Virus record (IMG/VR): IMGVR_UViG_3300032092_000015 | Span: 1-64,000 of that record | DNA length: 64,000 nucleotides | Direction: 5' to 3' (one strand) | DNA from: a virus | Shown: positions 1-64,000 of the stretch, one piece after another | Position numbering within the stretch: position 1 is the stretch's first letter | Layout: the number at the start of each line of letters is the position of its first letter | Made by a program: the position numbers and the translations under genes | The notes under the pieces: model-generated | Told to the model about the DNA's origin: nothing | The model's input: only the letters and a program-made list of their open reading frames with translations | Database searches by the model: none

Positions 1-217
1 CACATCTTGCTATTTCGGCAATTTCATCATCTGTATATTCAAATACAATATTTCCTCGTTTTAAGTGCTGTTTACCTTCATAAAAAGGCATAGACACTTG
101 AGGACGATAACCCTTATCAAGTGCCACAATTAGGTCATTAACTGCTTTAGTCGACCATACAATCTTATTTGATTGAATTTCTTCTGAATCCTTTGGAATC
201 CAAATATTATCACTCAT
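1..217 (-). CDS. gp17: Terminase large subunit, gp17-like (N-terminal fragment)
   Basis: Only the first 72 codons are in the window; the gene runs off the left edge. The large terminase is the ATPase/nuclease motor that packages DNA through the portal. What is visible matches the N-terminal region of T4 gp17: a stretch L-K-R-G-N-I (about residue 52) followed by an acidic helix, as in the T4 protein just before its conserved Y-F-A-E-T-Y segment. The ATPase and nuclease motifs lie outside the window. The ATG at 217 overlaps the stop of the upstream small-terminase gene by 8 bases (ATGAGTGA), so the two are probably translationally coupled. Family call is by eye from a short segment plus gene order. 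Confidence 0.8.
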   Translation of the reverse strand, partial: MSDNIWIPKDSEEIQSNKIVWSTKAVNDLIVALDKGYRPQVSMPFYEGKQHLKRGNIVFEYTDDEIAEIARC

Positions 218-884
218 TTGATTCTGGTTCTATTTCTAGAGCATCATCAGCATCTTCGTTGCTTTGATTGATACCCATTTGAATCATTCGCATTAAGTCC
301 TTAGTACCTCTCTGTACATTAGCATCTTTAACATCTCCTCCAGCCTCTTCAATTTGAGTTTTGTTAGTATTTTTTCGGTAAACTTCAATATCTCTAGCAA
401 TTCTCTTATTAGATTCTTCAGTTGCCATTAAATACATGGTCTGAGATTTAATAATATCCAACATTGATTTTTGTAGTGTTGCTAATACCTCAAACATTCT
501 TGGAGACAGTTCGCCATCTTCAATAGTTTCTAATAATATTGTTAAGGCTCTTTCACCGGCTTGAAGCTGATAAACTAGAGATGCCATTGTCATCTCGTCC
601 ATTTTCTTTTTAGCCTTTACATACTCATCGTTTTCAATAATATCTGCATCGAGATAAAATTTCATTAGTGCAGTAATTGTTTTCTTAGCCTGAGTTTCTG
701 CACTGGTTTTTACGGCAGTATATGATACAGCTGGACTCTTTTGAACTTGAGGAGTTGAAGGAAGAGGTTGGTCTGTTTCTACAATATCTGTTAAAGATTC
801 ATCATCGCCAATCAACCACTCTAATTCCTTGCGAATATCTTCGGCCTGTTCACGAATTGGCCTATCCTTGTTTTCTTCTGACAT
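210..884 (-). CDS. gp16: Terminase small subunit, gp16-like
   Basis: 224 residues against 164 in T4. The small terminase binds DNA ends or concatemers and regulates gp17. The central helical region (about 110-175) resembles T4 gp16 around its R-H-M-E-V-F-A-T-L segment: here R-M-F-E-V-L-A-T-L, followed by a long coiled coil. The N-terminal 60 residues are acidic and probably disordered. It lies directly before gp17, the T4 order, and overlaps it by 8 bases. A TATAAATA box stands 11 bases upstream of the start. Confidence 0.85.
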   Translation of the reverse strand: MSEENKDRPIREQAEDIRKELEWLIGDDESLTDIVETDQPLPSTPQVQKSPAVSYTAVKTSAETQAKKTITALMKFYLDADIIENDEYVKAKKKMDEMTMASLVYQLQAGERALTILLETIEDGELSPRMFEVLATLQKSMLDIIKSQTMYLMATEESNKRIARDIEVYRKNTNKTQIEEAGGDVKDANVQRGTKDLMRMIQMGINQSNEDADDALEIEPESNE

Positions 885-894
885 AATATAATAT

Positions 895-902
895 TATTTA
901 TA
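895..902 (-). promoter_or_regulatory. Candidate late promoter before gp16
   Basis: The minus strand reads TATAAATA here, identical to the T4 late-promoter consensus, just upstream of the gp16 start at 884. Initiation 6-7 bases further down would give an almost leaderless mRNA. Most other late genes in this window carry ATATATAA instead, so this may be a variant or chance in AT-rich DNA. Confidence 0.35.
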
Positions 903-917
903 GAATATTTATCTCGA

Positions 918-2870
918 TTACAGAGAGTTTCTAAACTTCTGATAACCTAGAGATGGTAGAGCATTATCAATAATGATTCCTAATTGATTATCTCGAACAA
1001 CATATTGATTTAAAACATTACTATGTTGCTCATATTCTACAGGTGTATTAAATAATCTAATGTTTGTTAATTTAGCCTTAGTTCCTTTTAATGAATAAGC
1101 TCCATCTGGAACATCCCATGATATATTATAAACTTGATTTCTTGTTTCATCGTAAACCGGTACTAAATCATTTGAAGCGCTTTGAGGTGTTCCTAAATTA
1201 TTAGTAGGATCTAATGAATATAAACTAAATGATAATTGATTAAATTGTGTATTTGCATTAAGTACTATAGCATACCATCTCGTTGGTGATAAGATCGCAT
1301 TATGATTAAATACAAACTCATTAGTATTTACAACTACTTTAATTTTACTTCCATTAAATAAAACTTTTAATCCTTGGTTAATTGTGCCATTACCAAATAG
1401 CCAATAGTAATTATTATCATTAAAGTCTACATTTGGCGCAAACCAACATGTAAATGCAAAGTTATTTGTTATTTTAACAGGAGCAACGTACTCGATTGCC
1501 GTTTCGTCAATTGGTAATGATTGTAAATCATAGTAATTTTTAGAAACAATAGTCCATCTATTCTTTAATTCAGAATCAATTATTTTTAAACTTGAATTAA
1601 TTCTACCTCTAATACCATCATTGTATGATGTTGAAACCGTTTTAAAAATATCTGGCTTAGTAGTTTGGATATATTCATCTCTGATCTCTTCTCCAAAAAT
1701 TTCATCAACATCAGTAACTAAACTATCTGTTAAAGTTTCAAATGTATTTTTAATAACTGCTGTATCGTTTTGGTATTTAGTTAATTTAACTTTCCAATAT
1801 GTAATTGCCTCATTAAAACGATCTCCTAATGCAACTGAAAGAACAGTATACATTTTATTAATTAATGGAAAATATAAATAGTCATTATTTCTTGGCTTTT
1901 TGCCTTGACCAAATACCGCTTGAAATTGCTGTTGTGTTATATGAATTTCAAACTCTTCAAGCTCCATTCCAAATAAATCATATGAGATTGTAGATTCTTG
2001 AGGGAATTCATTGTCCGGAACTAAAACTTTTAATGTTTCTTGGTCAACCACACTATGTAGTGAATATTCCATTAAAATAACATCCTTAGTTCTAGTATCT
2101 GGTTCAGTTCTAAAATACGTAACTTCATGACCAAATATATTATTAACAATATTTGCTAATTGAATATATGTCTGTTGAGAACGGAACTGTTTGTATGGCT
2201 GAAATAAGTTTCCAGCGTTTTGACCAGTACAACTAACTTCAATAGTTGCACATCCTGAATAAACAAATGGATCTGTACATTGTGTGCAGAACTGTGGACA
2301 AGATTCAATAACTCCATCAACTGTCTCAATCGTTATTGTTGAAGATATAAATGTTATTTTAGCTCCAGTTAATAATGCTGAAACTTCTGCGCCAAAATCA
2401 ATTAATAAATCAATGCCATTAGGCCAATTATAATTTAATAAGTCTCCGGGTGTATTATTGTTATTTAATGGAGCAAATTCACTATATAACTTTCCGCCAT
2501 CAACCGAAATTCTAAAGGTGTAATCAAAACTATTATCCTCATCTACTGGACGATAAAATTGTATACCAGATCCTGTAAAATTAACAGGTGCCGTTAATAC
2601 TAAAATATTATTATTAGTTACACTCTGTATTGTCAGTACATTATTACCAACAATAATTTGGTTTGTGTTTTGGAAAAGTCTTGTAAAATTAGTTCCAATT
2701 CCGATAACTACTGCTGACCCAGAAGTAAAACTTAGAGTTCCTATCGTAGATGCATCACTAACTCCACTAAGAATGCTCCAGCCAACAACTTTTTTGAGAT
2801 TCTTATATGGTGTCTTAATTGATGCGATTAAAAAATCGCCATAAGCTGATGCGGTATTACCTACTACCAT
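918..2870 (-). CDS. gp14: Neck protein gp14-like, enlarged, with LamG-like C-terminal domain
   Basis: 650 residues, far longer than T4 gp14 (256). Residues about 225-370 match the gp14 pattern: G-H-E-V-T-Y-F, a D-L-F-G-M-E acidic stretch, then R-N-N-D-Y-L-Y-F-P and a hydrophobic strand. gp14 forms part of the neck that joins head to tail. Residues about 190-215 hold a Cys cluster (C-x3-C-x2-C, then further Cys). Residues about 450-610 look like a laminin-G/concanavalin-like beta-sandwich, with a C-W-F-A-P motif and alternating strands. Position next to gp16/gp17 agrees with T4 order. The extra domain is unusual and may decorate the neck or carry whiskers; that is inference. Confidence 0.6.
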   Translation of the reverse strand: MVVGNTASAYGDFLIASIKTPYKNLKKVVGWSILSGVSDASTIGTLSFTSGSAVVIGIGTNFTRLFQNTNQIIVGNNVLTIQSVTNNNILVLTAPVNFTGSGIQFYRPVDEDNSFDYTFRISVDGGKLYSEFAPLNNNNTPGDLLNYNWPNGIDLLIDFGAEVSALLTGAKITFISSTITIETVDGVIESCPQFCTQCTDPFVYSGCATIEVSCTGQNAGNLFQPYKQFRSQQTYIQLANIVNNIFGHEVTYFRTEPDTRTKDVILMEYSLHSVVDQETLKVLVPDNEFPQESTISYDLFGMELEEFEIHITQQQFQAVFGQGKKPRNNDYLYFPLINKMYTVLSVALGDRFNEAITYWKVKLTKYQNDTAVIKNTFETLTDSLVTDVDEIFGEEIRDEYIQTTKPDIFKTVSTSYNDGIRGRINSSLKIIDSELKNRWTIVSKNYYDLQSLPIDETAIEYVAPVKITNNFAFTCWFAPNVDFNDNNYYWLFGNGTINQGLKVLFNGSKIKVVVNTNEFVFNHNAILSPTRWYAIVLNANTQFNQLSFSLYSLDPTNNLGTPQSASNDLVPVYDETRNQVYNISWDVPDGAYSLKGTKAKLTNIRLFNTPVEYEQHSNVLNQYVVRDNQLGIIIDNALPSLGYQKFRNSL

Positions 2871-2887
2871 TTAATGAGAATTATTTT

Positions 2888-2898
2888 CTTTATATATT
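2888..2898 (-). promoter_or_regulatory. Candidate late promoter before gp14
   Basis: The minus strand reads AATATATAAAG, 18 bases before the ATG at 2870. It belongs to the recurring (A/G)ATATATA(A/G) motif found at similar distance before most virion genes here. Confidence 0.55.
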
Positions 2899-2899
2899 C

Positions 2900-3583
2900 T
2901 CAGTAATCCGTGACTAGTAGGACTTCAGGATTATCACCACTTAATTTCTGGTCGCTCATCATATCGAGCATATTAGCAACAGCATCTACAACATCCATAT
3001 CTGTAGATGTTATTGACTCTATAATCTTTTTATCTGCTCTAATAATCCATTCATCGAGTCGATCAATCAGGTCATTGAGCTTAATTCTTCGGTATGGAGT
3101 GCCTTCTTCTAAGATTCTTTGGTCAATTAGAATTTTATTAAACATTTGAACTTCTTCATTTGTTTCGAAAATATCAAATGTTTTGAGAGTCATGTGAAGT
3201 ATTTTAAATCCAAATTTAATTTGAGAATTTCCATTTGAATCTTTAATAAGTCTAGAATATTTGCTATTTTTATTTAAAGTCAATTTAATCCATCTAAGAT
3301 TCTGCATGTTTTTTAACATGTTTGCGATAAAATAGATTGAATTTACTTCTTTGTGAATAACTTCATAACCAACAGCATTAAATGTATTTAGTTCATTTTT
3401 AAATGAATGCTTAATAAAATTTTCTAGTTGGTCTTTAGTAACAATAATAGAGCCGTCATTTGGCTCTAAATATTCTACTTTGTTTCTAATGCCTGTCCAT
3501 AACTTATTATCACTATGATTATATTTGTAAAGGACAATATCTATAACATCAGATCGGTCATATAGTGAAAAGTTCTCAGTCAT
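2900..3583 (-). CDS. Conserved phage protein of unknown function
   Basis: 227 residues; not recognised. It is mostly alpha-helical in appearance, without a signal peptide or membrane segment. Residues about 160-205 form a helical stretch with D-L-I-D-R-L-D-E-W. It overlaps the upstream gp62-like gene by one base and precedes gp14, so it could be co-expressed either with the clamp loader genes or with the neck genes. No catalytic motif is evident. Confidence 0.75.
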   Translation of the reverse strand: MTENFSLYDRSDVIDIVLYKYNHSDNKLWTGIRNKVEYLEPNDGSIIVTKDQLENFIKHSFKNELNTFNAVGYEVIHKEVNSIYFIANMLKNMQNLRWIKLTLNKNSKYSRLIKDSNGNSQIKFGFKILHMTLKTFDIFETNEEVQMFNKILIDQRILEEGTPYRRIKLNDLIDRLDEWIIRADKKIIESITSTDMDVVDAVANMLDMMSDQKLSGDNPEVLLVTDY

Positions 3584-4011
3584 TAATACACTTTAATTGT
3601 TTCGTCTAGCTTTTTTAATTCAGCAAGAGTTTCTTTTTTATAAAACTTTATTAGCTCATTATACTCTCTTTTACCAATTTCATTCTTTCTAATAAAAAAT
3701 TCTATTGCTTCTTGACTAGGTATGTATTCGCTTTTTTCAGTTTTTACCGGTTCAGATTTCTTTGTTTTAGTATAAATCCAAGGTGGGACAGCAGTAAATC
3801 TTTGAGCAACAAGACCCCAACTCTCAACAACCGCAAGACCATTAATACCATTAATGTTAAATGCCTGCGCGTTTGTCGGGAACTTAATCGCAAAGAAGCG
3901 ATTAATCATAAAATGATGTCGCTTCTTTGTGTGGTCTTTAATATTTTGAAAATCTTTATGCTTTGTAAACATTATTTTTACAAAGTCAAATAATTTAGTA
4001 TCGTCTAACAT
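3583..4011 (-). CDS. gp62: Putative clamp loader small subunit, gp62-like
   Basis: 142 residues. The pattern L-F-D-F-V-K near the start, then a basic segment, F-M-I-N-R-F-F-A and a C-terminal helical K-x-Y-Y/F-K-K region follow the layout of the short gp62 proteins of marine T4-like phages (F-D-F-V...NR-x-L-S-Y-F). T4 gp62 itself is longer (187). gp62 is the non-ATPase partner of gp44 in loading the gp45 clamp. The gene sits two genes downstream of gp44 in the same direction and overlaps rnh by one base. The assignment is from a weak motif plus context. Confidence 0.5.
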   Translation of the reverse strand: MLDDTKLFDFVKIMFTKHKDFQNIKDHTKKRHHFMINRFFAIKFPTNAQAFNINGINGLAVVESWGLVAQRFTAVPPWIYTKTKKSEPVKTEKSEYIPSQEAIEFFIRKNEIGKREYNELIKFYKKETLAELKKLDETIKVY

Positions 4012-5234
4012 TAAAATAAAGTGTTTGTAGTTTTAGAGTTATCATTCACTTTTGTTTCATGTTCTTCTAAACCAGCAAAAGCATCAAAATCAACGGGTGT
4101 TGTATTAGCCTTCTTTAACCACCCTGTGCCTTCTAGGATCTTTTCCATCTGTGATAATGACATAATCATTGGTTCCATTTGCTTATCCTTTTCAATACAC
4201 TTAATGATTTCTCGTTGTATCGGGTCTGGTATTGTATTGTAATGTAATAGCATCAAATCAAGATTTTGGTTAAAACGAACCAAGATATTCGCTTGAGTTT
4301 CATGGCCAACTACTCGATAAATCAAGTTAACAATTTTATCAACTTGTGTTTGGTTAAACATGTGGTCGATAACGAAGTTTCCTTCTTCTTTATTATATTG
4401 ATTTAAGATAGACTCGGCCTGCTTGTCAGTAATTGAAAATGTTCTTGATTTACCATTCTTCATAGATTTTTGCCAAGTAACAACTGATTTAATATTATCG
4501 GATTTGTCACCCATTAGAATCTTTTGAAAAACAAATCGATCACAATTTACTTCTTCAATTTCAATTTGATTCTTTTTAATCCATTCAACTAGCTCGTTTT
4601 TAATACGATCGCTTTCATGCGCTGGACTATCTAAATTAAATAGAAGATCGTCAGTGTTAATTTCTAATTCTTGATTTTTATTAAGCAATTCATTGAAACC
4701 TTCAAATGTAATAAGTTTCTTTCTAGTATTATAATACCAGAGAGTATATCCATCGGTTGCCTTTGAATAGTCAACTAATTGAATCATATCTCGGTCGCCA
4801 GTCCAAATAATTGTATTCTTACCTTGTGAATTAAGATAAGTTGACCAAGCAAAAAGAATGTCATCAGCTTCAGCACCTTTTACTTGATGTACAATAACAC
4901 CCTTTTTGGCTAAAATTAGTTTAAACTCATCATAAACTTCGTAAACAGCTGACCAATCAACTGAACTATCTTGAGTTCTTGTACCTTTATAAAAGGCTTC
5001 TGGAAATAGATCTTTACGCCACGATTTTGAATCAACTGCAAATACTATTTGGTTGACAAATGGCGCCATTTTTCTAACTTCAGATGCGAAATCAATCGCA
5101 AGTTTTCTAATAAATTGTCCTTTACTATTATCATCTCCTAAAAGAGCGCCAGACTTAGGTCTAGGAAGGACAAAAAGTCTACTATGAATGAAATAGTTTC
5201 CATCGATTAGTAGTGTATGATTACCAAACTTCAT
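4011..5234 (-). CDS. rnh: 5'-3' exonuclease / RNase H (FEN family)
   Basis: 407 residues (T4 RNase H has 305). A flap-endonuclease-type nuclease that removes RNA primers from Okazaki fragments. Acidic metal-binding residues are visible: D11 in L-L-I-D-G-N, D68 in V-F-A-V-D, E122/D124/D125 in A-E-A-D-D, and D147/D149 in T-G-D-R-D. The second half carries the helical DNA-binding region, including M-G-D-K-S-D-N (helix-hairpin-helix start). The protein ends T-N-T-L-F, resembling clamp-binding tails; T4 gp33 ends T-N-T-L-D-F-L-L. It follows gp44 after a 69-base gap and overlaps the gp62-like gene. Confidence 0.9.
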   Translation of the reverse strand: MKFGNHTLLIDGNYFIHSRLFVLPRPKSGALLGDDNSKGQFIRKLAIDFASEVRKMAPFVNQIVFAVDSKSWRKDLFPEAFYKGTRTQDSSVDWSAVYEVYDEFKLILAKKGVIVHQVKGAEADDILFAWSTYLNSQGKNTIIWTGDRDMIQLVDYSKATDGYTLWYYNTRKKLITFEGFNELLNKNQELEINTDDLLFNLDSPAHESDRIKNELVEWIKKNQIEIEEVNCDRFVFQKILMGDKSDNIKSVVTWQKSMKNGKSRTFSITDKQAESILNQYNKEEGNFVIDHMFNQTQVDKIVNLIYRVVGHETQANILVRFNQNLDLMLLHYNTIPDPIQREIIKCIEKDKQMEPMIMSLSQMEKILEGTGWLKKANTTPVDFDAFAGLEEHETKVNDNSKTTNTLF

Positions 5235-5262
5235 ATCTTTATCTATTTGTTTATGTAAATAT

Positions 5263-5292
5263 AAACATTTTTCTTCAAACGGAAAAATGTTT
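5263..5292. other. Perfect hairpin between gp44 and rnh
   Basis: An 11-base-pair inverted repeat (AAACATTTTTC with its complement, 8-base loop) lies in the gp44-rnh gap. On the minus strand it is followed by ATATTTACAT, not by a clear U-run, so it may be a weak terminator, a processing site or a translational element for rnh rather than a full terminator. Confidence 0.5.
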
Positions 5293-5303
5293 TCACAACT
5301 TTT

Positions 5304-6254
5304 TTACGATTTTATAATCGTTTGTAGTTTATATACGCAGCTTAACATAGTAATAACTGGATCAATTACATGTACTCGTTGTGCTTGATGTTCGGCTACA
5401 GTTATGGCAATCTGTGGAATATGTTTAACGCTGTTTGGTTTTTCTGACTGGACGTATTCGATAAAATCATTACCAAGACATTGTAAAACATCATCAACTC
5501 GATTACCATATTCACTTACAAGCATCTTGTAATTTTTACTAGGATCCATTTCGTTAAAAATTAATTCAAATACATCTTTATAGACTGAATTAAACTTCTT
5601 TACATCATCAATAGTAATATTTGATGTGCCTTGAGATTTGTAACCTTGTAACTTATTTAGAGTACTGCGAAGATCTGGAAAATTACGCTTAACAAATTCA
5701 ACTAATGCGGGTTTTTCAATTGTCATTTCTTCCTTTCCACAAATATCGTAAACTCGCTTAATATATTTCTTAGTCAACTCAACTTCTTCAGATTTATCAA
5801 AATCAAAGTTGATAACTTCAAAACGAGATAAGATTGGATCCGGAATTTTATTAACATAATTACATGTTGCAATAAAACGAGAATTACTCGCAAATTGCTC
5901 CATTGTTGCACGTAATGCTTTAAAGAACTGGTCAGATACACCATCAACCTCATCAAGAATTACAACTTTAAATTTTCCTTGGTCATCTAAGATTGACATA
6001 GTTGAACAAAAATCTGTAATTCTTGTACGAATAACTTCAACTGAAGTATCTGTTGAAGCATTGATATAAATGTAAGGCAAACCAAATTGATTAACAATTG
6101 CCTTTGCTGTTGAGGTTTTTCCTGTTCCAGGACTTCCAGCCAACAACATATTCTGAGTGATGCCATCTTTAAATTTTGACATAACTCGATCTGGGAGAAT
6201 TAACTCTGATAAATTTTTAGGACGGTACTTTTCTGTAAAGAGTGAATGTATCAT
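5304..6254 (-). CDS. gp44: Sliding clamp loader ATPase, gp44-like
   Basis: 316 residues from the chosen ATG at 6254; T4 gp44 has 319. A longer frame opens at 6326, but the protein then gains 24 residues absent from the family and would cover the promoter; T4 gp44 likewise begins shortly before its E-K-Y-R-P box. AAA+ motifs: E-K-Y-R-P at 8-12, Walker A G-S-P-G-T-G-K-T at 40-47, Walker B V-V-I-L-D-E-V-D at 97-104, and the S-R-F arginine-finger box near 150. It loads gp45 together with gp62. A GAAAC-N17-TATAAA promoter ends 22 bases upstream. Confidence 0.93.
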   Translation of the reverse strand: MIHSLFTEKYRPKNLSELILPDRVMSKFKDGITQNMLLAGSPGTGKTSTAKAIVNQFGLPYIYINASTDTSVEVIRTRITDFCSTMSILDDQGKFKVVILDEVDGVSDQFFKALRATMEQFASNSRFIATCNYVNKIPDPILSRFEVINFDFDKSEEVELTKKYIKRVYDICGKEEMTIEKPALVEFVKRNFPDLRSTLNKLQGYKSQGTSNITIDDVKKFNSVYKDVFELIFNEMDPSKNYKMLVSEYGNRVDDVLQCLGNDFIEYVQSEKPNSVKHIPQIAITVAEHQAQRVHVIDPVITMLSCVYKLQTIIKS

Positions 6255-6275
6255 GTTTTGCACTTTATTTCTAAA

Positions 6276-6303
6276 TTTATATGACAGAATGTCGTTTAGT
6301 TTC
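6276..6303 (-). promoter_or_regulatory. GAAAC-N17-TATAAA promoter of gp44
   Basis: On the minus strand TGAAAC (complement of 6299-6304) is followed after exactly 17 bases by TATAAA (6276-6281), 22 bases before the gp44 ATG. The same arrangement precedes gp45, gp32, gp55, the inositol-phosphate synthase and the gene at 36100. Confidence 0.7.
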
Positions 6304-6319
6304 AAAAATAAATAACTAT

Positions 6320-6829
6320 ATGGCATTTCGTAAAAAATATCCAGAAATCGTTCGAACTGGTGGACCGTATCCTTCTAATAGGTTTGGTATCATACTTAAA
6401 AATCTGTCAAGGCTTCAGAGAAGATTCTTAGCCGATCATCCGATTTTAAGAGAAAGGGTACAAGATGATCAGTTTGCTCAAATTATTCTAGAAATTGCAA
6501 ACCATTCAGTACAACCATTTAAGTTTAAAGATCGTATGTATTACGACTGGTCAACTGGAAGTGTTGTAGAGAAAGAAGTCTTATTAGATAATTACAACTC
6601 AATCCCATGGGTATGTGCTGTCAGTGGTAAGCCTATCACTTCTAGAACAGATGATTTTAGCCTAGAAAACTTTGTTCATCCAGAATACCATGACATTTTA
6701 AAGGCTCCAATGGTCGACAGCCGAATTCTTAAATCTTCGGTTGAATTTCGCAAATATGTAAAAAAGCTCCTGTTGAATGAACAACAAGAGCTTCTTAAAT
6801 TAGCTAAGAAAAATTCTAAAGTTAATTAA
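6320..6829 (+). CDS. Plus-strand protein of unknown function
   Basis: The only gene on the plus strand that I accept; no minus-strand frame covers it. 169 residues from ATG 6320. An ATG at 6281 would add 13 residues but would place the gp44 promoter inside this gene, and 6320 has the A-rich leader typical of its neighbours. The protein is basic, with a helical N-terminus (K-K-Y-P-E-I-V-R) and a W-V-C-A-V-S-G-K-P segment near the middle. No family recognised. It diverges from gp44 and its stop overlaps the stop of the convergent gene 6826-8130. Confidence 0.75.
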   Translation: MAFRKKYPEIVRTGGPYPSNRFGIILKNLSRLQRRFLADHPILRERVQDDQFAQIILEIANHSVQPFKFKDRMYYDWSTGSVVEKEVLLDNYNSIPWVCAVSGKPITSRTDDFSLENFVHPEYHDILKAPMVDSRILKSSVEFRKYVKKLLLNEQQELLKLAKKNSKVN

Positions 6830-8130
6830 CTAAGTAATTTTCTAAAGTTATCAGCAATACTATTTCCAGTATATCTTGATTCGTTTAGTTTTAATTGATT
6901 TTCTAATTTACGAAGTTCCATTTCATAAATTCTACCTAATTCAGTTCCTTCTAATTGCCAGCTTTCTTTTGCTGAGATTTTATCAATTGCAGCTTGAATC
7001 TTTTTAATCTTTTCTTCATCACCGGCTTCTTTAGCGCTGTCTAATTGTTTCTTATATCTTTTTAATAAATCTTCTTTAGTATTCTTTTCGGGTTCTCCTT
7101 CTCCTTTAGAAGCTTGAGCATCTTTTAATGCTTGTTGAAATTCACCAACTCTACCCTGTGCAGTTGAAATAGCTTTATCATCTTTTTTCAATTTAGCAAT
7201 TTGTAAATCTATTTGAGCCATGCTTAAATTATTTTGAGCCTCTCCTGCCTTATCTTCTGGAGCAATTTTCTTTGCTTTTAATTCTCCTTTTTTAATATTT
7301 AGCTTTTCGATTTCTGCTTTAGCACCTTCTTCTTCAGCTTTTTTATCAGTTTCTTCTTTAGCTTTTCTATCAGTTTCAGCTTTAGCATCGTTATCTTTCT
7401 TTGCTTGTGCTGCAGCATCTTCTTTAGCTTTTTTATCGGCTTCGGCTTTAGCAGCTTTAGCTTCATCAGATAAATCTTTAATAGCATCTTGCTCTTCAGC
7501 ATATCTTTTCTGTAATTCTCCCATTGATGATGCTAAATCTTTCTTTTTCTTTGGATCGTCTTCCATGCCACTAGATCTTTTAACTAGTTCCATTCTACCT
7601 TTAATCTTTTCAGATTTAATTACTTTCTGAACATAAGATCCTCTATCTTTTGCCTTGTCATCAACAGCCGTTTGTAGATCAGATATTTGACTGTCGATAG
7701 TTTTCTTTTTAGCAAGAATTGCATCTTTTTTAGGCTTGTCTGCGCCAGATCCAAGATTATCAGCAGCAATCTGCATATCTAGAGCATTCATTTTCATTTT
7801 GTTGATTTTCTTTTGCATATTACGATATTTTGGTGCAAAAAGAAAATCTTTAATTTTATCCATTGCTGTTTCTTCTCCAGCTTCATTAAGAACTGAATCG
7901 CCAATAGATTCTAATTCTTCTTTTACTTGTGATGCTAACTGCGATAAGTTAGTCATGATAGTGTCGATATCACTAATAATTTCTTCTCTTGAAAAGTTTC
8001 CAGTTGAAGGAATTGCAGCAGTGTCGACTGTTGGTGCGTCGGTATTATCAGTGGTTGTTGCAACCGGTTCGGGAGTATTAACCGCCTCGAGAATGTTTGA
8101 ATACCAAGAATTGAAGTTTAATTTTTTCAT
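6826..8130 (-). CDS. Putative internal head protein, Ala/Lys-rich coiled coil with capsid-targeting-like N-terminus
   Basis: 434 residues. It starts M-K-K-L-N-F-N-S-W-Y-S-N-I-L-E-A, close to the T4 capsid-targeting form in which gp21 cuts after I/L-x-E. Further candidate cut sites are V-L-N-E-A (about 122), Q-L-E-G and K-L-N-E-S near the C-terminus. A Thr/Pro/Ala-rich linker follows residue 17; residues about 200-330 are a highly charged Ala/Lys/Glu helix. It lies immediately downstream of the major capsid gene with its own late-type promoter, where T4 carries the vertex gene 24, but it does not resemble gp24. A core or scaffold role, or a packaged protein, is inferred. Confidence 0.7.
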   Translation of the reverse strand: MKKLNFNSWYSNILEAVNTPEPVATTTDNTDAPTVDTAAIPSTGNFSREEIISDIDTIMTNLSQLASQVKEELESIGDSVLNEAGEETAMDKIKDFLFAPKYRNMQKKINKMKMNALDMQIAADNLGSGADKPKKDAILAKKKTIDSQISDLQTAVDDKAKDRGSYVQKVIKSEKIKGRMELVKRSSGMEDDPKKKKDLASSMGELQKRYAEEQDAIKDLSDEAKAAKAEADKKAKEDAAAQAKKDNDAKAETDRKAKEETDKKAEEEGAKAEIEKLNIKKGELKAKKIAPEDKAGEAQNNLSMAQIDLQIAKLKKDDKAISTAQGRVGEFQQALKDAQASKGEGEPEKNTKEDLLKRYKKQLDSAKEAGDEEKIKKIQAAIDKISAKESWQLEGTELGRIYEMELRKLENQLKLNESRYTGNSIADNFRKLLS

Positions 8131-8155
8131 TGTTCAATATTTTATTTGACTATGG

Positions 8156-8165
8156 TTTATATATT
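8156..8165 (-). promoter_or_regulatory. Candidate late promoter before the coiled-coil head protein
   Basis: AATATATAAA on the minus strand, 26 bases before the ATG at 8130 and directly downstream of the gp23 terminator, so this gene can be transcribed independently of gp23. Confidence 0.55.
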
Positions 8166-8186
8166 TACATTTCTAGGTAAAAAAGA

Positions 8187-8212
8187 AAAGGCTCTCCAAT
8201 TGGAGAGCCTTT
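8187..8212 (-). terminator. Rho-independent terminator after major capsid gene
   Basis: An 11-base-pair stem (AAAGGCTCTCC / GGAGAGCCTTT, loop AATT) followed on the minus strand by TCTTTTTT. It lies 44 bases after the gp23 stop. Confidence 0.85.
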
Positions 8213-8255
8213 CTTATAAAAATTGTACTATTAAGTATTATACTCTTAAGTAAAA

Positions 8256-9737
8256 TTATGCTAAGTTTAATAGGTTAGCAAATGCAGTACCGTCTGCTTT
8301 AGTAACACTGAACTTAACGTATTGAGTTTCAGGGTGGAAACCAGCTTCAACTAGAGCGAATCTAGATTTAACCGCAATTTTAGGAGCCATAGTTCCTTCA
8401 GCGATAGTTTGTACTGATTCAGCCATTAAGTAAGGCATGAAAACTAATCCAGGACCATTACCATCACCTTTTCTACCTACTAATACGTGATTGTAGTTCC
8501 AAGCCCATTTAGGGTTAGTGTAAACTTGTACACCAGCTACTGAACCTACTGGGTAGATTGCACCTGCAGCTTGAGATACTGTATTAGCAAATGGATTTGG
8601 TACGAAACCAGCAACAGCTTGAAGAACTGTAGCAACTTGAGGACCTACAACTGCAAAGTTACCTGCACCTCTACGACCACGGTTAGCGATCAAGTTAGCA
8701 GCAGCTAAAATACCAGTTAAGATTTTTCTGTGCTCAGAACCTTCAGTTTGACCACCTGTGAAAGATGCAGCTGCAACTAATTTTACGTTTAATGCGCCTG
8801 CAGCGAATTCACCAGCAGCAACCGCTCTAGTTAAGTTAGTAGTACCTAAAGTAGCGATGTTATTGATGATTAAGTCGTTGATGTTTTGAGTTAACTCGTT
8901 AACAAGTACTGCTTCAACTTGAGCAACAGCGTCAACGCCGAATTGCTTAAGATCTTGTACCTGCTCTCTTGTTACTGCAGCAGCAACTTGGAAAGTCTTA
9001 GCTTCAACAGCTTTGCTGAATAAAGATAGACCCATGATTTTTTCGTTAGTTTGCTCACCAACACCTCTTGTGAAAGGATCACCGTTAGCGTCTCCAGAGA
9101 AGCTAGGGATGTGATCTTCTAAAGCTTTTACTAATTCTACAGTTACTGAACCAGAAGTTACAGTAAATAGATCAGCAACAGTTCCAGCAGTTGAAGTTAC
9201 GAAAGCTTCACCAGCGTCATTGATTTTGTAGATGTTTTTACCATCGATACGAGATGTACCAATTAAAACAGCTCCAACTTGAGTACCTTGAGTACCTGAA
9301 TCAATATCAGCTAAAGCAAGACCTGTACCAGATGCTTTAACAATTGTAGGAGTAGTTGTACCAGCTAACTTACCACCTTCGTAAACGAAGTCTAAGTAAG
9401 ATAATAGACCCATAGGACCAGCCATAGGAATAACAGGTACTAAGTCTAAACCGATAGTTTGAGCAGCTACTTGCATTGCTAAAGGTAACAATGTAGGAGC
9501 TTTATCACCAGAACCTTTTGCAACACCATCAACGGCACCAGGAAGTGCAACAGCACCCATACCGAAAATGTTACCTGCAGAACCAAGTGACATCATATTT
9601 GCGTCTTCGTACAACTTGTGGTTGTGGCAGTACTCAGACATCCAAGCTAGTTTAGAAGCATCATTGATACCAGTAGCAGATTCGATGATCGGTGACCATG
9701 TCTCTCTGATTTCAGCTTCATTAATTAAATTTGCCAT
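8256..9737 (-). CDS. gp23: Major capsid protein, gp23-like
   Basis: 493 residues (T4 521). HK97-fold shell protein of the head. Matching segments are T-W-S-P-I-I-E near the start, G-N-F-A-V-V-G-P (about 365), and the C-terminal run H-V-L-V-G-R-K-G, F-M-P-Y-L-M and K-S-R-F-A-L-V, equivalent to T4 V-G-Y-K-G, Y-A-P-Y-V-A and K-T-R-Y-G-I. L-Y-E at 42-44 is a possible prohead protease cut, where T4 removes 65 residues. Codon use is noticeably more even and GC-richer than neighbours, as expected for a very highly expressed gene. Own promoter with an 80-base leader and own terminator. Confidence 0.95.
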   Translation of the reverse strand: MANLINEAEIRETWSPIIESATGINDASKLAWMSEYCHNHKLYEDANMMSLGSAGNIFGMGAVALPGAVDGVAKGSGDKAPTLLPLAMQVAAQTIGLDLVPVIPMAGPMGLLSYLDFVYEGGKLAGTTTPTIVKASGTGLALADIDSGTQGTQVGAVLIGTSRIDGKNIYKINDAGEAFVTSTAGTVADLFTVTSGSVTVELVKALEDHIPSFSGDANGDPFTRGVGEQTNEKIMGLSLFSKAVEAKTFQVAAAVTREQVQDLKQFGVDAVAQVEAVLVNELTQNINDLIINNIATLGTTNLTRAVAAGEFAAGALNVKLVAAASFTGGQTEGSEHRKILTGILAAANLIANRGRRGAGNFAVVGPQVATVLQAVAGFVPNPFANTVSQAAGAIYPVGSVAGVQVYTNPKWAWNYNHVLVGRKGDGNGPGLVFMPYLMAESVQTIAEGTMAPKIAVKSRFALVEAGFHPETQYVKFSVTKADGTAFANLLNLA

Positions 9738-9821
9738 TTTTTAAATGAATTTATTTTTGTGTTTTTAGCGTTATGCTCGACATGCTTAGATTTTTGCTTC
9801 TTATCTAATATCGTCGATTGT

Positions 9822-9831
9822 TTTATATATT
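9822..9831 (-). promoter_or_regulatory. Candidate late promoter of major capsid gene
   Basis: AATATATAAA on the minus strand, 85 bases before the gp23 ATG. The leader is much longer than the roughly 20 bases seen for most other late genes, which may relate to high expression or mRNA stability. Confidence 0.55.
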
Positions 9832-9867
9832 TGTGAATTTTTTCAAATTTTCCAATTTTTCAAAAAA

Positions 9868-11265
9868 TTACTTTTTGAATCTTTTTGCAAATTCTTCTTT
9901 CATACCATCTACGTTGTATGGTAATTTAGAAACTTTTTCTTCAGCTTTAGCAGATTCATTAACTACTTCAATTTTTTCCATTACTGGAGCAGTTTCTCTT
10001 AAATCTCTTGTTTGCCAGAAGTTTCTTACTTGATATTCAGTTTCTAATTTATGATATTTAGACTGGGCAAGTAATTGATTCTTTTTGCTTTCAGATAATT
10101 TATTCCATGTTTCTCTATATTCAGCAGGCATAGCTTTGATTACCATTGGTTCGTTTTCAACTGGAGCTCCAGCTACTGCATTATTCCATAATGCATAGAT
10201 TTGAGATTCAGTTAAGAAACCTTTACCTTCAACAGCTTTGGTAATTTTTGCTTTTGCTTCATCAGTTAAAGCATTGAATTCTTCAACTTTTGATTCAGAA
10301 ATAAATTTAAAGAAGTTTGGAGTTGTTGCAGGTTTTGCAGTTGCTTTTTCAACTAAAATTTGTAATTTCTCAGTGATTGCTTTCTTATAAGCATCCATTC
10401 TATCAACTTCTTCAGTTACTTCTTTACCAATATTTTCGCCTTCTGCTTCAGAATCTTTAATATCTTTTTCTAATTCTTTAGAATCATCTTCAGCTCTGTC
10501 TTCAGCTTTAGCATATTTAGTGCCTTCGCCATCTACAACTGGAGGTGTAGTATCTTTTAATTCTGTAGATTTAAGATCTTCAGCGTGTGTGCCAGTTTCG
10601 CCAGCAGCTTCAGTTACTTCTTTACCAATATTTTCGCCTTCTGCTTCAGAATCTTTAAGATCTTTTTCTAATTCTTTAGCTGTATCTTCGATAGCATCTT
10701 CACCCGTTGGTTGTTTTTTGCCATCAAATTCTACTTTTGGAGTTTTGTCATCAGACATTTTCTTAATTTTTTCAGCAGGTAAACCAGCTTCTTCTCCATC
10801 AGCTTCAACTAATAAGTTTTTATTTACTGATTCAGCAATATATTCAGCATACTCAGTTACTTTTTCTAAACTTTCTTTTAAATAAGTAACATACTTAAGC
10901 ATATTATCATGAGATGTTGCACCTTCGTTAAATGCCTCAGCTAAATAGTTTGAGTATTCTTTTACTTGGTTTACTGATTCACCAATTTTTTCACTGTATT
11001 GAATAGATTGGTCTAATTTTTCAGCAACATGATCTCCGTGTTGAATAGACTCGTCTACTTTTTCAGCTAAATAATTGTTATATTCAATTACTGAATTCAT
11101 TTTTTCAGCTAAGTATGATGAATATTCTTTAAGATTTTCAACTTCTTTAGCAAAAGTACCTTCGTTCTTTTCCTTAAGTGATTCTTTAATACCCTTCATC
11201 TCTTCTGCTAAGTACTTAGAATATTTGTTAAAATCTTCTGTACTTACAAATCTAGATTGTTCCAT
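9868..11265 (-). other. gp22: Possible internal translation start giving scaffold alone
   Basis: Within the protease-scaffold frame an ATG at 11265 (M-E-Q-S-R-F) lies just after the protease domain and is preceded by AGAAGAAAACAAA, one of the few purine-rich leaders here. It would give a 465-residue protein corresponding to a free gp22 scaffold, as in the nested Nu3 scaffold of lambda. Inference; a processed fusion is the alternative. Confidence 0.4.
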
Positions 11266-11856
11266 TTTGTTTTCTTCTATGGTTTGTGTTTGGTTGTCTT
11301 CTATACTATTTATCTCATAAATTAGAATATCGCCTTCATCTTCAAAACCAAAAGCCTCATTTACTCTTTTTAATTCAGCATTAGCAAATCCAGGATCTGC
11401 AACTAAATCGTATGTAAATAATTGTTTGATTTTTACTTTGCCGTCTGATTCAACGACACCAGCTGCTCTAGATGAGATATGAAGAGGTACTCCAGCATCA
11501 ACTAATGCTTTTGCTTGTTTACCAGCATCAGTATCAAGTAGCCTAATTCTACCCATTACTTTTTTGCTTTCTTTGTCATAAGTTAATTCTTCAATAACGT
11601 GTGATACGTTTTTAAGAGAAATATCAAATGCTTGAGGGTGATCAAGTTCACCAAGTAATTTTGATGAACCTATTTTAGCCTGTAGAGCTTCGATTTGAGG
11701 AAGGTATTCGCTTTCAGTATAGATTCTGTTATTTCTATTCTTAACACCAATCTCACCAAAACAGCCTTCTAGTACATAAGCACCAGAATCCTCTTGGTTG
11801 AAGGTCAACGTACTATTTGACCTTTCTAGAATAAGTAGTTTACTTTGTGGAGTCAT
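9868..11856 (-). CDS. gp21: Prohead protease gp21 fused to coiled-coil scaffold
   Basis: 662 residues from ATG 11856 (a GTG at 11868 would add four). Residues about 1-180 are the gp21 protease: V-L-E-G-C-F-G-E, L-L-G-E-L-D-H-P with the catalytic His, I-S-S-R-A-A-G with the catalytic Ser, and D-L-V-A-D-P. Residues about 200-360 are a coiled coil with a repeated Y-S-x-Y-L-A-E unit; residues 380-500 are acidic with a near-exact duplicated segment. T4 carries protease (gp21, 212 residues) and scaffold (gp22, 269) as adjacent separate genes, so this is a natural fusion. Position between core protein and gp23 is exactly the T4 place of 21-22. The C-terminal 160 residues contain F-I-S-E, Y-A-L-W and other helical segments. 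Confidence 0.88.
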   Translation of the reverse strand: MTPQSKLLILERSNSTLTFNQEDSGAYVLEGCFGEIGVKNRNNRIYTESEYLPQIEALQAKIGSSKLLGELDHPQAFDISLKNVSHVIEELTYDKESKKVMGRIRLLDTDAGKQAKALVDAGVPLHISSRAAGVVESDGKVKIKQLFTYDLVADPGFANAELKRVNEAFGFEDEGDILIYEINSIEDNQTQTIEENKMEQSRFVSTEDFNKYSKYLAEEMKGIKESLKEKNEGTFAKEVENLKEYSSYLAEKMNSVIEYNNYLAEKVDESIQHGDHVAEKLDQSIQYSEKIGESVNQVKEYSNYLAEAFNEGATSHDNMLKYVTYLKESLEKVTEYAEYIAESVNKNLLVEADGEEAGLPAEKIKKMSDDKTPKVEFDGKKQPTGEDAIEDTAKELEKDLKDSEAEGENIGKEVTEAAGETGTHAEDLKSTELKDTTPPVVDGEGTKYAKAEDRAEDDSKELEKDIKDSEAEGENIGKEVTEEVDRMDAYKKAITEKLQILVEKATAKPATTPNFFKFISESKVEEFNALTDEAKAKITKAVEGKGFLTESQIYALWNNAVAGAPVENEPMVIKAMPAEYRETWNKLSESKKNQLLAQSKYHKLETEYQVRNFWQTRDLRETAPVMEKIEVVNESAKAEEKVSKLPYNVDGMKEEFAKRFKK
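10411..10679 (-). repeat. 71-bp direct repeat within scaffold
   Basis: 10411-10481 and 10609-10679 are identical except for one base (offset 198). They encode two copies of the acidic segment K-E-L-E-K-D-(I/L)-K-D-S-E-A-E-G-E-N-I-G, in frame. A recent internal duplication. Confidence 0.9.
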
Positions 11857-11876
11857 ATTTATAGACACTATGTTTC

Positions 11877-11886
11877 TTTATATATC
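11877..11886 (-). promoter_or_regulatory. Candidate late promoter of protease-scaffold gene
   Basis: GATATATAAA on the minus strand, 21 bases before the ATG at 11856. Confidence 0.55.
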
Positions 11887-11916
11887 TGATTGATTTTTCA
11901 ATTTTTTAATTTTTCA

Positions 11917-12282
11917 TTAAAGCTCTTCTAATCCGGCTTCAGCGTCAGCAACATCGGCTTCTGCATCGGCACCGCCTTCTTCTTTTTTCTTATCGTCTTC
12001 TTGATTTTCTTTGTTCTCTTCTTCTTTCATTTCATTGTAAAAAGTCTTTAATTTAGACATTTCTTCAGTTTTGAAAGCGTCTTGACCATAAGTATTAAAG
12101 AAATAATCTTCAAACTCTTGTTCTGTTGCTGAGGCTGCAATTGCACCTAGTGTTTCAGCAGCTTTGATTACCGTGCCGTCTTCTAATGTAACATCTTCTA
12201 CATATACTTTAGAATCTTCTGCTTTTAAAGCTTCTGCTTCGGCAACGAATTCTTCAAATGTTTTAATAATTTTCATTTTCAT
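11917..12282 (-). CDS. Prohead core protein (gp67/gp68 position) with capsid-targeting-like N-terminus
   Basis: 121 residues. It begins with M-K-I-I-K-T-F-E-E-F-V-A-E-A, nearly the T4 capsid-targeting sequence (F-I-A-E, cut after Glu). The last third is strongly acidic with E/D/K runs, like T4 gp67. In T4 genes 67 and 68 lie between portal gene 20 and protease gene 21, exactly where this gene is. It has no promoter of its own and follows the portal gene by 18 bases. A core protein cleaved during head maturation is the likely role. Confidence 0.7.
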   Translation of the reverse strand: MKMKIIKTFEEFVAEAEALKAEDSKVYVEDVTLEDGTVIKAAETLGAIAASATEQEFEDYFFNTYGQDAFKTEEMSKLKTFYNEMKEEENKENQEDDKKKEEGGADAEADVADAEAGLEEL

Positions 12283-12300
12283 TTTGGTTTTGTTTAAAAT

Positions 12301-13914
12301 TTAGAATCCCATTCCTCCGCCACCGCCCATTGCAGCCATTGGATCTGCTGGTGGTTCTTCGGCTTTTTCAGCATCTTTTCTAGCTTTATACGCTTCGTTA
12401 GCTGCTTTATCGTCTGGGGAAAGTTTTAAGTATCTGTCAACCAAGAATTCTAAGTCAAAGTAATGTTCTTCTTCCATTGTCATTGGGTTAGCAATCATCA
12501 GGTCTTGGTTCATTTTAGAAATAAAGTCTAATCTCTTTTCCATTATTTCCATTTCTTTTAACTCAGCAAACATGTTCTCTTCATTGTATCTCAATGCAAT
12601 TTGAGTTTTGAATCCAGGATCATCAGAAAATTCTGGATATTTTAAACACATTTGTAAGTATAGTGGTTTTACAAGTATTTCTTGGAATGAGCTTCTTAAA
12701 CGATTAATAAATTTAGAGAATTTAATCTCATCACGAATCATACCATCTGCTGCCAAGTTAAAGTCTCCGCCTCCATCTTCATACATAAATCTATTAAATG
12801 GAATTTTAGAAACTTGTTTTAACTTATCAGAGAAATATTTAAGAGCTTCAGTGTCTGATAATTCTGGTCCATCTCCACCTAAAGTTTCAATTTCTGGTTG
12901 TTCACCATCTTTAGAAGGTAACCAATATTCTTTATTAAATTGAAGCATTGGTTTACCATTAGTTTTCAGCATACCTGAATCCCAATCGAAATCAACAACT
13001 TCTTTATAGTTATTCATTAATTGTGCTAACGATTGTTTAGCACGTGTTTTAGATTTACCTCCAACTGGAATAATGAATTTCATTCTATATGAGGCATTGG
13101 TAACAGCCCAAATAACTCTGGTGTGTTCCATAACTCTTAATAAGTTAAAAGCTCTAATTAATCTTTCAACATAAGAAACTCTAGAAGCTGTGGTAATTGA
13201 AGAATAAGAAATATAGATAATCTGCGCATCATATAATTTTCTTTCTTTGATTGGATCGTCTTTAAACTGGATCCAAACTTTTTTACCATCTTCTTTATTA
13301 TATGCTGGAACTAATGTAATAGGATCGATTTCTTTAAAACCGATAATCTCAGATTGTTCAGGGTTATAGATAATTTCAAATGCAAGATAACCATCAACTA
13401 ACCATTTGCGGAAATAGAACCACGCAGATTGATCTTGTGCAAAGCCAAAATATTGATAAATTTGACGGAATGCTTTATTTAGATAATTATTAACTTCCTC
13501 TGAAATCTCCATTCCAATAATTGATGGATTTGCAATAAAGTTTTTCTCATCATAAACAACCGCTTCATCACAAAGAATATCTAAAATATCTTCAATTTCA
13601 TCGTACATTGAGAATTGACGTAATTCATCTCTCTTTGTTTTATAATTCATGTCAAAGAACGGAATGTTCTTTCTCATGTTTGTATCTGCCATTGATAAAG
13701 CTGCAAATGCTCCATAAATGTCGTCATTATCGATACCCATCACATTCATTTGGCCGTAACCAAATTGATCTTCTGCTGGACCAATTGCTTGAGATTGTCG
13801 TAGTACTAAATCATCATAGTACATACCAAAAGAAGATAACCTTTTTAATCCGTCACTTAGATTAAAAGGTCTTCTGGCACTAAAGGGTCCATTTTTATTT
13901 ACAAATCCAGCCAT
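12301..13914 (-). CDS. gp20: Portal protein, gp20-like
   Basis: 537 residues (T4 524). Forms the dodecameric portal at the unique vertex, through which DNA is packaged and to which the neck attaches. Readable T4-like segments are the conserved helix with D-E-I-E-D-I-L-D-I-L-C-D-E-A-V (about 95-112), the stem region with R-V-M-E-H-T-R-V-I-W-A-V, and K-F-I-I-P-V-G-G. The C-terminus ends in a Gly/Met-rich tail (G-G-G-G-G-M-G-F). First gene of a head operon running into the core protein. Confidence 0.92.
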   Translation of the reverse strand: MAGFVNKNGPFSARRPFNLSDGLKRLSSFGMYYDDLVLRQSQAIGPAEDQFGYGQMNVMGIDNDDIYGAFAALSMADTNMRKNIPFFDMNYKTKRDELRQFSMYDEIEDILDILCDEAVVYDEKNFIANPSIIGMEISEEVNNYLNKAFRQIYQYFGFAQDQSAWFYFRKWLVDGYLAFEIIYNPEQSEIIGFKEIDPITLVPAYNKEDGKKVWIQFKDDPIKERKLYDAQIIYISYSSITTASRVSYVERLIRAFNLLRVMEHTRVIWAVTNASYRMKFIIPVGGKSKTRAKQSLAQLMNNYKEVVDFDWDSGMLKTNGKPMLQFNKEYWLPSKDGEQPEIETLGGDGPELSDTEALKYFSDKLKQVSKIPFNRFMYEDGGGDFNLAADGMIRDEIKFSKFINRLRSSFQEILVKPLYLQMCLKYPEFSDDPGFKTQIALRYNEENMFAELKEMEIMEKRLDFISKMNQDLMIANPMTMEEEHYFDLEFLVDRYLKLSPDDKAANEAYKARKDAEKAEEPPADPMAAMGGGGGMGF

Positions 13915-13935
13915 ATAGCTTTAGTTTTTTATTGT

Positions 13936-13945
13936 TTTATATATT
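13936..13945 (-). promoter_or_regulatory. Candidate late promoter of portal gene
   Basis: AATATATAAA on the minus strand, 22 bases before the portal ATG; it overlaps the last codons of the preceding gene by two bases. Confidence 0.55.
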
Positions 13946-14648
13946 AAGATTTTTTCTTGTTGTCTTTCATTTTAGCCGGTTTCTCTTTCGGTTTAGCTTT
14001 TGCAATTGCCTCTTCTATTCTTTTTCGCTTCTCTTCATTTCTAAAATTAGCATTATATTCTTGAAATTCTTTTCTGATTTCACCAACAGTAGAACCATGT
14101 ATCTTTGCAAATTCACATATTGCAATTTTACCCCAACTCTCATAACTTACAACAGCTTGATTTTTCTTAAGATTTGGTAAATATCTTCTAACAGCAAAAC
14201 CAAACCCATAACGATCTAAAAATCTTTTAGCATTTTCATATTTAAGATCGAGAAGTGGTCTTTGTTTTCTAGCATCGGATGCATTTGTTCCTTTTGTTGC
14301 GTTTTTAATTTTAGATTTCATTGTTTCATAAATCGCATCAAGTAATGCTTGTCTAAATTTAGCAGGTAGAAGGTTTAAATTAATACCAATATCGGTATGG
14401 TCTTTAGTATCTAATGCTAAAACTACTGGGGCTTTATCCCACCATTTTAATTTTTCTTCAGTAATTGGATTCTCGTATTTAAAAACATAAATTTTACCAG
14501 GCTCAAAACGCTTTCTAGTTGGCTTTGCCTCTAACGCCTCTCTAGCTGTAAGAGAATCTCGAAACCAGTTAGTAGCTATACTTTTTGCTTTAGCATATCC
14601 ACCACTGTCTCTAAACATGTCTCTAATCTGATCCTTAATGTAACCCAT
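13944..14648 (-). CDS. Conserved T4-like phage structural-region protein
   Basis: 234 residues. The segment P-G-K-I-Y-V-F-K-Y, then W-W-D-K-A-P-V-V-L-A-L and G-I-N-L-N-L-L-P, resembles a protein shared by many T4-like phages (G-K-x-Y-x-F-x-Y ... Y-D-x-F-P-L-V ... G-L-N-L-H-Y-L-P) that sits near head and tail genes; I cannot name its function. The C-terminus is Lys-rich (last 40 residues), suggesting nucleic acid contact. It overlaps gp4 by 14 bases. Confidence 0.8.
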   Translation of the reverse strand: MGYIKDQIRDMFRDSGGYAKAKSIATNWFRDSLTAREALEAKPTRKRFEPGKIYVFKYENPITEEKLKWWDKAPVVLALDTKDHTDIGINLNLLPAKFRQALLDAIYETMKSKIKNATKGTNASDARKQRPLLDLKYENAKRFLDRYGFGFAVRRYLPNLKKNQAVVSYESWGKIAICEFAKIHGSTVGEIRKEFQEYNANFRNEEKRKRIEEAIAKAKPKEKPAKMKDNKKKS

Positions 14649-15120
14649 TTATTGTCTTTTCGGTTAATATTTGAAAGTTCCAATTTCTTCCAGCACAATA
14701 GGTTTTGGCTGCGATATATTTATCAAGATTTTTTGTATATTGCTCGACTAAAAATTTATAGCTGTCGAGAGATTTCTTTGAATTCTTTTTTGGAGGTTCT
14801 GGCTTCCTAAGTTGATCTTCCGGTTTTATTTCAATTAATAACTCTTTAACCGTTCCATCGTTTTGTAATACTTTTAAATAAAAATCTGGGCTATATGTAT
14901 GCTCTCGTCCATCTAATCTCCAGAAATATTTTATTTGAATTGGTTCGCTAGACCAATAAATTACTTGCTGATTCCTGTCGCACCACATCATAAATTTCCG
15001 TTCCCAGCTAGAACGGAAAATGATAGGCATTGGTCCAACATATTTTTCTCTATTTTGAGGAGTAAAATATCCTTGAACGAATCCTGATTTTTTAGTAGGT
15101 TTTACATTCTTTATTGACAT
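14635..15120 (-). CDS. gp4: Head completion protein gp4 (TnsA-like nuclease fold)
   Basis: 161 residues (T4 gp4 has 150). gp4 acts late in head completion. The match to T4 is strong: F-R-S-S-W-E-R-K-F-M-M-W-C-D-R-N against Y-R-S-N-W-E-K-F-F-F-E-W-L-D-K-N, then W-S-S-E-P, Y-S-P-D-F-Y, and L-I-E-I-K-P. The D-(x)n-E-x-K arrangement is that of PD-(D/E)xK nucleases. It overlaps gp55 by one base and the next gene by 14. Confidence 0.9.
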   Translation of the reverse strand: MSIKNVKPTKKSGFVQGYFTPQNREKYVGPMPIIFRSSWERKFMMWCDRNQQVIYWSSEPIQIKYFWRLDGREHTYSPDFYLKVLQNDGTVKELLIEIKPEDQLRKPEPPKKNSKKSLDSYKFLVEQYTKNLDKYIAAKTYCAGRNWNFQILTEKTINGLH

Positions 15121-15512
15121 TAAATGCTATAGATACCACCACCTTCTTCTGAATCTCCATTTGAAGTTCTATCTAAGGAAATTGTACCTTTGTATTTTAC
15201 CGGATGAATTTTATTCCAACCTTTGGCGTATCCACGTTTTGCAATTTCCGTAAAGTATGCAAATGCGTTAGTATACTGAGGATTGAAATTTTTCCAATAT
15301 TTTAATAAGTCTAAAATTGCAAATTGTAAACAATCCATTCGATCGTCATCATTAACAAATCTCAATTTATTAATTGCCTTTTCTGCTAATAGAATTAGCA
15401 TTTTTTCGGCATCTTTAGTTAATTTATCCTGCTCTTTCGATTCGACAATCGCAGCATAGAAATCTCTATTATTGAGATAATTTTTATTTGCTCTTGGTTT
15501 TCTTTCAGCCAC
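15120..15512 (-). CDS. gp55: Late-transcription sigma factor gp55
   Basis: 130 residues; T4 gp55 has 185. Directs host RNA polymerase to late promoters together with gp33 and gp45. The N-terminal Y-L-N-N-R-D-F-Y-A-A-I matches T4 Y-V-N-N-K-E-L-L-Q-A-I; the middle has L-L-K-Y-W-K-N-F-N-P and N-A-F-A-Y-F-T-E-I-A, corresponding to the sigma region 2 segment G-L-H-N-F-D ... N-P-H-A-Y-I-T-Q-A. The T4 C-terminal clamp-binding tail (S-L-D-F-L) is not obvious; the protein ends G-G-I-Y-S-I. Starts with GTG; a GAAAC-N17-TATAAT promoter ends 22 bases upstream. Confidence 0.87.
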   Translation of the reverse strand: MAERKPRANKNYLNNRDFYAAIVESKEQDKLTKDAEKMLILLAEKAINKLRFVNDDDRMDCLQFAILDLLKYWKNFNPQYTNAFAYFTEIAKRGYAKGWNKIHPVKYKGTISLDRTSNGDSEEGGGIYSI

Positions 15513-15533
15513 GTTATTTAATTATTTTTAGGT

Positions 15534-15561
15534 ATTATACACCGGGTAGTAAAATTGTTTC
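15534..15561 (-). promoter_or_regulatory. GAAAC-N17-TATAAT promoter of gp55
   Basis: Minus strand AGAAAC, 17 bases, TATAAT, then 22 bases to the GTG start. Just upstream is the terminator at 15571-15596, so gp55, gp4 and the next gene form a separately started unit. Confidence 0.7.
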
Positions 15562-15570
15562 TAAAACTAA

Positions 15571-15596
15571 GAAAGGGGCGCAATAGCGTCCCTTTC
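15571..15596 (-). terminator. Terminator after gene 15619-16383
   Basis: Stem GAAAGGGACGC paired with GCGCCCCTTTC on the minus strand with a short loop (TATT), with one G-T pair. Only a weak T-rich tail (TTAGTTTT) follows. Confidence 0.6.
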
Positions 15597-15618
15597 TCCA
15601 AATAAATCTATATAAATC

Positions 15619-16383
15619 TTATGCTTTTAATTCAGCAATCTTAGATTCCCATACTTTAATTTCTTCACTGATTAATTTATCAGCTTCTTTAATTTCTGAA
15701 ATCTTTTTATCAGCTTCTGCTAATAATTCTCTTTGTTCTTTTAAGAATACGATCATTGATTCGCATTCTAAAATTTCTTTTGCTTTAGTAGCTAATTCAA
15801 CTGATTCTCCTTCTAATAAATCTACTAAGAAATTACTAGCATCGTGTCCAGTTTGTTCTTTAACGTATTCAACAGCAGAAACGGCATTTTCAGCCTTAAA
15901 GAATTTTGCAATTCTTGTATTTTCATTAATTCTAGCAACAAAAATGCCAGATTCAGTTTTCATTAAATCTACTTTATTACCATTACCTTCATAACAAGAT
16001 ACGAAATCTAACATAATGAAAGATTCTAAAATAGCTGGTAATTTTTCAAAAAGTTCTGCAGTTATTTTGTGTTCATATCTAACAGCTCCTGCTGCAATTA
16101 AGTGTTTTGCAACTGATTCACCTAGGATTTCACTGCTTCCCCAAGTAAATTTGTTTTCAGTAATATTATATGAAAATCTTGATGCACCATAGTACCATTT
16201 AACATTTTCATTTGTGAAACTGAAAGTTTGGATTGCTCTAATTTTTTCTACAAAATCAGCTGATAGTTTATTAACCTCTAGCTCATTAATTTCTGAACCG
16301 ATCATTTCAAACACTCTTCCATTTAAATAGAACTGGATTGAGTTTTCTGTTTGATTGATTGGAGATAGAATGCCTTTATTCAT
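15619..16383 (-). CDS. Protein of unknown function with C-terminal coiled coil
   Basis: 254 residues; not recognised. Residues 1-180 are mixed alpha/beta (F-Y-L-N-G-R-V-F-E-M, W-Y-Y-G-A-S-R-F); residues 185-254 form a charged helix ending in repeated K-I-S-E-I-K-E / K-L-I-S-E-E. It is a single-gene unit: a GATATATAA box 25 bases before the start and a terminator after the stop. An AGAAC-N17-TATAAT arrangement is superimposed on that box, so it could also be an earlier promoter. Being between gp15 and gp55 does not define a role. Confidence 0.75.
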   Translation of the reverse strand: MNKGILSPINQTENSIQFYLNGRVFEMIGSEINELEVNKLSADFVEKIRAIQTFSFTNENVKWYYGASRFSYNITENKFTWGSSEILGESVAKHLIAAGAVRYEHKITAELFEKLPAILESFIMLDFVSCYEGNGNKVDLMKTESGIFVARINENTRIAKFFKAENAVSAVEYVKEQTGHDASNFLVDLLEGESVELATKAKEILECESMIVFLKEQRELLAEADKKISEIKEADKLISEEIKVWESKIAELKA

Positions 16384-16407
16384 TTTAGCTCTTGTTTTTT
16401 TCTTTTA

Positions 16408-16416
16408 TTATATATC
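16408..16416 (-). promoter_or_regulatory. Candidate promoter before gene 15619-16383
   Basis: GATATATAA on the minus strand, 25 bases before the ATG. AGAAC lies 17 bases upstream of the TATAAT within it, so the site resembles both promoter classes. Confidence 0.45.
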
Positions 16417-16420
16417 TATT

Positions 16421-17311
16421 TTAAAGATCGTTCTGATCGATAATATTTATATCATCACCGAGGTAACCTCTTTTAAATTCTTCGACCTTCTGTTCGGTGA
16501 TAGTTGATCTAATTTCAAACATTCTATTACCAACATGCATTTCAGTATTTCCAGATGATCTAATTCTTCTACCTGTTACTAAATCTGGATCATTACCTGT
16601 GTCTAATCCTAAAACATCTGATAAATCATATCCATCGCCAAGATCAAAGGACGGTATAAACGAATTCACTTCTATTGATAATTCTATTTTATATTTACCC
16701 TTATCTTCGTAAGTATAACCGATTGGTCTTTCTGGACTATAATCGTCCGGCATTGCATAATATGATGCTATTTTATAGGTTCCTTCGTTTAAATGACCAA
16801 CCTCAACATAGAAATAGTTAGACTTATATAACTTTTTAATTAGCTGTTCAGTGATTTTAAATGCATCAAGCTGAGAAGAAACTATAATCTCTAAATCAAA
16901 TGCCATCGTAACTGGAACCATTTCAAATTCAGCAGTATATCCTTGCATTGATCCATTTTCATCTAATCTTGAATAACTTCCTCTATTTCTACGATTAACT
17001 AGTTTAGCAGAGTCAATTTGTACTGATTTTAAATTAGCAACTCCTCTTGGAACTGATTCATAATTCCCATCTGCAAAAGCTTTATTAGGAACACAGTCAG
17101 GACCAACCGCAGTTTGAAAAAGAAAATGATCTCTTAAGAATTGGTCATCTCCGCTGATTGAATAGTAAAATGGAACATCAATTACGGCACGAGTATTTGC
17201 ATCTAATTGACGATAAAAATAAATTTTATTGTTCAAATCAGATAGAAGACCAATGATTACATGTCGGATAACCGAATCGTCTGAATTGTATTTAACGTTG
17301 TATGATGCCAT
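16421..17311 (-). CDS. gp15: Tail terminator / proximal sheath stabiliser, gp15-like
   Basis: 296 residues (T4 272). gp15 caps the tail tube and sheath at the head-proximal end. T4-like segments: L-L-S-D-L-N-N-K-I-Y-F-Y-R-Q-L (T4 L-F-S-N-I-Q-I-K-R-Q-L), V-P-F-Y-Y, then P-V-T-M-A-F-D-L-E-I near 140 followed by K-I-T-E-Q-L-I (T4 Q-I-V-E-Q-I-L), and Y-K-I-E-L-S-I-E-V-N-S-F-I-P (T4 W-S-L-T-F-E-V-N-G-W-M-Y-P). Not next to gp14/gp16 as in T4, so the neck cluster has been rearranged. Confidence 0.8.
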   Translation of the reverse strand: MASYNVKYNSDDSVIRHVIIGLLSDLNNKIYFYRQLDANTRAVIDVPFYYSISGDDQFLRDHFLFQTAVGPDCVPNKAFADGNYESVPRGVANLKSVQIDSAKLVNRRNRGSYSRLDENGSMQGYTAEFEMVPVTMAFDLEIIVSSQLDAFKITEQLIKKLYKSNYFYVEVGHLNEGTYKIASYYAMPDDYSPERPIGYTYEDKGKYKIELSIEVNSFIPSFDLGDGYDLSDVLGLDTGNDPDLVTGRRIRSSGNTEMHVGNRMFEIRSTITEQKVEEFKRGYLGDDINIIDQNDL

Positions 17312-17323
17312 ATTTCATATATA

Positions 17324-18997
17324 TTATTCGATAGATTCAATATCAAACTTAGAGAATCCATTTTCTTTATATATGTGAATTTTCTTATCAAAGATTTCGT
17401 GAGGTAAGACAGTATGATTAATCACAAATGTATTAATCTTGCTCTCTTTAATTACCTGACTCAAAATCTTTAAAATGTTATAAATACCATCTTGATCTAC
17501 CGAACTTAATAACTCATCTAAGAATAAAAGATTTAATTGAGGAAATCTTAGCTTTAGAATCTTAATAATTGCAATAATAACAATAAAATCTGCCTTCTTT
17601 CTCTCTCCGGTTGAAAGAGTCATTGGATTAATATTTTCACCTAAATGGTTAATAATACAGTCGAATTTTTCATCAAAACGGATATGAAATGGTAGGTGCA
17701 TTGTTGAAGCCATTGCTGCAATATTTGCATTTAGACCTGGTAGAATTGTTTTTACTGCCAAGTTTTTAACACCATCTTCACCAAGAACTGATTCAACAGC
17801 TTCTAAGAAAATATAGTCAGAATTTAGGGTTGCTTTTTGATTTCCTTTTTCTAATTCTTTAGTTTGAAAATCTTCGATAATTTGCTTCAAATGATCGAAC
17901 TCTTTATTTTCACTTAGGCTATTTTTAATCTTTAATAATTCATTTTTAAAATTATCAATTGATGAACTCATATTACCTATTCTTTCTAAAACTTGGCGCT
18001 CTTTAGTTCTTAATGCTGTAATTTCATCACTAATACCTTGTACTTCTAATTCACATGTTTCGATTTGATCTGGCATAGAATTACATTTATGCTCTATTTC
18101 ATTCTTTCTCTCAATATGAAATTCTGAAGACAGAGGAGCTTCACAAGTTGGACAAGAATTTGATTCATATAGTTTTAACTTTCTTTTTAATTCGGCGTAT
18201 TCATACTTTAATTTAGAATATGCTGATTGAGAAGTTTCAAGTTCTTTTGATTTTGTACCAAGTGAAGATTTAATTTTATCTCTAGCCGCTTCTAGCTTTT
18301 TCTTGTCATCATTCATTGTAACAAGAGATGCTTTTAATTCTTCGATTCGATCTTTATTTTTCTGATCAGAATCAGTTAATAATTTTTCTAGCTTCTCTTG
18401 TACTGATTCAATGTTCTCATTAATTTGTTTTAGCTCTCGATCAAAAACATCAAGATCAGTTTTAATAGTTTTTCTTTCTTCTTTAATCGCTCGTTGCATA
18501 TCGTTTAGGATAGAAAAACCAAACATCTTATCTATGATCTGTTTCTTATCACCAGGTGACATCGTTAAAAATGATTTAAAATCATTCACAGATAAAATAA
18601 TAATGTTCTTAAACACATGGTATGGAATACCATACACTTCCTCTTCTAAATAATCTTGTACTGATCTTTTACCAGCCTTATCATACTCAACTCCATTTAG
18701 AGAAACATTAAATACTGTTGGAGCCAAACCTCGCTCAATAACTACTTCAATGTTTTTACATTGAACTACGATTTTAACAAGTAGATTCTTGTTAATTCTA
18801 TTTGGCAAATCAGCAAGTTTAACACCCTCTAATTTTCCATATAGTGCATATATAATTGCATTGGCAATGGTAGTTTTGCCATCACCATTCTTTCCAGTTG
18901 TCAGAAATAATTCAGCTTTATCTTCAGTTAGATCGAGTTTTTGTGACTTATTTCCATAACTTGCAAAATTCTTAAACTCTATTGATTTTATTCTCAT
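17324..18997 (-). CDS. gp46: Recombination nuclease ATPase gp46 (Rad50/SbcC-like)
   Basis: 557 residues (T4 560). With gp47 it resects DNA ends for recombination-dependent replication. Walker A T-G-K-N-G-D-G-K-T-T near residue 33-43, a long coiled coil with a zinc-hook C-P-T-C at about 285, the ABC signature L-S-T-G-E-R-K-K-A near 465, and Walker B L-L-F-L-D-E-L-L near 500. The start overlaps the gp47 stop by four bases. Confidence 0.93.
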   Translation of the reverse strand: MRIKSIEFKNFASYGNKSQKLDLTEDKAELFLTTGKNGDGKTTIANAIIYALYGKLEGVKLADLPNRINKNLLVKIVVQCKNIEVVIERGLAPTVFNVSLNGVEYDKAGKRSVQDYLEEEVYGIPYHVFKNIIILSVNDFKSFLTMSPGDKKQIIDKMFGFSILNDMQRAIKEERKTIKTDLDVFDRELKQINENIESVQEKLEKLLTDSDQKNKDRIEELKASLVTMNDDKKKLEAARDKIKSSLGTKSKELETSQSAYSKLKYEYAELKRKLKLYESNSCPTCEAPLSSEFHIERKNEIEHKCNSMPDQIETCELEVQGISDEITALRTKERQVLERIGNMSSSIDNFKNELLKIKNSLSENKEFDHLKQIIEDFQTKELEKGNQKATLNSDYIFLEAVESVLGEDGVKNLAVKTILPGLNANIAAMASTMHLPFHIRFDEKFDCIINHLGENINPMTLSTGERKKADFIVIIAIIKILKLRFPQLNLLFLDELLSSVDQDGIYNILKILSQVIKESKINTFVINHTVLPHEIFDKKIHIYKENGFSKFDIESIE

Positions 18998-20109
18998 TGG
19001 TTAGCATCATAGTTGTACGCACATTGGTCGTGTAATTGTTTTAGACGATTTTTGATTTCTTGTTTCATTTGATCGTCATAACCCAATCCATCGACATAAA
19101 CGTTACATAGGTGTAGAATATTATAATTTTTATATAGATCCTCAATTTCATCAAGGTCATAAAAATCTTTGTCTAAAAAGTTTTCTTCATCATAAATATT
19201 CGGCTCTATTTTACGACTAATTTTCTGAATTTTATTAATTAGCTTTGATAAAGCATTTGATGAAGCGATAGAAGCAGGAACATATAAGTCAACAAAGTTG
19301 TTTTCAATTTCTGCTTTAAATTCTCCTAATTGAGTATTATATAAGTTTGCTAAATTGTACTTAACAAATTTTGGAGAAACTGTATTTTCAAAGAATGTTT
19401 CTTCCATTGTAGCTAAATCTACTAAATCAAATCCTTTAGGATTATTTGAATCTGATCTGGTTAGCTGGTATGGAGTTCCTACCATTCTTAATTTACCCTT
19501 CTTTTGTCGATAGTGAATATGTCCTGAATAAACTGCGGTAAAATCTTGGTAAGTTTCAATTGAATTGCCATGTTGATTATTTACCTTTGCATTTAATTTA
19601 ATACCAGTTACTTCAGAGTGACAGAATACAATATCGGTCTTGGGATATTTAGCTAGTGTTTCTGCTTCATGTTCAGCATCTCTTCTCCATGGCATTAGCA
19701 AAATTGTTTTATCAGCCCATTTAAATGTTTTAGGCTTTTTATAGATTCCAACATTAGGAATCCATTTTAATGTATCAATTGAAGTAACTTCATTTGACTT
19801 TTTAGCCCAGATATCGTGGTTTCCGCAGATAACATGGGTTGGCATAATTTTACCAAGACGCTCAAATAAATCTACAGCATAGTGTAATACCTTTAAGTTA
19901 ATGCTTTGTCTATTATCAAACACGTCTCCTACTTGAACGAGTACGTCACCTTCTTGATAATTCTTTTCAAGTGTAGGTATAAAGACATTATCATAGTATT
20001 CTCTCTGTATTTCTAACCACTCAGCTGAATTTGCACGGACTCCCAGGTGCATATCACCTAGGATCCATATTCTTTTAACCGGAAGTTTTAGCGTCTTTTC
20101 GTCAATCAT
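18994..20109 (-). CDS. gp47: Recombination nuclease gp47 (Mre11/SbcD-like)
   Basis: 371 residues (T4 339). Metallophosphatase-type nuclease partner of gp46. Motifs in order: L-G-D-M-H-L-G (19-25), V-G-D-V-F-D-N-R, C-G-N-H-D-I-W, F-C-H-S-E and Y-S-G-H-I-H. C-terminal helices carry the gp46 contact region. Overlaps gp46 by four bases and the gp33-like gene by one, so the block is an operon. Confidence 0.93.
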   Translation of the reverse strand: MIDEKTLKLPVKRIWILGDMHLGVRANSAEWLEIQREYYDNVFIPTLEKNYQEGDVLVQVGDVFDNRQSINLKVLHYAVDLFERLGKIMPTHVICGNHDIWAKKSNEVTSIDTLKWIPNVGIYKKPKTFKWADKTILLMPWRRDAEHEAETLAKYPKTDIVFCHSEVTGIKLNAKVNNQHGNSIETYQDFTAVYSGHIHYRQKKGKLRMVGTPYQLTRSDSNNPKGFDLVDLATMEETFFENTVSPKFVKYNLANLYNTQLGEFKAEIENNFVDLYVPASIASSNALSKLINKIQKISRKIEPNIYDEENFLDKDFYDLDEIEDLYKNYNILHLCNVYVDGLGYDDQMKQEIKNRLKQLHDQCAYNYDANQ

Positions 20110-20549
20110 TAGAACAATCGATTTATTTTTTTACGTTTCAAGACATTTGTGCGATTATCTAGTTCTTGAATTAAATCTTCTTTAAATTTATTACCAAGGG
20201 AAGAATAGAATTTTGTAGGATGAACATTGAAATAATCACATGTTTCGCTAAATAATTCAATAAGTGAATATTTCTTAGCAAGTTCATCAACAATAAATTC
20301 ATAGATTTCATTAATATCTAACTTCTTTAATTTCTTGGTATCATGCATATCGTCTAAATCATTGAAATGCTTGAACCTTGAATTTATAATAGTAGAATGA
20401 ATGTCTCTACGGATCATTTCTAACTCAATCTTCTCGTCTTCTGATCTATCATCAGAAAATTGTTTGGACACTTCGAATGATATTGAACTATTGAGTTCAA
20501 ATTCAGTGCTCTCAAACGTATTATTAAATATTTTATCTTCTTTCTGCAT
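20109..20549 (-). CDS. gp33: Late transcription coactivator, gp33-like
   Basis: 146 residues (T4 gp33 has 112). gp33 bridges RNA polymerase and the gp45 clamp for late transcription. Residues about 80-146 follow T4 gp33: E-F-I-V-D-E-L-A-K-K-Y-S, S-E-T-C-D-Y-F-N-V-H-P-T-K-F and a final helix, against T4 E-K-M-V-E-E-F, F-L-E-E-N-S-I-P-E-T-Q-F. It ends K-I-N-R-L-F; T4 ends T-L-D-F-L-L, the clamp-binding tail. N-terminal 50 residues are acidic. Located between gp47 and gp41 with one-base overlaps. Good but not decisive by eye. Confidence 0.65.
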   Translation of the reverse strand: MQKEDKIFNNTFESTEFELNSSISFEVSKQFSDDRSEDEKIELEMIRRDIHSTIINSRFKHFNDLDDMHDTKKLKKLDINEIYEFIVDELAKKYSLIELFSETCDYFNVHPTKFYSSLGNKFKEDLIQELDNRTNVLKRKKINRLF

Positions 20550-21856
20550 TATAGAGAATGTAAATTTGAGTTTGTAATTTCATCAGTTTCAGTTAAACGC
20601 ATATAATTATAATTGATGTTCAATTTACATTTCATGCCTTTTCCTTCACCATCACGTATTTTTAAAACTTTTAGCCAATATTCATAACTTGCTCTCATTA
20701 TATCATCTTGAATGATACCAAGCATAACATCGGCAGTATGAGATAGACCAGCAGATTCTGCAACATCTCCCATACCAATATCACTAGAATTATATCCACT
20801 TCTCGTGATCTGTGTTGCTGTTACAATTAACCAACCATTGCGAACTCCCATTGCTCGTAAATCTTCAGCAATTTGCTTAATTTTTAAGTACGTATTTTCA
20901 GAGTTTGGATTTCTGTAATTTGCTAAAATGTTAATATAGTCGATTACAATTGCACCTAATTTAATTTTACGTTCTTCTTCAATCTGCTTTAAGTATGCTT
21001 CAATATCTGGTACGGTTGCTTGAGATGTTGGAAATTGTTTGACAAACAGTTGACCAGGAGGAGTTAATCCATCACCAACAGTTTCAAGTTTTCTACGAAT
21101 AAAATCAACGTTCTTTGATTTTTCTTCATATTCATTCATTGGAATTGTTAACAAATTAGAACCAACTCTTCGCATAAATTTATAAGCCGACATTTCCGCA
21201 GTAATGATTGCAGTATTAACTCCCATTTTTACATAGTGCGCTGCATCATTTGCTAAGAAAATAGACTTACCAATGTTTTGTTCTCCAACATAAACTGTTA
21301 AAGTACCAGATTTATCATAACCGCCGCCAAGAATTCGGTCTAAGAAAACGTATGGCGTTGGAAATTTAGATGCTTCATTATGAATATGGTGGTCTGGGTT
21401 AAAGAAATCTAGACCAATATCTGAGTTAAACACTAATGAGTTTCTATCATTAATTAATGTTTTAACTTTAGAAATAATTTGATCTGCATTTTCAGGAGTA
21501 ACATTAGTTGATTTGATATACTCGATCGTGTCAACTAATGTTGTGTCAAAGTTTCTCCATTTGATCCATGCTTCGGCAGTAGATGTTAACCATTCCTCAT
21601 CATATTGTTTTAAATCAGCATCGTAAATTAATTCAACCATATCTGGTTCAATTTTCTTAGATACTTTTTGTGTTAATAATTTCATTTGTTCACAACTCGG
21701 AACTTCATGAAATTTATTATGGAATTTCGTAGCTAAATAATGTAGTGTATCGATTTCTTCTGAAGTATAAAAACCTTTTTTAATAGATTCTAAATACTTT
21801 GGCTTAGATAACGATAATTTAAAGAATATTTTTTCAAAATCTTGTCCGAAATTCAT
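20549..21856 (-). CDS. gp41: Replicative helicase gp41 (DnaB family)
   Basis: 435 residues (T4 475). Hexameric 5'-3' helicase of the replisome. Walker A V-G-E-Q-N-I-G-K-S near 190, Walker B A-I-V-I-D-Y-I-N near 305, and the conserved Q-I-T-R-S near 350. N-terminal helical domain present. Overlaps the gp33-like gene by one base and the upstream small gene by four. Confidence 0.93.
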   Translation of the reverse strand: MNFGQDFEKIFFKLSLSKPKYLESIKKGFYTSEEIDTLHYLATKFHNKFHEVPSCEQMKLLTQKVSKKIEPDMVELIYDADLKQYDEEWLTSTAEAWIKWRNFDTTLVDTIEYIKSTNVTPENADQIISKVKTLINDRNSLVFNSDIGLDFFNPDHHIHNEASKFPTPYVFLDRILGGGYDKSGTLTVYVGEQNIGKSIFLANDAAHYVKMGVNTAIITAEMSAYKFMRRVGSNLLTIPMNEYEEKSKNVDFIRRKLETVGDGLTPPGQLFVKQFPTSQATVPDIEAYLKQIEEERKIKLGAIVIDYINILANYRNPNSENTYLKIKQIAEDLRAMGVRNGWLIVTATQITRSGYNSSDIGMGDVAESAGLSHTADVMLGIIQDDIMRASYEYWLKVLKIRDGEGKGMKCKLNINYNYMRLTETDEITNSNLHSL

Positions 21857-22164
21857 ATGAATGGGTTTATAAGTATTGTATAGGATTCTTTGCCTTCTGT
21901 TTCACAAGTACATTCAACAATACCTAGTTCAATGGCTTTATCTAAGCCTCGTAATGCTTGTTCTTCTCTACCTTTTGCTTGATAGTTTAATAGAGCATGT
22001 TTAGTAAAAGAAGCTCCGTGCCGATCTGGATTTTTTATAGCTCGTTGAATAAAACTATAAACAATATCGAACGCATCTGGATAATCTGGAAATTGTTGTT
22101 CAATACCTAAGATATATTTGATCGGCAACTTGTCTTCATCTATTTTATAGACATTTGGTTGCAT
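21853..22164 (-). CDS. Small protein between uvsX and gp41, unknown
   Basis: 103 residues, probably a compact winged-helix-like alpha/beta fold (helices 12-70, then a short beta pair near the C-terminus: G-I-V-E-C-T and S-Y-T-I-L-I). It overlaps gp41 by four bases and follows uvsX by one base, so it belongs to the replication operon. A helicase-accessory role is plausible by context, but it does not resemble T4 gp59. Confidence 0.75.
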   Translation of the reverse strand: MQPNVYKIDEDKLPIKYILGIEQQFPDYPDAFDIVYSFIQRAIKNPDRHGASFTKHALLNYQAKGREEQALRGLDKAIELGIVECTCETEGKESYTILINPFI

Positions 22165-22165
22165 A

Positions 22166-23287
22166 TTAATCTTCTGAATCTATTACATCATCGATGTCAA
22201 ATCCTGCGTCATCTCCGGCTGTATTATAATTAAATAATGGTTGGATATGTTTTTCAATTCTTTCTAATACCTGCTGATTAAATACTTTTTCGGTAAAGAA
22301 ATCTTTGTTTGCAACTACTTCGTCCAAGTGCTCGCAAATCCAAGTCTTAGCGGTATCTTTCTTAATTTTTTCTTTGGTTTTAGGATCGATAATTCCTCTC
22401 GTTACTCCACAAATGTCCCATGTAGCGTATTGCTCTAGTCCAACAAATTTATTCATTCCTTTAGTAAAATCTAAATGGAATTTAATTGCAGTTGGTTTGG
22501 CAAAACGATTCTTAGCAGGTTTAGCAGTTACGATAATACCAACTTTTTCTGCTCCATCTTTTAATTGTGCCTTATTTAACATAAGTACAATTGATGCTGC
22601 ATATTCAGGTCCAGTTCCACCACCCGCAATCTGCTGTGGTATAAAGGATTGTGATTGATATGTGTGATTAGTAAATAAGAACGGAATCTTTAAGTCAGCC
22701 AGTGGTGTCATAATGATACGGAAGATTGATTTTAGAACCTTTGATCTAGTCATATCTGCTTTATCTGATCCGGCTGCAGCATCTTCGATTTCTTTTTGAG
22801 TAGCTAAGTTACCAGCAGAATCTAAGACAATCATAATTTTTGGAATTTCTGCTCCGCCTCTTTTAGCCTCTTGCATTTTCTTAGTAATTGAAGTTACCGA
22901 AGTTCTAAACTCTTGTACCGTATTAACAGGTTGATAACTAACTTTAGTCGTATCAATGTTAAATTTCTTCATTAGATCTTTATCAACTGCAGCTTCAGAA
23001 TCATAATAGATCACGCTATAACCCATGTTGATTGCTTCTCGTACAGTATTCAACATTAAGAATGTTTTACCGGTTCCTGAAGGACCAGCTACTGAACAAG
23101 ATCGGTTATTCGGCCATCCACCAAAAAGGCTACCAGAAACACATGCATTTAAATGATAGTTTCCTGTGTCTAGCCATTCAGTTACTTCAGAGAAATCTGA
23201 AGTTTCCATAATGGATCCTAGCGGATTTAATTCTGATAATTCAGCGTTGATATCGTCAAACGTGAATGATGTTATTTTTTTAGCCAT
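22166..23287 (-). CDS. uvsX: RecA-like recombinase UvsX
   Basis: 373 residues from ATG 23287 (T4 391). A longer frame begins at 23338, but ATG 23287 overlaps the stop of the upstream gene as ATGGCTAA, the usual coupling here. Walker A G-P-S-G-T-G-K-T at 68-75, Walker B I-M-I-V-L-D-S-A-G-N-L (T4 V-V-F-I-D-S-L-G-N-L), M-T-R-S-K-V-L-K-S-I-F-R-I and G-G-G-T-G-P-E-Y all align with T4 UvsX. C-terminal acidic tail ends D-S-E-D. Drives strand exchange with UvsY and gp32. Confidence 0.93.
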   Translation of the reverse strand: MAKKITSFTFDDINAELSELNPLGSIMETSDFSEVTEWLDTGNYHLNACVSGSLFGGWPNNRSCSVAGPSGTGKTFLMLNTVREAINMGYSVIYYDSEAAVDKDLMKKFNIDTTKVSYQPVNTVQEFRTSVTSITKKMQEAKRGGAEIPKIMIVLDSAGNLATQKEIEDAAAGSDKADMTRSKVLKSIFRIIMTPLADLKIPFLFTNHTYQSQSFIPQQIAGGGTGPEYAASIVLMLNKAQLKDGAEKVGIIVTAKPAKNRFAKPTAIKFHLDFTKGMNKFVGLEQYATWDICGVTRGIIDPKTKEKIKKDTAKTWICEHLDEVVANKDFFTEKVFNQQVLERIEKHIQPLFNYNTAGDDAGFDIDDVIDSED

Positions 23288-23498
23288 TGTTTTCTGTATT
23301 TTTTGTAATATTTTGTTCAAGATTGTCAAAGAGTTCATGCTCTTTTTCTCTAAGTTCAGATATTTCTTTTATTGCTTCAGATAATTCTTGTTTAAGAATT
23401 TCCATGCGAATTTTTAATGAACCTACTCTAGAATACAAATCTTTATACTTTTGTATAATTTCAATTTGTTCTGGACTTAGTTGTGATATATCAAGCAT
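23280..23498 (-). CDS. Small coiled-coil protein upstream of uvsX
   Basis: 72 residues, almost entirely one charged heptad helix (residues 8-62), Asn-rich end. Coupled on both sides: its ATG overlaps the stop of the upstream 51-residue gene (ATGCTTGA) and its stop overlaps the uvsX start. Function unknown; size and place suggest a recombination accessory factor. Confidence 0.7.
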   Translation of the reverse strand: MLDISQLSPEQIEIIQKYKDLYSRVGSLKIRMEILKQELSEAIKEISELREKEHELFDNLEQNITKNTENNG

Positions 23499-23646
23499 CT
23501 TTTTCTTTTTTGTTTTCTTTTTCAGAATTTATTTTTGCATTTTCAATTTGGAATATAAATTTACGGACGGCCTTGCCTAGTTCCATATCATTTGGTTGAT
23601 TTTTAACCATTGCTTCCAAAATCTGCATTACTGTTAAATGTTCCAT
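23491..23646 (-). CDS. 51-residue protein between polymerase C-part and uvsX
   Basis: A short open frame from ATG 23646 (M-E-H-L-T-V-M-Q-I-L-E) to TGA 23491, one base after the polymerase stop and overlapping the next gene by eight bases. N-terminal half is helical, the last 15 residues are Lys/Glu-rich. Tight coupling on both sides is the main support. No family recognised. Confidence 0.6.
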   Translation of the reverse strand: MEHLTVMQILEAMVKNQPNDMELGKAVRKFIFQIENAKINSEKENKKEKDA

Positions 23647-23647
23647 A

Positions 23648-24844
23648 TTAAAATAATGATGTTGAATAAATTAAGTTACGATTTAATGTTTGAAGACCGA
23701 TAGAATCTAATACTCGATTTAACGGATCAATCATACTTTTTTCAAATTGCACTTCATAATCGATTGGAGGAGCAATTTCATAAGGATGGTCTCCTGGGAA
23801 ATATGCAAACATTTCACAATTTTTATGGTTACAATGATACAATTTAAGTTTTTCACCGTTACCAATTAACTTATACTTATTCTTGTATTTTTGATTATTG
23901 TTTAGTAAATAATTATAGAATCCAGCAGCTTTTACATTTGGTGGACATTTAGAACCATATTGAAATTCGATATGGTCATCTACAATATATTTCTCAATGT
24001 TATTAGTCCTTTTATTAAAAGAAATATCGTCGATGTCGGCCATTTTAAATTCTTTCTTAGTTTTCTTTAGAAAGTTAACAATTTTTGTTAGTGTTTCTGT
24101 TGTTGGCTTTTCTGTAAAAAGAATTTGTAATGCTTCAGTTAATTTTTTACGAATAAAAGTTGGTGTTGAAGATTGAATCGAATCAAATCCGATAACTTTT
24201 ACCTTTTTCAAAGAAGGATATCGCTCATGTGTTTTTAGCTTATCTTCCCATGCAATATCTTGAATATACTTTTTCTTAGCCATCCAAATTCCTGAATACG
24301 CTATTGATTCAAGTTCAAACTGTAAGAAGCTTTCAGTGTTTTTAGAAGATGCATATTTATCTAATGCTTTAACAATATAATCTCTAATTCGTAAATCATA
24401 AATTGTTAAAATAAAAGTTGCGATGTCCATCTTTTCACCAAGCCATTCAATAGAATCATACATTTCTTCAAATTGAACATAATTTGAATCAGTATCAATA
24501 TAAATTACAGCTTCTTTATAAATATTATTTTTTACTTTAATATTTAATTTCTTATGAACTTCCGTATCTTTAATAAAGAATTCTTGGAAATATTTGTTTA
24601 GAATTTTAGCCGAATATAAAATTGCATTTTGGCCTTGTAGTGTAATAGATTCTGCAATATCGATGTTGAAAAAGTGAAACCACTTGTTACCAAAGGCTCC
24701 ATAGATCGAGTTTAGAGTTACTTTAACTGCTTGTTCATACGCAGTAAACTTGGCCGACTCATTGCTAAAATGAGTGGCCAAGATTTCTAACTCGTTTCTA
24801 GTAAGTTGATCTTCAGGTTTATTTAGTAGTTCCTCAATTGTCAT
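23648..24844 (-). CDS. gp43B: DNA polymerase gp43, C-terminal part (split gene)
   Basis: 398 residues holding the rest of a family-B polymerase whose first part is at 28735-30144. Motif B K-V-T-L-N-S-I-Y-G-A-F-G-N at 41-53, motif C Y-I-D-T-D-S at 115-120 with both catalytic Asp, then a thumb region and S-S-T-P-T-F. It ends Y-S-T-S-L-F, the place of the T4 clamp-binding tail L-D-F-L-F. It lacks exonuclease and motif A, which are in the other gene. The frame is open and clean with its own ATG overlapping the gp45 stop, so this is a true split, not a frameshift. Confidence 0.93.
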   Translation of the reverse strand: MTIEELLNKPEDQLTRNELEILATHFSNESAKFTAYEQAVKVTLNSIYGAFGNKWFHFFNIDIAESITLQGQNAILYSAKILNKYFQEFFIKDTEVHKKLNIKVKNNIYKEAVIYIDTDSNYVQFEEMYDSIEWLGEKMDIATFILTIYDLRIRDYIVKALDKYASSKNTESFLQFELESIAYSGIWMAKKKYIQDIAWEDKLKTHERYPSLKKVKVIGFDSIQSSTPTFIRKKLTEALQILFTEKPTTETLTKIVNFLKKTKKEFKMADIDDISFNKRTNNIEKYIVDDHIEFQYGSKCPPNVKAAGFYNYLLNNNQKYKNKYKLIGNGEKLKLYHCNHKNCEMFAYFPGDHPYEIAPPIDYEVQFEKSMIDPLNRVLDSIGLQTLNRNLIYSTSLF

Positions 24845-25596
24845 TAATCAGCGGTTTGGCAAGTTGCAATAGTTAATAGAGTGGCAGATTCAGTTGAACG
24901 AAGCACTACACGGTTTCCAAATACATAAGCTTTATAATCTTCTTTATCCAAGAGATTTAAGTACTTTTTGTAAACTGTAACACTTCCAGCTTCACCTTCA
25001 TAATCAACACTTACTAATTTGTTGTATGATTTACCGCTCATTTTAACACCGCCATCGCCAGCTGTAATTGTGAACGTTTCATCTTTATCAAGATTGAACA
25101 ATGATTTAATACGTCCTGCTTCTACATTGCTTAATTCGAATACAAAATCAGAACCTTCTACATTAAAGATAGATTGTAATTGAGCATCTGTAAGGTCTTT
25201 GTAACCCAATGATGGCTCTGAACAAGATAAGGTAATTTCCAAATCTTCATTAAAGATTTTAAAGCTAGATGCTACTAAATCTTCTTCATTTTCAACAAAT
25301 TCAATTTCGCCTTGAATTGTTTGGTAGTCGAATTGTTTGAAAGCTTCAATTAATTTAGAAGCATCAAAAAATGCAACTTTCATTTCTTTTTCTGGCGTAG
25401 CCTCTGTGATTGTGAAAATTTCACTTGCTGGAAATGCGTTATGTTTAACAGCATCTCTCTGCGGAAGATACGCGGAAGATACAACCTGGAGGTTATCTCC
25501 TTTAATTTTGAAATAGATGAACGAATCAATCAATTTCAACCTGTTTACAAAACCAATAAAATTGGCTTGATCTACTTTGTCAATTTTTAATTTCAT
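24844..25596 (-). CDS. gp45: Sliding clamp gp45
   Basis: 250 residues (T4 228). Trimeric processivity clamp, also the late-transcription activator. The start M-K-L-K-I-D-K, the regular alternation of strands and helices, the central F-T-I-T-A-G-D-G-G-V-K-M-S-G (T4 I-A-I-T-V-K-E-G-K-I-V-I-N-G) and D-Y-E-G support the call. Located next to polymerase, as clamp genes are. Own GAAAC-N17-TATAAT promoter 36 bases upstream. Confidence 0.85.
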   Translation of the reverse strand: MKLKIDKVDQANFIGFVNRLKLIDSFIYFKIKGDNLQVVSSAYLPQRDAVKHNAFPASEIFTITEATPEKEMKVAFFDASKLIEAFKQFDYQTIQGEIEFVENEEDLVASSFKIFNEDLEITLSCSEPSLGYKDLTDAQLQSIFNVEGSDFVFELSNVEAGRIKSLFNLDKDETFTITAGDGGVKMSGKSYNKLVSVDYEGEAGSVTVYKKYLNLLDKEDYKAYVFGNRVVLRSTESATLLTIATCQTAD

Positions 25597-25631
25597 GTGA
25601 TTTAAACTTTTAGAAACATTTGTTATTGATA

Positions 25632-25661
25632 ATTATATTCATAATGTACCTTTTGTTTCAC
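25632..25661 (-). promoter_or_regulatory. GTGAAAC-N17-TATAAT promoter of gp45
   Basis: Minus strand GTGAAAC (complement of 25655-25661), 17 bases, TATAAT (25632-25637), then 35 bases to the gp45 ATG. It lies directly beyond the nrdA terminator. Confidence 0.72.
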
Positions 25662-25662
25662 A

Positions 25663-25694
25663 TAAAAAAGGGCAGGAGTAGCGAATTCCTGCCC
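25663..25694 (-). terminator. Terminator after nrdA
   Basis: Stem GGGCAGGA with its complement and a 9-base loop, followed on the minus strand by TTTTTT. A second small hairpin (GTGGT-cttcaa-ACCAC) lies at 25725-25740 between it and the nrdA stop. The 25697-25754 stretch shows no gene. Confidence 0.85.
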
Positions 25695-25754
25695 AGTATC
25701 CGTGAACTAGTCCCGGTCCTAAGAGTGGTCTTCAAACCACACCTTAAAAATTAT

Positions 25755-27569
25755 TTATCCATCACAACTTAAACAATCAACCATTGCTCTTTGTGCAATA
25801 TCTCCTCTAAGTACTGATTCTGATCTCATATAATAAAGAGTTTTGATACCTTGATTATAGGCTTCTAAATGTACTTGATTGATAAATTTAGGTTCTGCTT
25901 CATTTGGAAATGCTAAGTTTAAAGAAACTGCCTGGTCAACGTATTGTTGTCTAACTCCAGCCTGTTTAACTAATTCCATTTGATTAATTTCTTTGAAAGT
26001 TCTATACGCATCTTTCATTGGAATAAATTCATCTTTATGAACATTTTCTAATTCATTCATTTTATCTTTATGGATTGGGCGGCCTGCTTTTTCATCTAAT
26101 TTTTCACCAACACGAACAAAATATTCATCCATCCAATCTAAACCTTGAACTGATCCGCCATCGGCTAAAATTTGATCCCAAGTTTCTTTGTTATTCTTTT
26201 TGATAAAAGATAAAGCTTTTTCTAAGGTTGGATTTTTACGAATAAAAGTTCCTTTAGCTGTTTGTTCGGTAAATACGTTTGCTGCCCAAGGTTCTACTCC
26301 AGCCGAAACATTACCAGATAATTTAGAGTTAGAAACTGTTGGAGCAATTGCACGTAAATGCGTGTTTCTCATTCCAGTTCCAACGCACCATAAGGGTTCT
26401 CCAAATTCTGTTGCCATATCTCTACTTGCTCTTTCAGACTCTATTTTGATTTGACTAAAAATCTTACGAGTTTCAAATTGCGCAATAAGCGAATCAAATG
26501 GAATATTTCTGTCTTGTAGATAAGTGTGCCATCCTAAAACTCCAAGTCCTAATGCTCTACCTTTTTCAGCTGAACGAACTGAGTTTTCAAATCCTCTCAT
26601 GTATTTTGCTCGACTAATAAATTCAGAAAGAACACCATCTAGAAAATATGTTGACGTATATACTAAATCAGTATCTTTCCATTCATCATATTTTGCAAGG
26701 TTTAATGAGCTTAAACAACAAACAAATGAGTGATTCTCATCAGTGTGTAAAGTAATTTCTGAACAAATGTTGGTCATATAAACTTTTAAACCATTTTGTT
26801 TGTACGCTTCAGGGTTTGCTCTATTAACATTTCCTTTGTACATAATATATGGCTCTCCAGTTGCTTTACGTTTTCTAAGAACCGCAGCCCAGCGTTTTCT
26901 TGACTCTTTGTCTCCAGCTTCTAATTTAGCCATAAAACTATCAGAAACCACAGCACATTGGTGCATATTTAAGGATTGACGATTAACATCTCCCTTTGGT
27001 TCTCTAATTTCTAACCATTCCCAAAAATCACCATGTTCAATATCGATGTTAACTGATGCTGCTCCTCTTCTAACAGACCCTTGGTTGGTTGCTAAAATAG
27101 TAGAATCATAAATCTTAATAAATGGAACTACTCCATCTGATGTACCATTTTGAGAAATGCTAGAACCTGCTGGACGAATTTGATTTACTCCAATTCCAAC
27201 TCCACCTCCATGTTTTGCAAGTAGCATCATCTCTAAATTCTTAGAACCAATATCTTGAATTGAGTCGGCTACATCAATTCCAAAACATGAAATTGGCAAT
27301 CCTCTTTCTGTACCAGTATTTGATAAAACTGGAGTAGCTAAGTTTAACCAACCTTTCCAAATATAATCGAAGAATTTGCTTGCCAATTCTGGCTTTCCTA
27401 ATCTTTTTGCAACGCTAGTTGAAACTCTCCAATAAGCATCTTTAGGTGTTTCACCCTTTAACAAATATCCTTTTGATATTGTTTTAACATAAATTTCTGT
27501 ATTACCCCAAACTGGGAAATCTACTCCTAGTTCCCAGTTCAGTTGTTCTCCGTGATTAATTTGATCCAT
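25755..27569 (-). CDS. nrdA: Ribonucleotide reductase large subunit NrdA (class Ia)
   Basis: 604 residues, shorter than T4 NrdA (754) because the N-terminal ATP-cone is absent. Active-site residues: C95 in P-I-S-C-F-G and the C284/C285 pair as the redox cysteines, and N267-x-C269-x-E271 as the radical site. Y-Y-M-R-S-E-S near 580 is the radical-transfer tyrosine pair, and C-L-S-C at the C-terminus is the swinging reductant pair. Reduces ribonucleoside diphosphates for phage DNA synthesis. Without the cone it should escape dATP inhibition through that domain. Follows nrdB by 30 bases. Confidence 0.95.
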   Translation of the reverse strand: MDQINHGEQLNWELGVDFPVWGNTEIYVKTISKGYLLKGETPKDAYWRVSTSVAKRLGKPELASKFFDYIWKGWLNLATPVLSNTGTERGLPISCFGIDVADSIQDIGSKNLEMMLLAKHGGGVGIGVNQIRPAGSSISQNGTSDGVVPFIKIYDSTILATNQGSVRRGAASVNIDIEHGDFWEWLEIREPKGDVNRQSLNMHQCAVVSDSFMAKLEAGDKESRKRWAAVLRKRKATGEPYIMYKGNVNRANPEAYKQNGLKVYMTNICSEITLHTDENHSFVCCLSSLNLAKYDEWKDTDLVYTSTYFLDGVLSEFISRAKYMRGFENSVRSAEKGRALGLGVLGWHTYLQDRNIPFDSLIAQFETRKIFSQIKIESERASRDMATEFGEPLWCVGTGMRNTHLRAIAPTVSNSKLSGNVSAGVEPWAANVFTEQTAKGTFIRKNPTLEKALSFIKKNNKETWDQILADGGSVQGLDWMDEYFVRVGEKLDEKAGRPIHKDKMNELENVHKDEFIPMKDAYRTFKEINQMELVKQAGVRQQYVDQAVSLNLAFPNEAEPKFINQVHLEAYNQGIKTLYYMRSESVLRGDIAQRAMVDCLSCDG

Positions 27570-27599
27570 GTAAAATATAATTGTATTGTTTATTTATTC

Positions 27600-28616
27600 T
27601 TATGAAAACATGTCATCCGCGTCCCAATTCTCATCTTCTCCTGCCTTTGAGTAGTCAGTTGGTCGAATTGCAAAAAAGTCAGTGTGTGTATGTCCTCCAG
27701 TTAAGTGATAGAACCAATCTAATTGACTAGCCATTGCTTCACTATAATGGAAAATGCTTTCATATCCTAATTCATTAAGTTTTTCGTTTGCCCTTTTCTT
27801 AATAAATTCTTTAAGGTCTGCTGCTTGCATGTTTTCAAGGTCTCCCATTTCAAACATTTTATCAATGAATTGGAATTCCATTTCAACCATTAATTTTGCA
27901 GCTTCTTCTACTTGAGATTGAACTGCACCTTTTAGTTCAGGATATTCTTCGCACATGTGTCGAAATAACTGACAACCCATTTTTGAGTGTAATGATTCAT
28001 CTCTAACTGACCATTTCATTTGCTGACCAATACCTTTAAGTAGGTTGCGCATCTGGAATGAATATAAAACTGCAAATGATGAATATAGTGAAACGCCTTC
28101 AGCAAAAGCAGAGAAGATCGCAAGTGATCTGGCTACTTCCTTTCTAGCAGAAGAATCGTGTTGTAAATCTAAATGATTATAATCATTACTAGTTTCTAAT
28201 AAGAATTCAAACTTTTGAGAAATTGATGGTTCTTTAAGAAATGCAGCAAAATCTTCTAATCCTAAAGTTTCATTTAAATATGAGTAAGCAACAGCATGCA
28301 CTGTTTCATTCGAACCAAAAGCCATCGCCATTTGTCTAATCTCATGTTTTGGAAACCATTTAGTAACCATGCCAGTCCAATAATCTGAAACTGCACATTC
28401 GGTTTGTGCAAATCCTAATAATATATTACCAACAAGATTCTTTTCAGATGGTGTTAAGTTTTCATTCCAATCTTTAAGATCGCCTTGCATTGAAATTTCA
28501 GTATGTAACCAATGAGCTTGCATTACTGGAAGCCATCCTTCAGTATAGTACATTGGATATTCAAAGGGTTTATACTCTACGCGTTCAACAAATAATGATG
28601 ATTTTGAATTTTCCAT
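27600..28616 (-). CDS. nrdB: Ribonucleotide reductase small subunit NrdB
   Basis: 338 residues. Di-iron/tyrosyl-radical partner of NrdA. Ligand motifs visible: E-C-A-V-S-D-Y (about 112), N-E-T-V-H-A-V-A-Y-S-Y (about 140), E-G-V-S-L-Y-S-S-F (about 193) and R-D-E-S-L-H (about 225). Acidic C-terminus D-D-M-F-S can bind NrdA. Sits between polymerase halves, upstream of nrdA. Confidence 0.95.
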   Translation of the reverse strand: MENSKSSLFVERVEYKPFEYPMYYTEGWLPVMQAHWLHTEISMQGDLKDWNENLTPSEKNLVGNILLGFAQTECAVSDYWTGMVTKWFPKHEIRQMAMAFGSNETVHAVAYSYLNETLGLEDFAAFLKEPSISQKFEFLLETSNDYNHLDLQHDSSARKEVARSLAIFSAFAEGVSLYSSFAVLYSFQMRNLLKGIGQQMKWSVRDESLHSKMGCQLFRHMCEEYPELKGAVQSQVEEAAKLMVEMEFQFIDKMFEMGDLENMQAADLKEFIKKRANEKLNELGYESIFHYSEAMASQLDWFYHLTGGHTHTDFFAIRPTDYSKAGEDENWDADDMFS

Positions 28617-28652
28617 TTTTTTAATTTTTTTTGCTTTTAATTTAGACTAAAA

Positions 28653-28677
28653 TGGCCTAGATAGTTATTCCAGGCCA
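28653..28677 (-). other. Hairpin in nrdB leader
   Basis: Inverted repeat TGGCCT/AGGCCA with a 13-base loop, followed on the minus strand by TTTTAG, lying between the AATATATAAA box and the nrdB start. Could be an attenuator or weak terminator. Confidence 0.35.
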
Positions 28678-28694
28678 AGTGTTGTAGGGATTTC

Positions 28695-28704
28695 TTTATA
28701 TATT
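28695..28704 (-). promoter_or_regulatory. Candidate promoter before nrdB
   Basis: AATATATAAA on the minus strand, 79 bases before the nrdB ATG. Identical to the motif before virion genes, although nrdB would not be expected to be late-only. Confidence 0.4.
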
Positions 28705-28734
28705 AAAGTCATCTTCCTAGACTCATACCGGGAA

Positions 28735-30144
28735 TTAATCTTTTTTCTTAGCTAATAACTTTTTATAGTAATCTGCTTTTTCGTATAACTGGTATGATGT
28801 TGATTTGTATTGTTTACGTTTTGAATATAAATCAGAAAGAATCATTTTTAACATTGAATCTTCTTTATTATAAACAACACCATTCTCGCAAACAATAACA
28901 TTTTTATCTTTTCGACGCTCTTCAATTTTCGAAGCAGGTACCTTTTCAATAAAGGCATCTGGAGAAATATTAAACTGTCGCATGATTGATGGATATAGAG
29001 ATGCAAAGTCAAATGCACTTACTCCAGCATAGAAACCAACTTTAGGTTCTTTAACAAAAGCTCCGGCATATTGTGTTTCTTTTTTACCATCTTCACGTTG
29101 TTCTGAACCGATTCTAAATCCAGATTCTGCCATCTTACGAGCAATTAATGCTTCAGTTACAGCAACTGGAGAAGCAGCTTTATAAATTGGCATTCTAGTA
29201 ATATTAGCAAGAGTTAAAAGTACTTCCATTGATTTTAACTTTTTATCAATATAATATACTAGAACGGAGTCAACTACGTTATAATAAACATACTTTTTAA
29301 AATCGTCTCGATATAAATCTTGTAAGCCTCCATTGTATTTAATTTTATTTAAATTTAATACTTGGCCAGAAACATAATCAAGTGAATTTGATTCTTTAAC
29401 TTTTACAGATTTATCATACTTATCATAAAGTTGCATGTAGTCAAGAATACCCATGTGTAATGGTCTTGAATCAGTTGGATCAACTGCTTTTGTAATTGCA
29501 GATTCAGCAATGTCAATTTGTAAATGCTTACAACGATTTACAATATATTGCCAGTCATAATTAATAAAATTCCAGCCGGTCATCATTGGAAACTTAGGCA
29601 TAAATTTATACAAAAATGTATAAACCATGTCATACTCGGTTTTAAACTTAATATATTGAAAAGTCCAATCAGTGTCTAATGATTTAAAATATTCATTAGT
29701 ATCTTTTTCAATTTGAGAGATTTGTTCTGAACTTAAATCTTCTAAACCTAATACGATTGCCTTTTTATTTGGAGTAATAATTGAAAAAGTAAGGATTCTT
29801 GATTTTGCTTCTTCAGCTCTTGGAAAACCGTCAACAATCTCAGTTTCAATGTCGACAAAATAAGTTTTTGGCATATTGTATGCGTAAATTTCTTCTTTGT
29901 CTTTTTCAGAAAGACTGTCCATGAAATATACTAGCGAAAACTTATTAAACTGACGGGACGGCTGCAACTTAATTGCTCTGCCGTCCCAGTTTTTAAATTT
30001 TTGGCTTGCTTCGCGCTCTTTTTGGTCACAAACAAACCAGTTTTGATACTGATTAATTGGGTATCTCTTAAATGCAACTTCACCTTCTTTATTGTAAAAA
30101 GAGATCATTACCTCTTTATCTCTTTGCTCAATATCTAATAACAT
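28735..30144 (-). CDS. gp43A: DNA polymerase gp43, N-terminal part (split gene)
   Basis: 469 residues with the uracil-sensing N-terminal and 3'-5' exonuclease domains and the first part of the palm. Exo I F-V-D-I-E at D98/E100, Exo II W-N-F-I-N-Y-D near 203, Exo III Y-N-V-V-D near 287, and motif A D-F-A-S-L-Y-P-S-I near 375. It ends after S-K-R-K-Q-Y-K, the first fingers helix, with a Lys-rich tail; motifs B and C are in the gene at 23648-24844, 3.9 kb away beyond nrdB, nrdA and gp45. Overlaps the gp56-like gene by one base. Confidence 0.93.
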   Translation of the reverse strand: MLLDIEQRDKEVMISFYNKEGEVAFKRYPINQYQNWFVCDQKEREASQKFKNWDGRAIKLQPSRQFNKFSLVYFMDSLSEKDKEEIYAYNMPKTYFVDIETEIVDGFPRAEEAKSRILTFSIITPNKKAIVLGLEDLSSEQISQIEKDTNEYFKSLDTDWTFQYIKFKTEYDMVYTFLYKFMPKFPMMTGWNFINYDWQYIVNRCKHLQIDIAESAITKAVDPTDSRPLHMGILDYMQLYDKYDKSVKVKESNSLDYVSGQVLNLNKIKYNGGLQDLYRDDFKKYVYYNVVDSVLVYYIDKKLKSMEVLLTLANITRMPIYKAASPVAVTEALIARKMAESGFRIGSEQREDGKKETQYAGAFVKEPKVGFYAGVSAFDFASLYPSIMRQFNISPDAFIEKVPASKIEERRKDKNVIVCENGVVYNKEDSMLKMILSDLYSKRKQYKSTSYQLYEKADYYKKLLAKKKD

Positions 30145-30611
30145 TAATATCCTCGTTTTTGGCGTTGCTTATTCTCTTCTGCTTTTGCAAAGTAGTAATT
30201 GTATGCTGTTTTTGCATCTAATCCAATAGATGCTGCATAATTTATAAAGAAGTGCAGAATATCTACCCATTCCATATAAAGCTCTTTGCGATCGTTTTCT
30301 GAAAGATCGGAAATTTTCAGGTTTTCATACTTTGTATGAGCTGTTTTCCAATACTTCCATACTGCATTACCATCTCCATCTTTAATTCCACCAAGTGCAT
30401 CGGTCATTTCATGAATTTCATCAAGCACTGCGTGAGTGTTAACATGCCAGAAATTCATAATATCTCTGATTGTCATGTTATCAAAATCAAAGCCATAAGT
30501 TTTTTCTTGCATTTCTTTTTGGTGGTTCATTATATCCGCCAAGTGTGTTGTAGATTTATCATAGAAGTCATTTACTTCTAAATCTTTACATTCATTATCA
30601 ATATTTGCCAT
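30144..30611 (-). CDS. gp56: dCTPase/dUTPase, gp56-like (all-alpha NTP pyrophosphatase)
   Basis: 155 residues (T4 171). Hydrolyses dUTP and possibly dCTP to monophosphates. Metal-binding D-E-I-H-E near 75, the V-W-K-Y-W-K segment, L-S-E-N-D-R-K-E, E-W-V-D-I-L-H-F-F near 115, and the C-terminal E-E-N-K-Q-R-Q-K-R-G-Y, which matches T4 A-E-N-F-A-R-Q-D-R-G-Y. In T4 it excludes unmodified dCTP; no dCMP hydroxymethylase is in this window, so a plain dUTPase role is equally possible. Confidence 0.9.
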   Translation of the reverse strand: MANIDNECKDLEVNDFYDKSTTHLADIMNHQKEMQEKTYGFDFDNMTIRDIMNFWHVNTHAVLDEIHEMTDALGGIKDGDGNAVWKYWKTAHTKYENLKISDLSENDRKELYMEWVDILHFFINYAASIGLDAKTAYNYYFAKAEENKQRQKRGY

Positions 30612-30627
30612 ATACTATTTTATAGTT

Positions 30628-31056
30628 TTATTTATTATTGTTTACGAATTTAATATAATCGTGAATATAATTTCTGATTCTTTCAGATCCGACAGGATTC
30701 ATTGAATGTACATGAAATTCTGGAAATTTTAACTTATTGTCAATACAATACTCTACCAAAAATTTAGCACAGTCTAAACCTGTTTTTTCTTCAAATTCTT
30801 GCGGATAATCAGCGCCATCTCCACACATTGCTGGAGAATAATGTTCATCTGCTAAATCATGGTCAAAAGATACTAATTCAGGAACTCCATTAGTTACAAT
30901 CCATTTTACGAATTGATTGTAATCTTTAACAATATCCCACTGTTTTTGGGTATAATCAGCAGCCGCAAGTCCAATGCGAGCAGGCATATATGCAATACAA
31001 TCGTATGGATGCCTAAAATCGTCTAAGAATAAATTTTTGATATTACTTGCTTTCAT
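30628..31056 (-). CDS. Cyclic-phosphate processing receiver-like domain (cREC)
   Basis: 142 residues from ATG 31056; a start at 31125 would run back into the previous gene. L-F-L-D-D-F-R-H-P near the N-terminus and V-S-F-D-H-D-L-A in the middle form the Asp cluster of the receiver-like family that Burroughs and Aravind linked to processing of cyclic phosphate RNA ends. H-V-H-S-M-N-P-V-G near the C-terminus is also typical. Such genes travel with RNA repair ligases, and ligase-like proteins occur at 40862-44000. Function here is inferred. Confidence 0.65.
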   Translation of the reverse strand: MKASNIKNLFLDDFRHPYDCIAYMPARIGLAAADYTQKQWDIVKDYNQFVKWIVTNGVPELVSFDHDLADEHYSPAMCGDGADYPQEFEEKTGLDCAKFLVEYCIDNKLKFPEFHVHSMNPVGSERIRNYIHDYIKFVNNNK

Positions 31057-31066
31057 AATAGTTATA

Positions 31067-32116
31067 TTAGAAAAGCGCGTTTTGTTCAAAATTATTATTA
31101 AAAAAGTACTCCATAACTGAATCATCGGTTCTGGCTACTTTTCGACGGCTAATTAAATGCGGATTGTTTCTTAGTCGGTAATAAACTCCATACTGACAAA
31201 GACCAACTTCGCAACCATAAGTTTTAAGATCGTTTTGTTCTTCTTGGAAAATTTTCTTACCATCAACGTAAACATTATGCGTGGATTCATGCAATGGAAT
31301 GTCTCCAATTAGATCTTTGTAGTTTTCTCGGAACCAAATAACTCTATCGCCATAAGGAATATCACATCCTTCGCCAAACATAAGATCTAATGTATATCTA
31401 GCACCAGGACCAGGAACACAGAATCTTTCGTCATGGTTAATTGGAATTCTTGGATTTACAGAATTAGACGTTGAACAGTGATATCCGTAGTATTGTCCCA
31501 CACCTTCAAGCGAGGAGATAATATCATACATCTCACTTAAAGATTTTACTTGGGCCATTCTACCTGTGATTCCTCGAGGTATAAAAGATGCTACCCATAA
31601 TAGAATATTGATTTTATGAGCATCTCTTGGTTGATTTCTTAACTGAGCAACATAATTATTTGCAGCACCAAAAAGACTTGTACGTAATTCCGTACTTCCA
31701 TAGATTGGTAAACCTAAAGAAACGGCATCTTCTAAATTTTTACGGATTTTATCTTCATATTCTCTATCAACTAAAAGTCTTTCAAAATCAACTAAAGCTG
31801 TTTTAGGATTTGGGTCTCTTGTTAATACTTGGTGAATTCCACGAGCTCCATAGAAGTGAGAAATAATTGTGTTGCAAATAATATTATCCATTGAGATTGG
31901 AGCATACACGATGTTCTCCATGATATATCTCATACGATCGTCTAGAGTAATTTGAGGATGGAAATATTCAACTGTTTCTCCAAGAGCATCGTCTCCACCG
32001 CTGTCGTAACTTTCAAGAACACCCATATTATAGAGTGCTCTTTCATTTACTTTATTAAAGAATCGTCCAACGTCTTTTACAACGTCCATATTGACTTGTT
32101 CAATTATATTACTCAT
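31067..32116 (-). CDS. DNA-glycosylase-fold-like protein (possible aGPT-Pplase relative)
   Basis: 349 residues, helical. Residues about 205-250 contain G-Q-Y-Y-G-Y-H, then F-C-V-P-G-P-G-A-R-Y-T-L-D, which resembles the helix-hairpin-helix G-P-G-A element of the putative thymine-modifying pyrophosphorylase families described with hypermodified phage DNA. A H-E-S-T-H-N-V segment and several Cys follow. Ends N-A-L-F, one of six Leu-Phe tails. The family link is tentative. Next to FkbM methyltransferase, HAD and inositol synthase genes. Confidence 0.5.
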   Translation of the reverse strand: MSNIIEQVNMDVVKDVGRFFNKVNERALYNMGVLESYDSGGDDALGETVEYFHPQITLDDRMRYIMENIVYAPISMDNIICNTIISHFYGARGIHQVLTRDPNPKTALVDFERLLVDREYEDKIRKNLEDAVSLGLPIYGSTELRTSLFGAANNYVAQLRNQPRDAHKINILLWVASFIPRGITGRMAQVKSLSEMYDIISSLEGVGQYYGYHCSTSNSVNPRIPINHDERFCVPGPGARYTLDLMFGEGCDIPYGDRVIWFRENYKDLIGDIPLHESTHNVYVDGKKIFQEEQNDLKTYGCEVGLCQYGVYYRLRNNPHLISRRKVARTDDSVMEYFFNNNFEQNALF

Positions 32117-32125
32117 AATATTATT

Positions 32126-32797
32126 TTATTTTTTAAACCAACAATCATATCCAGCAGTTTTATTAAAAACTGTAAATGCATGTACATGATTATGGTTTGG
32201 ATATAATTCAACCAATCTTTCAATTGCAGGTTCAGCAAATCGTTTTACTTTACCCATATGAAGTTCAACAAATAAAACTTCTGGATGATAAGCTTCAACA
32301 GCTTGTAAAATTTCGTATTCAGCTCCTTCAATATCGATTTTAATAATGTCTGGTCTATATTTGTCTAATAACTCCTGAATATTAAAATTGTTTACTTCAT
32401 CATAATCTGAAAATTGACTACGTTTCATAATTGAAGTAGAACAATGCGCTTGTTTACTTTTACCTTTATAGATTCTAAGAGTTGGGCATGTTTGTCCAGA
32501 AACTGCACCGTGTATGATGTTTGCCTTTGGCTCATTTCTAAAACTATTCATCATTTTTTCATAGTTTCTAGAATCACATTCAACCGTATAAACAGCTTGA
32601 GCTCCACCATCAATTGCAATCTTTGTAAACCCTCCAATATTACCACCTAAATCTAAACATACTTTACCAGTATAATCAATTTCTGGTTTTATGTAATGTA
32701 TAATGCAATCGGTAATCATGTTATTATCGACGCGTTCAGTTGCATTTAGGTACCTAAGGTAATGTTTCTTTAATCCCTTTTGGAAATCATTTAACAT
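32126..32797 (-). CDS. FkbM-family SAM-dependent methyltransferase
   Basis: 223 residues. Rossmann SAM-binding motif C-L-D-L-G-G-N-I-G-G-F-T near 45-56, acidic E-C-D at the end of strand 2, and I-I-K-I-D-I-E-G-A-E-Y-E-I-L near 148, which is the FkbM signature. FkbM enzymes O-methylate sugars or small molecules; the phage substrate is unknown. Coupled within the accessory cluster (gaps of about 9 bases each side). Confidence 0.85.
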   Translation of the reverse strand: MLNDFQKGLKKHYLRYLNATERVDNNMITDCIIHYIKPEIDYTGKVCLDLGGNIGGFTKIAIDGGAQAVYTVECDSRNYEKMMNSFRNEPKANIIHGAVSGQTCPTLRIYKGKSKQAHCSTSIMKRSQFSDYDEVNNFNIQELLDKYRPDIIKIDIEGAEYEILQAVEAYHPEVLFVELHMGKVKRFAEPAIERLVELYPNHNHVHAFTVFNKTAGYDCWFKK

Positions 32798-32805
32798 ATT
32801 TTATA

Positions 32806-33174
32806 TTATTTTTCTACTAAATTTGATACAATATGGACTATGTCAAGATCTGGATGTTCTTGTTTAATCACAGCAATTTGAACTTCATCATCATCGAAAA
32901 AACGCTCAACAATAATTCCCTGTTCTGCCAATTCTCTAATTGTTTTTGCTTTATGTTTTCCAGAGAATACTCTAGCTTCAACACTATGATTTCCTCTTTC
33001 AGCCAATGTCATTTGATTAAAATATACATTGGTTGAGATTCCCATTTCAGATAGTTTTTCAAAAACATAGGGTGCTTCTTCTTGACAACGACCAGTAATA
33101 ATAACATCGTCACTATATCTAGGACAAACACCAATTGATACTACACCATCAAAATCGTATGCAAATATTTTCAT
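32806..33174 (-). CDS. HAD-superfamily hydrolase
   Basis: 122 residues from ATG 33174; an upstream ATG at 33216 lies inside the terminator of the preceding gene and is rejected. HAD motif I Y-D-F-D-G-V (D7, D9), motif II I-I-T-G-R and motif IV F-F-D-D-D-E. Small capless HAD, likely a phosphatase. It is the next gene after the inositol-phosphate synthase, so a phosphatase step on its product is an attractive but unproven idea. Confidence 0.8.
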   Translation of the reverse strand: MKIFAYDFDGVVSIGVCPRYSDDVIITGRCQEEAPYVFEKLSEMGISTNVYFNQMTLAERGNHSVEARVFSGKHKAKTIRELAEQGIIVERFFDDDEVQIAVIKQEHPDLDIVHIVSNLVEK

Positions 33175-33193
33175 TTCTTTCTTTTTTAAAAAA

Positions 33194-33218
33194 AGATGGA
33201 GAGCAAAACTCTCCATCT
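33194..33218 (-). terminator. Terminator after inositol-phosphate synthase gene
   Basis: Ten-base-pair stem AGATGGAGAG/CTCTCCATCT with a 5-base loop, followed on the minus strand by TTTTTTT. Confidence 0.88.
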
Positions 33219-33229
33219 ATTTGGATTAA

Positions 33230-34408
33230 TTAAGCCTTAACCTGTTTCTCTGTAACTTTAGTAAGTTTACGATTTGCTAAAGCTTCGCATTCTTGAACAG
33301 CGTCAACAAACATCATTTGTTGAGGTGGTGTCTTTTGAGTAAATGCAGATGGTCCACGAAGAGCACCAACAATTCCCATTTCTCTTGCAACTCTAACATA
33401 ACGTAGAGCGTCAATTACAACTCCTGCGGAGTTTGGACTATCTTGTACAGATAGTTGAGCATCAAAAATAACCGGTGCTCCACCAAATCCTTCAAGTTCT
33501 AAACGGAAGTTTGCAACTTTATTATCTCCATAGTAAGAGATATATTCAGAAGGACCAGCATGTAAGAATGAACCTTCGGTTGAGATTCCACGAATATCAT
33601 TCTGAGCACGAATTACATTCTCTTTAGAAATCTTTTTAGATTTCAAACGAGATTTATCTTCCATATTTAAGAAGTCAGTATTACCACCAACATTACGTTG
33701 AATATGTGCTCTTACTACGTGGCCTCTTTCGAATGCAAGTTCTTGTAACATTTGAGACAAGATAGATGCACCAAATTGAGAACGCATATCATCACCAATC
33801 AATGGAATTCCTGCGTCGATAAAACGTTTCTCCCATGCTGGATCAGATGCAATAAATACTGGAATACAGTTAACAAAAGAGATTCCAGTTTCTAGACAAA
33901 TTTCTGCCCAAAATTCTGTTGCTGCTTGAGAACCTACTGGTAAGTAGTTAATCAATACCTCAACTTCATGTTCTTTTAATTGAGAGATGATTTTGTCTTT
34001 CCACTGTCTGTCTTTTTTATCAGTCCATTCAGTACGATTAGTTTCAGTTGAATTTCTCAACTCTTCAGAAACCAAGAAACGATTTGTTTCTGGATATGCA
34101 TCCATTAACAATGCGTAACCATCAATAACTGGTGCTTCATATACTGGAGCAGTAGAATCGATAGTTGGAACAATGTCCCATGCAGAGTTTGGACGCTGCT
34201 TCAATGCAACACCTAATGGTTGATTTACTTTACGTTCATCAATATCAAAAGCACAAACGAATTCAATATCTTTTGCACCATATCCACCGATGTCGCTACG
34301 CATCATACCGTCGATGTTTGCTTCATTTTCGGTGTAGAATTGTACTCCTTCTACTAGAGACTTGGCACAATTTCCTGTACCAATAATTGCAACTTTAATT
34401 TTACTCAT
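33230..34408 (-). CDS. ino1: Inositol-3-phosphate synthase (MIPS)
   Basis: 392 residues, the length of short bacterial and archaeal MIPS. Converts glucose-6-phosphate to myo-inositol-3-phosphate using NAD. N-terminal Rossmann I-G-T-G-N-C-A-K-S; C-terminal half with G-G-N-T-D-F-L-N-M, K-S-K-K-I-S-K, P-S-E-Y-I-S-Y-Y-G-D and Q-D-S-P-N-S-A-G-V-V-I-D-A, all MIPS hallmarks. Its own GAAAC-N17-TATAAC promoter and its own terminator make it a single-gene unit. Unusual in a phage; may feed glycan, lipid or DNA modification. Confidence 0.9.
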   Translation of the reverse strand: MSKIKVAIIGTGNCAKSLVEGVQFYTENEANIDGMMRSDIGGYGAKDIEFVCAFDIDERKVNQPLGVALKQRPNSAWDIVPTIDSTAPVYEAPVIDGYALLMDAYPETNRFLVSEELRNSTETNRTEWTDKKDRQWKDKIISQLKEHEVEVLINYLPVGSQAATEFWAEICLETGISFVNCIPVFIASDPAWEKRFIDAGIPLIGDDMRSQFGASILSQMLQELAFERGHVVRAHIQRNVGGNTDFLNMEDKSRLKSKKISKENVIRAQNDIRGISTEGSFLHAGPSEYISYYGDNKVANFRLELEGFGGAPVIFDAQLSVQDSPNSAGVVIDALRYVRVAREMGIVGALRGPSAFTQKTPPQQMMFVDAVQECEALANRKLTKVTEKQVKA

Positions 34409-34430
34409 GATTTTTAGTAATTTGTTTTAA

Positions 34431-34458
34431 GTTATACTTATAATTTATAAAAGGTTTC
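34431..34458 (-). promoter_or_regulatory. GAAAC-N17-TATAAC promoter of inositol-phosphate synthase
   Basis: Minus strand TGAAAC, 17 bases, TATAAC, 23 bases before the ATG. The TGAAAC overlaps the end of the SGNH-like gene by two bases. Confidence 0.68.
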
Positions 34459-35506
34459 AAAATAGGCTAGTAACTTTTGGTTTAAGTTCTGGATTCTTTT
34501 TTCCGGTTTCAAAGTCATATTGATAATATTTCCTTGAAAGGTGCACCGATCCGGGTTTTTCCATATACATATCCGCATAGTCTTTAGGGCTAAGTTGATA
34601 CCATTCGATTGGCCATTCGATTAATTCGTATCCGGCCTCACTTAGATATATACTCAGCTTTTGATTAAAAATTCGACAAATTTCTAATCTTTTTTCTAAA
34701 GATCCATAAAAAGGTGTTCCTTTGTAGAATCCAGTTTTTGGAATTCTGCGTTCTTCATGATCTATTGGTAATAATTTGACTGCACTAATCTTTGGAATGT
34801 TTAAAGATTTTAAATGTTCAACATAATTCTTAACCAAATCTTCAGTTGCTTTAACCGGATCTGGTTGTCGGCATAAATGGTGTCGAATATCAATATTACC
34901 AAAATACGTAATTAGGTGTTTAGTTCCTTCTGGAATATAGGTTGTCATACCTTCTTTAATAACTCCAAATAATGTTTTGCCATCATTTCGACTGATATTT
35001 GAGCCTGGTACATAAACTGAAACCGAATGGCTATCACCTAACACAAATATATCAGACTTTAGAGTTGTATCTATTGTCTGAGTTTCTACTGATTTTGTAC
35101 TTAAAGTTTCAACATCAAGATTTTTCCAAATCTCAGTACATGCATTCATTCTGCTTTTAGCAAATGCTCCAATGTCTGGCATTTGTCTATTTAGACAATA
35201 CACAGATCCTTTAAAATCTATTAGCCTTTGCATTCTAATTGCAGTTTCATCATTAGCACCGCCAAATAAATTGTAACTTCCTTGAAATTCCATTGGTAAA
35301 GCTACTAACCAAACGTCATAGTTATGAACATTTACATCTTTGGTTAAAACGGTAGCATCAATACCTAGACTCTTTAATTGTGACATTAATAAATATGTCC
35401 ATGCTGATTTATGAGATTCTGGTTTTGAACTATAAGTAGTAACCACATCATCTATTGCAACTTTTTTACCAAGTAAAGAATCTTTTATATCGTAGATGCT
35501 TATCAT
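34457..35506 (-). CDS. SGNH/GDSL-like hydrolase or acyltransferase
   Basis: 349 residues. Residues about 155-349 carry SGNH blocks: L-G-D-S-H-S (nucleophile Ser), Y-F-G-N-I-D-I-R (block III Gly-Asn) and G-S-V-H-L-S near the C-terminus (catalytic His). Residues 1-130 form a separate alpha/beta domain with L-L-M-S-Q-L and N-Y-D-V-W-L-V-A, resembling the start of a glycosyltransferase-B-like fold. Ends V-T-S-L-F. Probably acts on a glycan or acylated substrate. Confidence 0.6.
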   Translation of the reverse strand: MISIYDIKDSLLGKKVAIDDVVTTYSSKPESHKSAWTYLLMSQLKSLGIDATVLTKDVNVHNYDVWLVALPMEFQGSYNLFGGANDETAIRMQRLIDFKGSVYCLNRQMPDIGAFAKSRMNACTEIWKNLDVETLSTKSVETQTIDTTLKSDIFVLGDSHSVSVYVPGSNISRNDGKTLFGVIKEGMTTYIPEGTKHLITYFGNIDIRHHLCRQPDPVKATEDLVKNYVEHLKSLNIPKISAVKLLPIDHEERRIPKTGFYKGTPFYGSLEKRLEICRIFNQKLSIYLSEAGYELIEWPIEWYQLSPKDYADMYMEKPGSVHLSRKYYQYDFETGKKNPELKPKVTSLF

Positions 35507-35847
35507 TTTAAAAGCTTTTTAATAAGAGATGGTAAATATGTAAATGAAATAATAATGCCAAAACTAAACATTATTACGGCTAACTCTTTGGTCTGAGCAT
35601 TAAATTGTTCATGTGACATCCATAGAGTGTTTGCTGTTAACCAACAAAGTATTGATATATTTTCCATCTTTTCGAAAAATCTATCACTCCATTTAATTAA
35701 TAGAACCGAGATTATGATTGTTGGAATTGCAAGTGTTAAACTTAAAACACCAAATCCCATCATCCACGCTAAATCTTTAAGAATCCACATTGGAAAATGG
35801 ATCACTTCTAAAACGTCTTTACTTCTTTGTTCCTTCGTTCTTTTCAT
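35503..35847 (-). CDS. Small membrane protein
   Basis: 114 residues with two or three predicted membrane helices: about 25-52 (G-F-G-V-L-S-L-T-L-A-I-P-T-I-I-I), a weaker one at 62-76, and 88-108. Positively charged N- and C-termini. Overlaps the SGNH gene by four bases and the upstream gene by 29. No family recognised; membrane-active accessory or superinfection roles are possible. Confidence 0.7.
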   Translation of the reverse strand: MKRTKEQRSKDVLEVIHFPMWILKDLAWMMGFGVLSLTLAIPTIIISVLLIKWSDRFFEKMENISILCWLTANTLWMSHEQFNAQTKELAVIMFSFGIIISFTYLPSLIKKLLK

Positions 35848-36100
35848 TAATATAATTTTCTAAACCTTGAATATACGCAACTGCATCAAGCAAATTATCT
35901 CGTTTGTGATTATAACTTTCACGCGAGAATTTAAGCGCTACTAGCGCCATAAACATTTCACGACCCGTAACATTAAGTCCGGTCATACCATTAAAAATCA
36001 TTGCTGCTCGATCCATGCCTTCTGAAAATGGACCATATTGGCGATCTGCTTCTTCTGAACGATTGTTGACAATCTTGTCTGCTTCTTCTAAAATACTCAT
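35819..36100 (-). CDS. DUF6378-like conserved phage protein
   Basis: 93 residues. R-Q-Y-G-P-F-S-E, then M-A-L-V-A-L-K-F-S-R and R-D-N-L-L-D-A-V-A-Y-I follow the conserved pattern Q-Y-G-x-x-x-E ... L-K-x-x-R ... K-x-D-N-x-x-D-x-x-G-Y of a small helical family common in phages and of unknown function. Preceded by a GAAAC-N17-TATAAG promoter 17 bases upstream, so it heads the unit containing the membrane protein and SGNH protein. Confidence 0.75.
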   Translation of the reverse strand: MSILEEADKIVNNRSEEADRQYGPFSEGMDRAAMIFNGMTGLNVTGREMFMALVALKFSRESYNHKRDNLLDAVAYIQGLENYINEKNEGTKK

Positions 36101-36116
36101 ATTTGCTGCTTTAGAA

Positions 36117-36144
36117 CTTATATCTAAAACTACAAAAAAGTTTC
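36117..36144 (-). promoter_or_regulatory. GAAAC-N17-TATAAG promoter
   Basis: Minus strand CGAAAC, 17 bases, TATAAG, 17 bases before the ATG at 36100. Same geometry as the gp44, gp45, gp55 and ino1 promoters. Confidence 0.66.
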
Positions 36145-36151
36145 GAAAAAA

Positions 36152-36457
36152 TTATAGAGTTTGTAAACTAATTGATTCTAAATCCATTGAATCAATTTCA
36201 TCTAAGAGACTAGTGATTAGAGATGTCTCTTTAATTTTAAGTAATAAAAATAATTGCGAAGATACTAATTGTAGAACTGCATCATTTTCGTCTTTTCCGG
36301 TCATAATTGATGCAAACATGAAATTATTTACTAGAGCTTTGCAAGTTCTTAATTGCTTTAAAGTCTGGCATGAATCGATTGATTTAATAATCTTTTCGAT
36401 TGCCATAACTTCCCAATTTTTACCTCGGTTAGATCCTAATAAAAGTAATTCCATCAT
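36152..36457 (-). CDS. Small helical protein, unknown
   Basis: 101 residues, Leu/Ile-rich amphipathic helices (E-K-I-I-K-S-I-D, L-V-S-S-Q-L-F-L-L-L-K-I). No motif, signal or membrane segment of convincing length. Starts M-M-E and follows the DUF3008-like gene by 14 bases. Confidence 0.65.
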   Translation of the reverse strand: MMELLLLGSNRGKNWEVMAIEKIIKSIDSCQTLKQLRTCKALVNNFMFASIMTGKDENDAVLQLVSSQLFLLLKIKETSLITSLLDEIDSMDLESISLQTL

Positions 36458-36471
36458 AATATTTTATAGAT

Positions 36472-36927
36472 TTACTTTTGTTTGTTTAATTTTTCAAAAA
36501 CAAACTGCTCGAATGTTTTTACCGGTTTTTCATTCTTTTCGGCTTCAGCCTCTCTTTTCTTACGCTTTTTCTTCTCTTCTTCGTATTCATCTTCTGCCCA
36601 ACCTGCTCCCTTTGGAACATCTCCAGATCCATTTGCGCCAGTTCCTAAGTTTGGTAATTTAACTGCCCCCATACCAGCTCCTGGCATGAATACGCTTTGA
36701 GGTCCTCCAATATTAGTAGCAAAACCTAGTGCTTCTTTAACTTTTTCTGGAAGATCCTCATGTGGCGTTGATGCAAAGTCTTTAAGTTGTTTCAATGTCA
36801 TTCCATTGATTAAATCTTTAACTTTGTCTTGGTATTCTTTTGAAACATCAGAGATTAGCATATGACCGGCTTTAACAGCATACGCTACTCCCATTAGTCT
36901 TTGTTGTGTTTTACTTGTGCTCGGCAT
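36472..36927 (-). CDS. DUF3008-like protein with C-terminal capsid-targeting-like peptide
   Basis: 151 residues. The start M-P-S-T-S-K-T-Q-Q-R-L-M-G-V-A-Y-A-V-K with D-F-A-S-T-P-H-E-D-L-P matches the DUF3008 pattern found in many phages. A Gly/Pro-rich middle and a charged E/K helix follow. It ends V-K-T-F-E-Q-F-V-F-E-K-L-N, strikingly like the targeting peptide at the N-termini of its neighbours but at the C-terminus. Likely a virion or prohead protein. Confidence 0.7.
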   Translation of the reverse strand: MPSTSKTQQRLMGVAYAVKAGHMLISDVSKEYQDKVKDLINGMTLKQLKDFASTPHEDLPEKVKEALGFATNIGGPQSVFMPGAGMGAVKLPNLGTGANGSGDVPKGAGWAEDEYEEEKKKRKKREAEAEKNEKPVKTFEQFVFEKLNKQK

Positions 36928-36932
36928 AAAAA

Positions 36933-37478
36933 TTATTTAGCATCTATTGATAAGAAAACGCTGTTTCTAATTTCAATATTATTATAACCAACTTGCTTGT
37001 CCTGATCACCGACGATTGTAGTAGCTGATACGAAGAGTGCAGTGTTTGTCATTCCACCAAGCTTACGATCAAATTTGCTAGCGTCAACATCATCAGCAAA
37101 ACCAATATTAATTACAAAATCACTTTTTAAACTAACAAAAAGTTCTGTACCTGTTGGTGTATTTAATCTATTAACAACATCGGCAATCCATTGTGAATTT
37201 GATAAAGTTGCTGTAATATAAACTATAGCTTCTTTATCTTTTACAACTTTCATTACTTCTTGTTCAATGATTTTAGAACCATCGCGATCTGCCCAGTATG
37301 ACCAAATTTCATTTAGTTCAGCTAAAGTTGCATCAGCATCACCTTCATATTTAATCTTTTCTACTTCTTTCTTAAAGGCAAATAGAACTTTTCCAATAAT
37401 ACCTTTAGCTCCGTAGATTCCAGTTAACTGGTATGCTTTTTCAGCAATAAAGTTTTCGTATAGCTTAATGTGTTTCAT
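36933..37478 (-). CDS. Putative packaged head protein with capsid-targeting-like N-terminus (1)
   Basis: 181 residues. Begins M-K-H-I-K-L-Y-E-N-F-I-A-E-K, containing the exact F-I-A-E of T4 internal proteins, where gp21 cuts after Glu. The rest is an alpha/beta domain without recognised catalytic motifs. First of a run of similar genes with 5-base gaps. Confidence 0.7.
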   Translation of the reverse strand: MKHIKLYENFIAEKAYQLTGIYGAKGIIGKVLFAFKKEVEKIKYEGDADATLAELNEIWSYWADRDGSKIIEQEVMKVVKDKEAIVYITATLSNSQWIADVVNRLNTPTGTELFVSLKSDFVINIGFADDVDASKFDRKLGGMTNTALFVSATTIVGDQDKQVGYNNIEIRNSVFLSIDAK

Positions 37479-37484
37479 ATCTTA

Positions 37485-38054
37485 TTAATATTCGTTGGCA
37501 CGACACCATTCAACGGCATCTTTAACTGTTTTTAGTTCTTGGTCATATCCACTTAAATCGTAAATTCCGAGAATAGTTTTGCCATCGTCATTTAAATAGA
37601 ATGAAAATTGCTCTAGTTCTCCATCATGTCTAGGTGATTGCGCTTCTAATCCATTTTCAAATTTCACAACATGTGGAAACTCTTCATCTGCATCATATCC
37701 CCAAGATAATGATTCTACGTTTTTAGCCTTAGATAATTCTTTAAACAATTTTACTAAAATTGCTGGTTTTTCTGGCTTAGAAGCTTCATTAATAAAGTTT
37801 TCATTAGCAAAATCTGGTTTAACAATAACCCAATATGGGCCTCTGCTAGTACCAACAATTCTATTTTGATCAGTATCTAATGCTCCCATTTTCACATCAC
37901 CAATAACAGATTCTTTATTGTCTTTGATCCATTTTGAGCATGATGTTCCATTTTGAAATTCAATAACTGGATTTCCGTCAACAGTAACATCAAGTACTTT
38001 ATATTGTTTCCTAGCTTCATTAATGAAACTTTCAAATAGTTTTACGTGTTTCAT
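37485..38054 (-). CDS. Putative packaged head protein with capsid-targeting-like N-terminus (2)
   Basis: 189 residues from ATG 38054 (an in-frame TTG at 38063 is rejected because it overlaps the upstream stop). Begins M-K-H-V-K-L-F-E-S-F-I-N-E-A. A second copy, E-N-F-I-N-E-A, occurs near residue 90, dividing it into two halves of similar size that could be separated by the prohead protease. The C-terminal half contains E-D-E-L-type and W-G-Y-D-A-D-E segments. Function unknown. Confidence 0.7.
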   Translation of the reverse strand: MKHVKLFESFINEARKQYKVLDVTVDGNPVIEFQNGTSCSKWIKDNKESVIGDVKMGALDTDQNRIVGTSRGPYWVIVKPDFANENFINEASKPEKPAILVKLFKELSKAKNVESLSWGYDADEEFPHVVKFENGLEAQSPRHDGELEQFSFYLNDDGKTILGIYDLSGYDQELKTVKDAVEWCRANEY

Positions 38055-38056
38055 AT

Positions 38057-39385
38057 TTACCAAGCGTAATTTAAGTTGTCAATTTTCTTAATGTAATCTT
38101 GAAGATTTTTAGCATGTTGTTTCATACTACCTTCATAGTAAGATCCGGTATAACCAGCTGCTTTTTCTCTCTCTGCGTTAGTAACATCGCCAACATATCT
38201 GCCATACTCATCTAGAATGTTTCTCATTAAGTTTGCAGCATCACTCATTCTAACTTCTCTTCCTTTTGGATCTGTTCCGATAATAGGTTCATCATATCTT
38301 CCCTTTAAACCTTTAGCTAAACCATCTTTGATTTGATCTGCGATAGTTTCAATTGCTTTAGATACAAGAGAATCTAATGGTAATTCAGCAGCTTTAGTAG
38401 CTAAAATTTCATTATATCTTTTCAAGTTTTCAGCTTTGAAATCTTTGTCGTTTTGGAATGCGATTGCTCCTTTTTTTGCAGCTGCTCTTTCAGATTGTAT
38501 AGCTGCTGTAGAATATCTTGCTCTAAGAATTTCTAGGTCTAGACAATATGCTCTATCTGCAAGCTCAACAACTTGTTTTAAGCTTGAAATTCTAGAACCG
38601 TATGCAGAACTAGCAGAAGATTTTGCAATACCCGCTGAATCATCTCTTTTGGTTGTCTTTAAAATTCTATTGTTATTTCTGGCGCTATATCTACTTTGCC
38701 ATTCAACATTCATCCATTCATTTTGACCATCAGTGATAGCTAATAAACAGTTTGCTGGAATCGTTCTAGTTGACCAATCGTCTTGAGAATATGGATTCTC
38801 TTTTTCATTAGTTGTAAAATAGAAATATACAGCGCTTGCTCTTTTTTCTTTTTTAGCAGTTTCTGGATCCATTTCAATAATATCAATATCTTGAACTTTA
38901 TCAAGTGCAATTTTAGACATTGCATAGAATGCTTTTGGAAGATCTTTTGGCATTTTTGCGGCACCAAGTAAAATACTAGCAAGTTTTGCTGATGCAAATG
39001 CTTCATTTATAGTACCTTCATTTAAGTTCTCAACAAATTCTGAGAATGATTCAACTAATCTTTTCATTTCGAAACGAGGTTTATTTTGATTTTCTTTTTC
39101 TTGTTTAATCTGGTTATAAATTTTAAGACCATCTTTGCTTAAAGATATACCATCTTCGGAAACGTTGAAAAATCCAGCGTTTCTCTTTAGCCATCTTTTT
39201 TGGTCTTCTGAAACTTTAGAAAGAATAGCATTGAAATCTTCTTTAGAAATCTTACCATCTTTTACAGCTTCAATTACAGTATTTCGAATAGTAGCATGTT
39301 TTCCAACTGTCTTAGCTGGATGATTCTCAGTATACTGTCTTTTAATAGTAATTCTGGATTCATTTAAAAACTCTTCAAAATTCAT
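38057..39385 (-). CDS. Putative packaged head protein with two capsid-targeting-like peptides
   Basis: 442 residues. Begins M-N-F-E-E-F-L-N-E-S. A second cluster at about 107-131 reads M-K-R-L-V-E-S-F-S-E-F-V-E-N-L-N-E-G, then I-N-E-A, so residues 1-125 could be a removable pro-part with helices and the rest a mature domain. Residues 130-442 are helical and Ala/Lys-rich, with K-G-R-Y-D-E-P and D-A-A-N-L-M-R. No enzyme family recognised. Confidence 0.7.
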   Translation of the reverse strand: MNFEEFLNESRITIKRQYTENHPAKTVGKHATIRNTVIEAVKDGKISKEDFNAILSKVSEDQKRWLKRNAGFFNVSEDGISLSKDGLKIYNQIKQEKENQNKPRFEMKRLVESFSEFVENLNEGTINEAFASAKLASILLGAAKMPKDLPKAFYAMSKIALDKVQDIDIIEMDPETAKKEKRASAVYFYFTTNEKENPYSQDDWSTRTIPANCLLAITDGQNEWMNVEWQSRYSARNNNRILKTTKRDDSAGIAKSSASSAYGSRISSLKQVVELADRAYCLDLEILRARYSTAAIQSERAAAKKGAIAFQNDKDFKAENLKRYNEILATKAAELPLDSLVSKAIETIADQIKDGLAKGLKGRYDEPIIGTDPKGREVRMSDAANLMRNILDEYGRYVGDVTNAEREKAAGYTGSYYEGSMKQHAKNLQDYIKKIDNLNYAW

Positions 39386-39406
39386 AATCTTTAGTATTTT
39401 TATAAA

Positions 39407-39415
39407 CTATATATC
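39407..39415 (-). promoter_or_regulatory. Candidate late promoter before the packaged-protein operon
   Basis: GATATATAG on the minus strand, 22 bases before the ATG at 39385. It would serve the genes from 39385 down to about 36472. Confidence 0.5.
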
Positions 39416-39416
39416 A

Positions 39417-40862
39417 TTATTTCATTTTGAAACCTAGTTTACCATTACCTGGGTTTGTTGATGATACGTTCGGTGCTTCGAATGAAAGTTTTGCATTAGC
39501 ATCGCTAAATCCTTTTAAATAAAAATGAATCTGGTCTCTTTTAAGATCCACATCCATATATAATTGTTTAACATCTAATTTAGCAACGATGGTTCTTAGT
39601 GTGTTAATATAAGTATCTCCAACACCAAGTTTACCATTTAAAACATCAATAAGTTCTAAGCTTAATGAGTAACTAAATAAGCCAATATACTTTTTACCTT
39701 TATCTAGTTTGTCCCATTGAACTTTGTCAAATTTGTCAACTCCTCTACCAGAGGATTTAACCAATGGTTGAACGTAAGTTGTAAAGAATTCTTCTCTACC
39801 AAGCTCAGTCATTTTAGCTTGTATAAAACTTTCTAGAGATTTTTCATCTAATGGAACATTTCCAATCAATCCCTTTAACACAGAAATTGATGGCGTATTC
39901 ATAAATTCAGCGCCTTTAATATAACCATCGACTACTGAATTGTTTTCTATAATTTTAAATAAATCGTACAACTGAACTTCTGAAGTTTCAGTAAAATTTT
40001 CAGCTTTTAGATTTTTAATAATATTTGATAGGGTTGGGGCTGCTCCAGATTTATATTTTGAAGATATACCATATCCATCAATATAAAAATCTACTAGTGG
40101 ATTATTTCCAGAAGGAAATGATATTCCATGTTGAGTTGTTACCATATTTAATAGTAATGCAGCTCCTAGAACTTCACCAAAATCTTTACCGATTGTGTTT
40201 AGATCTGTTACACCAAGAGCATCAATTGCTTCTCTAACATTTTCATCATATCCGATAGTTTCAGAAAACGCTGAAATTGATAATGGATCTTTAAAATATG
40301 TTGAAGGTTTATGCATTGATATTAAATCATAAAGTTCGATTAAAAAACTTTGCATAAAGAGATTAGAGCTATACTTACTGTTAATTGCGCTTTTAACACT
40401 GTTTGATAAAACTGTAGAATTCATATCAGTGTCTTGTGGTAAATTAAGAGAAGTTGGAGTAAGTTCTTTAGATTTAATAGATCCTCTTGGTGGATTATTA
40501 TCAACAAATTTAATAACATCTCCGATTGAAACTTTTAAATCTTTTACATCTTCACCGAATGTTACGATGAAAGTTGTAAATTTACCTGAATTAGAACCAT
40601 TTGAATATTCTCCAGGTCCAGCAGTTACGATATCGAATTTTGATGCTCCTAATTTATTAAGAGCATCACTGATTGATTTTAGTGCGCTTTTAGAATCTCC
40701 ACCTAAATCAAATCTTAAATCTTTTCCACCATTCTTTGTATTAATTCTACCGGGTCCTAATAATTTCTGCATTGCCGGAAGTACTGTTCCTTCAATCGAT
40801 CTTGCTGCTTCATTTAATGCAAGTTGAAATCTTGCTCTAATATCTCCGTAAGTTTGTCCCAT
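39417..40862 (-). CDS. Large protein of the packaged-enzyme block, unknown
   Basis: 481 residues; not recognised. N-terminus F-Q-L-A-L-N-E-A could be a divergent processing site. Residues about 255-285 contain V-D-F-Y-I-D-G-Y-G-I-S-S-K-Y-K-S-G-A-A, a pattern of a Asp, strand, then S-x-K typical of some restriction-nuclease-like cores; this is only a hint. Overlaps the nucleotidyltransferase-NMNAT gene by one base, so it is probably functionally linked to it. Confidence 0.7.
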   Translation of the reverse strand: MGQTYGDIRARFQLALNEAARSIEGTVLPAMQKLLGPGRINTKNGGKDLRFDLGGDSKSALKSISDALNKLGASKFDIVTAGPGEYSNGSNSGKFTTFIVTFGEDVKDLKVSIGDVIKFVDNNPPRGSIKSKELTPTSLNLPQDTDMNSTVLSNSVKSAINSKYSSNLFMQSFLIELYDLISMHKPSTYFKDPLSISAFSETIGYDENVREAIDALGVTDLNTIGKDFGEVLGAALLLNMVTTQHGISFPSGNNPLVDFYIDGYGISSKYKSGAAPTLSNIIKNLKAENFTETSEVQLYDLFKIIENNSVVDGYIKGAEFMNTPSISVLKGLIGNVPLDEKSLESFIQAKMTELGREEFFTTYVQPLVKSSGRGVDKFDKVQWDKLDKGKKYIGLFSYSLSLELIDVLNGKLGVGDTYINTLRTIVAKLDVKQLYMDVDLKRDQIHFYLKGFSDANAKLSFEAPNVSSTNPGNGKLGFKMK

Positions 40863-42718
40863 TATATCTTATTTATAAATTGTTCAAATGTTAAAATATC
40901 TTCTTCAACTTGAATAGATTCCATAGCTGCAAAAGAAGCATCTAATTTCTCTTTTAAATCATTAAACATTCCGTGTAGAGAACGTGGAGTCATTTTATTA
41001 AACTCTTTTACATTACCATCGCTAAGTGCTTGTCTAACTTTGGTAGCTGAAATATCATCGTCTCCTCTTTGGATTTCATATAAGCCAAATTCAGGAAGTA
41101 CTCCAAGTTCTTGACGATATTTATCATTGTTAACCATATATCCATAAGCTTTCATACGGTCAGTTCCAGTGCCCCATAAAACAGGCTCATAATTAGGTCT
41201 AAGTTCATTAAACATAACATCGATTGCAGCAGAAGGAACAACAATAACTTCTTTTAAGAATCTGTATTCGCTCTGTACATTATTAAACATTTGAATTTGA
41301 GTTTCTACATCATAAGGTCTTTTAATAGCATCCTCTTTCTTAGCAGTTTTTGCCTTAACTAAGAATACAATAACTGGATATCCATTTTGCTTATTAAGTG
41401 TTTCTAATACTTTAACGTGACCTAGTGTAAATGGTTGAAATCTACCAACAAAAATATTTACTTTTTCGCGACCTTGTTCTGGATAATCGATCTTTAATGC
41501 TTCAGTAATTTTTTGGCTATTTGCAACTTTATGATGCATTATAAAATTATGAAAGTCAAATACTGCGTTTTCTTCAGTTGGTTCAACATAGATCTTTTGT
41601 TCAATTTTATCCACGATTTCATTAATTTGATTTAAAACCAACCCTGAAATAATAGTTGATTCCTTGGTTCTTTTCTTTCTAAAACTACCTAAAACTATTT
41701 TATACAATTCAGCAAGAACTGGATTTGAAATATAATCTAGCGTAGTTTCATTTTTAATATATGTTGTATTCAACTTAAATGACTCAATTGTTGCAAAATT
41801 AGCAGAATCAAAATTAGCACCAACATATTTAAATGCATTCTTAGAAAGATATTGATTGTAAATTGCTGAAGTTAACTCAATATATCGTAAATCCGGGTTT
41901 GTTTCGGTTAATTCAATTTCGTCTAAATTAAAACTATTCATATATTCTAATAAATCAACGATGGTGATCTGGTACATATGAGAAGACTCTCTATCGTCAT
42001 TTGATTCATTAAGTCTATCGAATGATTCTAATTTATAGGATTTTACTTTAGTTCCATCAATAAAAGAAACTATTAAACCATCAATTTCTTTATCTAAATT
42101 TTCATTTAATGTACTTTTAGTTAAAGATTGATTAAAAATATGATACGCTTCTCTTGTAAACGTATCTTTATTATATCGTTTATTAAATTCGCCTTCATTC
42201 ATTGAAAGTAATTTAATTAAACGATCTTTTTGTTCTGTGTGTAATATACCTTCAAAAATAACGGGTGGCTTTTGTACACCAAACATTCCTGCCCATTTAT
42301 TAAGAATAGCAGTATCGTTAATAACTTTTCTAGGTTTTCTATTCTCACCTAAAACCTGAATGTGTGTTAATATTAAATAGTTTGTAGGTAAAGTATCATA
42401 TTGATATGGAGAAGCTTCGGCTTCTGGAAGATATTCAAATCCAAATTTCCAATCAATTGGCATATTTTGCTTAACTTCATGTGAAATTGATTGAAAATAT
42501 TTAATGGCAGTTTCATATAAAGAAACCATGGTTCTATCGATTGGAGAAAGCTCTTCACTTGATCCGTTTTTATAGAACTCAAATCCATTTAAACTTCTTC
42601 TAACATATAAAGAAGGGGCTGCGATCTTTTCAGAGACAACAATTTTATCATTCAACATTGAGTTGAATTCATTAATATTTACCGATTGGTATAGATCTCT
42701 TAATTTTTGTAATGCCAT
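40862..42718 (-). CDS. RNA-ligase-like nucleotidyltransferase fused to NMNAT-like adenylyltransferase
   Basis: 618 residues. Domain 1 (about 1-240): motif I S-E-K-I-A-A-P-S-L-Y-V with K31 but with the usual D-G replaced by A-A; motif III F-G-F-E-Y-L; motif IV E-I-D-G-L-I-V; motif V V-K-S-Y-K-L-E. Domain 2 (after about 420): V-G-R-F-Q-P-F-T-L-G-H, the HxGH nucleotidyltransferase signature, and D-I-S-A-T-K-V-R near 565, as in nicotinamide or pantetheine adenylyltransferases. It ends L-T-F-E-Q-F-I-N-K-I, a C-terminal targeting-like peptide. Downstream of a second ligase-like gene by one base. A packaged nucleotide- or RNA-end-processing enzyme is inferred. Confidence 0.75.
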   Translation of the reverse strand: MALQKLRDLYQSVNINEFNSMLNDKIVVSEKIAAPSLYVRRSLNGFEFYKNGSSEELSPIDRTMVSLYETAIKYFQSISHEVKQNMPIDWKFGFEYLPEAEASPYQYDTLPTNYLILTHIQVLGENRKPRKVINDTAILNKWAGMFGVQKPPVIFEGILHTEQKDRLIKLLSMNEGEFNKRYNKDTFTREAYHIFNQSLTKSTLNENLDKEIDGLIVSFIDGTKVKSYKLESFDRLNESNDDRESSHMYQITIVDLLEYMNSFNLDEIELTETNPDLRYIELTSAIYNQYLSKNAFKYVGANFDSANFATIESFKLNTTYIKNETTLDYISNPVLAELYKIVLGSFRKKRTKESTIISGLVLNQINEIVDKIEQKIYVEPTEENAVFDFHNFIMHHKVANSQKITEALKIDYPEQGREKVNIFVGRFQPFTLGHVKVLETLNKQNGYPVIVFLVKAKTAKKEDAIKRPYDVETQIQMFNNVQSEYRFLKEVIVVPSAAIDVMFNELRPNYEPVLWGTGTDRMKAYGYMVNNDKYRQELGVLPEFGLYEIQRGDDDISATKVRQALSDGNVKEFNKMTPRSLHGMFNDLKEKLDASFAAMESIQVEEDILTFEQFINKI

Positions 42719-42719
42719 T

Positions 42720-44000
42720 TTATCTTCCGTATTTAATAATACCCATTAGCTGATTTATTGCAGCAAATGTACCAGTTAATTTATATAGTTTTCCTTTATA
42801 TTTAAACACCAAACCTTCTGATGGAACAATTGATTCGATGCCTCCAATTCTTTCTAAACGAGCTAATTCAGCTTCTACTTTAGAAATTTGAGAAAGGTCA
42901 CCATTTTTTTTAATTTTATCAGCTTCAGTTTTAATTTGATTATGAAGTCTCTGCATTTCTTGGTCTGGATTTGCCGCTAATAAGTTTGAAACGTTCTTTA
43001 AAACAACAGATCCTAATTCAAGGAAAATGTTTTCAAACGGCATGATGTTCTCTTTATACTTCTTTTTAGCATCAGTTTTTTCGAACTCTTGTAGTTTTTT
43101 ATATTCACTAGCTCCAATTTGTTTACTAACATCGCGCATATTGAGAGTTTTCTTGTCATCAAATGCCCAACGTTTAACCAAACCTTCTTTAGTAATGTCA
43201 TCTAAAGTTGGAAATGTTGAAGCAATTAATTCTCTCCACCACATTTCATGATACTTAGAAACCTCATCAGTATCTGCCAAACTATATCTTTTTTGAAGAT
43301 CTTCAATTTGCTTCATGAAATAAGACTTTTTCTCTTCAAAATTAACATTTTTACCAATTTGCAAATCTTGCGGAGGAATAATTTGAAATGTTTTTTGAAC
43401 ATCTGCTGTAACTTTATTAAGAGCTGCTTGAACTTTTCTAGCAACACTAGAATCAGATCCAATTTGATTACCATTACCATCAGTATGGACAATTCCATGG
43501 AATTGAATTACATCGCGATCATAATTAATTACATTTGAGTTACCTGAATAAATTAACTCCATATTCATAAATGAAGTTCCATTATTAAAGTCCTCTAAAT
43601 CAGCACCCTTTAATGAACCAAGTGCACTTGCTAGGTCTGATGCGGCATAAGTGAATGTATCTCTTACTCCAGCTGAAGGGTGATCCTTAAACATATCTGT
43701 GATTCCCTTTAAATCAATTGGATTCGCCATTTGACCTTTATTTCTAGCAAACAAAACTCTACCATCTTTTACCGTAACAAATAGATTCTGTCCATCTGTT
43801 TTTTCAGTCGGTGCCTCTTCAAAACTTAAATTACCTTGAAGCGCAGAATCAACTAAATGGCGTAAATCGCCAAATGTTAAATCATGATCGTCAAAAGGAT
43901 GCATCATATGCCCGGCTGCACCACCTTCCATTACTAATTCTGGATATTTGCTATTCCATTGTTCTAGTAAAAAGCTGTTAAATGTATGTAGTTTTTTCAT
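42720..44000 (-). CDS. Ligase-like nucleotidyltransferase with capsid-targeting-like N-terminus
   Basis: 426 residues from ATG 44000 (an in-frame TTG at 44006 is rejected). Begins M-K-K-L-H-T-F-N-S-F-L-L-E-Q, the packaged-protein peptide. Motif I E-K-T-D-G at 66-70 with catalytic K67, F-M-N-M-E-L-I-Y as motif III, and C-terminal E-G-L-V-F-K at 395-400 followed by Y-K-L-T-G as motifs IV and V. This is the covalent nucleotidyltransferase fold of RNA and DNA ligases and capping enzymes. A long helical insertion (about 210-370) separates the motifs. Substrate unknown. Confidence 0.75.
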   Translation of the reverse strand: MKKLHTFNSFLLEQWNSKYPELVMEGGAAGHMMHPFDDHDLTFGDLRHLVDSALQGNLSFEEAPTEKTDGQNLFVTVKDGRVLFARNKGQMANPIDLKGITDMFKDHPSAGVRDTFTYAASDLASALGSLKGADLEDFNNGTSFMNMELIYSGNSNVINYDRDVIQFHGIVHTDGNGNQIGSDSSVARKVQAALNKVTADVQKTFQIIPPQDLQIGKNVNFEEKKSYFMKQIEDLQKRYSLADTDEVSKYHEMWWRELIASTFPTLDDITKEGLVKRWAFDDKKTLNMRDVSKQIGASEYKKLQEFEKTDAKKKYKENIMPFENIFLELGSVVLKNVSNLLAANPDQEMQRLHNQIKTEADKIKKNGDLSQISKVEAELARLERIGGIESIVPSEGLVFKYKGKLYKLTGTFAAINQLMGIIKYGR

Positions 44001-44009
44001 AATCAAAAA

Positions 44010-44037
44010 AGACCTGAGTGTTTTATACTCAGGTCTA
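44010..44037 (-). terminator. Terminator after polyprotein gene
   Basis: Ten-base-pair stem AGACCTGAGT/ACTCAGGTCT, loop of 8, then TTTTTTGATT on the minus strand. It lies just 10 bases before the next ATG at 44000, so the downstream gene needs read-through or its own start. Confidence 0.85.
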
Positions 44038-44054
44038 ATATTTATCTTTTTAAA

Positions 44055-46655
44055 TTATACCGTTTCCTGATTAATCATTGCGTGGCAAACGTTTACTGAG
44101 ATCCATTTAGCTTTATCAAAAAATTCTTTTGCTAATTTTTTAATTTTAGGCTCTTGGTTAGAAGGTAATTTATTCTCTTCGCCATCAGCTTCTTCATTCC
44201 ATGATTTAACTGCAATTTTCCAAATTGTATCAAAATCACGGCTTTTTTCATAATATTTTGAATTTCCTTGTCTGTCTATATGATCGTGATAATCTGCCCA
44301 ATACTGTACATCGATTCCTTCATTAGAAACTGATTCTCCAAGAGAACTTGTTAGAGTTCCAACGCATGCACCATAATCATCTCCACATTTCTTAAGAATA
44401 CCATCTACAACTTCTTGAGCTTTCTCAGCATCAAATTCTTCTCCAAATGCTTTTTGTAAAACATTAAATGCATATTCTTTAAATTCGTCATCTGATTTAA
44501 TATCAGCTTCAGAGATTAATGATTCATTTGCGAAAGATTCAGCTGCCATACCATAACATTCAGTAAATTCATCAATATCTAAGCCATAGTGGTCAACAAC
44601 TTCCATGATTTCATCTGGAAAATCCATTTCATCATTGCGCATTGATTTTCTAAGACCAGTTACTTTATCATAATTATCATATACGAATGAAGCAACATCC
44701 ATACATTCTGGATTATCTCCTAATTGAGAAATAATCCAATCTAAACCTTTAGCTTTTGCTTCATTAACTTCTGCTGATTCTTTAATACCAAGCTCTTTTA
44801 AAGATTTAACTTGCTCGCCTTTATCTTCTCCAGTTTCTTCGTCAGCATACCATAAAAGTCCTGCTTTAATTAATCTTCCATAGATTTCAGATGCAACTAA
44901 CTCAAATGGAAAAGAGTCTGATGAATTTTCCCATGTTGTAGCTACGTAATCTGGATCAATCCAACCAATACCTCTTTTAATAGATTTCTCCATATCGGCA
45001 TAGTCCATTTCAAATTGCTTTACAGCACCTTCATTAACTTCTAAAGATTCGTTTTTCTTTACATAATCTTGAAGATCTTTTACTTCGTCTTTTAATTCTT
45101 TTGGTATATTATTTGTGAATGTATTCCAATTAAAACTTGCTTTAACAATCATAAACAAAGGTAAGCCAGAATTTCTTTTACCGAATTCAGATCTTTCAAT
45201 CCAATCTAAATAATATTCAGCTAATTCTTTTGACATTTTAATACCTTCTGCTCTTGAAGTATTTCCTTTAATAATATCGTTAAGTAATCTCTTAGCCATG
45301 CCATGTGAACCTTCGTTGACTTCAACTGATTCCATTTTAGCATTTGCAATTACTTCTGCGATAGTTTCTAATAAATCTTCAGTTTTCTTTCTAACTGGAA
45401 TAAGATCCATGTCCACTAATTTATTAAGAACTTTGTGTGCAATGATTCTACCACCTTTAATAGAAACTACACCTTCAGTAACTACTGATTCTTCTACTTT
45501 ATAAGTTTTACCTTGGAATTCGAATTCGTCTTTACCTTCTTCTTTTGCCTTTCTAACCGCATCTCCAAAAGCATTTCCTTCTTCAAGTTCCTCGGCTTCT
45601 TCTACTTTATAAGTTTTACCTTGGAATTCGAATTCGTCTTTACCTTCTTCTTTTGCCTTTCTAACCGCATCTCCAAAAGCATTTCCTTCTTGAACTTCTT
45701 CATCATCTTCATTAACGGTCTTAGCACCATGTACTTTGTATGTTTTTCCGTTAAATTCAAAAGTTTTTTGACCTTTATTTCTTGCAGCAAAAAGAGCTCC
45801 AGTAAATGCATTTCCTTCAGAAACTGCTAATTCAAGATCTTTATCTTTACCAGCAACTGCATCGTTTAATTCAGCTTCTAAAGCTTTTTTCTTAGCAGTC
45901 ATTGCTTTTAATTCATCTAATAAAGCTGCTTTAGCATCGCCTTCGGCTGCTTTCCATTCTTGAGCTTTAGCTGCCATTTCAGCAGTAATTTTGCTCCAAT
46001 CATTTTGAATTTTATTAATTGAACGAGCTTCAAAAATATATGCTTCTTCGATGAATTCTTCTAGACCACTATCTTTTCCCCAGAAATCTTGAATCATTTT
46101 TTCAAGATCCTTCTTTTTACCAACATATTCAACTTCTGGATAGTTGGCTGCAGGACCATTCATATTTACGATTTTCCACTTAATACCCTTTTTCTTACAA
46201 AAATCAACTAGACCTTTTTCATTAGGCTCAATAGCATCTAGAGTAACTGTAGCTTCATATAAATCTGCTTGAACTTCTTCAGCATCATCAGCATCTTCTT
46301 TTTCAGGCTCTCCTAAATCTTTGATTTTACCTTCGATTTCTTCAGCGCGGTCTTCTTCAACTTTTTTAAGAACATCTTCAACTGCATCTTTTTCTTTACC
46401 CATCGCCATGATTTCTTTTTCGATTTCTTCAGCGCGGTCTTCATTAAAAATTTTTGCAACTAGTGCTCTTTTCTTTTCTTCGTCAAGTTCTGACATGTCT
46501 GAAATTTCTAACTCATCTAAGATAGCTGAAATTTTCTCAAGAGATTTAACTCTTTTACTTTTATTATCTTGTTCAGTCTTTACAGCATCCTGCTGTTTTT
46601 TCATTTCTGAAAAAGATTTAAATGATGAAATTCTGTTTAGTTCCATTTTATTCAT
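44055..46655 (-). CDS. Putative capsid polyprotein of short domains
   Basis: 866 residues. N-terminus F-K-S-F-S-E-M fits the targeting peptide loosely. After a charged 130-residue coiled coil the chain is a string of 35-90-residue domains, each starting right after a V/L/I-x-E-G or -A site: A-V-S-E-G, V-Q-E-G, L-E-E-G, V-T-E-G, V-N-E-G (twice), V-N-E-A, I-S-E-A and S-N-E-G. Three tandem copies begin G-N-A-F and end G-K-T-Y-K-V; two are identical at DNA level. Other domains include one with H-G-M-A-K-R-L-L and one with K-R-G-I-G-W-I-D-P-D-Y-V. Such sites suit the gp21-type protease. Own promoter and terminator. Confidence 0.75.
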   Translation of the reverse strand: MNKMELNRISSFKSFSEMKKQQDAVKTEQDNKSKRVKSLEKISAILDELEISDMSELDEEKKRALVAKIFNEDRAEEIEKEIMAMGKEKDAVEDVLKKVEEDRAEEIEGKIKDLGEPEKEDADDAEEVQADLYEATVTLDAIEPNEKGLVDFCKKKGIKWKIVNMNGPAANYPEVEYVGKKKDLEKMIQDFWGKDSGLEEFIEEAYIFEARSINKIQNDWSKITAEMAAKAQEWKAAEGDAKAALLDELKAMTAKKKALEAELNDAVAGKDKDLELAVSEGNAFTGALFAARNKGQKTFEFNGKTYKVHGAKTVNEDDEEVQEGNAFGDAVRKAKEEGKDEFEFQGKTYKVEEAEELEEGNAFGDAVRKAKEEGKDEFEFQGKTYKVEESVVTEGVVSIKGGRIIAHKVLNKLVDMDLIPVRKKTEDLLETIAEVIANAKMESVEVNEGSHGMAKRLLNDIIKGNTSRAEGIKMSKELAEYYLDWIERSEFGKRNSGLPLFMIVKASFNWNTFTNNIPKELKDEVKDLQDYVKKNESLEVNEGAVKQFEMDYADMEKSIKRGIGWIDPDYVATTWENSSDSFPFELVASEIYGRLIKAGLLWYADEETGEDKGEQVKSLKELGIKESAEVNEAKAKGLDWIISQLGDNPECMDVASFVYDNYDKVTGLRKSMRNDEMDFPDEIMEVVDHYGLDIDEFTECYGMAAESFANESLISEADIKSDDEFKEYAFNVLQKAFGEEFDAEKAQEVVDGILKKCGDDYGACVGTLTSSLGESVSNEGIDVQYWADYHDHIDRQGNSKYYEKSRDFDTIWKIAVKSWNEEADGEENKLPSNQEPKIKKLAKEFFDKAKWISVNVCHAMINQETV
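45489..45691 (-). repeat. Two identical 95-bp tandem repeats within polyprotein gene
   Basis: 45489-45583 and 45597-45691 are identical (period 108 bases, 36 residues). Each encodes a G-N-A-F-G-D-A-V-R-K domain. A third diverged protein copy (G-N-A-F-T-G-A-L) follows upstream in the gene at about 45710-45815. Confidence 0.95.
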
Positions 46656-46671
46656 ATTTTTTTAATCTTAT

Positions 46672-46681
46672 CTTATATATT
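46672..46681 (-). promoter_or_regulatory. Candidate late promoter of polyprotein gene
   Basis: AATATATAAG on the minus strand, 17 bases before the ATG. Confidence 0.55.
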
Positions 46682-46704
46682 CATTTGAATTTACTAAAGT
46701 TTAC

Positions 46705-48213
46705 TTATGCCGAACCGTCAAATGTAACCTTCTTAACGTCGAATTTAAATTTTTCTTGATTATAGATTCTTTGTCGTTCTTGTCCATGCCTATAAAGATA
46801 GCAATCCCAATCAGCCGTTGACAAATTATCAACAAAATCTACAATTATTACTTCTTTTTTTGACTCGTGCTGTCTAAGTCCTCGACCAATTGATTGTCTA
46901 ATGATAACTTCTGATTTAAATGATTCCGTGAAGAAGACGCTGTGAATCTTTTTAATCGAGATTCCCGTTGAAAAAGTTCCGTAAGATGCAACAATGACAA
47001 CTTCGTCCCCGTGTTCCATCTTCTTTTTATACTCTTCTCTAATATCTGAATCTGTTCCACCGTCAACATAGAAAACCTTTTTTTGACTTCTTTGGCGTAA
47101 TGCATCGTATAACCTTTTACCATGCTCGATTCGGTGAAAAAGAACCAAAGAATTCCTTGGTACTCTGGAAATAACGTTGACAATGAAGTCAAGACGTGCA
47201 TCATTGTTGATGATGTAGTTTTGCTCGAGTTGGAAGACATCTTTATTTTCGTATCTGTTCTGAGCAAGTTCTTGGAAAGCTTTCTTTGTTGCTTCTGGTG
47301 CATAATCCATTTCTATTACTTTTACACGACACTGTGCAATGTGGCCTTCTTGCTGTAAATATGCTGCTTTTACTTCAGTAATTACAGGACCTGTTTGAGA
47401 CATCAGTGTTAGCTTATCTATTGATCCATCCTTTGGAATTGTTCCGGATAGACCAAATCGATAGTGTGCATTTCTGCATTTTGCTAAAATATCTTTAATT
47501 GATTGTGATTTGGCTTTGTGTGTTTCATCGACGATTACACAATCAAATTCATCGAAGTATTCTTTCTCTTTTTTAATTAGGGATTGATATGTACCAATAA
47601 CCACATTTGCATTCGGTTTAACCTTTTGACCAGAATAGATTTGTTGAATTCTAATCTTAACTTGGTTTTTCCAATTATAGTCAATAAAGTCCTCACTTGC
47701 CTGAACGACAAGAGAAACATTTGGTACGATAAAAAGAATTTTTTGTGCTTTTTGTTTTTCTAGCATATAGGCAACTGTCATAAAGGAAATCATTGTCTTT
47801 CCAGCTGATGTTGCTAATTCTGCTAAGCATCTTTTAAATTTAAGAATATTAAAAGCTGCATCAATTTGATAATCATGTGGTGTTAATTTATAGCCATTGA
47901 AAAAATCATATGCCCATTTTTCAAATCCTTCTGCTGTGATATTTCGATCAAATATGCGAGTAATTCCATTAATTTTTAAATCAAAGTTGTATTCTTTGCA
48001 AACCTCCATGACATATTTCCATAGACCTGCAGGAATCCATTTATTATCTTTAATGTATGAAATGTACCCGTCCCAAACACCCCTTTTGACTAGAGGATTA
48101 AACCTCCAGCCATCAATTCGCTTGGTGAGACTTAAATTTAATTGTTCGAGTTCAAGTTCATCAGCTTCATCAATTCGTAAAAACCTATTATCATCTGTTA
48201 GTGTAATTACCAA
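46705..48213 (-). CDS. uvsW: Recombination helicase UvsW
   Basis: 502 residues (T4 503). Superfamily 2 helicase that remodels R-loops and recombination intermediates and switches origin to recombination-dependent replication. Motif Ia/I A-T-S-A-G-K-T near 136, motif II V-D-E-T-H near 233, motif III S-G-T, and motif VI Q-S-I-G-R-G-L-R near 440. N-terminal domain W-D-G-Y-I-S-Y matches UvsW (V-W-D-G-x-I). Confidence 0.93.
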   Translation of the reverse strand: MVITLTDDNRFLRIDEADELELEQLNLSLTKRIDGWRFNPLVKRGVWDGYISYIKDNKWIPAGLWKYVMEVCKEYNFDLKINGITRIFDRNITAEGFEKWAYDFFNGYKLTPHDYQIDAAFNILKFKRCLAELATSAGKTMISFMTVAYMLEKQKAQKILFIVPNVSLVVQASEDFIDYNWKNQVKIRIQQIYSGQKVKPNANVVIGTYQSLIKKEKEYFDEFDCVIVDETHKAKSQSIKDILAKCRNAHYRFGLSGTIPKDGSIDKLTLMSQTGPVITEVKAAYLQQEGHIAQCRVKVIEMDYAPEATKKAFQELAQNRYENKDVFQLEQNYIINNDARLDFIVNVISRVPRNSLVLFHRIEHGKRLYDALRQRSQKKVFYVDGGTDSDIREEYKKKMEHGDEVVIVASYGTFSTGISIKKIHSVFFTESFKSEVIIRQSIGRGLRQHESKKEVIIVDFVDNLSTADWDCYLYRHGQERQRIYNQEKFKFDVKKVTFDGSA

Positions 48214-48230
48214 AACTCATCTTTGTATTT

Positions 48231-48665
48231 TTAAAGTTGCTTCATATCAATTCGATTCTTAATTGCAAATCCAATATTATCAAGCGTTTTAACAGAATTT
48301 GTAAAGAAATCTTTTTGATTCTCTAACAATTCTAGTATTTGATAGTCCTCAGATAAATCAGCCTCAATAAATCTTACGCGCTGTCCATCTGAAAGTTTAT
48401 AATCATAGTTGTAATAACCAATCCAAGCGGTCTTATATTCTCTATCTAGTTTTGCTTTTTGTGCTCTAATCTTAGAGCTAATAGATGCCATCATATCAAC
48501 TAAAATTTGTCGATAGCTAAGAGTATATGAAGATGTTTCGGGAAGATTAACTCCAGCCTTTAATTCATCTGCAACTTCTCTGATTTTCTTAGTCCATTCA
48601 GCTCTTTGAGCTGCTAAATACTCATCTAGTTGCTGTATTTTATTTGGTTTAGTTTCAACTTCCAT
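48231..48665 (-). CDS. uvsY: Recombination mediator UvsY
   Basis: 144 residues (T4 137). Loads UvsX onto gp32-coated DNA. The C-terminal segment L-L-E-N-Q-K-D-F-F, L-D-N-I-G-F-A-I-K-N-R-I-D-M matches T4 L-L-D-F-C-S-G-A-L-D-A-I-K-S-R-G-F-A-I-K-H-I-Q-D-M; the middle has the K-L-D-R/K-A-R-L basic helix. Located between uvsW and primase, close to UvsW as in T4. Confidence 0.83.
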   Translation of the reverse strand: MEVETKPNKIQQLDEYLAAQRAEWTKKIREVADELKAGVNLPETSSYTLSYRQILVDMMASISSKIRAQKAKLDREYKTAWIGYYNYDYKLSDGQRVRFIEADLSEDYQILELLENQKDFFTNSVKTLDNIGFAIKNRIDMKQL

Positions 48666-48676
48666 TATTAATTATT

Positions 48677-48907
48677 TTAAAATAAGCTATTGCTGTTTTT
48701 ATCGGGTTTTATATAAATACTAGTTTTCACCTTTTGTTTAAATTTAGGTTTAATTTCAGTACTTATTTTAGTTCCTTCATATTCATATTTTGATGCCTCA
48801 AAATCAACAAGAGTTTTTAAACCCTTAAACTGATCTTTTTGTCTTTCAAAATCTTCAAATTCGTTATCGATCATTTCGATAAAGCTATTTTTATAGATAG
48901 TATGCAT
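48677..48907 (-). CDS. Small acidic/basic protein with Leu-Phe tail
   Basis: 76 residues. N-terminal acidic helix (I-E-M-I-D-N-E-F-E-D-F-E), basic middle (K-P-K-F-K-Q-K-V-K) and C-terminus S-N-S-L-F. Overlaps primase by 17 bases. The tail resembles clamp-binding peptides on polymerase and RNase H in this genome, so it may attach to gp45; function unknown. Confidence 0.7.
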   Translation of the reverse strand: MHTIYKNSFIEMIDNEFEDFERQKDQFKGLKTLVDFEASKYEYEGTKISTEIKPKFKQKVKTSIYIKPDKNSNSLF

Positions 48908-49970
48908 CTAACATCGAGTTACTAAAGTAATTGTTTATTTTAGAGAGACAGTCACTTTTGTTTCGATATGCAGCAATTACTAAATCATTTAAATCTTTTA
49001 TTTCTTCATTATATGTATTCATTTTAGTTTCTTTAAGAAATTTGGTCCACAAGAAGATTGATTTACCAGCTTTTAGCTTTTCAAGCATCTTTGTTTTACC
49101 AGCTTTATCATTATCAAACATATAACGAATTGTTGGAACCTCATCAAGTTCCGTTGTATCGCGTCCTACCGAAGAAAGAGCAATTGAATTACTCATAAAC
49201 ATTCGGTCAAGTGGACCTTCAAAAATAGTTACGGGTCGAGTAAAATCAGTTTGCGTGATTCCAAATAAGGTTGATATTTTACTAATGGCAATCTTTTCTT
49301 CTGGAGTAACTTCAATTGGTCGCTCCATCCATTCTAAGATTTTATCAAGATCGTATGTTAGGTATTTTGAATTGCTTGTTTTAACAAGAGCTCTTGATTG
49401 CATACCAATTACCTTATTTCCTGGAGCCAAATTTAAAACATAGATACGTTTATCTCTTGGGGAAAAAAGGAAGTTTTCTAATTTGTTTGATAGTAACCTT
49501 TTTCTAAGATAGAGCCAAGGAGCATCGCCGACATCGATTTTAACCATCTTTAACGTAGAACATAATTCATCTACGGTTGGAGCCAACTGAAACATTTTTT
49601 CAAACATTCCATATTGCAAAACTTCAACATGATTTGTTTCGCTCTTATTCTCTTTGATCCATTCAATAACCTGAATTGAATCTTCAGTGTTGTCGAATCT
49701 TATTTCATGGTCCTTTAAGAAACTATATACGTCAGAATGCTCTCCACAGTTGAAGCAATGATACTGTAGAGTGTCCCAGTAGATATTACCACGTTTCTTT
49801 TTATCGTCAGAATGCGAATCACCACAATAAGGACATGCCAGAGTTATTCGCCCTGGCATTTCCTTTATCATGGTCTTGTTTAAGTTTGCGTGCTCTTTTT
49901 GTAGAACTTTCTTAACTAAGACTTTGATTTTTAACTTTAATTCTTCTGATATTTTAGAGGTCGAGGTCAT
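48891..49970 (-). CDS. gp61: DNA primase gp61
   Basis: 359 residues (T4 342). Makes RNA primers with gp41. N-terminal zinc ribbon C-P-Y-C (about 47-50) and C-F-N-C (about 72-75), then the toprim core with I-F-E-G-P-L-D near 241 and D-N-D-K-A-G near 276. Overlaps gp32 by 17 bases and the next gene by 17. Confidence 0.92.
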   Translation of the reverse strand: MTSTSKISEELKLKIKVLVKKVLQKEHANLNKTMIKEMPGRITLACPYCGDSHSDDKKKRGNIYWDTLQYHCFNCGEHSDVYSFLKDHEIRFDNTEDSIQVIEWIKENKSETNHVEVLQYGMFEKMFQLAPTVDELCSTLKMVKIDVGDAPWLYLRKRLLSNKLENFLFSPRDKRIYVLNLAPGNKVIGMQSRALVKTSNSKYLTYDLDKILEWMERPIEVTPEEKIAISKISTLFGITQTDFTRPVTIFEGPLDRMFMSNSIALSSVGRDTTELDEVPTIRYMFDNDKAGKTKMLEKLKAGKSIFLWTKFLKETKMNTYNEEIKDLNDLVIAAYRNKSDCLSKINNYFSNSMLDAYYL

Positions 49971-50892
49971 TCAAGAACGAATCTAAATCATCAGAACTAT
50001 CTACTGAACTTGATTCAACTGGAGCAGCTTCAGCTTTTTTCGGAGCTGGAGATGTTGGAGTATCGAAATCGAAATCGTTTGATTCTTCAACTTTTGGAGC
50101 TGCTTTAGCTTTTGGTTTTGATACAATCTCATCCATTGCAGAACCTGGGTTCAAATATTGGCGAAGAATGCTGTTCACGAAATCGCGAGTTTCTTCATCC
50201 CATGCTTTGTACTCATAAGGTTCCAATGATGGAGCTGCATCTAATTCAGTTTTGATTTTGGTCATGAACTCTTGGGTCTTTTCTGCAGTTTCACCATCAA
50301 CAACAACTGCTGATTTGCTTGCTGAGAATTTCGACTTATCATAGTTGTTATAATCTCCTTGACGAGTAATAATCAGCTCAAAGTTCTTACCATTAAATAG
50401 ATCGAAAATTTGTGTAGGTTCACCGAATGCAGGTTTCAATTCTTCATCGATTTTCTCTTTGATTTTGTAACCAAACTTGAAAATCTTGTATTGTCCTTCG
50501 AATTCAGGATGCTGAGGATCTTTGATAATTTTTACCAAAGCATAATACTGTTCGCGTCTTTTTAATTTATCAGCGATCTTGCGATCTACAGCTGATTCAG
50601 ACTTACGAAGTTTAAAGAATGCATCTGCAATTGGGCACTTTTCTCCAACTGAAGAAGGAGAGTCAATAAGTTTACCTTCACCGGCTGCATCTGTCAACCA
50701 ATGTACGTACTTTTTAACTAGTGAGTTGCGGGGATTCTTTGGATTAGGAACAAATCGGATTAGAGCTTTGTAAGTTCCGTCTTTACCTTCATCAGCGGTA
50801 GGTTTGTAAATGTCATTTGTTGATGAAGAGCTCTGTGTTTCATGAGTATCGACTGCGTCAACGCTCAGATTAAAAATGTCAAATTCTGCCAT
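49954..50892 (-). CDS. gp32: Single-stranded DNA-binding protein gp32
   Basis: 312 residues (T4 301). OB-fold ssDNA-binding protein central to replication and recombination. T4-like: Y-K-A-L-I-R-F-V-P-N (T4 Q-A-V-I-R-F-L-P-S), Y-A-L-V-K-I-I-K-D-P-Q-H-P-E-F-E-G, F-K-F-G-Y-K-I, N-Y-D-K-S-K-F, and an acidic C-terminus D-L-D-S-F-L-N-D-L-D-L that recruits partners. T4 gp32 holds zinc with three Cys and one His; here only one Cys (G-E-K-C-P-I) remains, so the zinc site is lost. Strongly regulated leader upstream. Confidence 0.93.
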   Translation of the reverse strand: MAEFDIFNLSVDAVDTHETQSSSSTNDIYKPTADEGKDGTYKALIRFVPNPKNPRNSLVKKYVHWLTDAAGEGKLIDSPSSVGEKCPIADAFFKLRKSESAVDRKIADKLKRREQYYALVKIIKDPQHPEFEGQYKIFKFGYKIKEKIDEELKPAFGEPTQIFDLFNGKNFELIITRQGDYNNYDKSKFSASKSAVVVDGETAEKTQEFMTKIKTELDAAPSLEPYEYKAWDEETRDFVNSILRQYLNPGSAMDEIVSKPKAKAAPKVEESNDFDFDTPTSPAPKKAEAAPVESSSVDSSDDLDSFLNDLDL

Positions 50893-50971
50893 GTCTTTAA
50901 TACTTTAATTTTCTTTAAATTTGTTAATACGTTAAAATCTTTAGGTACCTTAAATCTTTAAAACGATAATG

Positions 50972-51001
50972 TTTATATAGTGTAATTTGATAATGTTTCA
51001 C
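50972..51001 (-). promoter_or_regulatory. GTGAAAC-N17-TATAAA promoter of gp32
   Basis: Minus strand GTGAAAC (complement of 50995-51001), 17 bases, TATAAA (50972-50977), 80 bases before the gp32 ATG. A second possible start, GATATATAG, is at 51031-51039. Confidence 0.7.
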
Positions 51002-51030
51002 AGCGTCCTGTAATATTATCAGCTTACATA

Positions 51031-51039
51031 CTATATATC
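51031..51039 (-). promoter_or_regulatory. Candidate late-type promoter of gp32
   Basis: GATATATAG on the minus strand, identical to the box before gene 38057-39385. Together with the GAAAC promoter it would give gp32 two modes of expression. Confidence 0.4.
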
Positions 51040-51041
51040 TC

Positions 51042-51081
51042 ACTTTACACATTGTAAGCTCCGGACTTTACACATTGTAAG
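51042..51081. repeat. Two 17-bp direct repeats upstream of gp32 (possible operator)
   Basis: ACTTTACACATTGTAAG at 51042-51058 and again at 51065-51081, spaced 23 bases centre to centre (about two helical turns). Each contains the inverted repeat TTACA-cat-TGTAA. They sit just upstream of the two gp32 promoter boxes, in a 292-base gene-free stretch (50893-51184) that otherwise holds AT-rich runs. Confidence 0.75.
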
Positions 51082-51125
51082 ATCCTAAAACTTTTTTCAC
51101 TTTTTTAAAACTTTTTTTTAAATTT

Positions 51126-51156
51126 GTGAAACAAACCCGTGCAGAGTGAATATAAG
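51126..51156 (+). promoter_or_regulatory. Plus-strand GTGAAAC-N18-TATAAG element
   Basis: Same elements as the GAAAC promoters but on the plus strand and with an 18-base spacer. It points into the 3' end of the resolvase gene, where no plus-strand gene is seen. Could produce an antisense or small RNA, or be chance. Confidence 0.3.
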
Positions 51157-51184
51157 TTATGGTTTTGAGGTGAAGATAAGGTTC

Positions 51185-51829
51185 TTAGAGCGCTTCCAAT
51201 GAGCTTAAGTAATTAGCTAGGAAGTAAGCGTCCACCAAATCATCAAGCGGCTTCGGGACCGACTTCCCAATTTCAAGTGTCTGTAGATACTGAAAGAACT
51301 CCAGGTCGGACAAATTTTGGTCTTGTAAACGGTTTTCGACAAAAACGTCCCACAATTCCCTTTTCCCCATATTTCCCTTTCCAGCATGCTTCTTAATTGT
51401 CGATGGTGCAACTGTAAGAATATTACTAATATTATCAAATGAATTTATTATCTTATACTTAAAAATAGCGGCGGCAGCAGCCATATCAATAAGATTATTT
51501 GTTCCACCATTTGAACCGTAAGAAACACCCTCAAACCCAAAAATACAAGGACCTTCGTTAATTTTTGTTTTGATTAACTCAATCATTGAATCCGCCATAT
51601 TAATAAAGCGATTGATTTTTAAAAGTTCTTGAGATGAAAAATCTTTAGATGTCTGATAGACCGGCTGATTTACAAGAACTACATTCGGTAATTGTGAAAT
51701 ATGGGATTGCATAGCTTGGTCTGCTTTTGTACCAGTACCAGGCTTTAAAAAAGAAATAAAGCTGAGTTTATCATTAAGTACTACAACTCCGGGAGAGTTA
51801 AGTGAAAAGTCAATTCCTATAAAATTCAT
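51185..51829 (-). CDS. RuvC-like Holliday junction resolvase
   Basis: 214 residues with the RNase H-like fold of RuvC family resolvases: I-G-I-D-F-S-L-N-S-P-G at 4-14 (D7), F-G-F-E-G-V-S-Y-G near 98 (Glu), and P-L-D-D-L-V-D-A-Y-F near 192 (catalytic Asp pair). T4 uses unrelated endonuclease VII (gp49) to resolve branches before packaging; a RuvC-like enzyme may take that place here. Start is coupled to the upstream gene stop (51830). Confidence 0.78.
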   Translation of the reverse strand: MNFIGIDFSLNSPGVVVLNDKLSFISFLKPGTGTKADQAMQSHISQLPNVVLVNQPVYQTSKDFSSQELLKINRFINMADSMIELIKTKINEGPCIFGFEGVSYGSNGGTNNLIDMAAAAAIFKYKIINSFDNISNILTVAPSTIKKHAGKGNMGKRELWDVFVENRLQDQNLSDLEFFQYLQTLEIGKSVPKPLDDLVDAYFLANYLSSLEAL

Positions 51830-52198
51830 TTAGATTCTTTTACCAAGAGCAGCACCTAACGCAGCACCAACTAATCTTGAGGTTAATAAATCATACATTA
51901 ATCCAGATTGGATTCCTAATACTTTACAAACAGTTTTACCAATTGAAGAACCAAGTGCAAAACCAGTTAGACCGCCAATAATAGATCCTAATAAACCTTC
52001 ATTGGTTAGTTCCTCGTTGAATCTTTCAAAATCATAAGATCCATCTTCATTTTTATATGAAGCAACAAATTGTTCTAGAGCAGCTTCTACTTTAGCTTCT
52101 AATTCAGGAGTCCATTCTGAAACAAGTGACTCTTGTAGGAGTTGAATATCTTGTTCTGTTACTTGCTGTTCTGATAAATATTGTTCAAATGTTTTCAT
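51830..52198 (-). CDS. Capsid-targeted glycine-zipper protein
   Basis: 122 residues. Begins M-K-T-F-E-Q-Y-L-S-E-Q, close to T4 M-K-T-Y-Q-E-F-I-A-E-A. Residues 12-85 are acidic and helical; a second site L-T-N-E-G near 86-90 precedes a hydrophobic glycine-zipper half (L-L-G-S-I-I-G-G-L-T-G-F-A-L-G and G-A-A-L-G-A-A-L-G-K) that would insert in or oligomerise at a membrane. Cleavage there would free the hydrophobic part in the mature head. An ejected pore or membrane peptide is a reasonable inference. Confidence 0.7.
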   Translation of the reverse strand: MKTFEQYLSEQQVTEQDIQLLQESLVSEWTPELEAKVEAALEQFVASYKNEDGSYDFERFNEELTNEGLLGSIIGGLTGFALGSSIGKTVCKVLGIQSGLMYDLLTSRLVGAALGAALGKRI

Positions 52199-52201
52199 AT
52201 A

Positions 52202-52210
52202 GTATATATT
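52202..52210 (-). promoter_or_regulatory. Candidate late promoter of glycine-zipper gene
   Basis: AATATATAC on the minus strand immediately before the start at 52198. Only 4 bases separate them, so placement is uncertain. Confidence 0.25.
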
Positions 52211-52760
52211 AGTCTATTTCTAGCACCAAAGAGTACTGATTATAATTAAAAGAAACTGAAAATGTGTTAAATTCAGCAACGTTTTGACTCATATTTAAAT
52301 CAATTTCCGAGATTGACTTCATGATTGGTTGATGAAATCTTGCTGAAATAACATGAATACCTTCCGCATCCATAATTTGAAGTTTTAAATCTTCGGCATA
52401 TTCTTCTTTCTTTGCCCAACTATAATAATATAGAAGAGTATCATTCATTATCCAATAATTAATAAATCCGTCAAGAAGTTGCATCGTTACTGTAAATTCT
52501 CTCTCAACTAAGTTTTGAATTGGCATAGCTCCTCTATGATAATTAATAGTACCATCGTTATTCTGTTGAGTTACTGGGTCGAAACTAATTCCAGGCAAAT
52601 TAATACCTTGAATACTATAATTAATAAAATCTATTGGCTCAGTAAGTATGTTCCCAGGCATTCTGTTCAAATATTTTTTATATTTGTCAGCAACTTCCTT
52701 GGGAATAAAGTTTCTAGGAAACTTAAAGTTGTATAGATTATTTCTACTATTTAAAATCAT
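52209..52760 (-). CDS. Tail tube-like protein (gp19/gp54-like fold)
   Basis: 183 residues, T4 gp19 has 163. Beta-rich with central L-P-G-I-S-F-D, E-R-E-F-T-V-T-M-Q-L and a C-terminal strand F-N-T-F-S-V-S-F-N-Y, comparable to T4 gp19 W-T-V-T-V-M and I-Q-T-F-E-V-T-L-A-L-D-Y. Could be the tube itself or a tube-like baseplate initiator. Overlaps the stop of the next structural gene by one base. Confidence 0.55.
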   Translation of the reverse strand: MILNSRNNLYNFKFPRNFIPKEVADKYKKYLNRMPGNILTEPIDFINYSIQGINLPGISFDPVTQQNNDGTINYHRGAMPIQNLVEREFTVTMQLLDGFINYWIMNDTLLYYYSWAKKEEYAEDLKLQIMDAEGIHVISARFHQPIMKSISEIDLNMSQNVAEFNTFSVSFNYNQYSLVLEID

Positions 52761-54844
52761 TAGATGATATTTACATTTCCATGGTATAGCAATGAGCTAG
52801 TACCACCGTTTATGATGTTAATATAAAATTTATCAGCATTTAAGTTAGCATCAGATTCATCAAATCTAGCCGCAGTAGATTTTGTTATTTTAAATAAAAT
52901 TTCACCAACGCCTAAGTCAATATCTGGGAAAGAAGGATCATGATTAATAGTTGCTAAAATATTACCACTCTTAAGAATTAGTTCAATATTTTCAGCATTT
53001 ACTAAACTTACAGACTTTGTTGAATCTCCATCTTTTTGTGCAACTTTAAATTTAACAAAGTTATCTGAAACTTTTGATAGAGTAATAGTAGCCTCTCCAT
53101 CAGAAAAATACTGAATGTTCGCTAACTGATTAATAGTTACACCATCTAATGTTACTAGGCTACTTCCTGCTAAAATATTAGTTGTATCTACCGCAACTGG
53201 AACGTATTTAGTTTCTCCAACACTTGGTCTAATTGAGTTAACAAAGTTTGTTAAACTTCTATTTGAACTTGTATCAGCCAAAGTATTGTAAATCTTATTT
53301 ATAGCATTAGAACCTAAATTTACTTGTGATAATCTCTTACCATATTTAGAAGTATTTCTATAAAATAAAGTAGATTTCTTTACAATTTGAGTATTATCAG
53401 TTTCATTATAAATACGAAGTACATAATTAATAAAGAATCCTGACGCAACGTTAGAGTTTTTAATAATAGGTCTAAATAATATAGGTTGGTCATATTCTTC
53501 AGTTTGAACAAATGTTGTATTAAAAGTAGAAATACTACTTAATCCAAGTACTTCTCTAATTTCAACATCATGAAACACAGTAATATCATCGCCTGTTGTG
53601 GATTGTCTAGTTAAAATATAATCTTCAAATTCATTTTGGCTACCGTCTTTAGTACCATATAATTTAAAATAATCTCCATCAGTTGCCTCTTCGATAACTC
53701 CAACAATATCTTGGAATTCATCTTCTTGCGGAACGGTAAATGTTTTTCCTTCTGAAACATCAGCATACTCTATTCCAGCAACTTCAAGTATTCTATCAAT
53801 TAGTTTAAAATTAATAGTATAACCAGCAGATCCATCAAGACATGCATATCCTCCAGTTTGATGATTTGCAAAGAATACATCTTGGAAATCTTGGTTTAAA
53901 TTGTTGTCATACATGTGAGGTAATGCAGGAACCTTAATCTCAATAAATTTAGAGTATGCAGTACCATTAAGTACGAATGGATTTGGATTTTGAATTTCAA
54001 AATTACTTGAATTTTTATAAACCAAAGAAGTAAAATAGTTATAGACTCCAGATATTCTAGGTACTTTAACTTGAAATAAGAATCCATCATATCCTCTACC
54101 AGCAAAACTAAATCCAGTTCTTAAATGCAATCTAATAGTATCATACCAAATTTGGTTACTATTATTTGCTAAAGTTTCTGGAAGAAAATTCTGAACTGTT
54201 GTTCCACTCCATGAAGGAGATTGTAGATAATCTAATGAATTATTTAAGAGTGCAAATCTAGTTCCATCAACATCATGCTGTACAGCATAATATCTACCAA
54301 TTTCTCCAGCTGCTGTTTTAATAGTATTTCCAGTTTCTGCGTCTGGAATAGAAAATAAAGAACTTGCTTTATCTCTAACTATAATTCTTCCAGATTGGTA
54401 AACTTTATCAGGATTTAGTGTAGTATCAGTGTATTCGTAATTATAAGAACCATTTGTGTTAGGTGTATATGTTAAAATACCAGTTATGTTTGAATATGAA
54501 GTAGATCCTCCACCGTTAATACTAAAATTAGAAGGATCGTTTAAATTATTTAAATCAAACTTATAAGTTTTACCATTTTGTAATTGTAGTTCTCTAGATG
54601 CAAAGTTATTTACAACAATGTAAATCCCATCCGTATCAACTGAAAATTCAACAACATCGTTACCTAATTCATGTACTAAGTATCTTGTTTTTGTTGAATC
54701 AGAGGCATCGGTATCTAAAAATTTTACATGACTACCATTATTATCGGTCTCTATCAGAACCTCAGATAAGCTAGTTTGGTCATGATAGATAAATTCCATC
54801 ACGATATCCTGATCTAGTCCTATAAATTTAGATGATCTTGCCAT
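52760..54844 (-). CDS. Large virion structural protein, probably baseplate
   Basis: 694 residues, beta-rich, with no signal peptide. Thr/Ser/Asn/Gly-rich throughout; Y-T-P-N-T-N-G-S-Y, R-G-Y-D-G-F-L-F-Q-V and several Y-F-x-S/N patterns typical of baseplate or fibre-connector proteins. Not assigned to a T4 gene; gp8- or gp9/gp10-like roles are possible. Operon with the tube-like gene. Confidence 0.6.
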   Translation of the reverse strand: MARSSKFIGLDQDIVMEFIYHDQTSLSEVLIETDNNGSHVKFLDTDASDSTKTRYLVHELGNDVVEFSVDTDGIYIVVNNFASRELQLQNGKTYKFDLNNLNDPSNFSINGGGSTSYSNITGILTYTPNTNGSYNYEYTDTTLNPDKVYQSGRIIVRDKASSLFSIPDAETGNTIKTAAGEIGRYYAVQHDVDGTRFALLNNSLDYLQSPSWSGTTVQNFLPETLANNSNQIWYDTIRLHLRTGFSFAGRGYDGFLFQVKVPRISGVYNYFTSLVYKNSSNFEIQNPNPFVLNGTAYSKFIEIKVPALPHMYDNNLNQDFQDVFFANHQTGGYACLDGSAGYTINFKLIDRILEVAGIEYADVSEGKTFTVPQEDEFQDIVGVIEEATDGDYFKLYGTKDGSQNEFEDYILTRQSTTGDDITVFHDVEIREVLGLSSISTFNTTFVQTEEYDQPILFRPIIKNSNVASGFFINYVLRIYNETDNTQIVKKSTLFYRNTSKYGKRLSQVNLGSNAINKIYNTLADTSSNRSLTNFVNSIRPSVGETKYVPVAVDTTNILAGSSLVTLDGVTINQLANIQYFSDGEATITLSKVSDNFVKFKVAQKDGDSTKSVSLVNAENIELILKSGNILATINHDPSFPDIDLGVGEILFKITKSTAARFDESDANLNADKFYINIINGGTSSLLYHGNVNII

Positions 54845-54861
54845 TTGTTATTTTAATAATT

Positions 54862-55665
54862 TTAGAATCTTAACCATTTAGGGCTCCAAAATAGTCCAAT
54901 ACTTAAATTTGGACCAGTTTGAATTTGTTGACCATTAACTAGAGAGAATCCATATCCGATTCCCGCGCCAATTGACCAACCTGCCTTCTTTTCTGGTTTA
55001 TTTAACTTATTATTTATCAAGTTTATATTTTCAATCTCTCCGAAAGTAATTCCCGGATAGTCAGTTGCAATTCTAACTTGCTTATATCCATCTTTCTCAT
55101 CGGTCATTGCATATAACTTAATGGTTTGTTCAATTTTGAATTCTCCTGGAGATGCTGTAAATTTATTTGAATTGTAAGCAACATCAACAGATCCTGAAAA
55201 CTTTCTTGTATTTCCTTTCCCAAAATCATCAAATTTAGAGAATGCAACGTTTGCTGTAGAATCAGAACTTTGTGTTACTGTAGATTCTCCACCTTTAACT
55301 TCGGATAGAACTGCAATTTCAGTTTTCATCAAAGAGTTTACATCTTTTAGATTTTTAATATCTCCAAGAGCCTCTTTGTATTCTTCAACTAATTCTGAAT
55401 TATTATCTTTTAGTTCATCGATAGTATATTCAAAACTTCTTTTTGAAGCAACTAAGCCTCCGTTTTCTTTAATAAGAACTCTAACGCTATCTTGCTCTGC
55501 TAAAAGATTGTTCATTGCTCTTTTAGCCTCTTTTTTAGCCATTTCTTTTTCGTCTTTCAATTGTTGAATTGAATTACATTGTTTTAGGAATAGCAATACA
55601 ACAATAGCTCCAACTATAAAAGTTAGAACGCTTTTGTTGATACTAGGTAATTTAGGAATTATCAT
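54862..55665 (-). CDS. Membrane-anchored coiled-coil protein with outer-membrane-like C-terminus
   Basis: 267 residues. One transmembrane helix at about 14-30 (L-T-F-I-V-G-A-I-V-V-L-L-F-L), a coiled coil at 33-125, then a beta-rich C-terminal region of G-x-G-x-G-Y and ending in L-F-W-S-P-K-W-L-R-F, an alternating strand with terminal Phe as in outer-membrane proteins. That layout (inner-membrane anchor, periplasmic coil, outer-membrane contact) fits a spanin-like lysis or channel protein; inference only. Between fibre and baseplate genes. Confidence 0.6.
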   Translation of the reverse strand: MIIPKLPSINKSVLTFIVGAIVVLLFLKQCNSIQQLKDEKEMAKKEAKRAMNNLLAEQDSVRVLIKENGGLVASKRSFEYTIDELKDNNSELVEEYKEALGDIKNLKDVNSLMKTEIAVLSEVKGGESTVTQSSDSTANVAFSKFDDFGKGNTRKFSGSVDVAYNSNKFTASPGEFKIEQTIKLYAMTDEKDGYKQVRIATDYPGITFGEIENINLINNKLNKPEKKAGWSIGAGIGYGFSLVNGQQIQTGPNLSIGLFWSPKWLRF

Positions 55666-55688
55666 AATTTATATTTAAAATTTATTTA

Positions 55689-58013
55689 TTAGTAAGATGA
55701 ACCTCCAGAACCTCCAGAACTTCCACCGCCATAACCATAACTTATGCTACAATCTCCTCCACCATCTGTAATATCATAAGAGTAATCTGAACTTGCACAA
55801 GAAACAGACATTCTAGTTAATAATCCATTCGAAATAACAAAAGACCATGATTTAAAACAAGGGTTTAAAGAAACATAACCGCTTCCATATGTTCCATCGG
55901 TGCACCAGTTAATTGGAGCGTCATTACCCTGTACTGCTCCCGAGGCAACAACTCTAGCAGTTGAACTAGTTGACATTGTTGATAATGACGAAACAGTTGA
56001 CCAAAAATGTACAGCGTTCATATCCGGTGTTACCGTAGAATTACACGCATTATATTGAGCAACTAAATTATAAGAACCAATACCGCCGCTCGTTATTAAT
56101 TGATCGTATGAAACATTATACCAACTTCCAGGGGCATTAGTAACGCCTGACATATTATACATTGAACTAAATGTACCGTTGTTATAATATCTATAAGACC
56201 ATCCTGATCCGCTATTCCATGCATACCATCCTGAACTAGCTCCACTAGTTAAGTTACTATTACTGTAAAGGTTTGCAGTAGTATTAAAATTTGAATTAGA
56301 TGGAATATAGACAGTTTGATCAGTCCATGCTGAAGAACTACTACCTTGGAATCCACTTAATGATCTTTTAACAGATATTCCAGTGCCAGTTACATTTTGC
56401 ACCGCATCTCCTATTAGATAAAGCCAAGTATATAAATTATTAGTTGTTGGAAAACTACTATCCGTTAAAGTTAAAACTAATTGACCGGATTGATTAATTG
56501 ACGCCGATGTCTGCGTCACAGAAGCATCATAAGCTCCCCATCCTCCTTGAGCATTAGTCCATGGCACGTTTTGTGTACGTAATGCAACATTTGTTGTATT
56601 ATTAAATTGATAGCCTGAAGATGGAGTAAGTGTATATGTTATTGTAACACCACTTGCTCCGGGAGCTGCACTAGTTGTAAATGTTCCACTTCCACTAATA
56701 GTGTAATTAACACTAGAATCTAAACTAGAAGCTGTCTTTGATCTTAAAGCTATAAATGAATTAGTAACTCCAGCTACTCCACTATCTTGCCAGTACCACC
56801 CATCCTCTCCTAAATAAACAACAAACACCAAATGTACTAAGTCATATGGCGTTGAATTAAGTGCTCCCGTTGGATAGATCGTCTGCGTTGTATTTGTTAT
56901 TGTGTCGTCAAATGCGTATCCTGTCGTATAATCAGCAGTAAACTCAACGTTTGCTCCGCCTACAATTGCATATTTTGAATTTGTTACAGACGCAGCACCC
57001 TGTCCGGTTCCAGAAACAGCATCAATTGTATAATCAAATGAGCTTAGATCTGGGACTTGTATAGATGAACCTTGTCCGTTTGTCCAGTTTTTACCATTAC
57101 ACAAATACCATCCTTTGTAATCTCCTTTGCCGCGACCATGTCTAACTTTTAAAACTTGTCCAGATCCACCTGACCAAGTTTCAGCATCTTTATAAAAATT
57201 ATTAGTATCATCAAATATACTAGTTAATATAGGAACAATTGTGCCAACTGGAACAACACCACCAATTTCATTGACTGATTTCCATGTTGTAGTACCTTGA
57301 ATATCTGTTGCTACCAATATTTTTCCATCTGCTGGACTTCCACTATTAATCTTTACAGTATTTTGAAAAGTAGTTGCTTGAGAAAAAGCAGAGTTAACAT
57401 TAACATTAAAACCGCTATTTAATATTTCAACAAAATTATTAGTACCATCTGAAAACTCAAACCCATCAGCAAAAAATTGCCATTGAGTTGGATTTGCATT
57501 TGAAGTGTTCGCAAAACCCATTTCAAATTTAGTAGTTGTTCCGTCTTGAAATAATTTAAAACCAATTTTGTTATTATCTGAAGTAGTTACACCATCATCA
57601 GTTAATAATAAATTATATCCATATATTGCCTTTCTATTAATAAGAACAGAAGTTTCATCAAATACTGTGTCATATAAAGGATCTAACTTATCAATACCGA
57701 ACATTACTGTCGGAGGATTAATTTCATTACCGTGTATTGGAACTAGAGTCTTGTTGCTTGCATTTATGTTAGCATTAATTTTCCAATAATTAGCAGCCGC
57801 AGCACCTTGAGGTCCTTGATTTCCTTGAGGTCCTATAACACCTTGATTTCCTTGTGGTCCAGTTAAACCATCTAAACCCTGCGGTCCAGTTGCGCCTTGT
57901 GCTCCGCTTGGACCACCACCATTTGCAACAATCTGATCAAAGTTATAATTTATTGTATCTAACTTTTGATTATCAGTTTGAGCGGATAATATAGGTTTTA
58001 AATTTAGTGACAT
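55689..58013 (-). CDS. Collagen-like tail fibre protein
   Basis: 774 residues. Collagen-type G-P-Q/G-P-S repeats at about 30-70 (G-A-Q-G-A-T-G-P-Q-G), a region with G-W-Y-L-C-N-G-K-N-W and V-P-D-L near 305-325, typical of phage tail collar domains, and a Gly/Ser-rich C-terminus ending G-G-S-S-Y. Receptor-binding fibre or collar-type spike. Its architecture is parallel to the next fibre gene: the same N-terminus I-D-N-Y-N-F-D-Q-I, collagen stretch and collar domain. Confidence 0.8.
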   Translation of the reverse strand: MSLNLKPILSAQTDNQKLDTINYNFDQIVANGGGPSGAQGATGPQGLDGLTGPQGNQGVIGPQGNQGPQGAAAANYWKINANINASNKTLVPIHGNEINPPTVMFGIDKLDPLYDTVFDETSVLINRKAIYGYNLLLTDDGVTTSDNNKIGFKLFQDGTTTKFEMGFANTSNANPTQWQFFADGFEFSDGTNNFVEILNSGFNVNVNSAFSQATTFQNTVKINSGSPADGKILVATDIQGTTTWKSVNEIGGVVPVGTIVPILTSIFDDTNNFYKDAETWSGGSGQVLKVRHGRGKGDYKGWYLCNGKNWTNGQGSSIQVPDLSSFDYTIDAVSGTGQGAASVTNSKYAIVGGANVEFTADYTTGYAFDDTITNTTQTIYPTGALNSTPYDLVHLVFVVYLGEDGWYWQDSGVAGVTNSFIALRSKTASSLDSSVNYTISGSGTFTTSAAPGASGVTITYTLTPSSGYQFNNTTNVALRTQNVPWTNAQGGWGAYDASVTQTSASINQSGQLVLTLTDSSFPTTNNLYTWLYLIGDAVQNVTGTGISVKRSLSGFQGSSSSAWTDQTVYIPSNSNFNTTANLYSNSNLTSGASSGWYAWNSGSGWSYRYYNNGTFSSMYNMSGVTNAPGSWYNVSYDQLITSGGIGSYNLVAQYNACNSTVTPDMNAVHFWSTVSSLSTMSTSSTARVVASGAVQGNDAPINWCTDGTYGSGYVSLNPCFKSWSFVISNGLLTRMSVSCASSDYSYDITDGGGDCSISYGYGGGSSGGSGGSSY

Positions 58014-58046
58014 TATGGTCTAAATATTTTTATCTTTATATTTATC

Positions 58047-58673
58047 TTAGATTATTTTGTTGCTTTCTTCTGTTAAAGCCGAATAATCACCGTCTATTAT
58101 TTGTTGTGCAGTCAAGTATCGATTCTTTACTCGATTCGAGTTCTCTCTTTTAAACCATTTTTTATCATTAATCGATTTTACTACAATATCCTTAAGCTTA
58201 CATTTAATCAAGTATTCTCCATATTGATTCTCTTCAGTTCTTAAATCATCGAGCCATACAACTTCTCCATTAATTATTTTCTTAACAAAACCAATTTTAA
58301 TATGATCAGAATCTAAATCTAATTCTAAATAATTATCTTTGTTAATATCTATGTCTAGTGTTTTATAAGTTGGAATTGAAGACCAATTTACATCAATCAA
58401 TAAATTATTATCATCTCCAATTTTTTGAATAATTAAAAAATCATTCTCTATTTCATTAGGATCTGGTACACTATTAGAAGAAATATTAATATCCAAATCC
58501 CACGTGTGATAAAGATTTTTATACATTACTCCGCCATATATTGTAAATTCGTATTTGTTTAAAATATTGGTTTCGCTTAAAACTTGATTAAAGAATGATA
58601 ATATTGATCTTATGTTAGGTCTATTCCAATGCTTGGTGGTTTCAAATTTTCCGGCTTTGTAAAAGAATTCCAT
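58047..58673 (-). CDS. Nucleotidyltransferase-fold-like protein between fibre genes
   Basis: 208 residues. F-T-I-Y-G-G-V-M near 45 followed by W-D-L-D-I-N-I about 12 residues on resembles the G-G ... D-x-D core of polymerase-beta-type nucleotidyltransferases. The rest is charged alpha/beta with a Lys-rich helix. Located between two fibre genes with gaps of 2 and 33 bases, a place often used by fibre modification or chaperone genes. Tentative. Confidence 0.5.
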   Translation of the reverse strand: MEFFYKAGKFETTKHWNRPNIRSILSFFNQVLSETNILNKYEFTIYGGVMYKNLYHTWDLDINISSNSVPDPNEIENDFLIIQKIGDDNNLLIDVNWSSIPTYKTLDIDINKDNYLELDLDSDHIKIGFVKKIINGEVVWLDDLRTEENQYGEYLIKCKLKDIVVKSINDKKWFKRENSNRVKNRYLTAQQIIDGDYSALTEESNKII

Positions 58674-58675
58674 AT

Positions 58676-61375
58676 CTATAATAATCTTTGAATCTCTTTA
58701 TTATGTGTTACTATTCCATTTGCAACAAATAAATCATTATCTTCAACATCCACTCTATAAACAATAAAGCTACCTGACATTTTAATAATGTTAAAGATTT
58801 GAATTTCATTACCATCTTTATCTAATAAAAAGTCTCCTTCAGTTAGTTTATAGGTTTGACCAACTTTCCATAGACCTTCATGTTTATATAAATGTAGGTG
58901 ATCTTCTGATGCAAATAGTTTACCGTCATTGATCGAATAAACAGTATTTATATTAACTGATGCAATAGATTTAACAACAACAGTGTCTTTTGAAATATCT
59001 GCTGTCTTAGAACTCCATTCATAAACCGAAGGATAATCTTTAATCGGCATACCTTCGAATTTTAAACTATATAAGACGTCATTAATTTTTAAATCTTGTA
59101 TAAATTTATTAGAACCATCGGCCATCAATATTTTAGTTCCATATAATAAACAAGGTCCAGTATTTCCTGTGCCTGGCCCTGTTGAAAAACAAGATACTAC
59201 GGATCCTAATGCTCCTGTAAATGAATTAGTTCCTTGTCTAGAATTAGTTCCGTTTATATCACTATAATATCTTCCTGATTGAGCAAATGTTAATGGAGAT
59301 TCTCCATCTGAACTAGTAGATTCAAACATCGTAGATATTGTGGTAAATGAAAGAAATCCAGAGCTAGAACTCTGATAATATCCTTCAGTAAAATAATTAC
59401 CATTACATGCACCAGAAGCATTATTGTCCCAAGATAGTCCAGATAAATATCTAACATAATCTAATGTAGGAGCAGCTCCTTCAAATGATGTTCCATCCCA
59501 ATATCTTCTAACACCAGAATCTCTATACCATCCAGCCGAAGCAAATGTAGTTCCAGTTGAATTTGTATAAATTGCACTACTATTACTTAATGAAGTACCA
59601 TTAACATAGTAAGTTGATTTTGATAATCCAGAAAAAGATCCATTTAAAGAACTACTATTTACCGCAATATTGTAAGCAAGTTGCAATGAATTATTAGATG
59701 GACAAGATTCTCTAGTTGTAAAGGCTGAACCCGTCCAATATCTTACAATTCCAAATTTTTCATAATACCCACTGGTTGCGTATGCTGTTCCAGTGCTATT
59801 ATACAATTTATATCCGGTCGTACTCCAGTTGTTAGTTTCAGTCCAAGACGCAACAAAATCAGTTTTATAAGAGGTTTCAGATGCTTCGCATGCTTGTCCT
59901 GCTGCATAGAAACCATATCCTGCTGTAATATCATTAAGAGATAATGAAGATCCTTCTGTATTCCACTGCATATCATCTTCTCCTAAATAAACAACATATA
60001 CCAATCCTTTGCCCAGTCCCATTTTTAATTCTAAACCGCTATTAACAAGATCACCTGTGTACGGATTTAATAAATTTGCATCTCCACTATAAAATTCATT
60101 TACGCCGTCAACATAAGATTCTAAAACATCAGTCCCACTTGTACCATTACTAAAAGTATATGCGCTGCCTGAAAGAGCAGCAACGAATTTTAAAACAGCG
60201 CTAGATAAAAACTGCCTGTTGTTTGTTGTTTGTACAAGTTGAGCAATTTGATTTGCTTGTCCCAGACCTGGTGAAAATGGATAATCAACTGTTAAATCAA
60301 AACTACATAAATTTGGAACATCATAAGATAAGGCTCCTTTATACCAAGTTCTGCCATGACATAAATACCAACCTTTAAATTTACCTTTTCCTTTTCCATA
60401 AGTAAACGTAAAAGTTGGAACAGTGCCTCCGCTACCAGTAACGGCAGCTTGTTGCGATATTGTTAATGTTCCGGAAACAGAAGTATCTACTAAATCAAAA
60501 TTTTGTGTGTTAAATTCAGCATCAATTGCAATAATCGATCCAATTGGAAAACCACCAATAACATCTTTAGGATCTCCCCATCTAACTCGACCAACATTAC
60601 TTGAATCGGTGTATGCTACATATCCTGGATTCGGAGAATCATTTTGAAATCTATTGACGCCATTTAAAGATACTCCTGAATTAAATATTGAAGTTCTATT
60701 AACAGTCACTCCATTTGAATCTAACTTAAACATTGGAGTATCGTTGACATTTCTTGTTTTAAATAAAACTTCTGAACCAATTGCATTAGATGTTTTTAGA
60801 ATAAATTCCTTAGCATTATTAATATGTTCAAAGCCAAATTCAAATTTAGAATGACTAGTATCGTAAAATAAATTACCAAAAACCTGTTTTCTAGAAGATA
60901 AGTCTGTATTAGATCCATCTATTTCTGAAGAAATAAAAACAAAGTTATTTTGTAATGCATCATTAGTATGAAACGTTTTTACTGAAGTTGTATTTCCAGC
61001 AGTGCTAACTAAACTATAACCGGTTGCAGTATTATCTAATCCTAAAATGATGTTACTTGGATTATCAACAGATTGAGGTATTTTTAAAGTAATATTATTA
61101 GTACCGATATTTGCTAACCAATTAGTTTCTCCTAAAGGACCTTGAGTTCCTTGAATTCCTTTTGGACCTTGTCTGCCAATAGGACCCTGATTTCCAGTTA
61201 CACCATCCGGACCAATACCGCCAGCCCATCCTTGAGGACCTAATGGACCTCCTCCTATTGTTTCAATCTGATCAAAATTCCAATTTAATTTTTCAATCTT
61301 TTTTGAAGACCACCAAGTGTTTGGATTATTTGGATCCAGATCCGATCTGAATATTTCTTTAATATCTAACGGCAT
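58676..61375 (-). CDS. Collagen-like tail fibre with C-terminal Hint domain
   Basis: 899 residues. Collagen-like G-P-x repeats at about 45-85, a collar-type G-W-Y-L-C-H-G-R-T-W near 340, then tandem Y-x-x-S-G-W/Y-Y-x-x-x-G-x-x-R-Y-W fibre units between about 520 and 700. Residues 742-892 form a Hint (hedgehog/intein) domain: C742-L-L-Y-G-T-K-I-L-M-A-D-G, I-N-D-V-L, S-E-D-H-L and the end V-T-H891-N892, followed by only six residues (K-E-I-Q-R-L-L). The fibre should be able to cleave itself at C742 or at N892. Confidence 0.82.
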   Translation of the reverse strand: MPLDIKEIFRSDLDPNNPNTWWSSKKIEKLNWNFDQIETIGGGPLGPQGWAGGIGPDGVTGNQGPIGRQGPKGIQGTQGPLGETNWLANIGTNNITLKIPQSVDNPSNIILGLDNTATGYSLVSTAGNTTSVKTFHTNDALQNNFVFISSEIDGSNTDLSSRKQVFGNLFYDTSHSKFEFGFEHINNAKEFILKTSNAIGSEVLFKTRNVNDTPMFKLDSNGVTVNRTSIFNSGVSLNGVNRFQNDSPNPGYVAYTDSSNVGRVRWGDPKDVIGGFPIGSIIAIDAEFNTQNFDLVDTSVSGTLTISQQAAVTGSGGTVPTFTFTYGKGKGKFKGWYLCHGRTWYKGALSYDVPNLCSFDLTVDYPFSPGLGQANQIAQLVQTTNNRQFLSSAVLKFVAALSGSAYTFSNGTSGTDVLESYVDGVNEFYSGDANLLNPYTGDLVNSGLELKMGLGKGLVYVVYLGEDDMQWNTEGSSLSLNDITAGYGFYAAGQACEASETSYKTDFVASWTETNNWSTTGYKLYNSTGTAYATSGYYEKFGIVRYWTGSAFTTRESCPSNNSLQLAYNIAVNSSSLNGSFSGLSKSTYYVNGTSLSNSSAIYTNSTGTTFASAGWYRDSGVRRYWDGTSFEGAAPTLDYVRYLSGLSWDNNASGACNGNYFTEGYYQSSSSGFLSFTTISTMFESTSSDGESPLTFAQSGRYYSDINGTNSRQGTNSFTGALGSVVSCFSTGPGTGNTGPCLLYGTKILMADGSNKFIQDLKINDVLYSLKFEGMPIKDYPSVYEWSSKTADISKDTVVVKSIASVNINTVYSINDGKLFASEDHLHLYKHEGLWKVGQTYKLTEGDFLLDKDGNEIQIFNIIKMSGSFIVYRVDVEDNDLFVANGIVTHNKEIQRLL
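58700..59152 (-). other. Hint (intein-like) autoprocessing domain
   Basis: Codons 742-892 of the fibre gene. The first Cys, a G-T-K-I block A, an H in block B (E-D-H), and a terminal His-Asn are the catalytic signature; the residue after Asn is Lys, not Cys/Ser/Thr, so protein splicing is unlikely and cleavage of the A-type bacterial intein-like kind is more probable. Confidence 0.75.
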
Positions 61376-61379
61376 CTAT

Positions 61380-64000
61380 TTAAGCAAATATTTTGATAGC
61401 TGGTATAAAATTGTAACGATATCCCGGCCTTTTATTATATATTAATCTAAATCCAAGTCGATCTTCGGTAAAAGTCTTATATGTAAAGTTAGACTGTTTA
61501 ACAAAAATAGATTGATCTATTTCAGAAACATCCGATATTGAAGTAAATCCAGTCTGAATATCTTTGCCTTCTCTAGCATACAGATCAACTGAACCAATAA
61601 TAAATCTAGGAACAATATTCAATTCAACATATCTAGATAAGTCATCCTCTATTGTTGTAATATCACCATAAGACTTAGATGGGTCGACATATTTATTAAA
61701 CTTAGATTTAACACCATTTTCAATAAGTTCGTCTAGTACGGCATATTTTAAATAAACATCAATATAAACTTTTTCTTCATTTTCAAAGAATCCAATTGAA
61801 GAATCTTTAGATGCTTTAATAGCAAAAGAATCTAATTCATCTAATGAGTTAACTTGAACAACATTAAACCTAGATAATGTGTATTCATCAGAAACTTTCA
61901 TAACAGTAGAAGCCATAAATGAACTTTTTTCTGAAGGATTTATAGTACCAAATGCGTTCTCATACTTACTATTTAATAAAGATTTTATATAGTAATCATC
62001 CTCATATTTAGATTTTAAAATATTTAAATTTCTTTTGTCAATAGCAATTTCACCAATTTTTGGATATATTGGTAATTTATCAGAAGTTACTGAAAGTTTT
62101 AATACTGCATCCGCAGATTCTGTATTAACTTTATGATAATAATAATTTGGAATATATCCAATTGTATTAGCTCCTGTTAAAGAATACGCAGTTCCAAAAA
62201 CAACTCCAATATTATTATATTTGTTGTATAGTATTGACTGTTTAGTTTTAATAGGTTGACCGGAATTATTTAAATCATAGTACATATTAGAAGGATAAAT
62301 CTCTTCAAAGAAAAGAACATCATTGAATTTAGGTAAATAATCACCATTCATTCGTTTCATTGCAATGAAATACTCATCACTTCTTTTTATAATATTTTTA
62401 CCAATTTCTTCTGCTGTAACTTTATATGATTTTGGTTTATCGCTATCAACTTCAGTAGAAAGAGATGATAATTTTATAAACTCAATACCATCTTCAACTT
62501 CTAAAACATATTCATTGTTAGTCACTGTACCGTCATCTTTTATAGTAGTATAAGTTACTTGAGATGGATTATTATTTAAAAGATCTGAAAATCTTTTAGC
62601 ATTCAATGATTCAAAAACTTCGATCATTACACCGATTCCACCCTTGTAGTATTTGTAAGATAATGATTGTTCTAATGTAGAAGAAATAGAACCAACTGTT
62701 AACCATTGATTTCCAGCTTCCAAATCACCATTTACTCCATCCCAATCTCTAGGCCATCCTTTTACAATAATAGCGTCATCACCCACAACTCGATCTACTT
62801 TTAAAACCTTAGTAGAATTACCAACGTTAACAATTAAATAAGAATATTGACCGTCAACTTGATTTAATTGCGTTAAGAATCTTGGAGATTTTCCATTAGC
62901 ACCAACAATACCTTTAAGATAAGTTAATCCAGAATTTTGACCTCCAAAATTTAACCAATTTGCTCCATTCAAGTCTAGACCTCCATCAATAATTGTATCA
63001 ACTGGAAGACCATTACTTACACTTAGTGCATTTTCAATTTCATAAAATACTTTTCTAGGAAAAGACCTAACTAAATTATTTTGAAGAACTAAATTAACAT
63101 AAATGCATATAAATTTAAATTTATCATTCTTAATAACTTCAATAGTTTTCGTAGTACTATCAGTATCGTTGTTTGAAACTGATACGTTAACAACAAATCC
63201 AAATTTATAACCATTAACCTCTCCAGTTTGTATAAATTCCTTAGGAGTTGACAAACTAGTTTCTTTTCTATTTTTAAAATTATATCTTAATCCTCTAAAT
63301 AAAGTAGAAGGATATTGACTTGCATTTCCATTAGAAAATCTAGAATATCTAACCTCTCTCTTGTTTTTAACGTATGTTGACGTAGGAACACCATTCGAAT
63401 CTATATTTCTATTAATAATATCTCCTATTGCAAAATCTAGTAATGGATCAATTGGACTACCAATTGTTGATAGTTTATTAGATCCAGCTGCAGAAGAAGC
63501 AATAGCATTAAAGATAACTGGATTTGATCCAGCTCTAATAATCTGTGTATTTGCGGGTATTGAAAGAGCGACGCTAGAAATCGGACCATTAAATGTGTAT
63601 ATTGTTTGAGTCACGTTTCCTGGAAGACTAACTTTAGTAATATCTTGTAAAATAATAAAATCACTAAGAAGACCGTTCCATATCATATACTTATCAAAAT
63701 AATTATATGATGTTGATTTTAAATCAGCAACTGAGAGATTACGTCCAATGCCAAGATCTATATAGCTTTTATTTTTATAAAGATTGTCAATATCCGCCTG
63801 TAAAAATAAAGGCATTTTATTAATATGGAAATGTTCCATATTAAGTAGATCGGATCTTCTAGTATCACCACTTAAGCTAGGTGATAGATTATTAGTTCCA
63901 AATGATTCATTAACAGATAAGTGGTATGGCTTCATCCTAGCATTAAATCCGTCCTTAAATACAAACTTATTAATGCTTGGGACAACTCTACTTAAAATAG
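61380..64000 (-). CDS. Large virion structural protein, 5'-truncated
   Basis: The frame is open to the right edge of the window (reading I-L-S-R-V-V-P-S before the internal Met at 63935), so the gene starts outside; at least 873 codons are present. Beta-rich structural protein with D-G-G-L-D-L-N-G and W-D-G-V-N-G-D-L-E-A-G-N-Q-W-L. Neighbouring fibre genes suggest a baseplate or fibre-hinge role. No T4 gene assigned. Not convincingly related to the 694-residue protein. Confidence 0.65.
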   Translation of the reverse strand, partial: ILSRVVPSINKFVFKDGFNARMKPYHLSVNESFGTNNLSPSLSGDTRRSDLLNMEHFHINKMPLFLQADIDNLYKNKSYIDLGIGRNLSVADLKSTSYNYFDKYMIWNGLLSDFIILQDITKVSLPGNVTQTIYTFNGPISSVALSIPANTQIIRAGSNPVIFNAIASSAAGSNKLSTIGSPIDPLLDFAIGDIINRNIDSNGVPTSTYVKNKREVRYSRFSNGNASQYPSTLFRGLRYNFKNRKETSLSTPKEFIQTGEVNGYKFGFVVNVSVSNNDTDSTTKTIEVIKNDKFKFICIYVNLVLQNNLVRSFPRKVFYEIENALSVSNGLPVDTIIDGGLDLNGANWLNFGGQNSGLTYLKGIVGANGKSPRFLTQLNQVDGQYSYLIVNVGNSTKVLKVDRVVGDDAIIVKGWPRDWDGVNGDLEAGNQWLTVGSISSTLEQSLSYKYYKGGIGVMIEVFESLNAKRFSDLLNNNPSQVTYTTIKDDGTVTNNEYVLEVEDGIEFIKLSSLSTEVDSDKPKSYKVTAEEIGKNIIKRSDEYFIAMKRMNGDYLPKFNDVLFFEEIYPSNMYYDLNNSGQPIKTKQSILYNKYNNIGVVFGTAYSLTGANTIGYIPNYYYHKVNTESADAVLKLSVTSDKLPIYPKIGEIAIDKRNLNILKSKYEDDYYIKSLLNSKYENAFGTINPSEKSSFMASTVMKVSDEYTLSRFNVVQVNSLDELDSFAIKASKDSSIGFFENEEKVYIDVYLKYAVLDELIENGVKSKFNKYVDPSKSYGDITTIEDDLSRYVELNIVPRFIIGSVDLYAREGKDIQTGFTSISDVSEIDQSIFVKQSNFTYKTFTEDRLGFRLIYNKRPGYRYNFIPAIKIFA

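What the first reader, a model, noticed from the sequence alone, without database searches (positions are those of the whole stretch)
51830..52198. Capsid-targeted glycine-zipper peptide that may be injected into the host membrane
An N-terminal packaging tag, a charged spacer and a L-T-N-E-G cut site before a G-x3-G membrane-active half. Maturation would release a hydrophobic peptide inside the head, available for ejection to form a channel or disturb the membrane.
Basis: inference. Interest (0 to 1): 0.7.

Follow-up and report, generated by a model that had tools for sequence, protein, structure and literature searches.

The report
Protease-released glycine-zipper peptide in phage heads
A T4-like phage encodes a small protein that appears to be carried into the growing virus head by a removable tag and then cut to release a conserved, positively charged two-helix peptide, which may help the phage get its DNA through the host membrane; the tag and cut site are well supported by sequence, the membrane role is a hypothesis.

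Summary
The 122-codon ORF is real and belongs to a large, conserved phage family (93 distinct members collected). Its first ten residues match the T4 IPIII capsid-targeting sequence at the four positions shown to matter (4, 7, 8, 10). Prohead-protease-type Glu sites follow; the last, xNE|G, has Glu in 93 of 93 members and persists as VDE|G in Prevotella Lak phages. The piece behind it is 55 residues (not 33), is the best-conserved part, and has GxxxG spacing above chance. Alone it is predicted as a two-helix hairpin (pLDDT 79). It is basic; the part removed is strongly acidic. Relatives with an unalignable N-terminal part keep cut site plus hairpin, so that is the functional unit. The payload is constant, unlike T4 internal proteins, so a general job such as helping DNA across the inner membrane fits better than counter-defence. 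Not shown: presence in virions, cleavage, membrane activity, ejection. Hydropathy is borderline (1.46). A serious rival is a prohead membrane anchor released by the same cut.

The parts
51830..52198 (-). whole gene, 122 aa plus stop
   Evidence: 193 relatives confirmed among 223 stretches in IMG/VR
52169..52198 (-). residues 1-10, capsid-targeting tag MKTFEQYLSE (E10 also a possible cut, L-x-E)
   Evidence: matches T4 ipII/ipIII MKTYQEFIAE; positions 4, 7, 8, 10 conserved; T4 mapping in PMC9026906
52130..52168 (-). residues 11-23, variable linker ending in the second candidate cut LLQE|S
   Evidence: mean pairwise identity 40%; E23 in 44 of 44; site pattern in 90 of 93, shuffled mean 20.1
51998..52129 (-). 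residues 24-67, acidic propeptide ending in LTNE
   Evidence: 65% mean identity for residues 24-63; part before the cut has net charge -10 to -25 in 93 members
51833..51997 (-). residues 68-122, predicted mature glycine-zipper peptide (55 aa)
   Evidence: 80% mean identity for 69-122; two-helix model, pLDDT 78.9; net charge +3 to +7
51917..51994 (-). helix 1 (residues 69-94), GxxxG repeats at 71-75-79-83-87 and basic strip 84/88/92 (S84 in the window's own copy)
51845..51901 (-). helix 2 (residues 100-118), contains the LTSRLVG motif and the start of GxxxG 111-115-119
52209..52760 (-). upstream neighbour, tail-tube family protein
   Evidence: phrog_45, E 4.7e-9; found upstream in 43 of 45 representative loci
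51185..51829 (-). downstream neighbour, RuvC-like resolvase, starts on the next base
   Evidence: phrog_159, E 3.4e-12; found downstream in 45 of 45 representative loci
9868..11868 (-). head maturation protease, the candidate enzyme for the cuts
   Evidence: phrog_207, E 1.3e-41

Best explanation
The gene encodes a T4-type internal head protein. Its N-terminal tag co-assembles with the prohead core (inferred from the residues mapped in T4). The phage's own gp21-like protease then cuts after E10 and/or E23 and after E67 (inferred from invariant Glu sites). This removes a strongly acidic propeptide, which may keep the payload quiet in the producing cell, and leaves a 55-residue basic glycine-zipper hairpin inside the head (inferred). 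On infection the peptide would leave with or ahead of the DNA, self-assemble through its GxxxG faces in the inner membrane and help the genome across (hypothesis). My estimates: tag and packaging about 0.9, cut at E67 about 0.85, virion retention and ejection about 0.55, membrane conduit about 0.45.
For: Tag: T4 ipII and ipIII start MKTYQEFIAE, ipI MKTFKEF. T4 experiments, as reviewed, put targeting at residues 4 and 7 and processing at 8 and 10 (PMC9026906 section 2.6). In 89 of 93 members with an alignable start: position 4 F/Y 89, position 7 Y/F 87, position 8 L/I/M/V 89, position 10 E 85 of 89. Cut: E before the zipper in 93 of 93, N before it in 91 of 93, P3 T71, V12, I5, L3, M2; the reviewed gp21 motif is L/I-X-E. 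E23 44 of 44. Modularity: members of 216-218 aa with an unalignable N-terminal part keep LNE|G plus the hairpin. Depth: Lak-A1 homologue E 3.8e-12 with IVDE|G and LTSRLV, present in all 15 Lak records that the search returned. Payload: GxxxG enrichment, hairpin, mature net charge +3 to +7 against -10 to -25 for the removed part. Context: portal, protease and major head protein of T4 type in the same window. Precedent: the glycine zipper of T6SS effector Tde1 permeabilises the inner membrane (PMC10240207 abstract and section 7).
Against: Best 19-residue hydropathy 1.46, below the usual 1.6 threshold (recalled), and soluble window proteins exceed it. P3 at the main site is mostly T, not L/I as in the T4 motif. 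Full-length AlphaFold model is poor (pLDDT 55, pTM 0.35). No fold match with E up to 0.001. No match in T4, PTm1, PAU, LR745206, LR756501 or LR756502, so it is not universal in T4-like phages. In Lak the zipper glycines are partly lost while LTSRLV stays, which hints at a specific binding role beyond generic membrane insertion; the Lak gene is also not beside a tail-tube gene that I could recognise. No experimental virion data.
Confidence: 0.5

Rival explanations
1. Prohead membrane anchor: the tag sits in the core, the glycine-zipper hairpin sits in the inner membrane on which proheads assemble, and the cut at E67 lets the mature head go. The peptide would stay in the membrane of the producing cell and not be ejected.
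For: T4 proheads assemble on the inner membrane and detach on gp21 maturation (PMC9026906 passages); SPN3US proheads without protease stay anchored to the inner membrane (PMC7411985 abstract and passages). The cut lies exactly between tag part and hairpin. A constant payload fits an assembly role.
Against: The cut must be reached by a protease inside the prohead, so the hairpin would have to pass the portal vertex; borderline hydropathy argues against a stable anchor as well; T4 itself has no homologue.
Confidence: 0.2
2. Internal structural or DNA-binding peptide: the basic 55-residue piece stays in the head, neutralises DNA or packs against portal or shell, with no membrane role.
For: Basic charge and conserved lysine strip; specific LTSRLV motif kept even in Lak; moderate hydropathy. 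T4 keeps cleaved fragments of gp22 and gp67 in the head (table in PMC9026906).
Against: GxxxG spacing on both helices is typical of helix packing in membranes (general knowledge) and not needed for DNA binding; the net charge is small for a DNA-condensing peptide.
Confidence: 0.25
3. Ordinary small membrane protein of the infected cell (holin-like or superinfection exclusion) whose tag and cut site are coincidental.
For: Glycine-zipper resemblance below cut-off.
Against: Tag residues and cut Glu are among the most conserved features; no holin family match; hydropathy below that of two window ORFs with clear hydrophobic segments, 2.46 and 2.29.
Confidence: 0.05

Closest known systems
T4 internal proteins IPI, IPII, IPIII (capsid-targeting sequence, gp21-processed)
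   Same: N-terminal tag of the same length and key residues; Glu cut sites; T4-type head genes around
   Different: Payload is a conserved glycine-zipper hairpin, not a diverse counter-defence protein; additional acidic propeptide and cut at E67; no homologue in T4
T7 gp14 and other ejection proteins
   Same: Small membrane-seeking protein that leaves the head and makes a channel (PMC8954989 passages); here only proposed
   Different: About 200 aa with four or five predicted membrane helices; here 55 aa, two helices, made from a tagged precursor
Tde1 N-terminal glycine zipper (T6SS effector translocation)
   Same: Continuous GxxxG copies shown to permeabilise the inner membrane and to be needed for delivery (PMC10240207)
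   Different: Secretion system effector, no capsid tag, no proteolytic release described in what I read; sequences not compared here
Pfam Gly-zipper_Omp PF13488 / Rick_17kDa_Anti PF05433
   Same: GxxxG pattern; 28 of 44 members match PF13488 at E up to 0.01
   Different: Window protein scores 20.1 and 18.0 bits against cut-offs 25 and 24.2

Membership tests
T4-type internal head protein | N-terminal capsid-targeting sequence with the key residues at 4, 7, 8 and 10 | tested here: met
   F4, Y7, L8, E10 in the window protein; conserved in the family; T4 rule from PMC9026906
T4-type internal head protein | cut by a gp21-type protease at L/I-X-E | tested here: inconclusive
   E10 and E23 fit L/I-X-E; the main site E67 has T at P3 in 71 of 93, V in 12, I/L/M in 10; no cleavage assay possible
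T4-type internal head protein | gp21-like protease and T4-type portal and capsid in the same genome | tested here: met
   phrog_207, phrog_213, phrog_138
T4-type internal head protein | homology of the mature part to a T4 internal protein | tested here: not met
   no match of the zipper profiles in NC_000866; one search found Lak-A1 and LR756500 with the same profile, so the search works. T4's own internal proteins also differ from each other in the mature part, so this lowers membership little
T4-type internal head protein | present in virions and ejected | not testable with these tools
   no proteomics at hand
Pfam Gly-zipper_Omp / Rick_17kDa_Anti | score above the curated cut-off | tested here: not met
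   20.1 vs 25 and 18.0 vs 24.2
T7 gp14-like ejection protein | about 200 aa, several predicted membrane helices | tested here: not met
   55-aa mature part, two helices; reference values from PMC8954989 passages
T7 gp14-like ejection protein | pore activity in lipid | not testable with these tools
   needs purified peptide
Holin | clear membrane-spanning segment and family match | tested here: not met
   best hydropathy 1.46; no holin family

The most novel reading that the evidence does not exclude
A lineage of contractile-tailed phages, from estuarine and marine T4-like viruses to the 540-kb Prevotella Lak phages, loads a protease-activated glycine-zipper channel peptide into the head. An acidic propeptide masks it, the prohead protease arms it, and it is shot in to open the inner membrane for DNA: a capsid-borne membrane stage of genome delivery in phages whose tail is usually thought to do this alone.
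Probability: 0.35. Interest if true: 0.82.

Novelty: new variant of a known kind. Interest (0 to 1): 0.6.

Why it matters
How the genome of a contractile-tailed phage passes the inner membrane is not fully settled (general knowledge). If this peptide is in the head and is membrane-active, it gives a small, testable candidate for that step, shared by abundant environmental phages and Lak phages. It would also show that the capsid-targeting route serves a conserved general-purpose payload, not only changing counter-defence proteins. If the anchor rival is right instead, it would supply a candidate tether for prohead assembly on membranes, with a matching release cut.

Tried and rejected
Pfam, PHROGs and NCBIfam gave no match above a curated cut-off for the window protein. 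PDB sequence search with the family profile gave only weak hits, best E 0.25; the prion-protein hits at E 2.8 and worse cover only a short glycine-rich stretch and were set aside as chance resemblance. Foldseek in viral and PDB libraries: nothing at E up to 0.001. Bacterial and archaeal genomes: 116 stretches matched a pattern, none encodes a relative, so it does not look like a cellular gene. The full-length structure model was too poor to use. The idea of a general C-terminal capsid tag was tested and not supported statistically: 3 of 309 protein clusters, shuffled mean 2.61, maximum 8; individual cases remain suggestive. The tail-tube neighbour could not be assigned to T4 gp54 or gp19 by pairwise BLAST. 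A statement that nothing is published rests only on the searches, whose listings showed no paper on such a protein; I did not read all listed papers.

In one search the search pattern itself demanded glycines after the site, so G68 and the following glycines are partly built in; the Glu and Asn before it are not. Searches use the same 93; one search counts tag positions in the 89 with an alignable start. The pattern is looser than that (last position E, K, N or D).

Full report
What is there. The window is part of a 95,302-base virus record with T4-type head genes: portal 12301-13914 (phrog_213), head maturation protease 9868-11868 (phrog_207) and major head protein 8256-9737 (phrog_138), all. 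The finding's ORF, 51830-52198 on the minus strand, is 122 aa with an ATG start. It lies between a tail-tube family gene and a RuvC-like resolvase that starts on the next base. In 45 representative loci, one per distinct protein, the RuvC gene was found downstream in all 45 and the tail-tube gene upstream in 43; the other two hold only 329 and 704 bases upstream.

The tag. MKTFEQYLSE lines up residue for residue with the start of T4 ipII and ipIII, MKTYQEFIAE, and with ipI, MKTFKEF (T4 record). According to the review of T4 head work, substitutions in IPIII place targeting at residues 4 and 7 and processing at residues 8 and 10, and Asp at 10 blocks processing but not targeting (PMC9026906, section 2.6, read in full). 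Of 93 distinct family proteins, 89 have an alignable start; in these, position 4 is F or Y in 89, position 7 Y or F in 87, position 8 L, I, M or V in 89, and position 10 E in 85, D in 2, A in 2, while positions 5, 6, 9 and 11 vary. The four without that start are the LR756500 type, where KTFNSFVNE stands 13 residues further in, and three long members. Elsewhere in the window the same kind of tag opens five more genes: 11917-12282, 36933-37478, 37485-38063, 38057-39385 and 42720-44006. That is six of 59 genes against 0.19 expected from shuffles. In a census of 309 protein clusters from the fetched loci, 20 have an N-terminal tag against 3.65 in shuffles, maximum 9 (looser pattern).

The cut sites. 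The reviewed gp21 motif is L/I-X-E (PMC9026906 passages). The family has three candidate sites. First, E10 in the tag. Second, E23, found in 44 of 44 distinct members of the first set, preceded two residues earlier by L, I or V and followed by S 19, G 18, N 6, Q 1; in all 93, a match of that type occurs in residues 16-40 in 90, shuffled mean 20.1, maximum 29 of 200 rounds. Third, E67: Glu in 93 of 93, the residue before it N in 91, P3 T in 71, V in 12, I in 5, L in 3, M in 2. P3 = T departs from the T4 rule, which I count against the reading; the divergent members have I or L there, as in T4.

The conserved unit is the piece after E67. Mean pairwise identities in 44 distinct members: tag 72%, residues 11-23 40%, 24-63 65%, site 81%, zipper 80%. 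Two contigs found through LR756500 carry a 216-218 aa protein whose N-terminal part does not align but which ends in LNE|G and a zipper about 53-61% identical to the others; a third long type of 217 aa came. A profile of the zipper then found one place in Prevotella phage Lak-A1 at E 3.8e-12. Read with TAG as Gln (a choice I made because the frame holds one TAG and Lak phages are reported to use another code, PMC8346664 abstract in the listing), it is a 108-aa protein with KVYDYIVEA, IVDE|GLF and LTSRLV. The Lak protein gives matches in all 15 Lak records the search returned and in LR756500 at E 5e-7 over 92% of its length. In the alignment of nine members E67, G68, G75, G83, L94, G95 and LTSRLV are invariant. 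The same profiles found nothing in T4, Tenacibaculum phage PTm1, Sphingomonas phage PAU, LR745206, LR756501 and LR756502.

What the released piece looks like. 55 residues, 7 GxxxG pairs against 2.28 in shuffles (fraction reaching 7: 0.0008). Predicted alone from 38 sequences it is helix 2-27, loop, helix 33-51, pLDDT 78.9, pTM 0.50. Position 84 is K in 88, position 88 K in 88 and position 92 K or R in 87 of 93; the piece has net charge +3 to +7, the part before the cut -10 to -25. That is the layout of an inactive precursor with an acidic mask (inference). Against a plain membrane reading: its best 19-residue hydropathy is 1.46, tenth of 59 window ORFs.

How it most likely works. Packaged by the tag, armed by the prohead protease, held in the head, ejected, and assembled in the inner membrane. 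The first two steps rest on sequence conservation at experimentally mapped residues; retention, ejection and membrane action are inference. T4 internal proteins are described as a highly diverse set of defence proteins with only the targeting sequence conserved (PMC3012670 passage). Here the payload is better conserved than the tag, so a general task is more likely than counter-defence. A glycine zipper has been shown to permeabilise the inner membrane and to be needed for delivery of a T6SS effector (PMC10240207, abstract and section 7), and T7 gp14 is a small ejected pore protein (PMC8954989 passages).

The strongest mechanistic rival is an assembly role. T4 proheads form on the inner membrane and detach upon gp21 cleavage, and SPN3US proheads lacking protease stay on the inner membrane (PMC7411985 abstract and passages). 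A tag in the core, a hairpin in the membrane and a cut between them would do exactly this. Virion proteomics would separate the two. A third reading, an internal basic structural peptide without membrane role, fits the modest hydropathy and the invariant LTSRLV motif.

Verdict. By kind it works like a T4 internal protein, but its payload matches no T4 protein and no curated family above cut-off; I call it a new variant of a known kind.

Noticed in passing
window 9868-11868: The protease ORF (666 aa) continues after its protease part with six repeats of the form YxxYLAE or close (residues 216-346), which resemble the packaging tag; perhaps a fused scaffold whose repeat the tag imitates.
   Followed up: partly
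window 44055-46655: 866-aa ORF with three repeated units (EGNAF...GKTYKV) and several NE|G or NE|A sites, as if a polyprotein cut up during head maturation.
   Followed up: no
window 36472-36927 and 40862-42718; L006 5570-6458, L089 5507-5962, L114 5519-5974, L119 5516-5974: Tag-like ends at the C-terminus (for example VKTFEQFVFE, ILTFEQFINKI), in the relatives often preceded by an xxE|S site. A census did not find C-terminal tags enriched (3 of 309 clusters, shuffled mean 2.61).
   Followed up: partly
L006 5104-6458, L089 5037-5962, L111 5429-5980, L114 4950-5974: Between the tail-tube gene and this family's gene some relatives carry extra small genes, several with tag-like ends, as if the spot were a cargo island.
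   Followed up: partly
L160 3321-6182, L161 3198-6051: Runs of consecutive small genes, many starting MKSLxxYLxE or similar, right after the zipper gene.
   Followed up: no
L160 2665-3315, L161 2536-3192, L164 2455-3138; window 36472-36927: A shared short motif GMGxVxLP...GSGD[VI]P before the tag-like stretch in the long members; a similar GMGAVKLP...GSGDVP stands in the window protein 36472-36927.
   Followed up: partly
window 23648-24844 and 28735-30144: Two ORFs that look like the two halves of a family B DNA polymerase, separated by ribonucleotide reductase-like genes (judged by eye from the translations, recalled motifs).
   Followed up: no
window 58676-61375: Collagen-like fibre protein whose C-terminal part looks like a Hint or intein-type domain (by eye, recalled motif).
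   Followed up: no
L250 4935-6185: Lak-A1 gene next to the homologue, on the other strand, with an ALNE|L site and long hydrophobic stretches; possibly another processed head protein.
   Followed up: no
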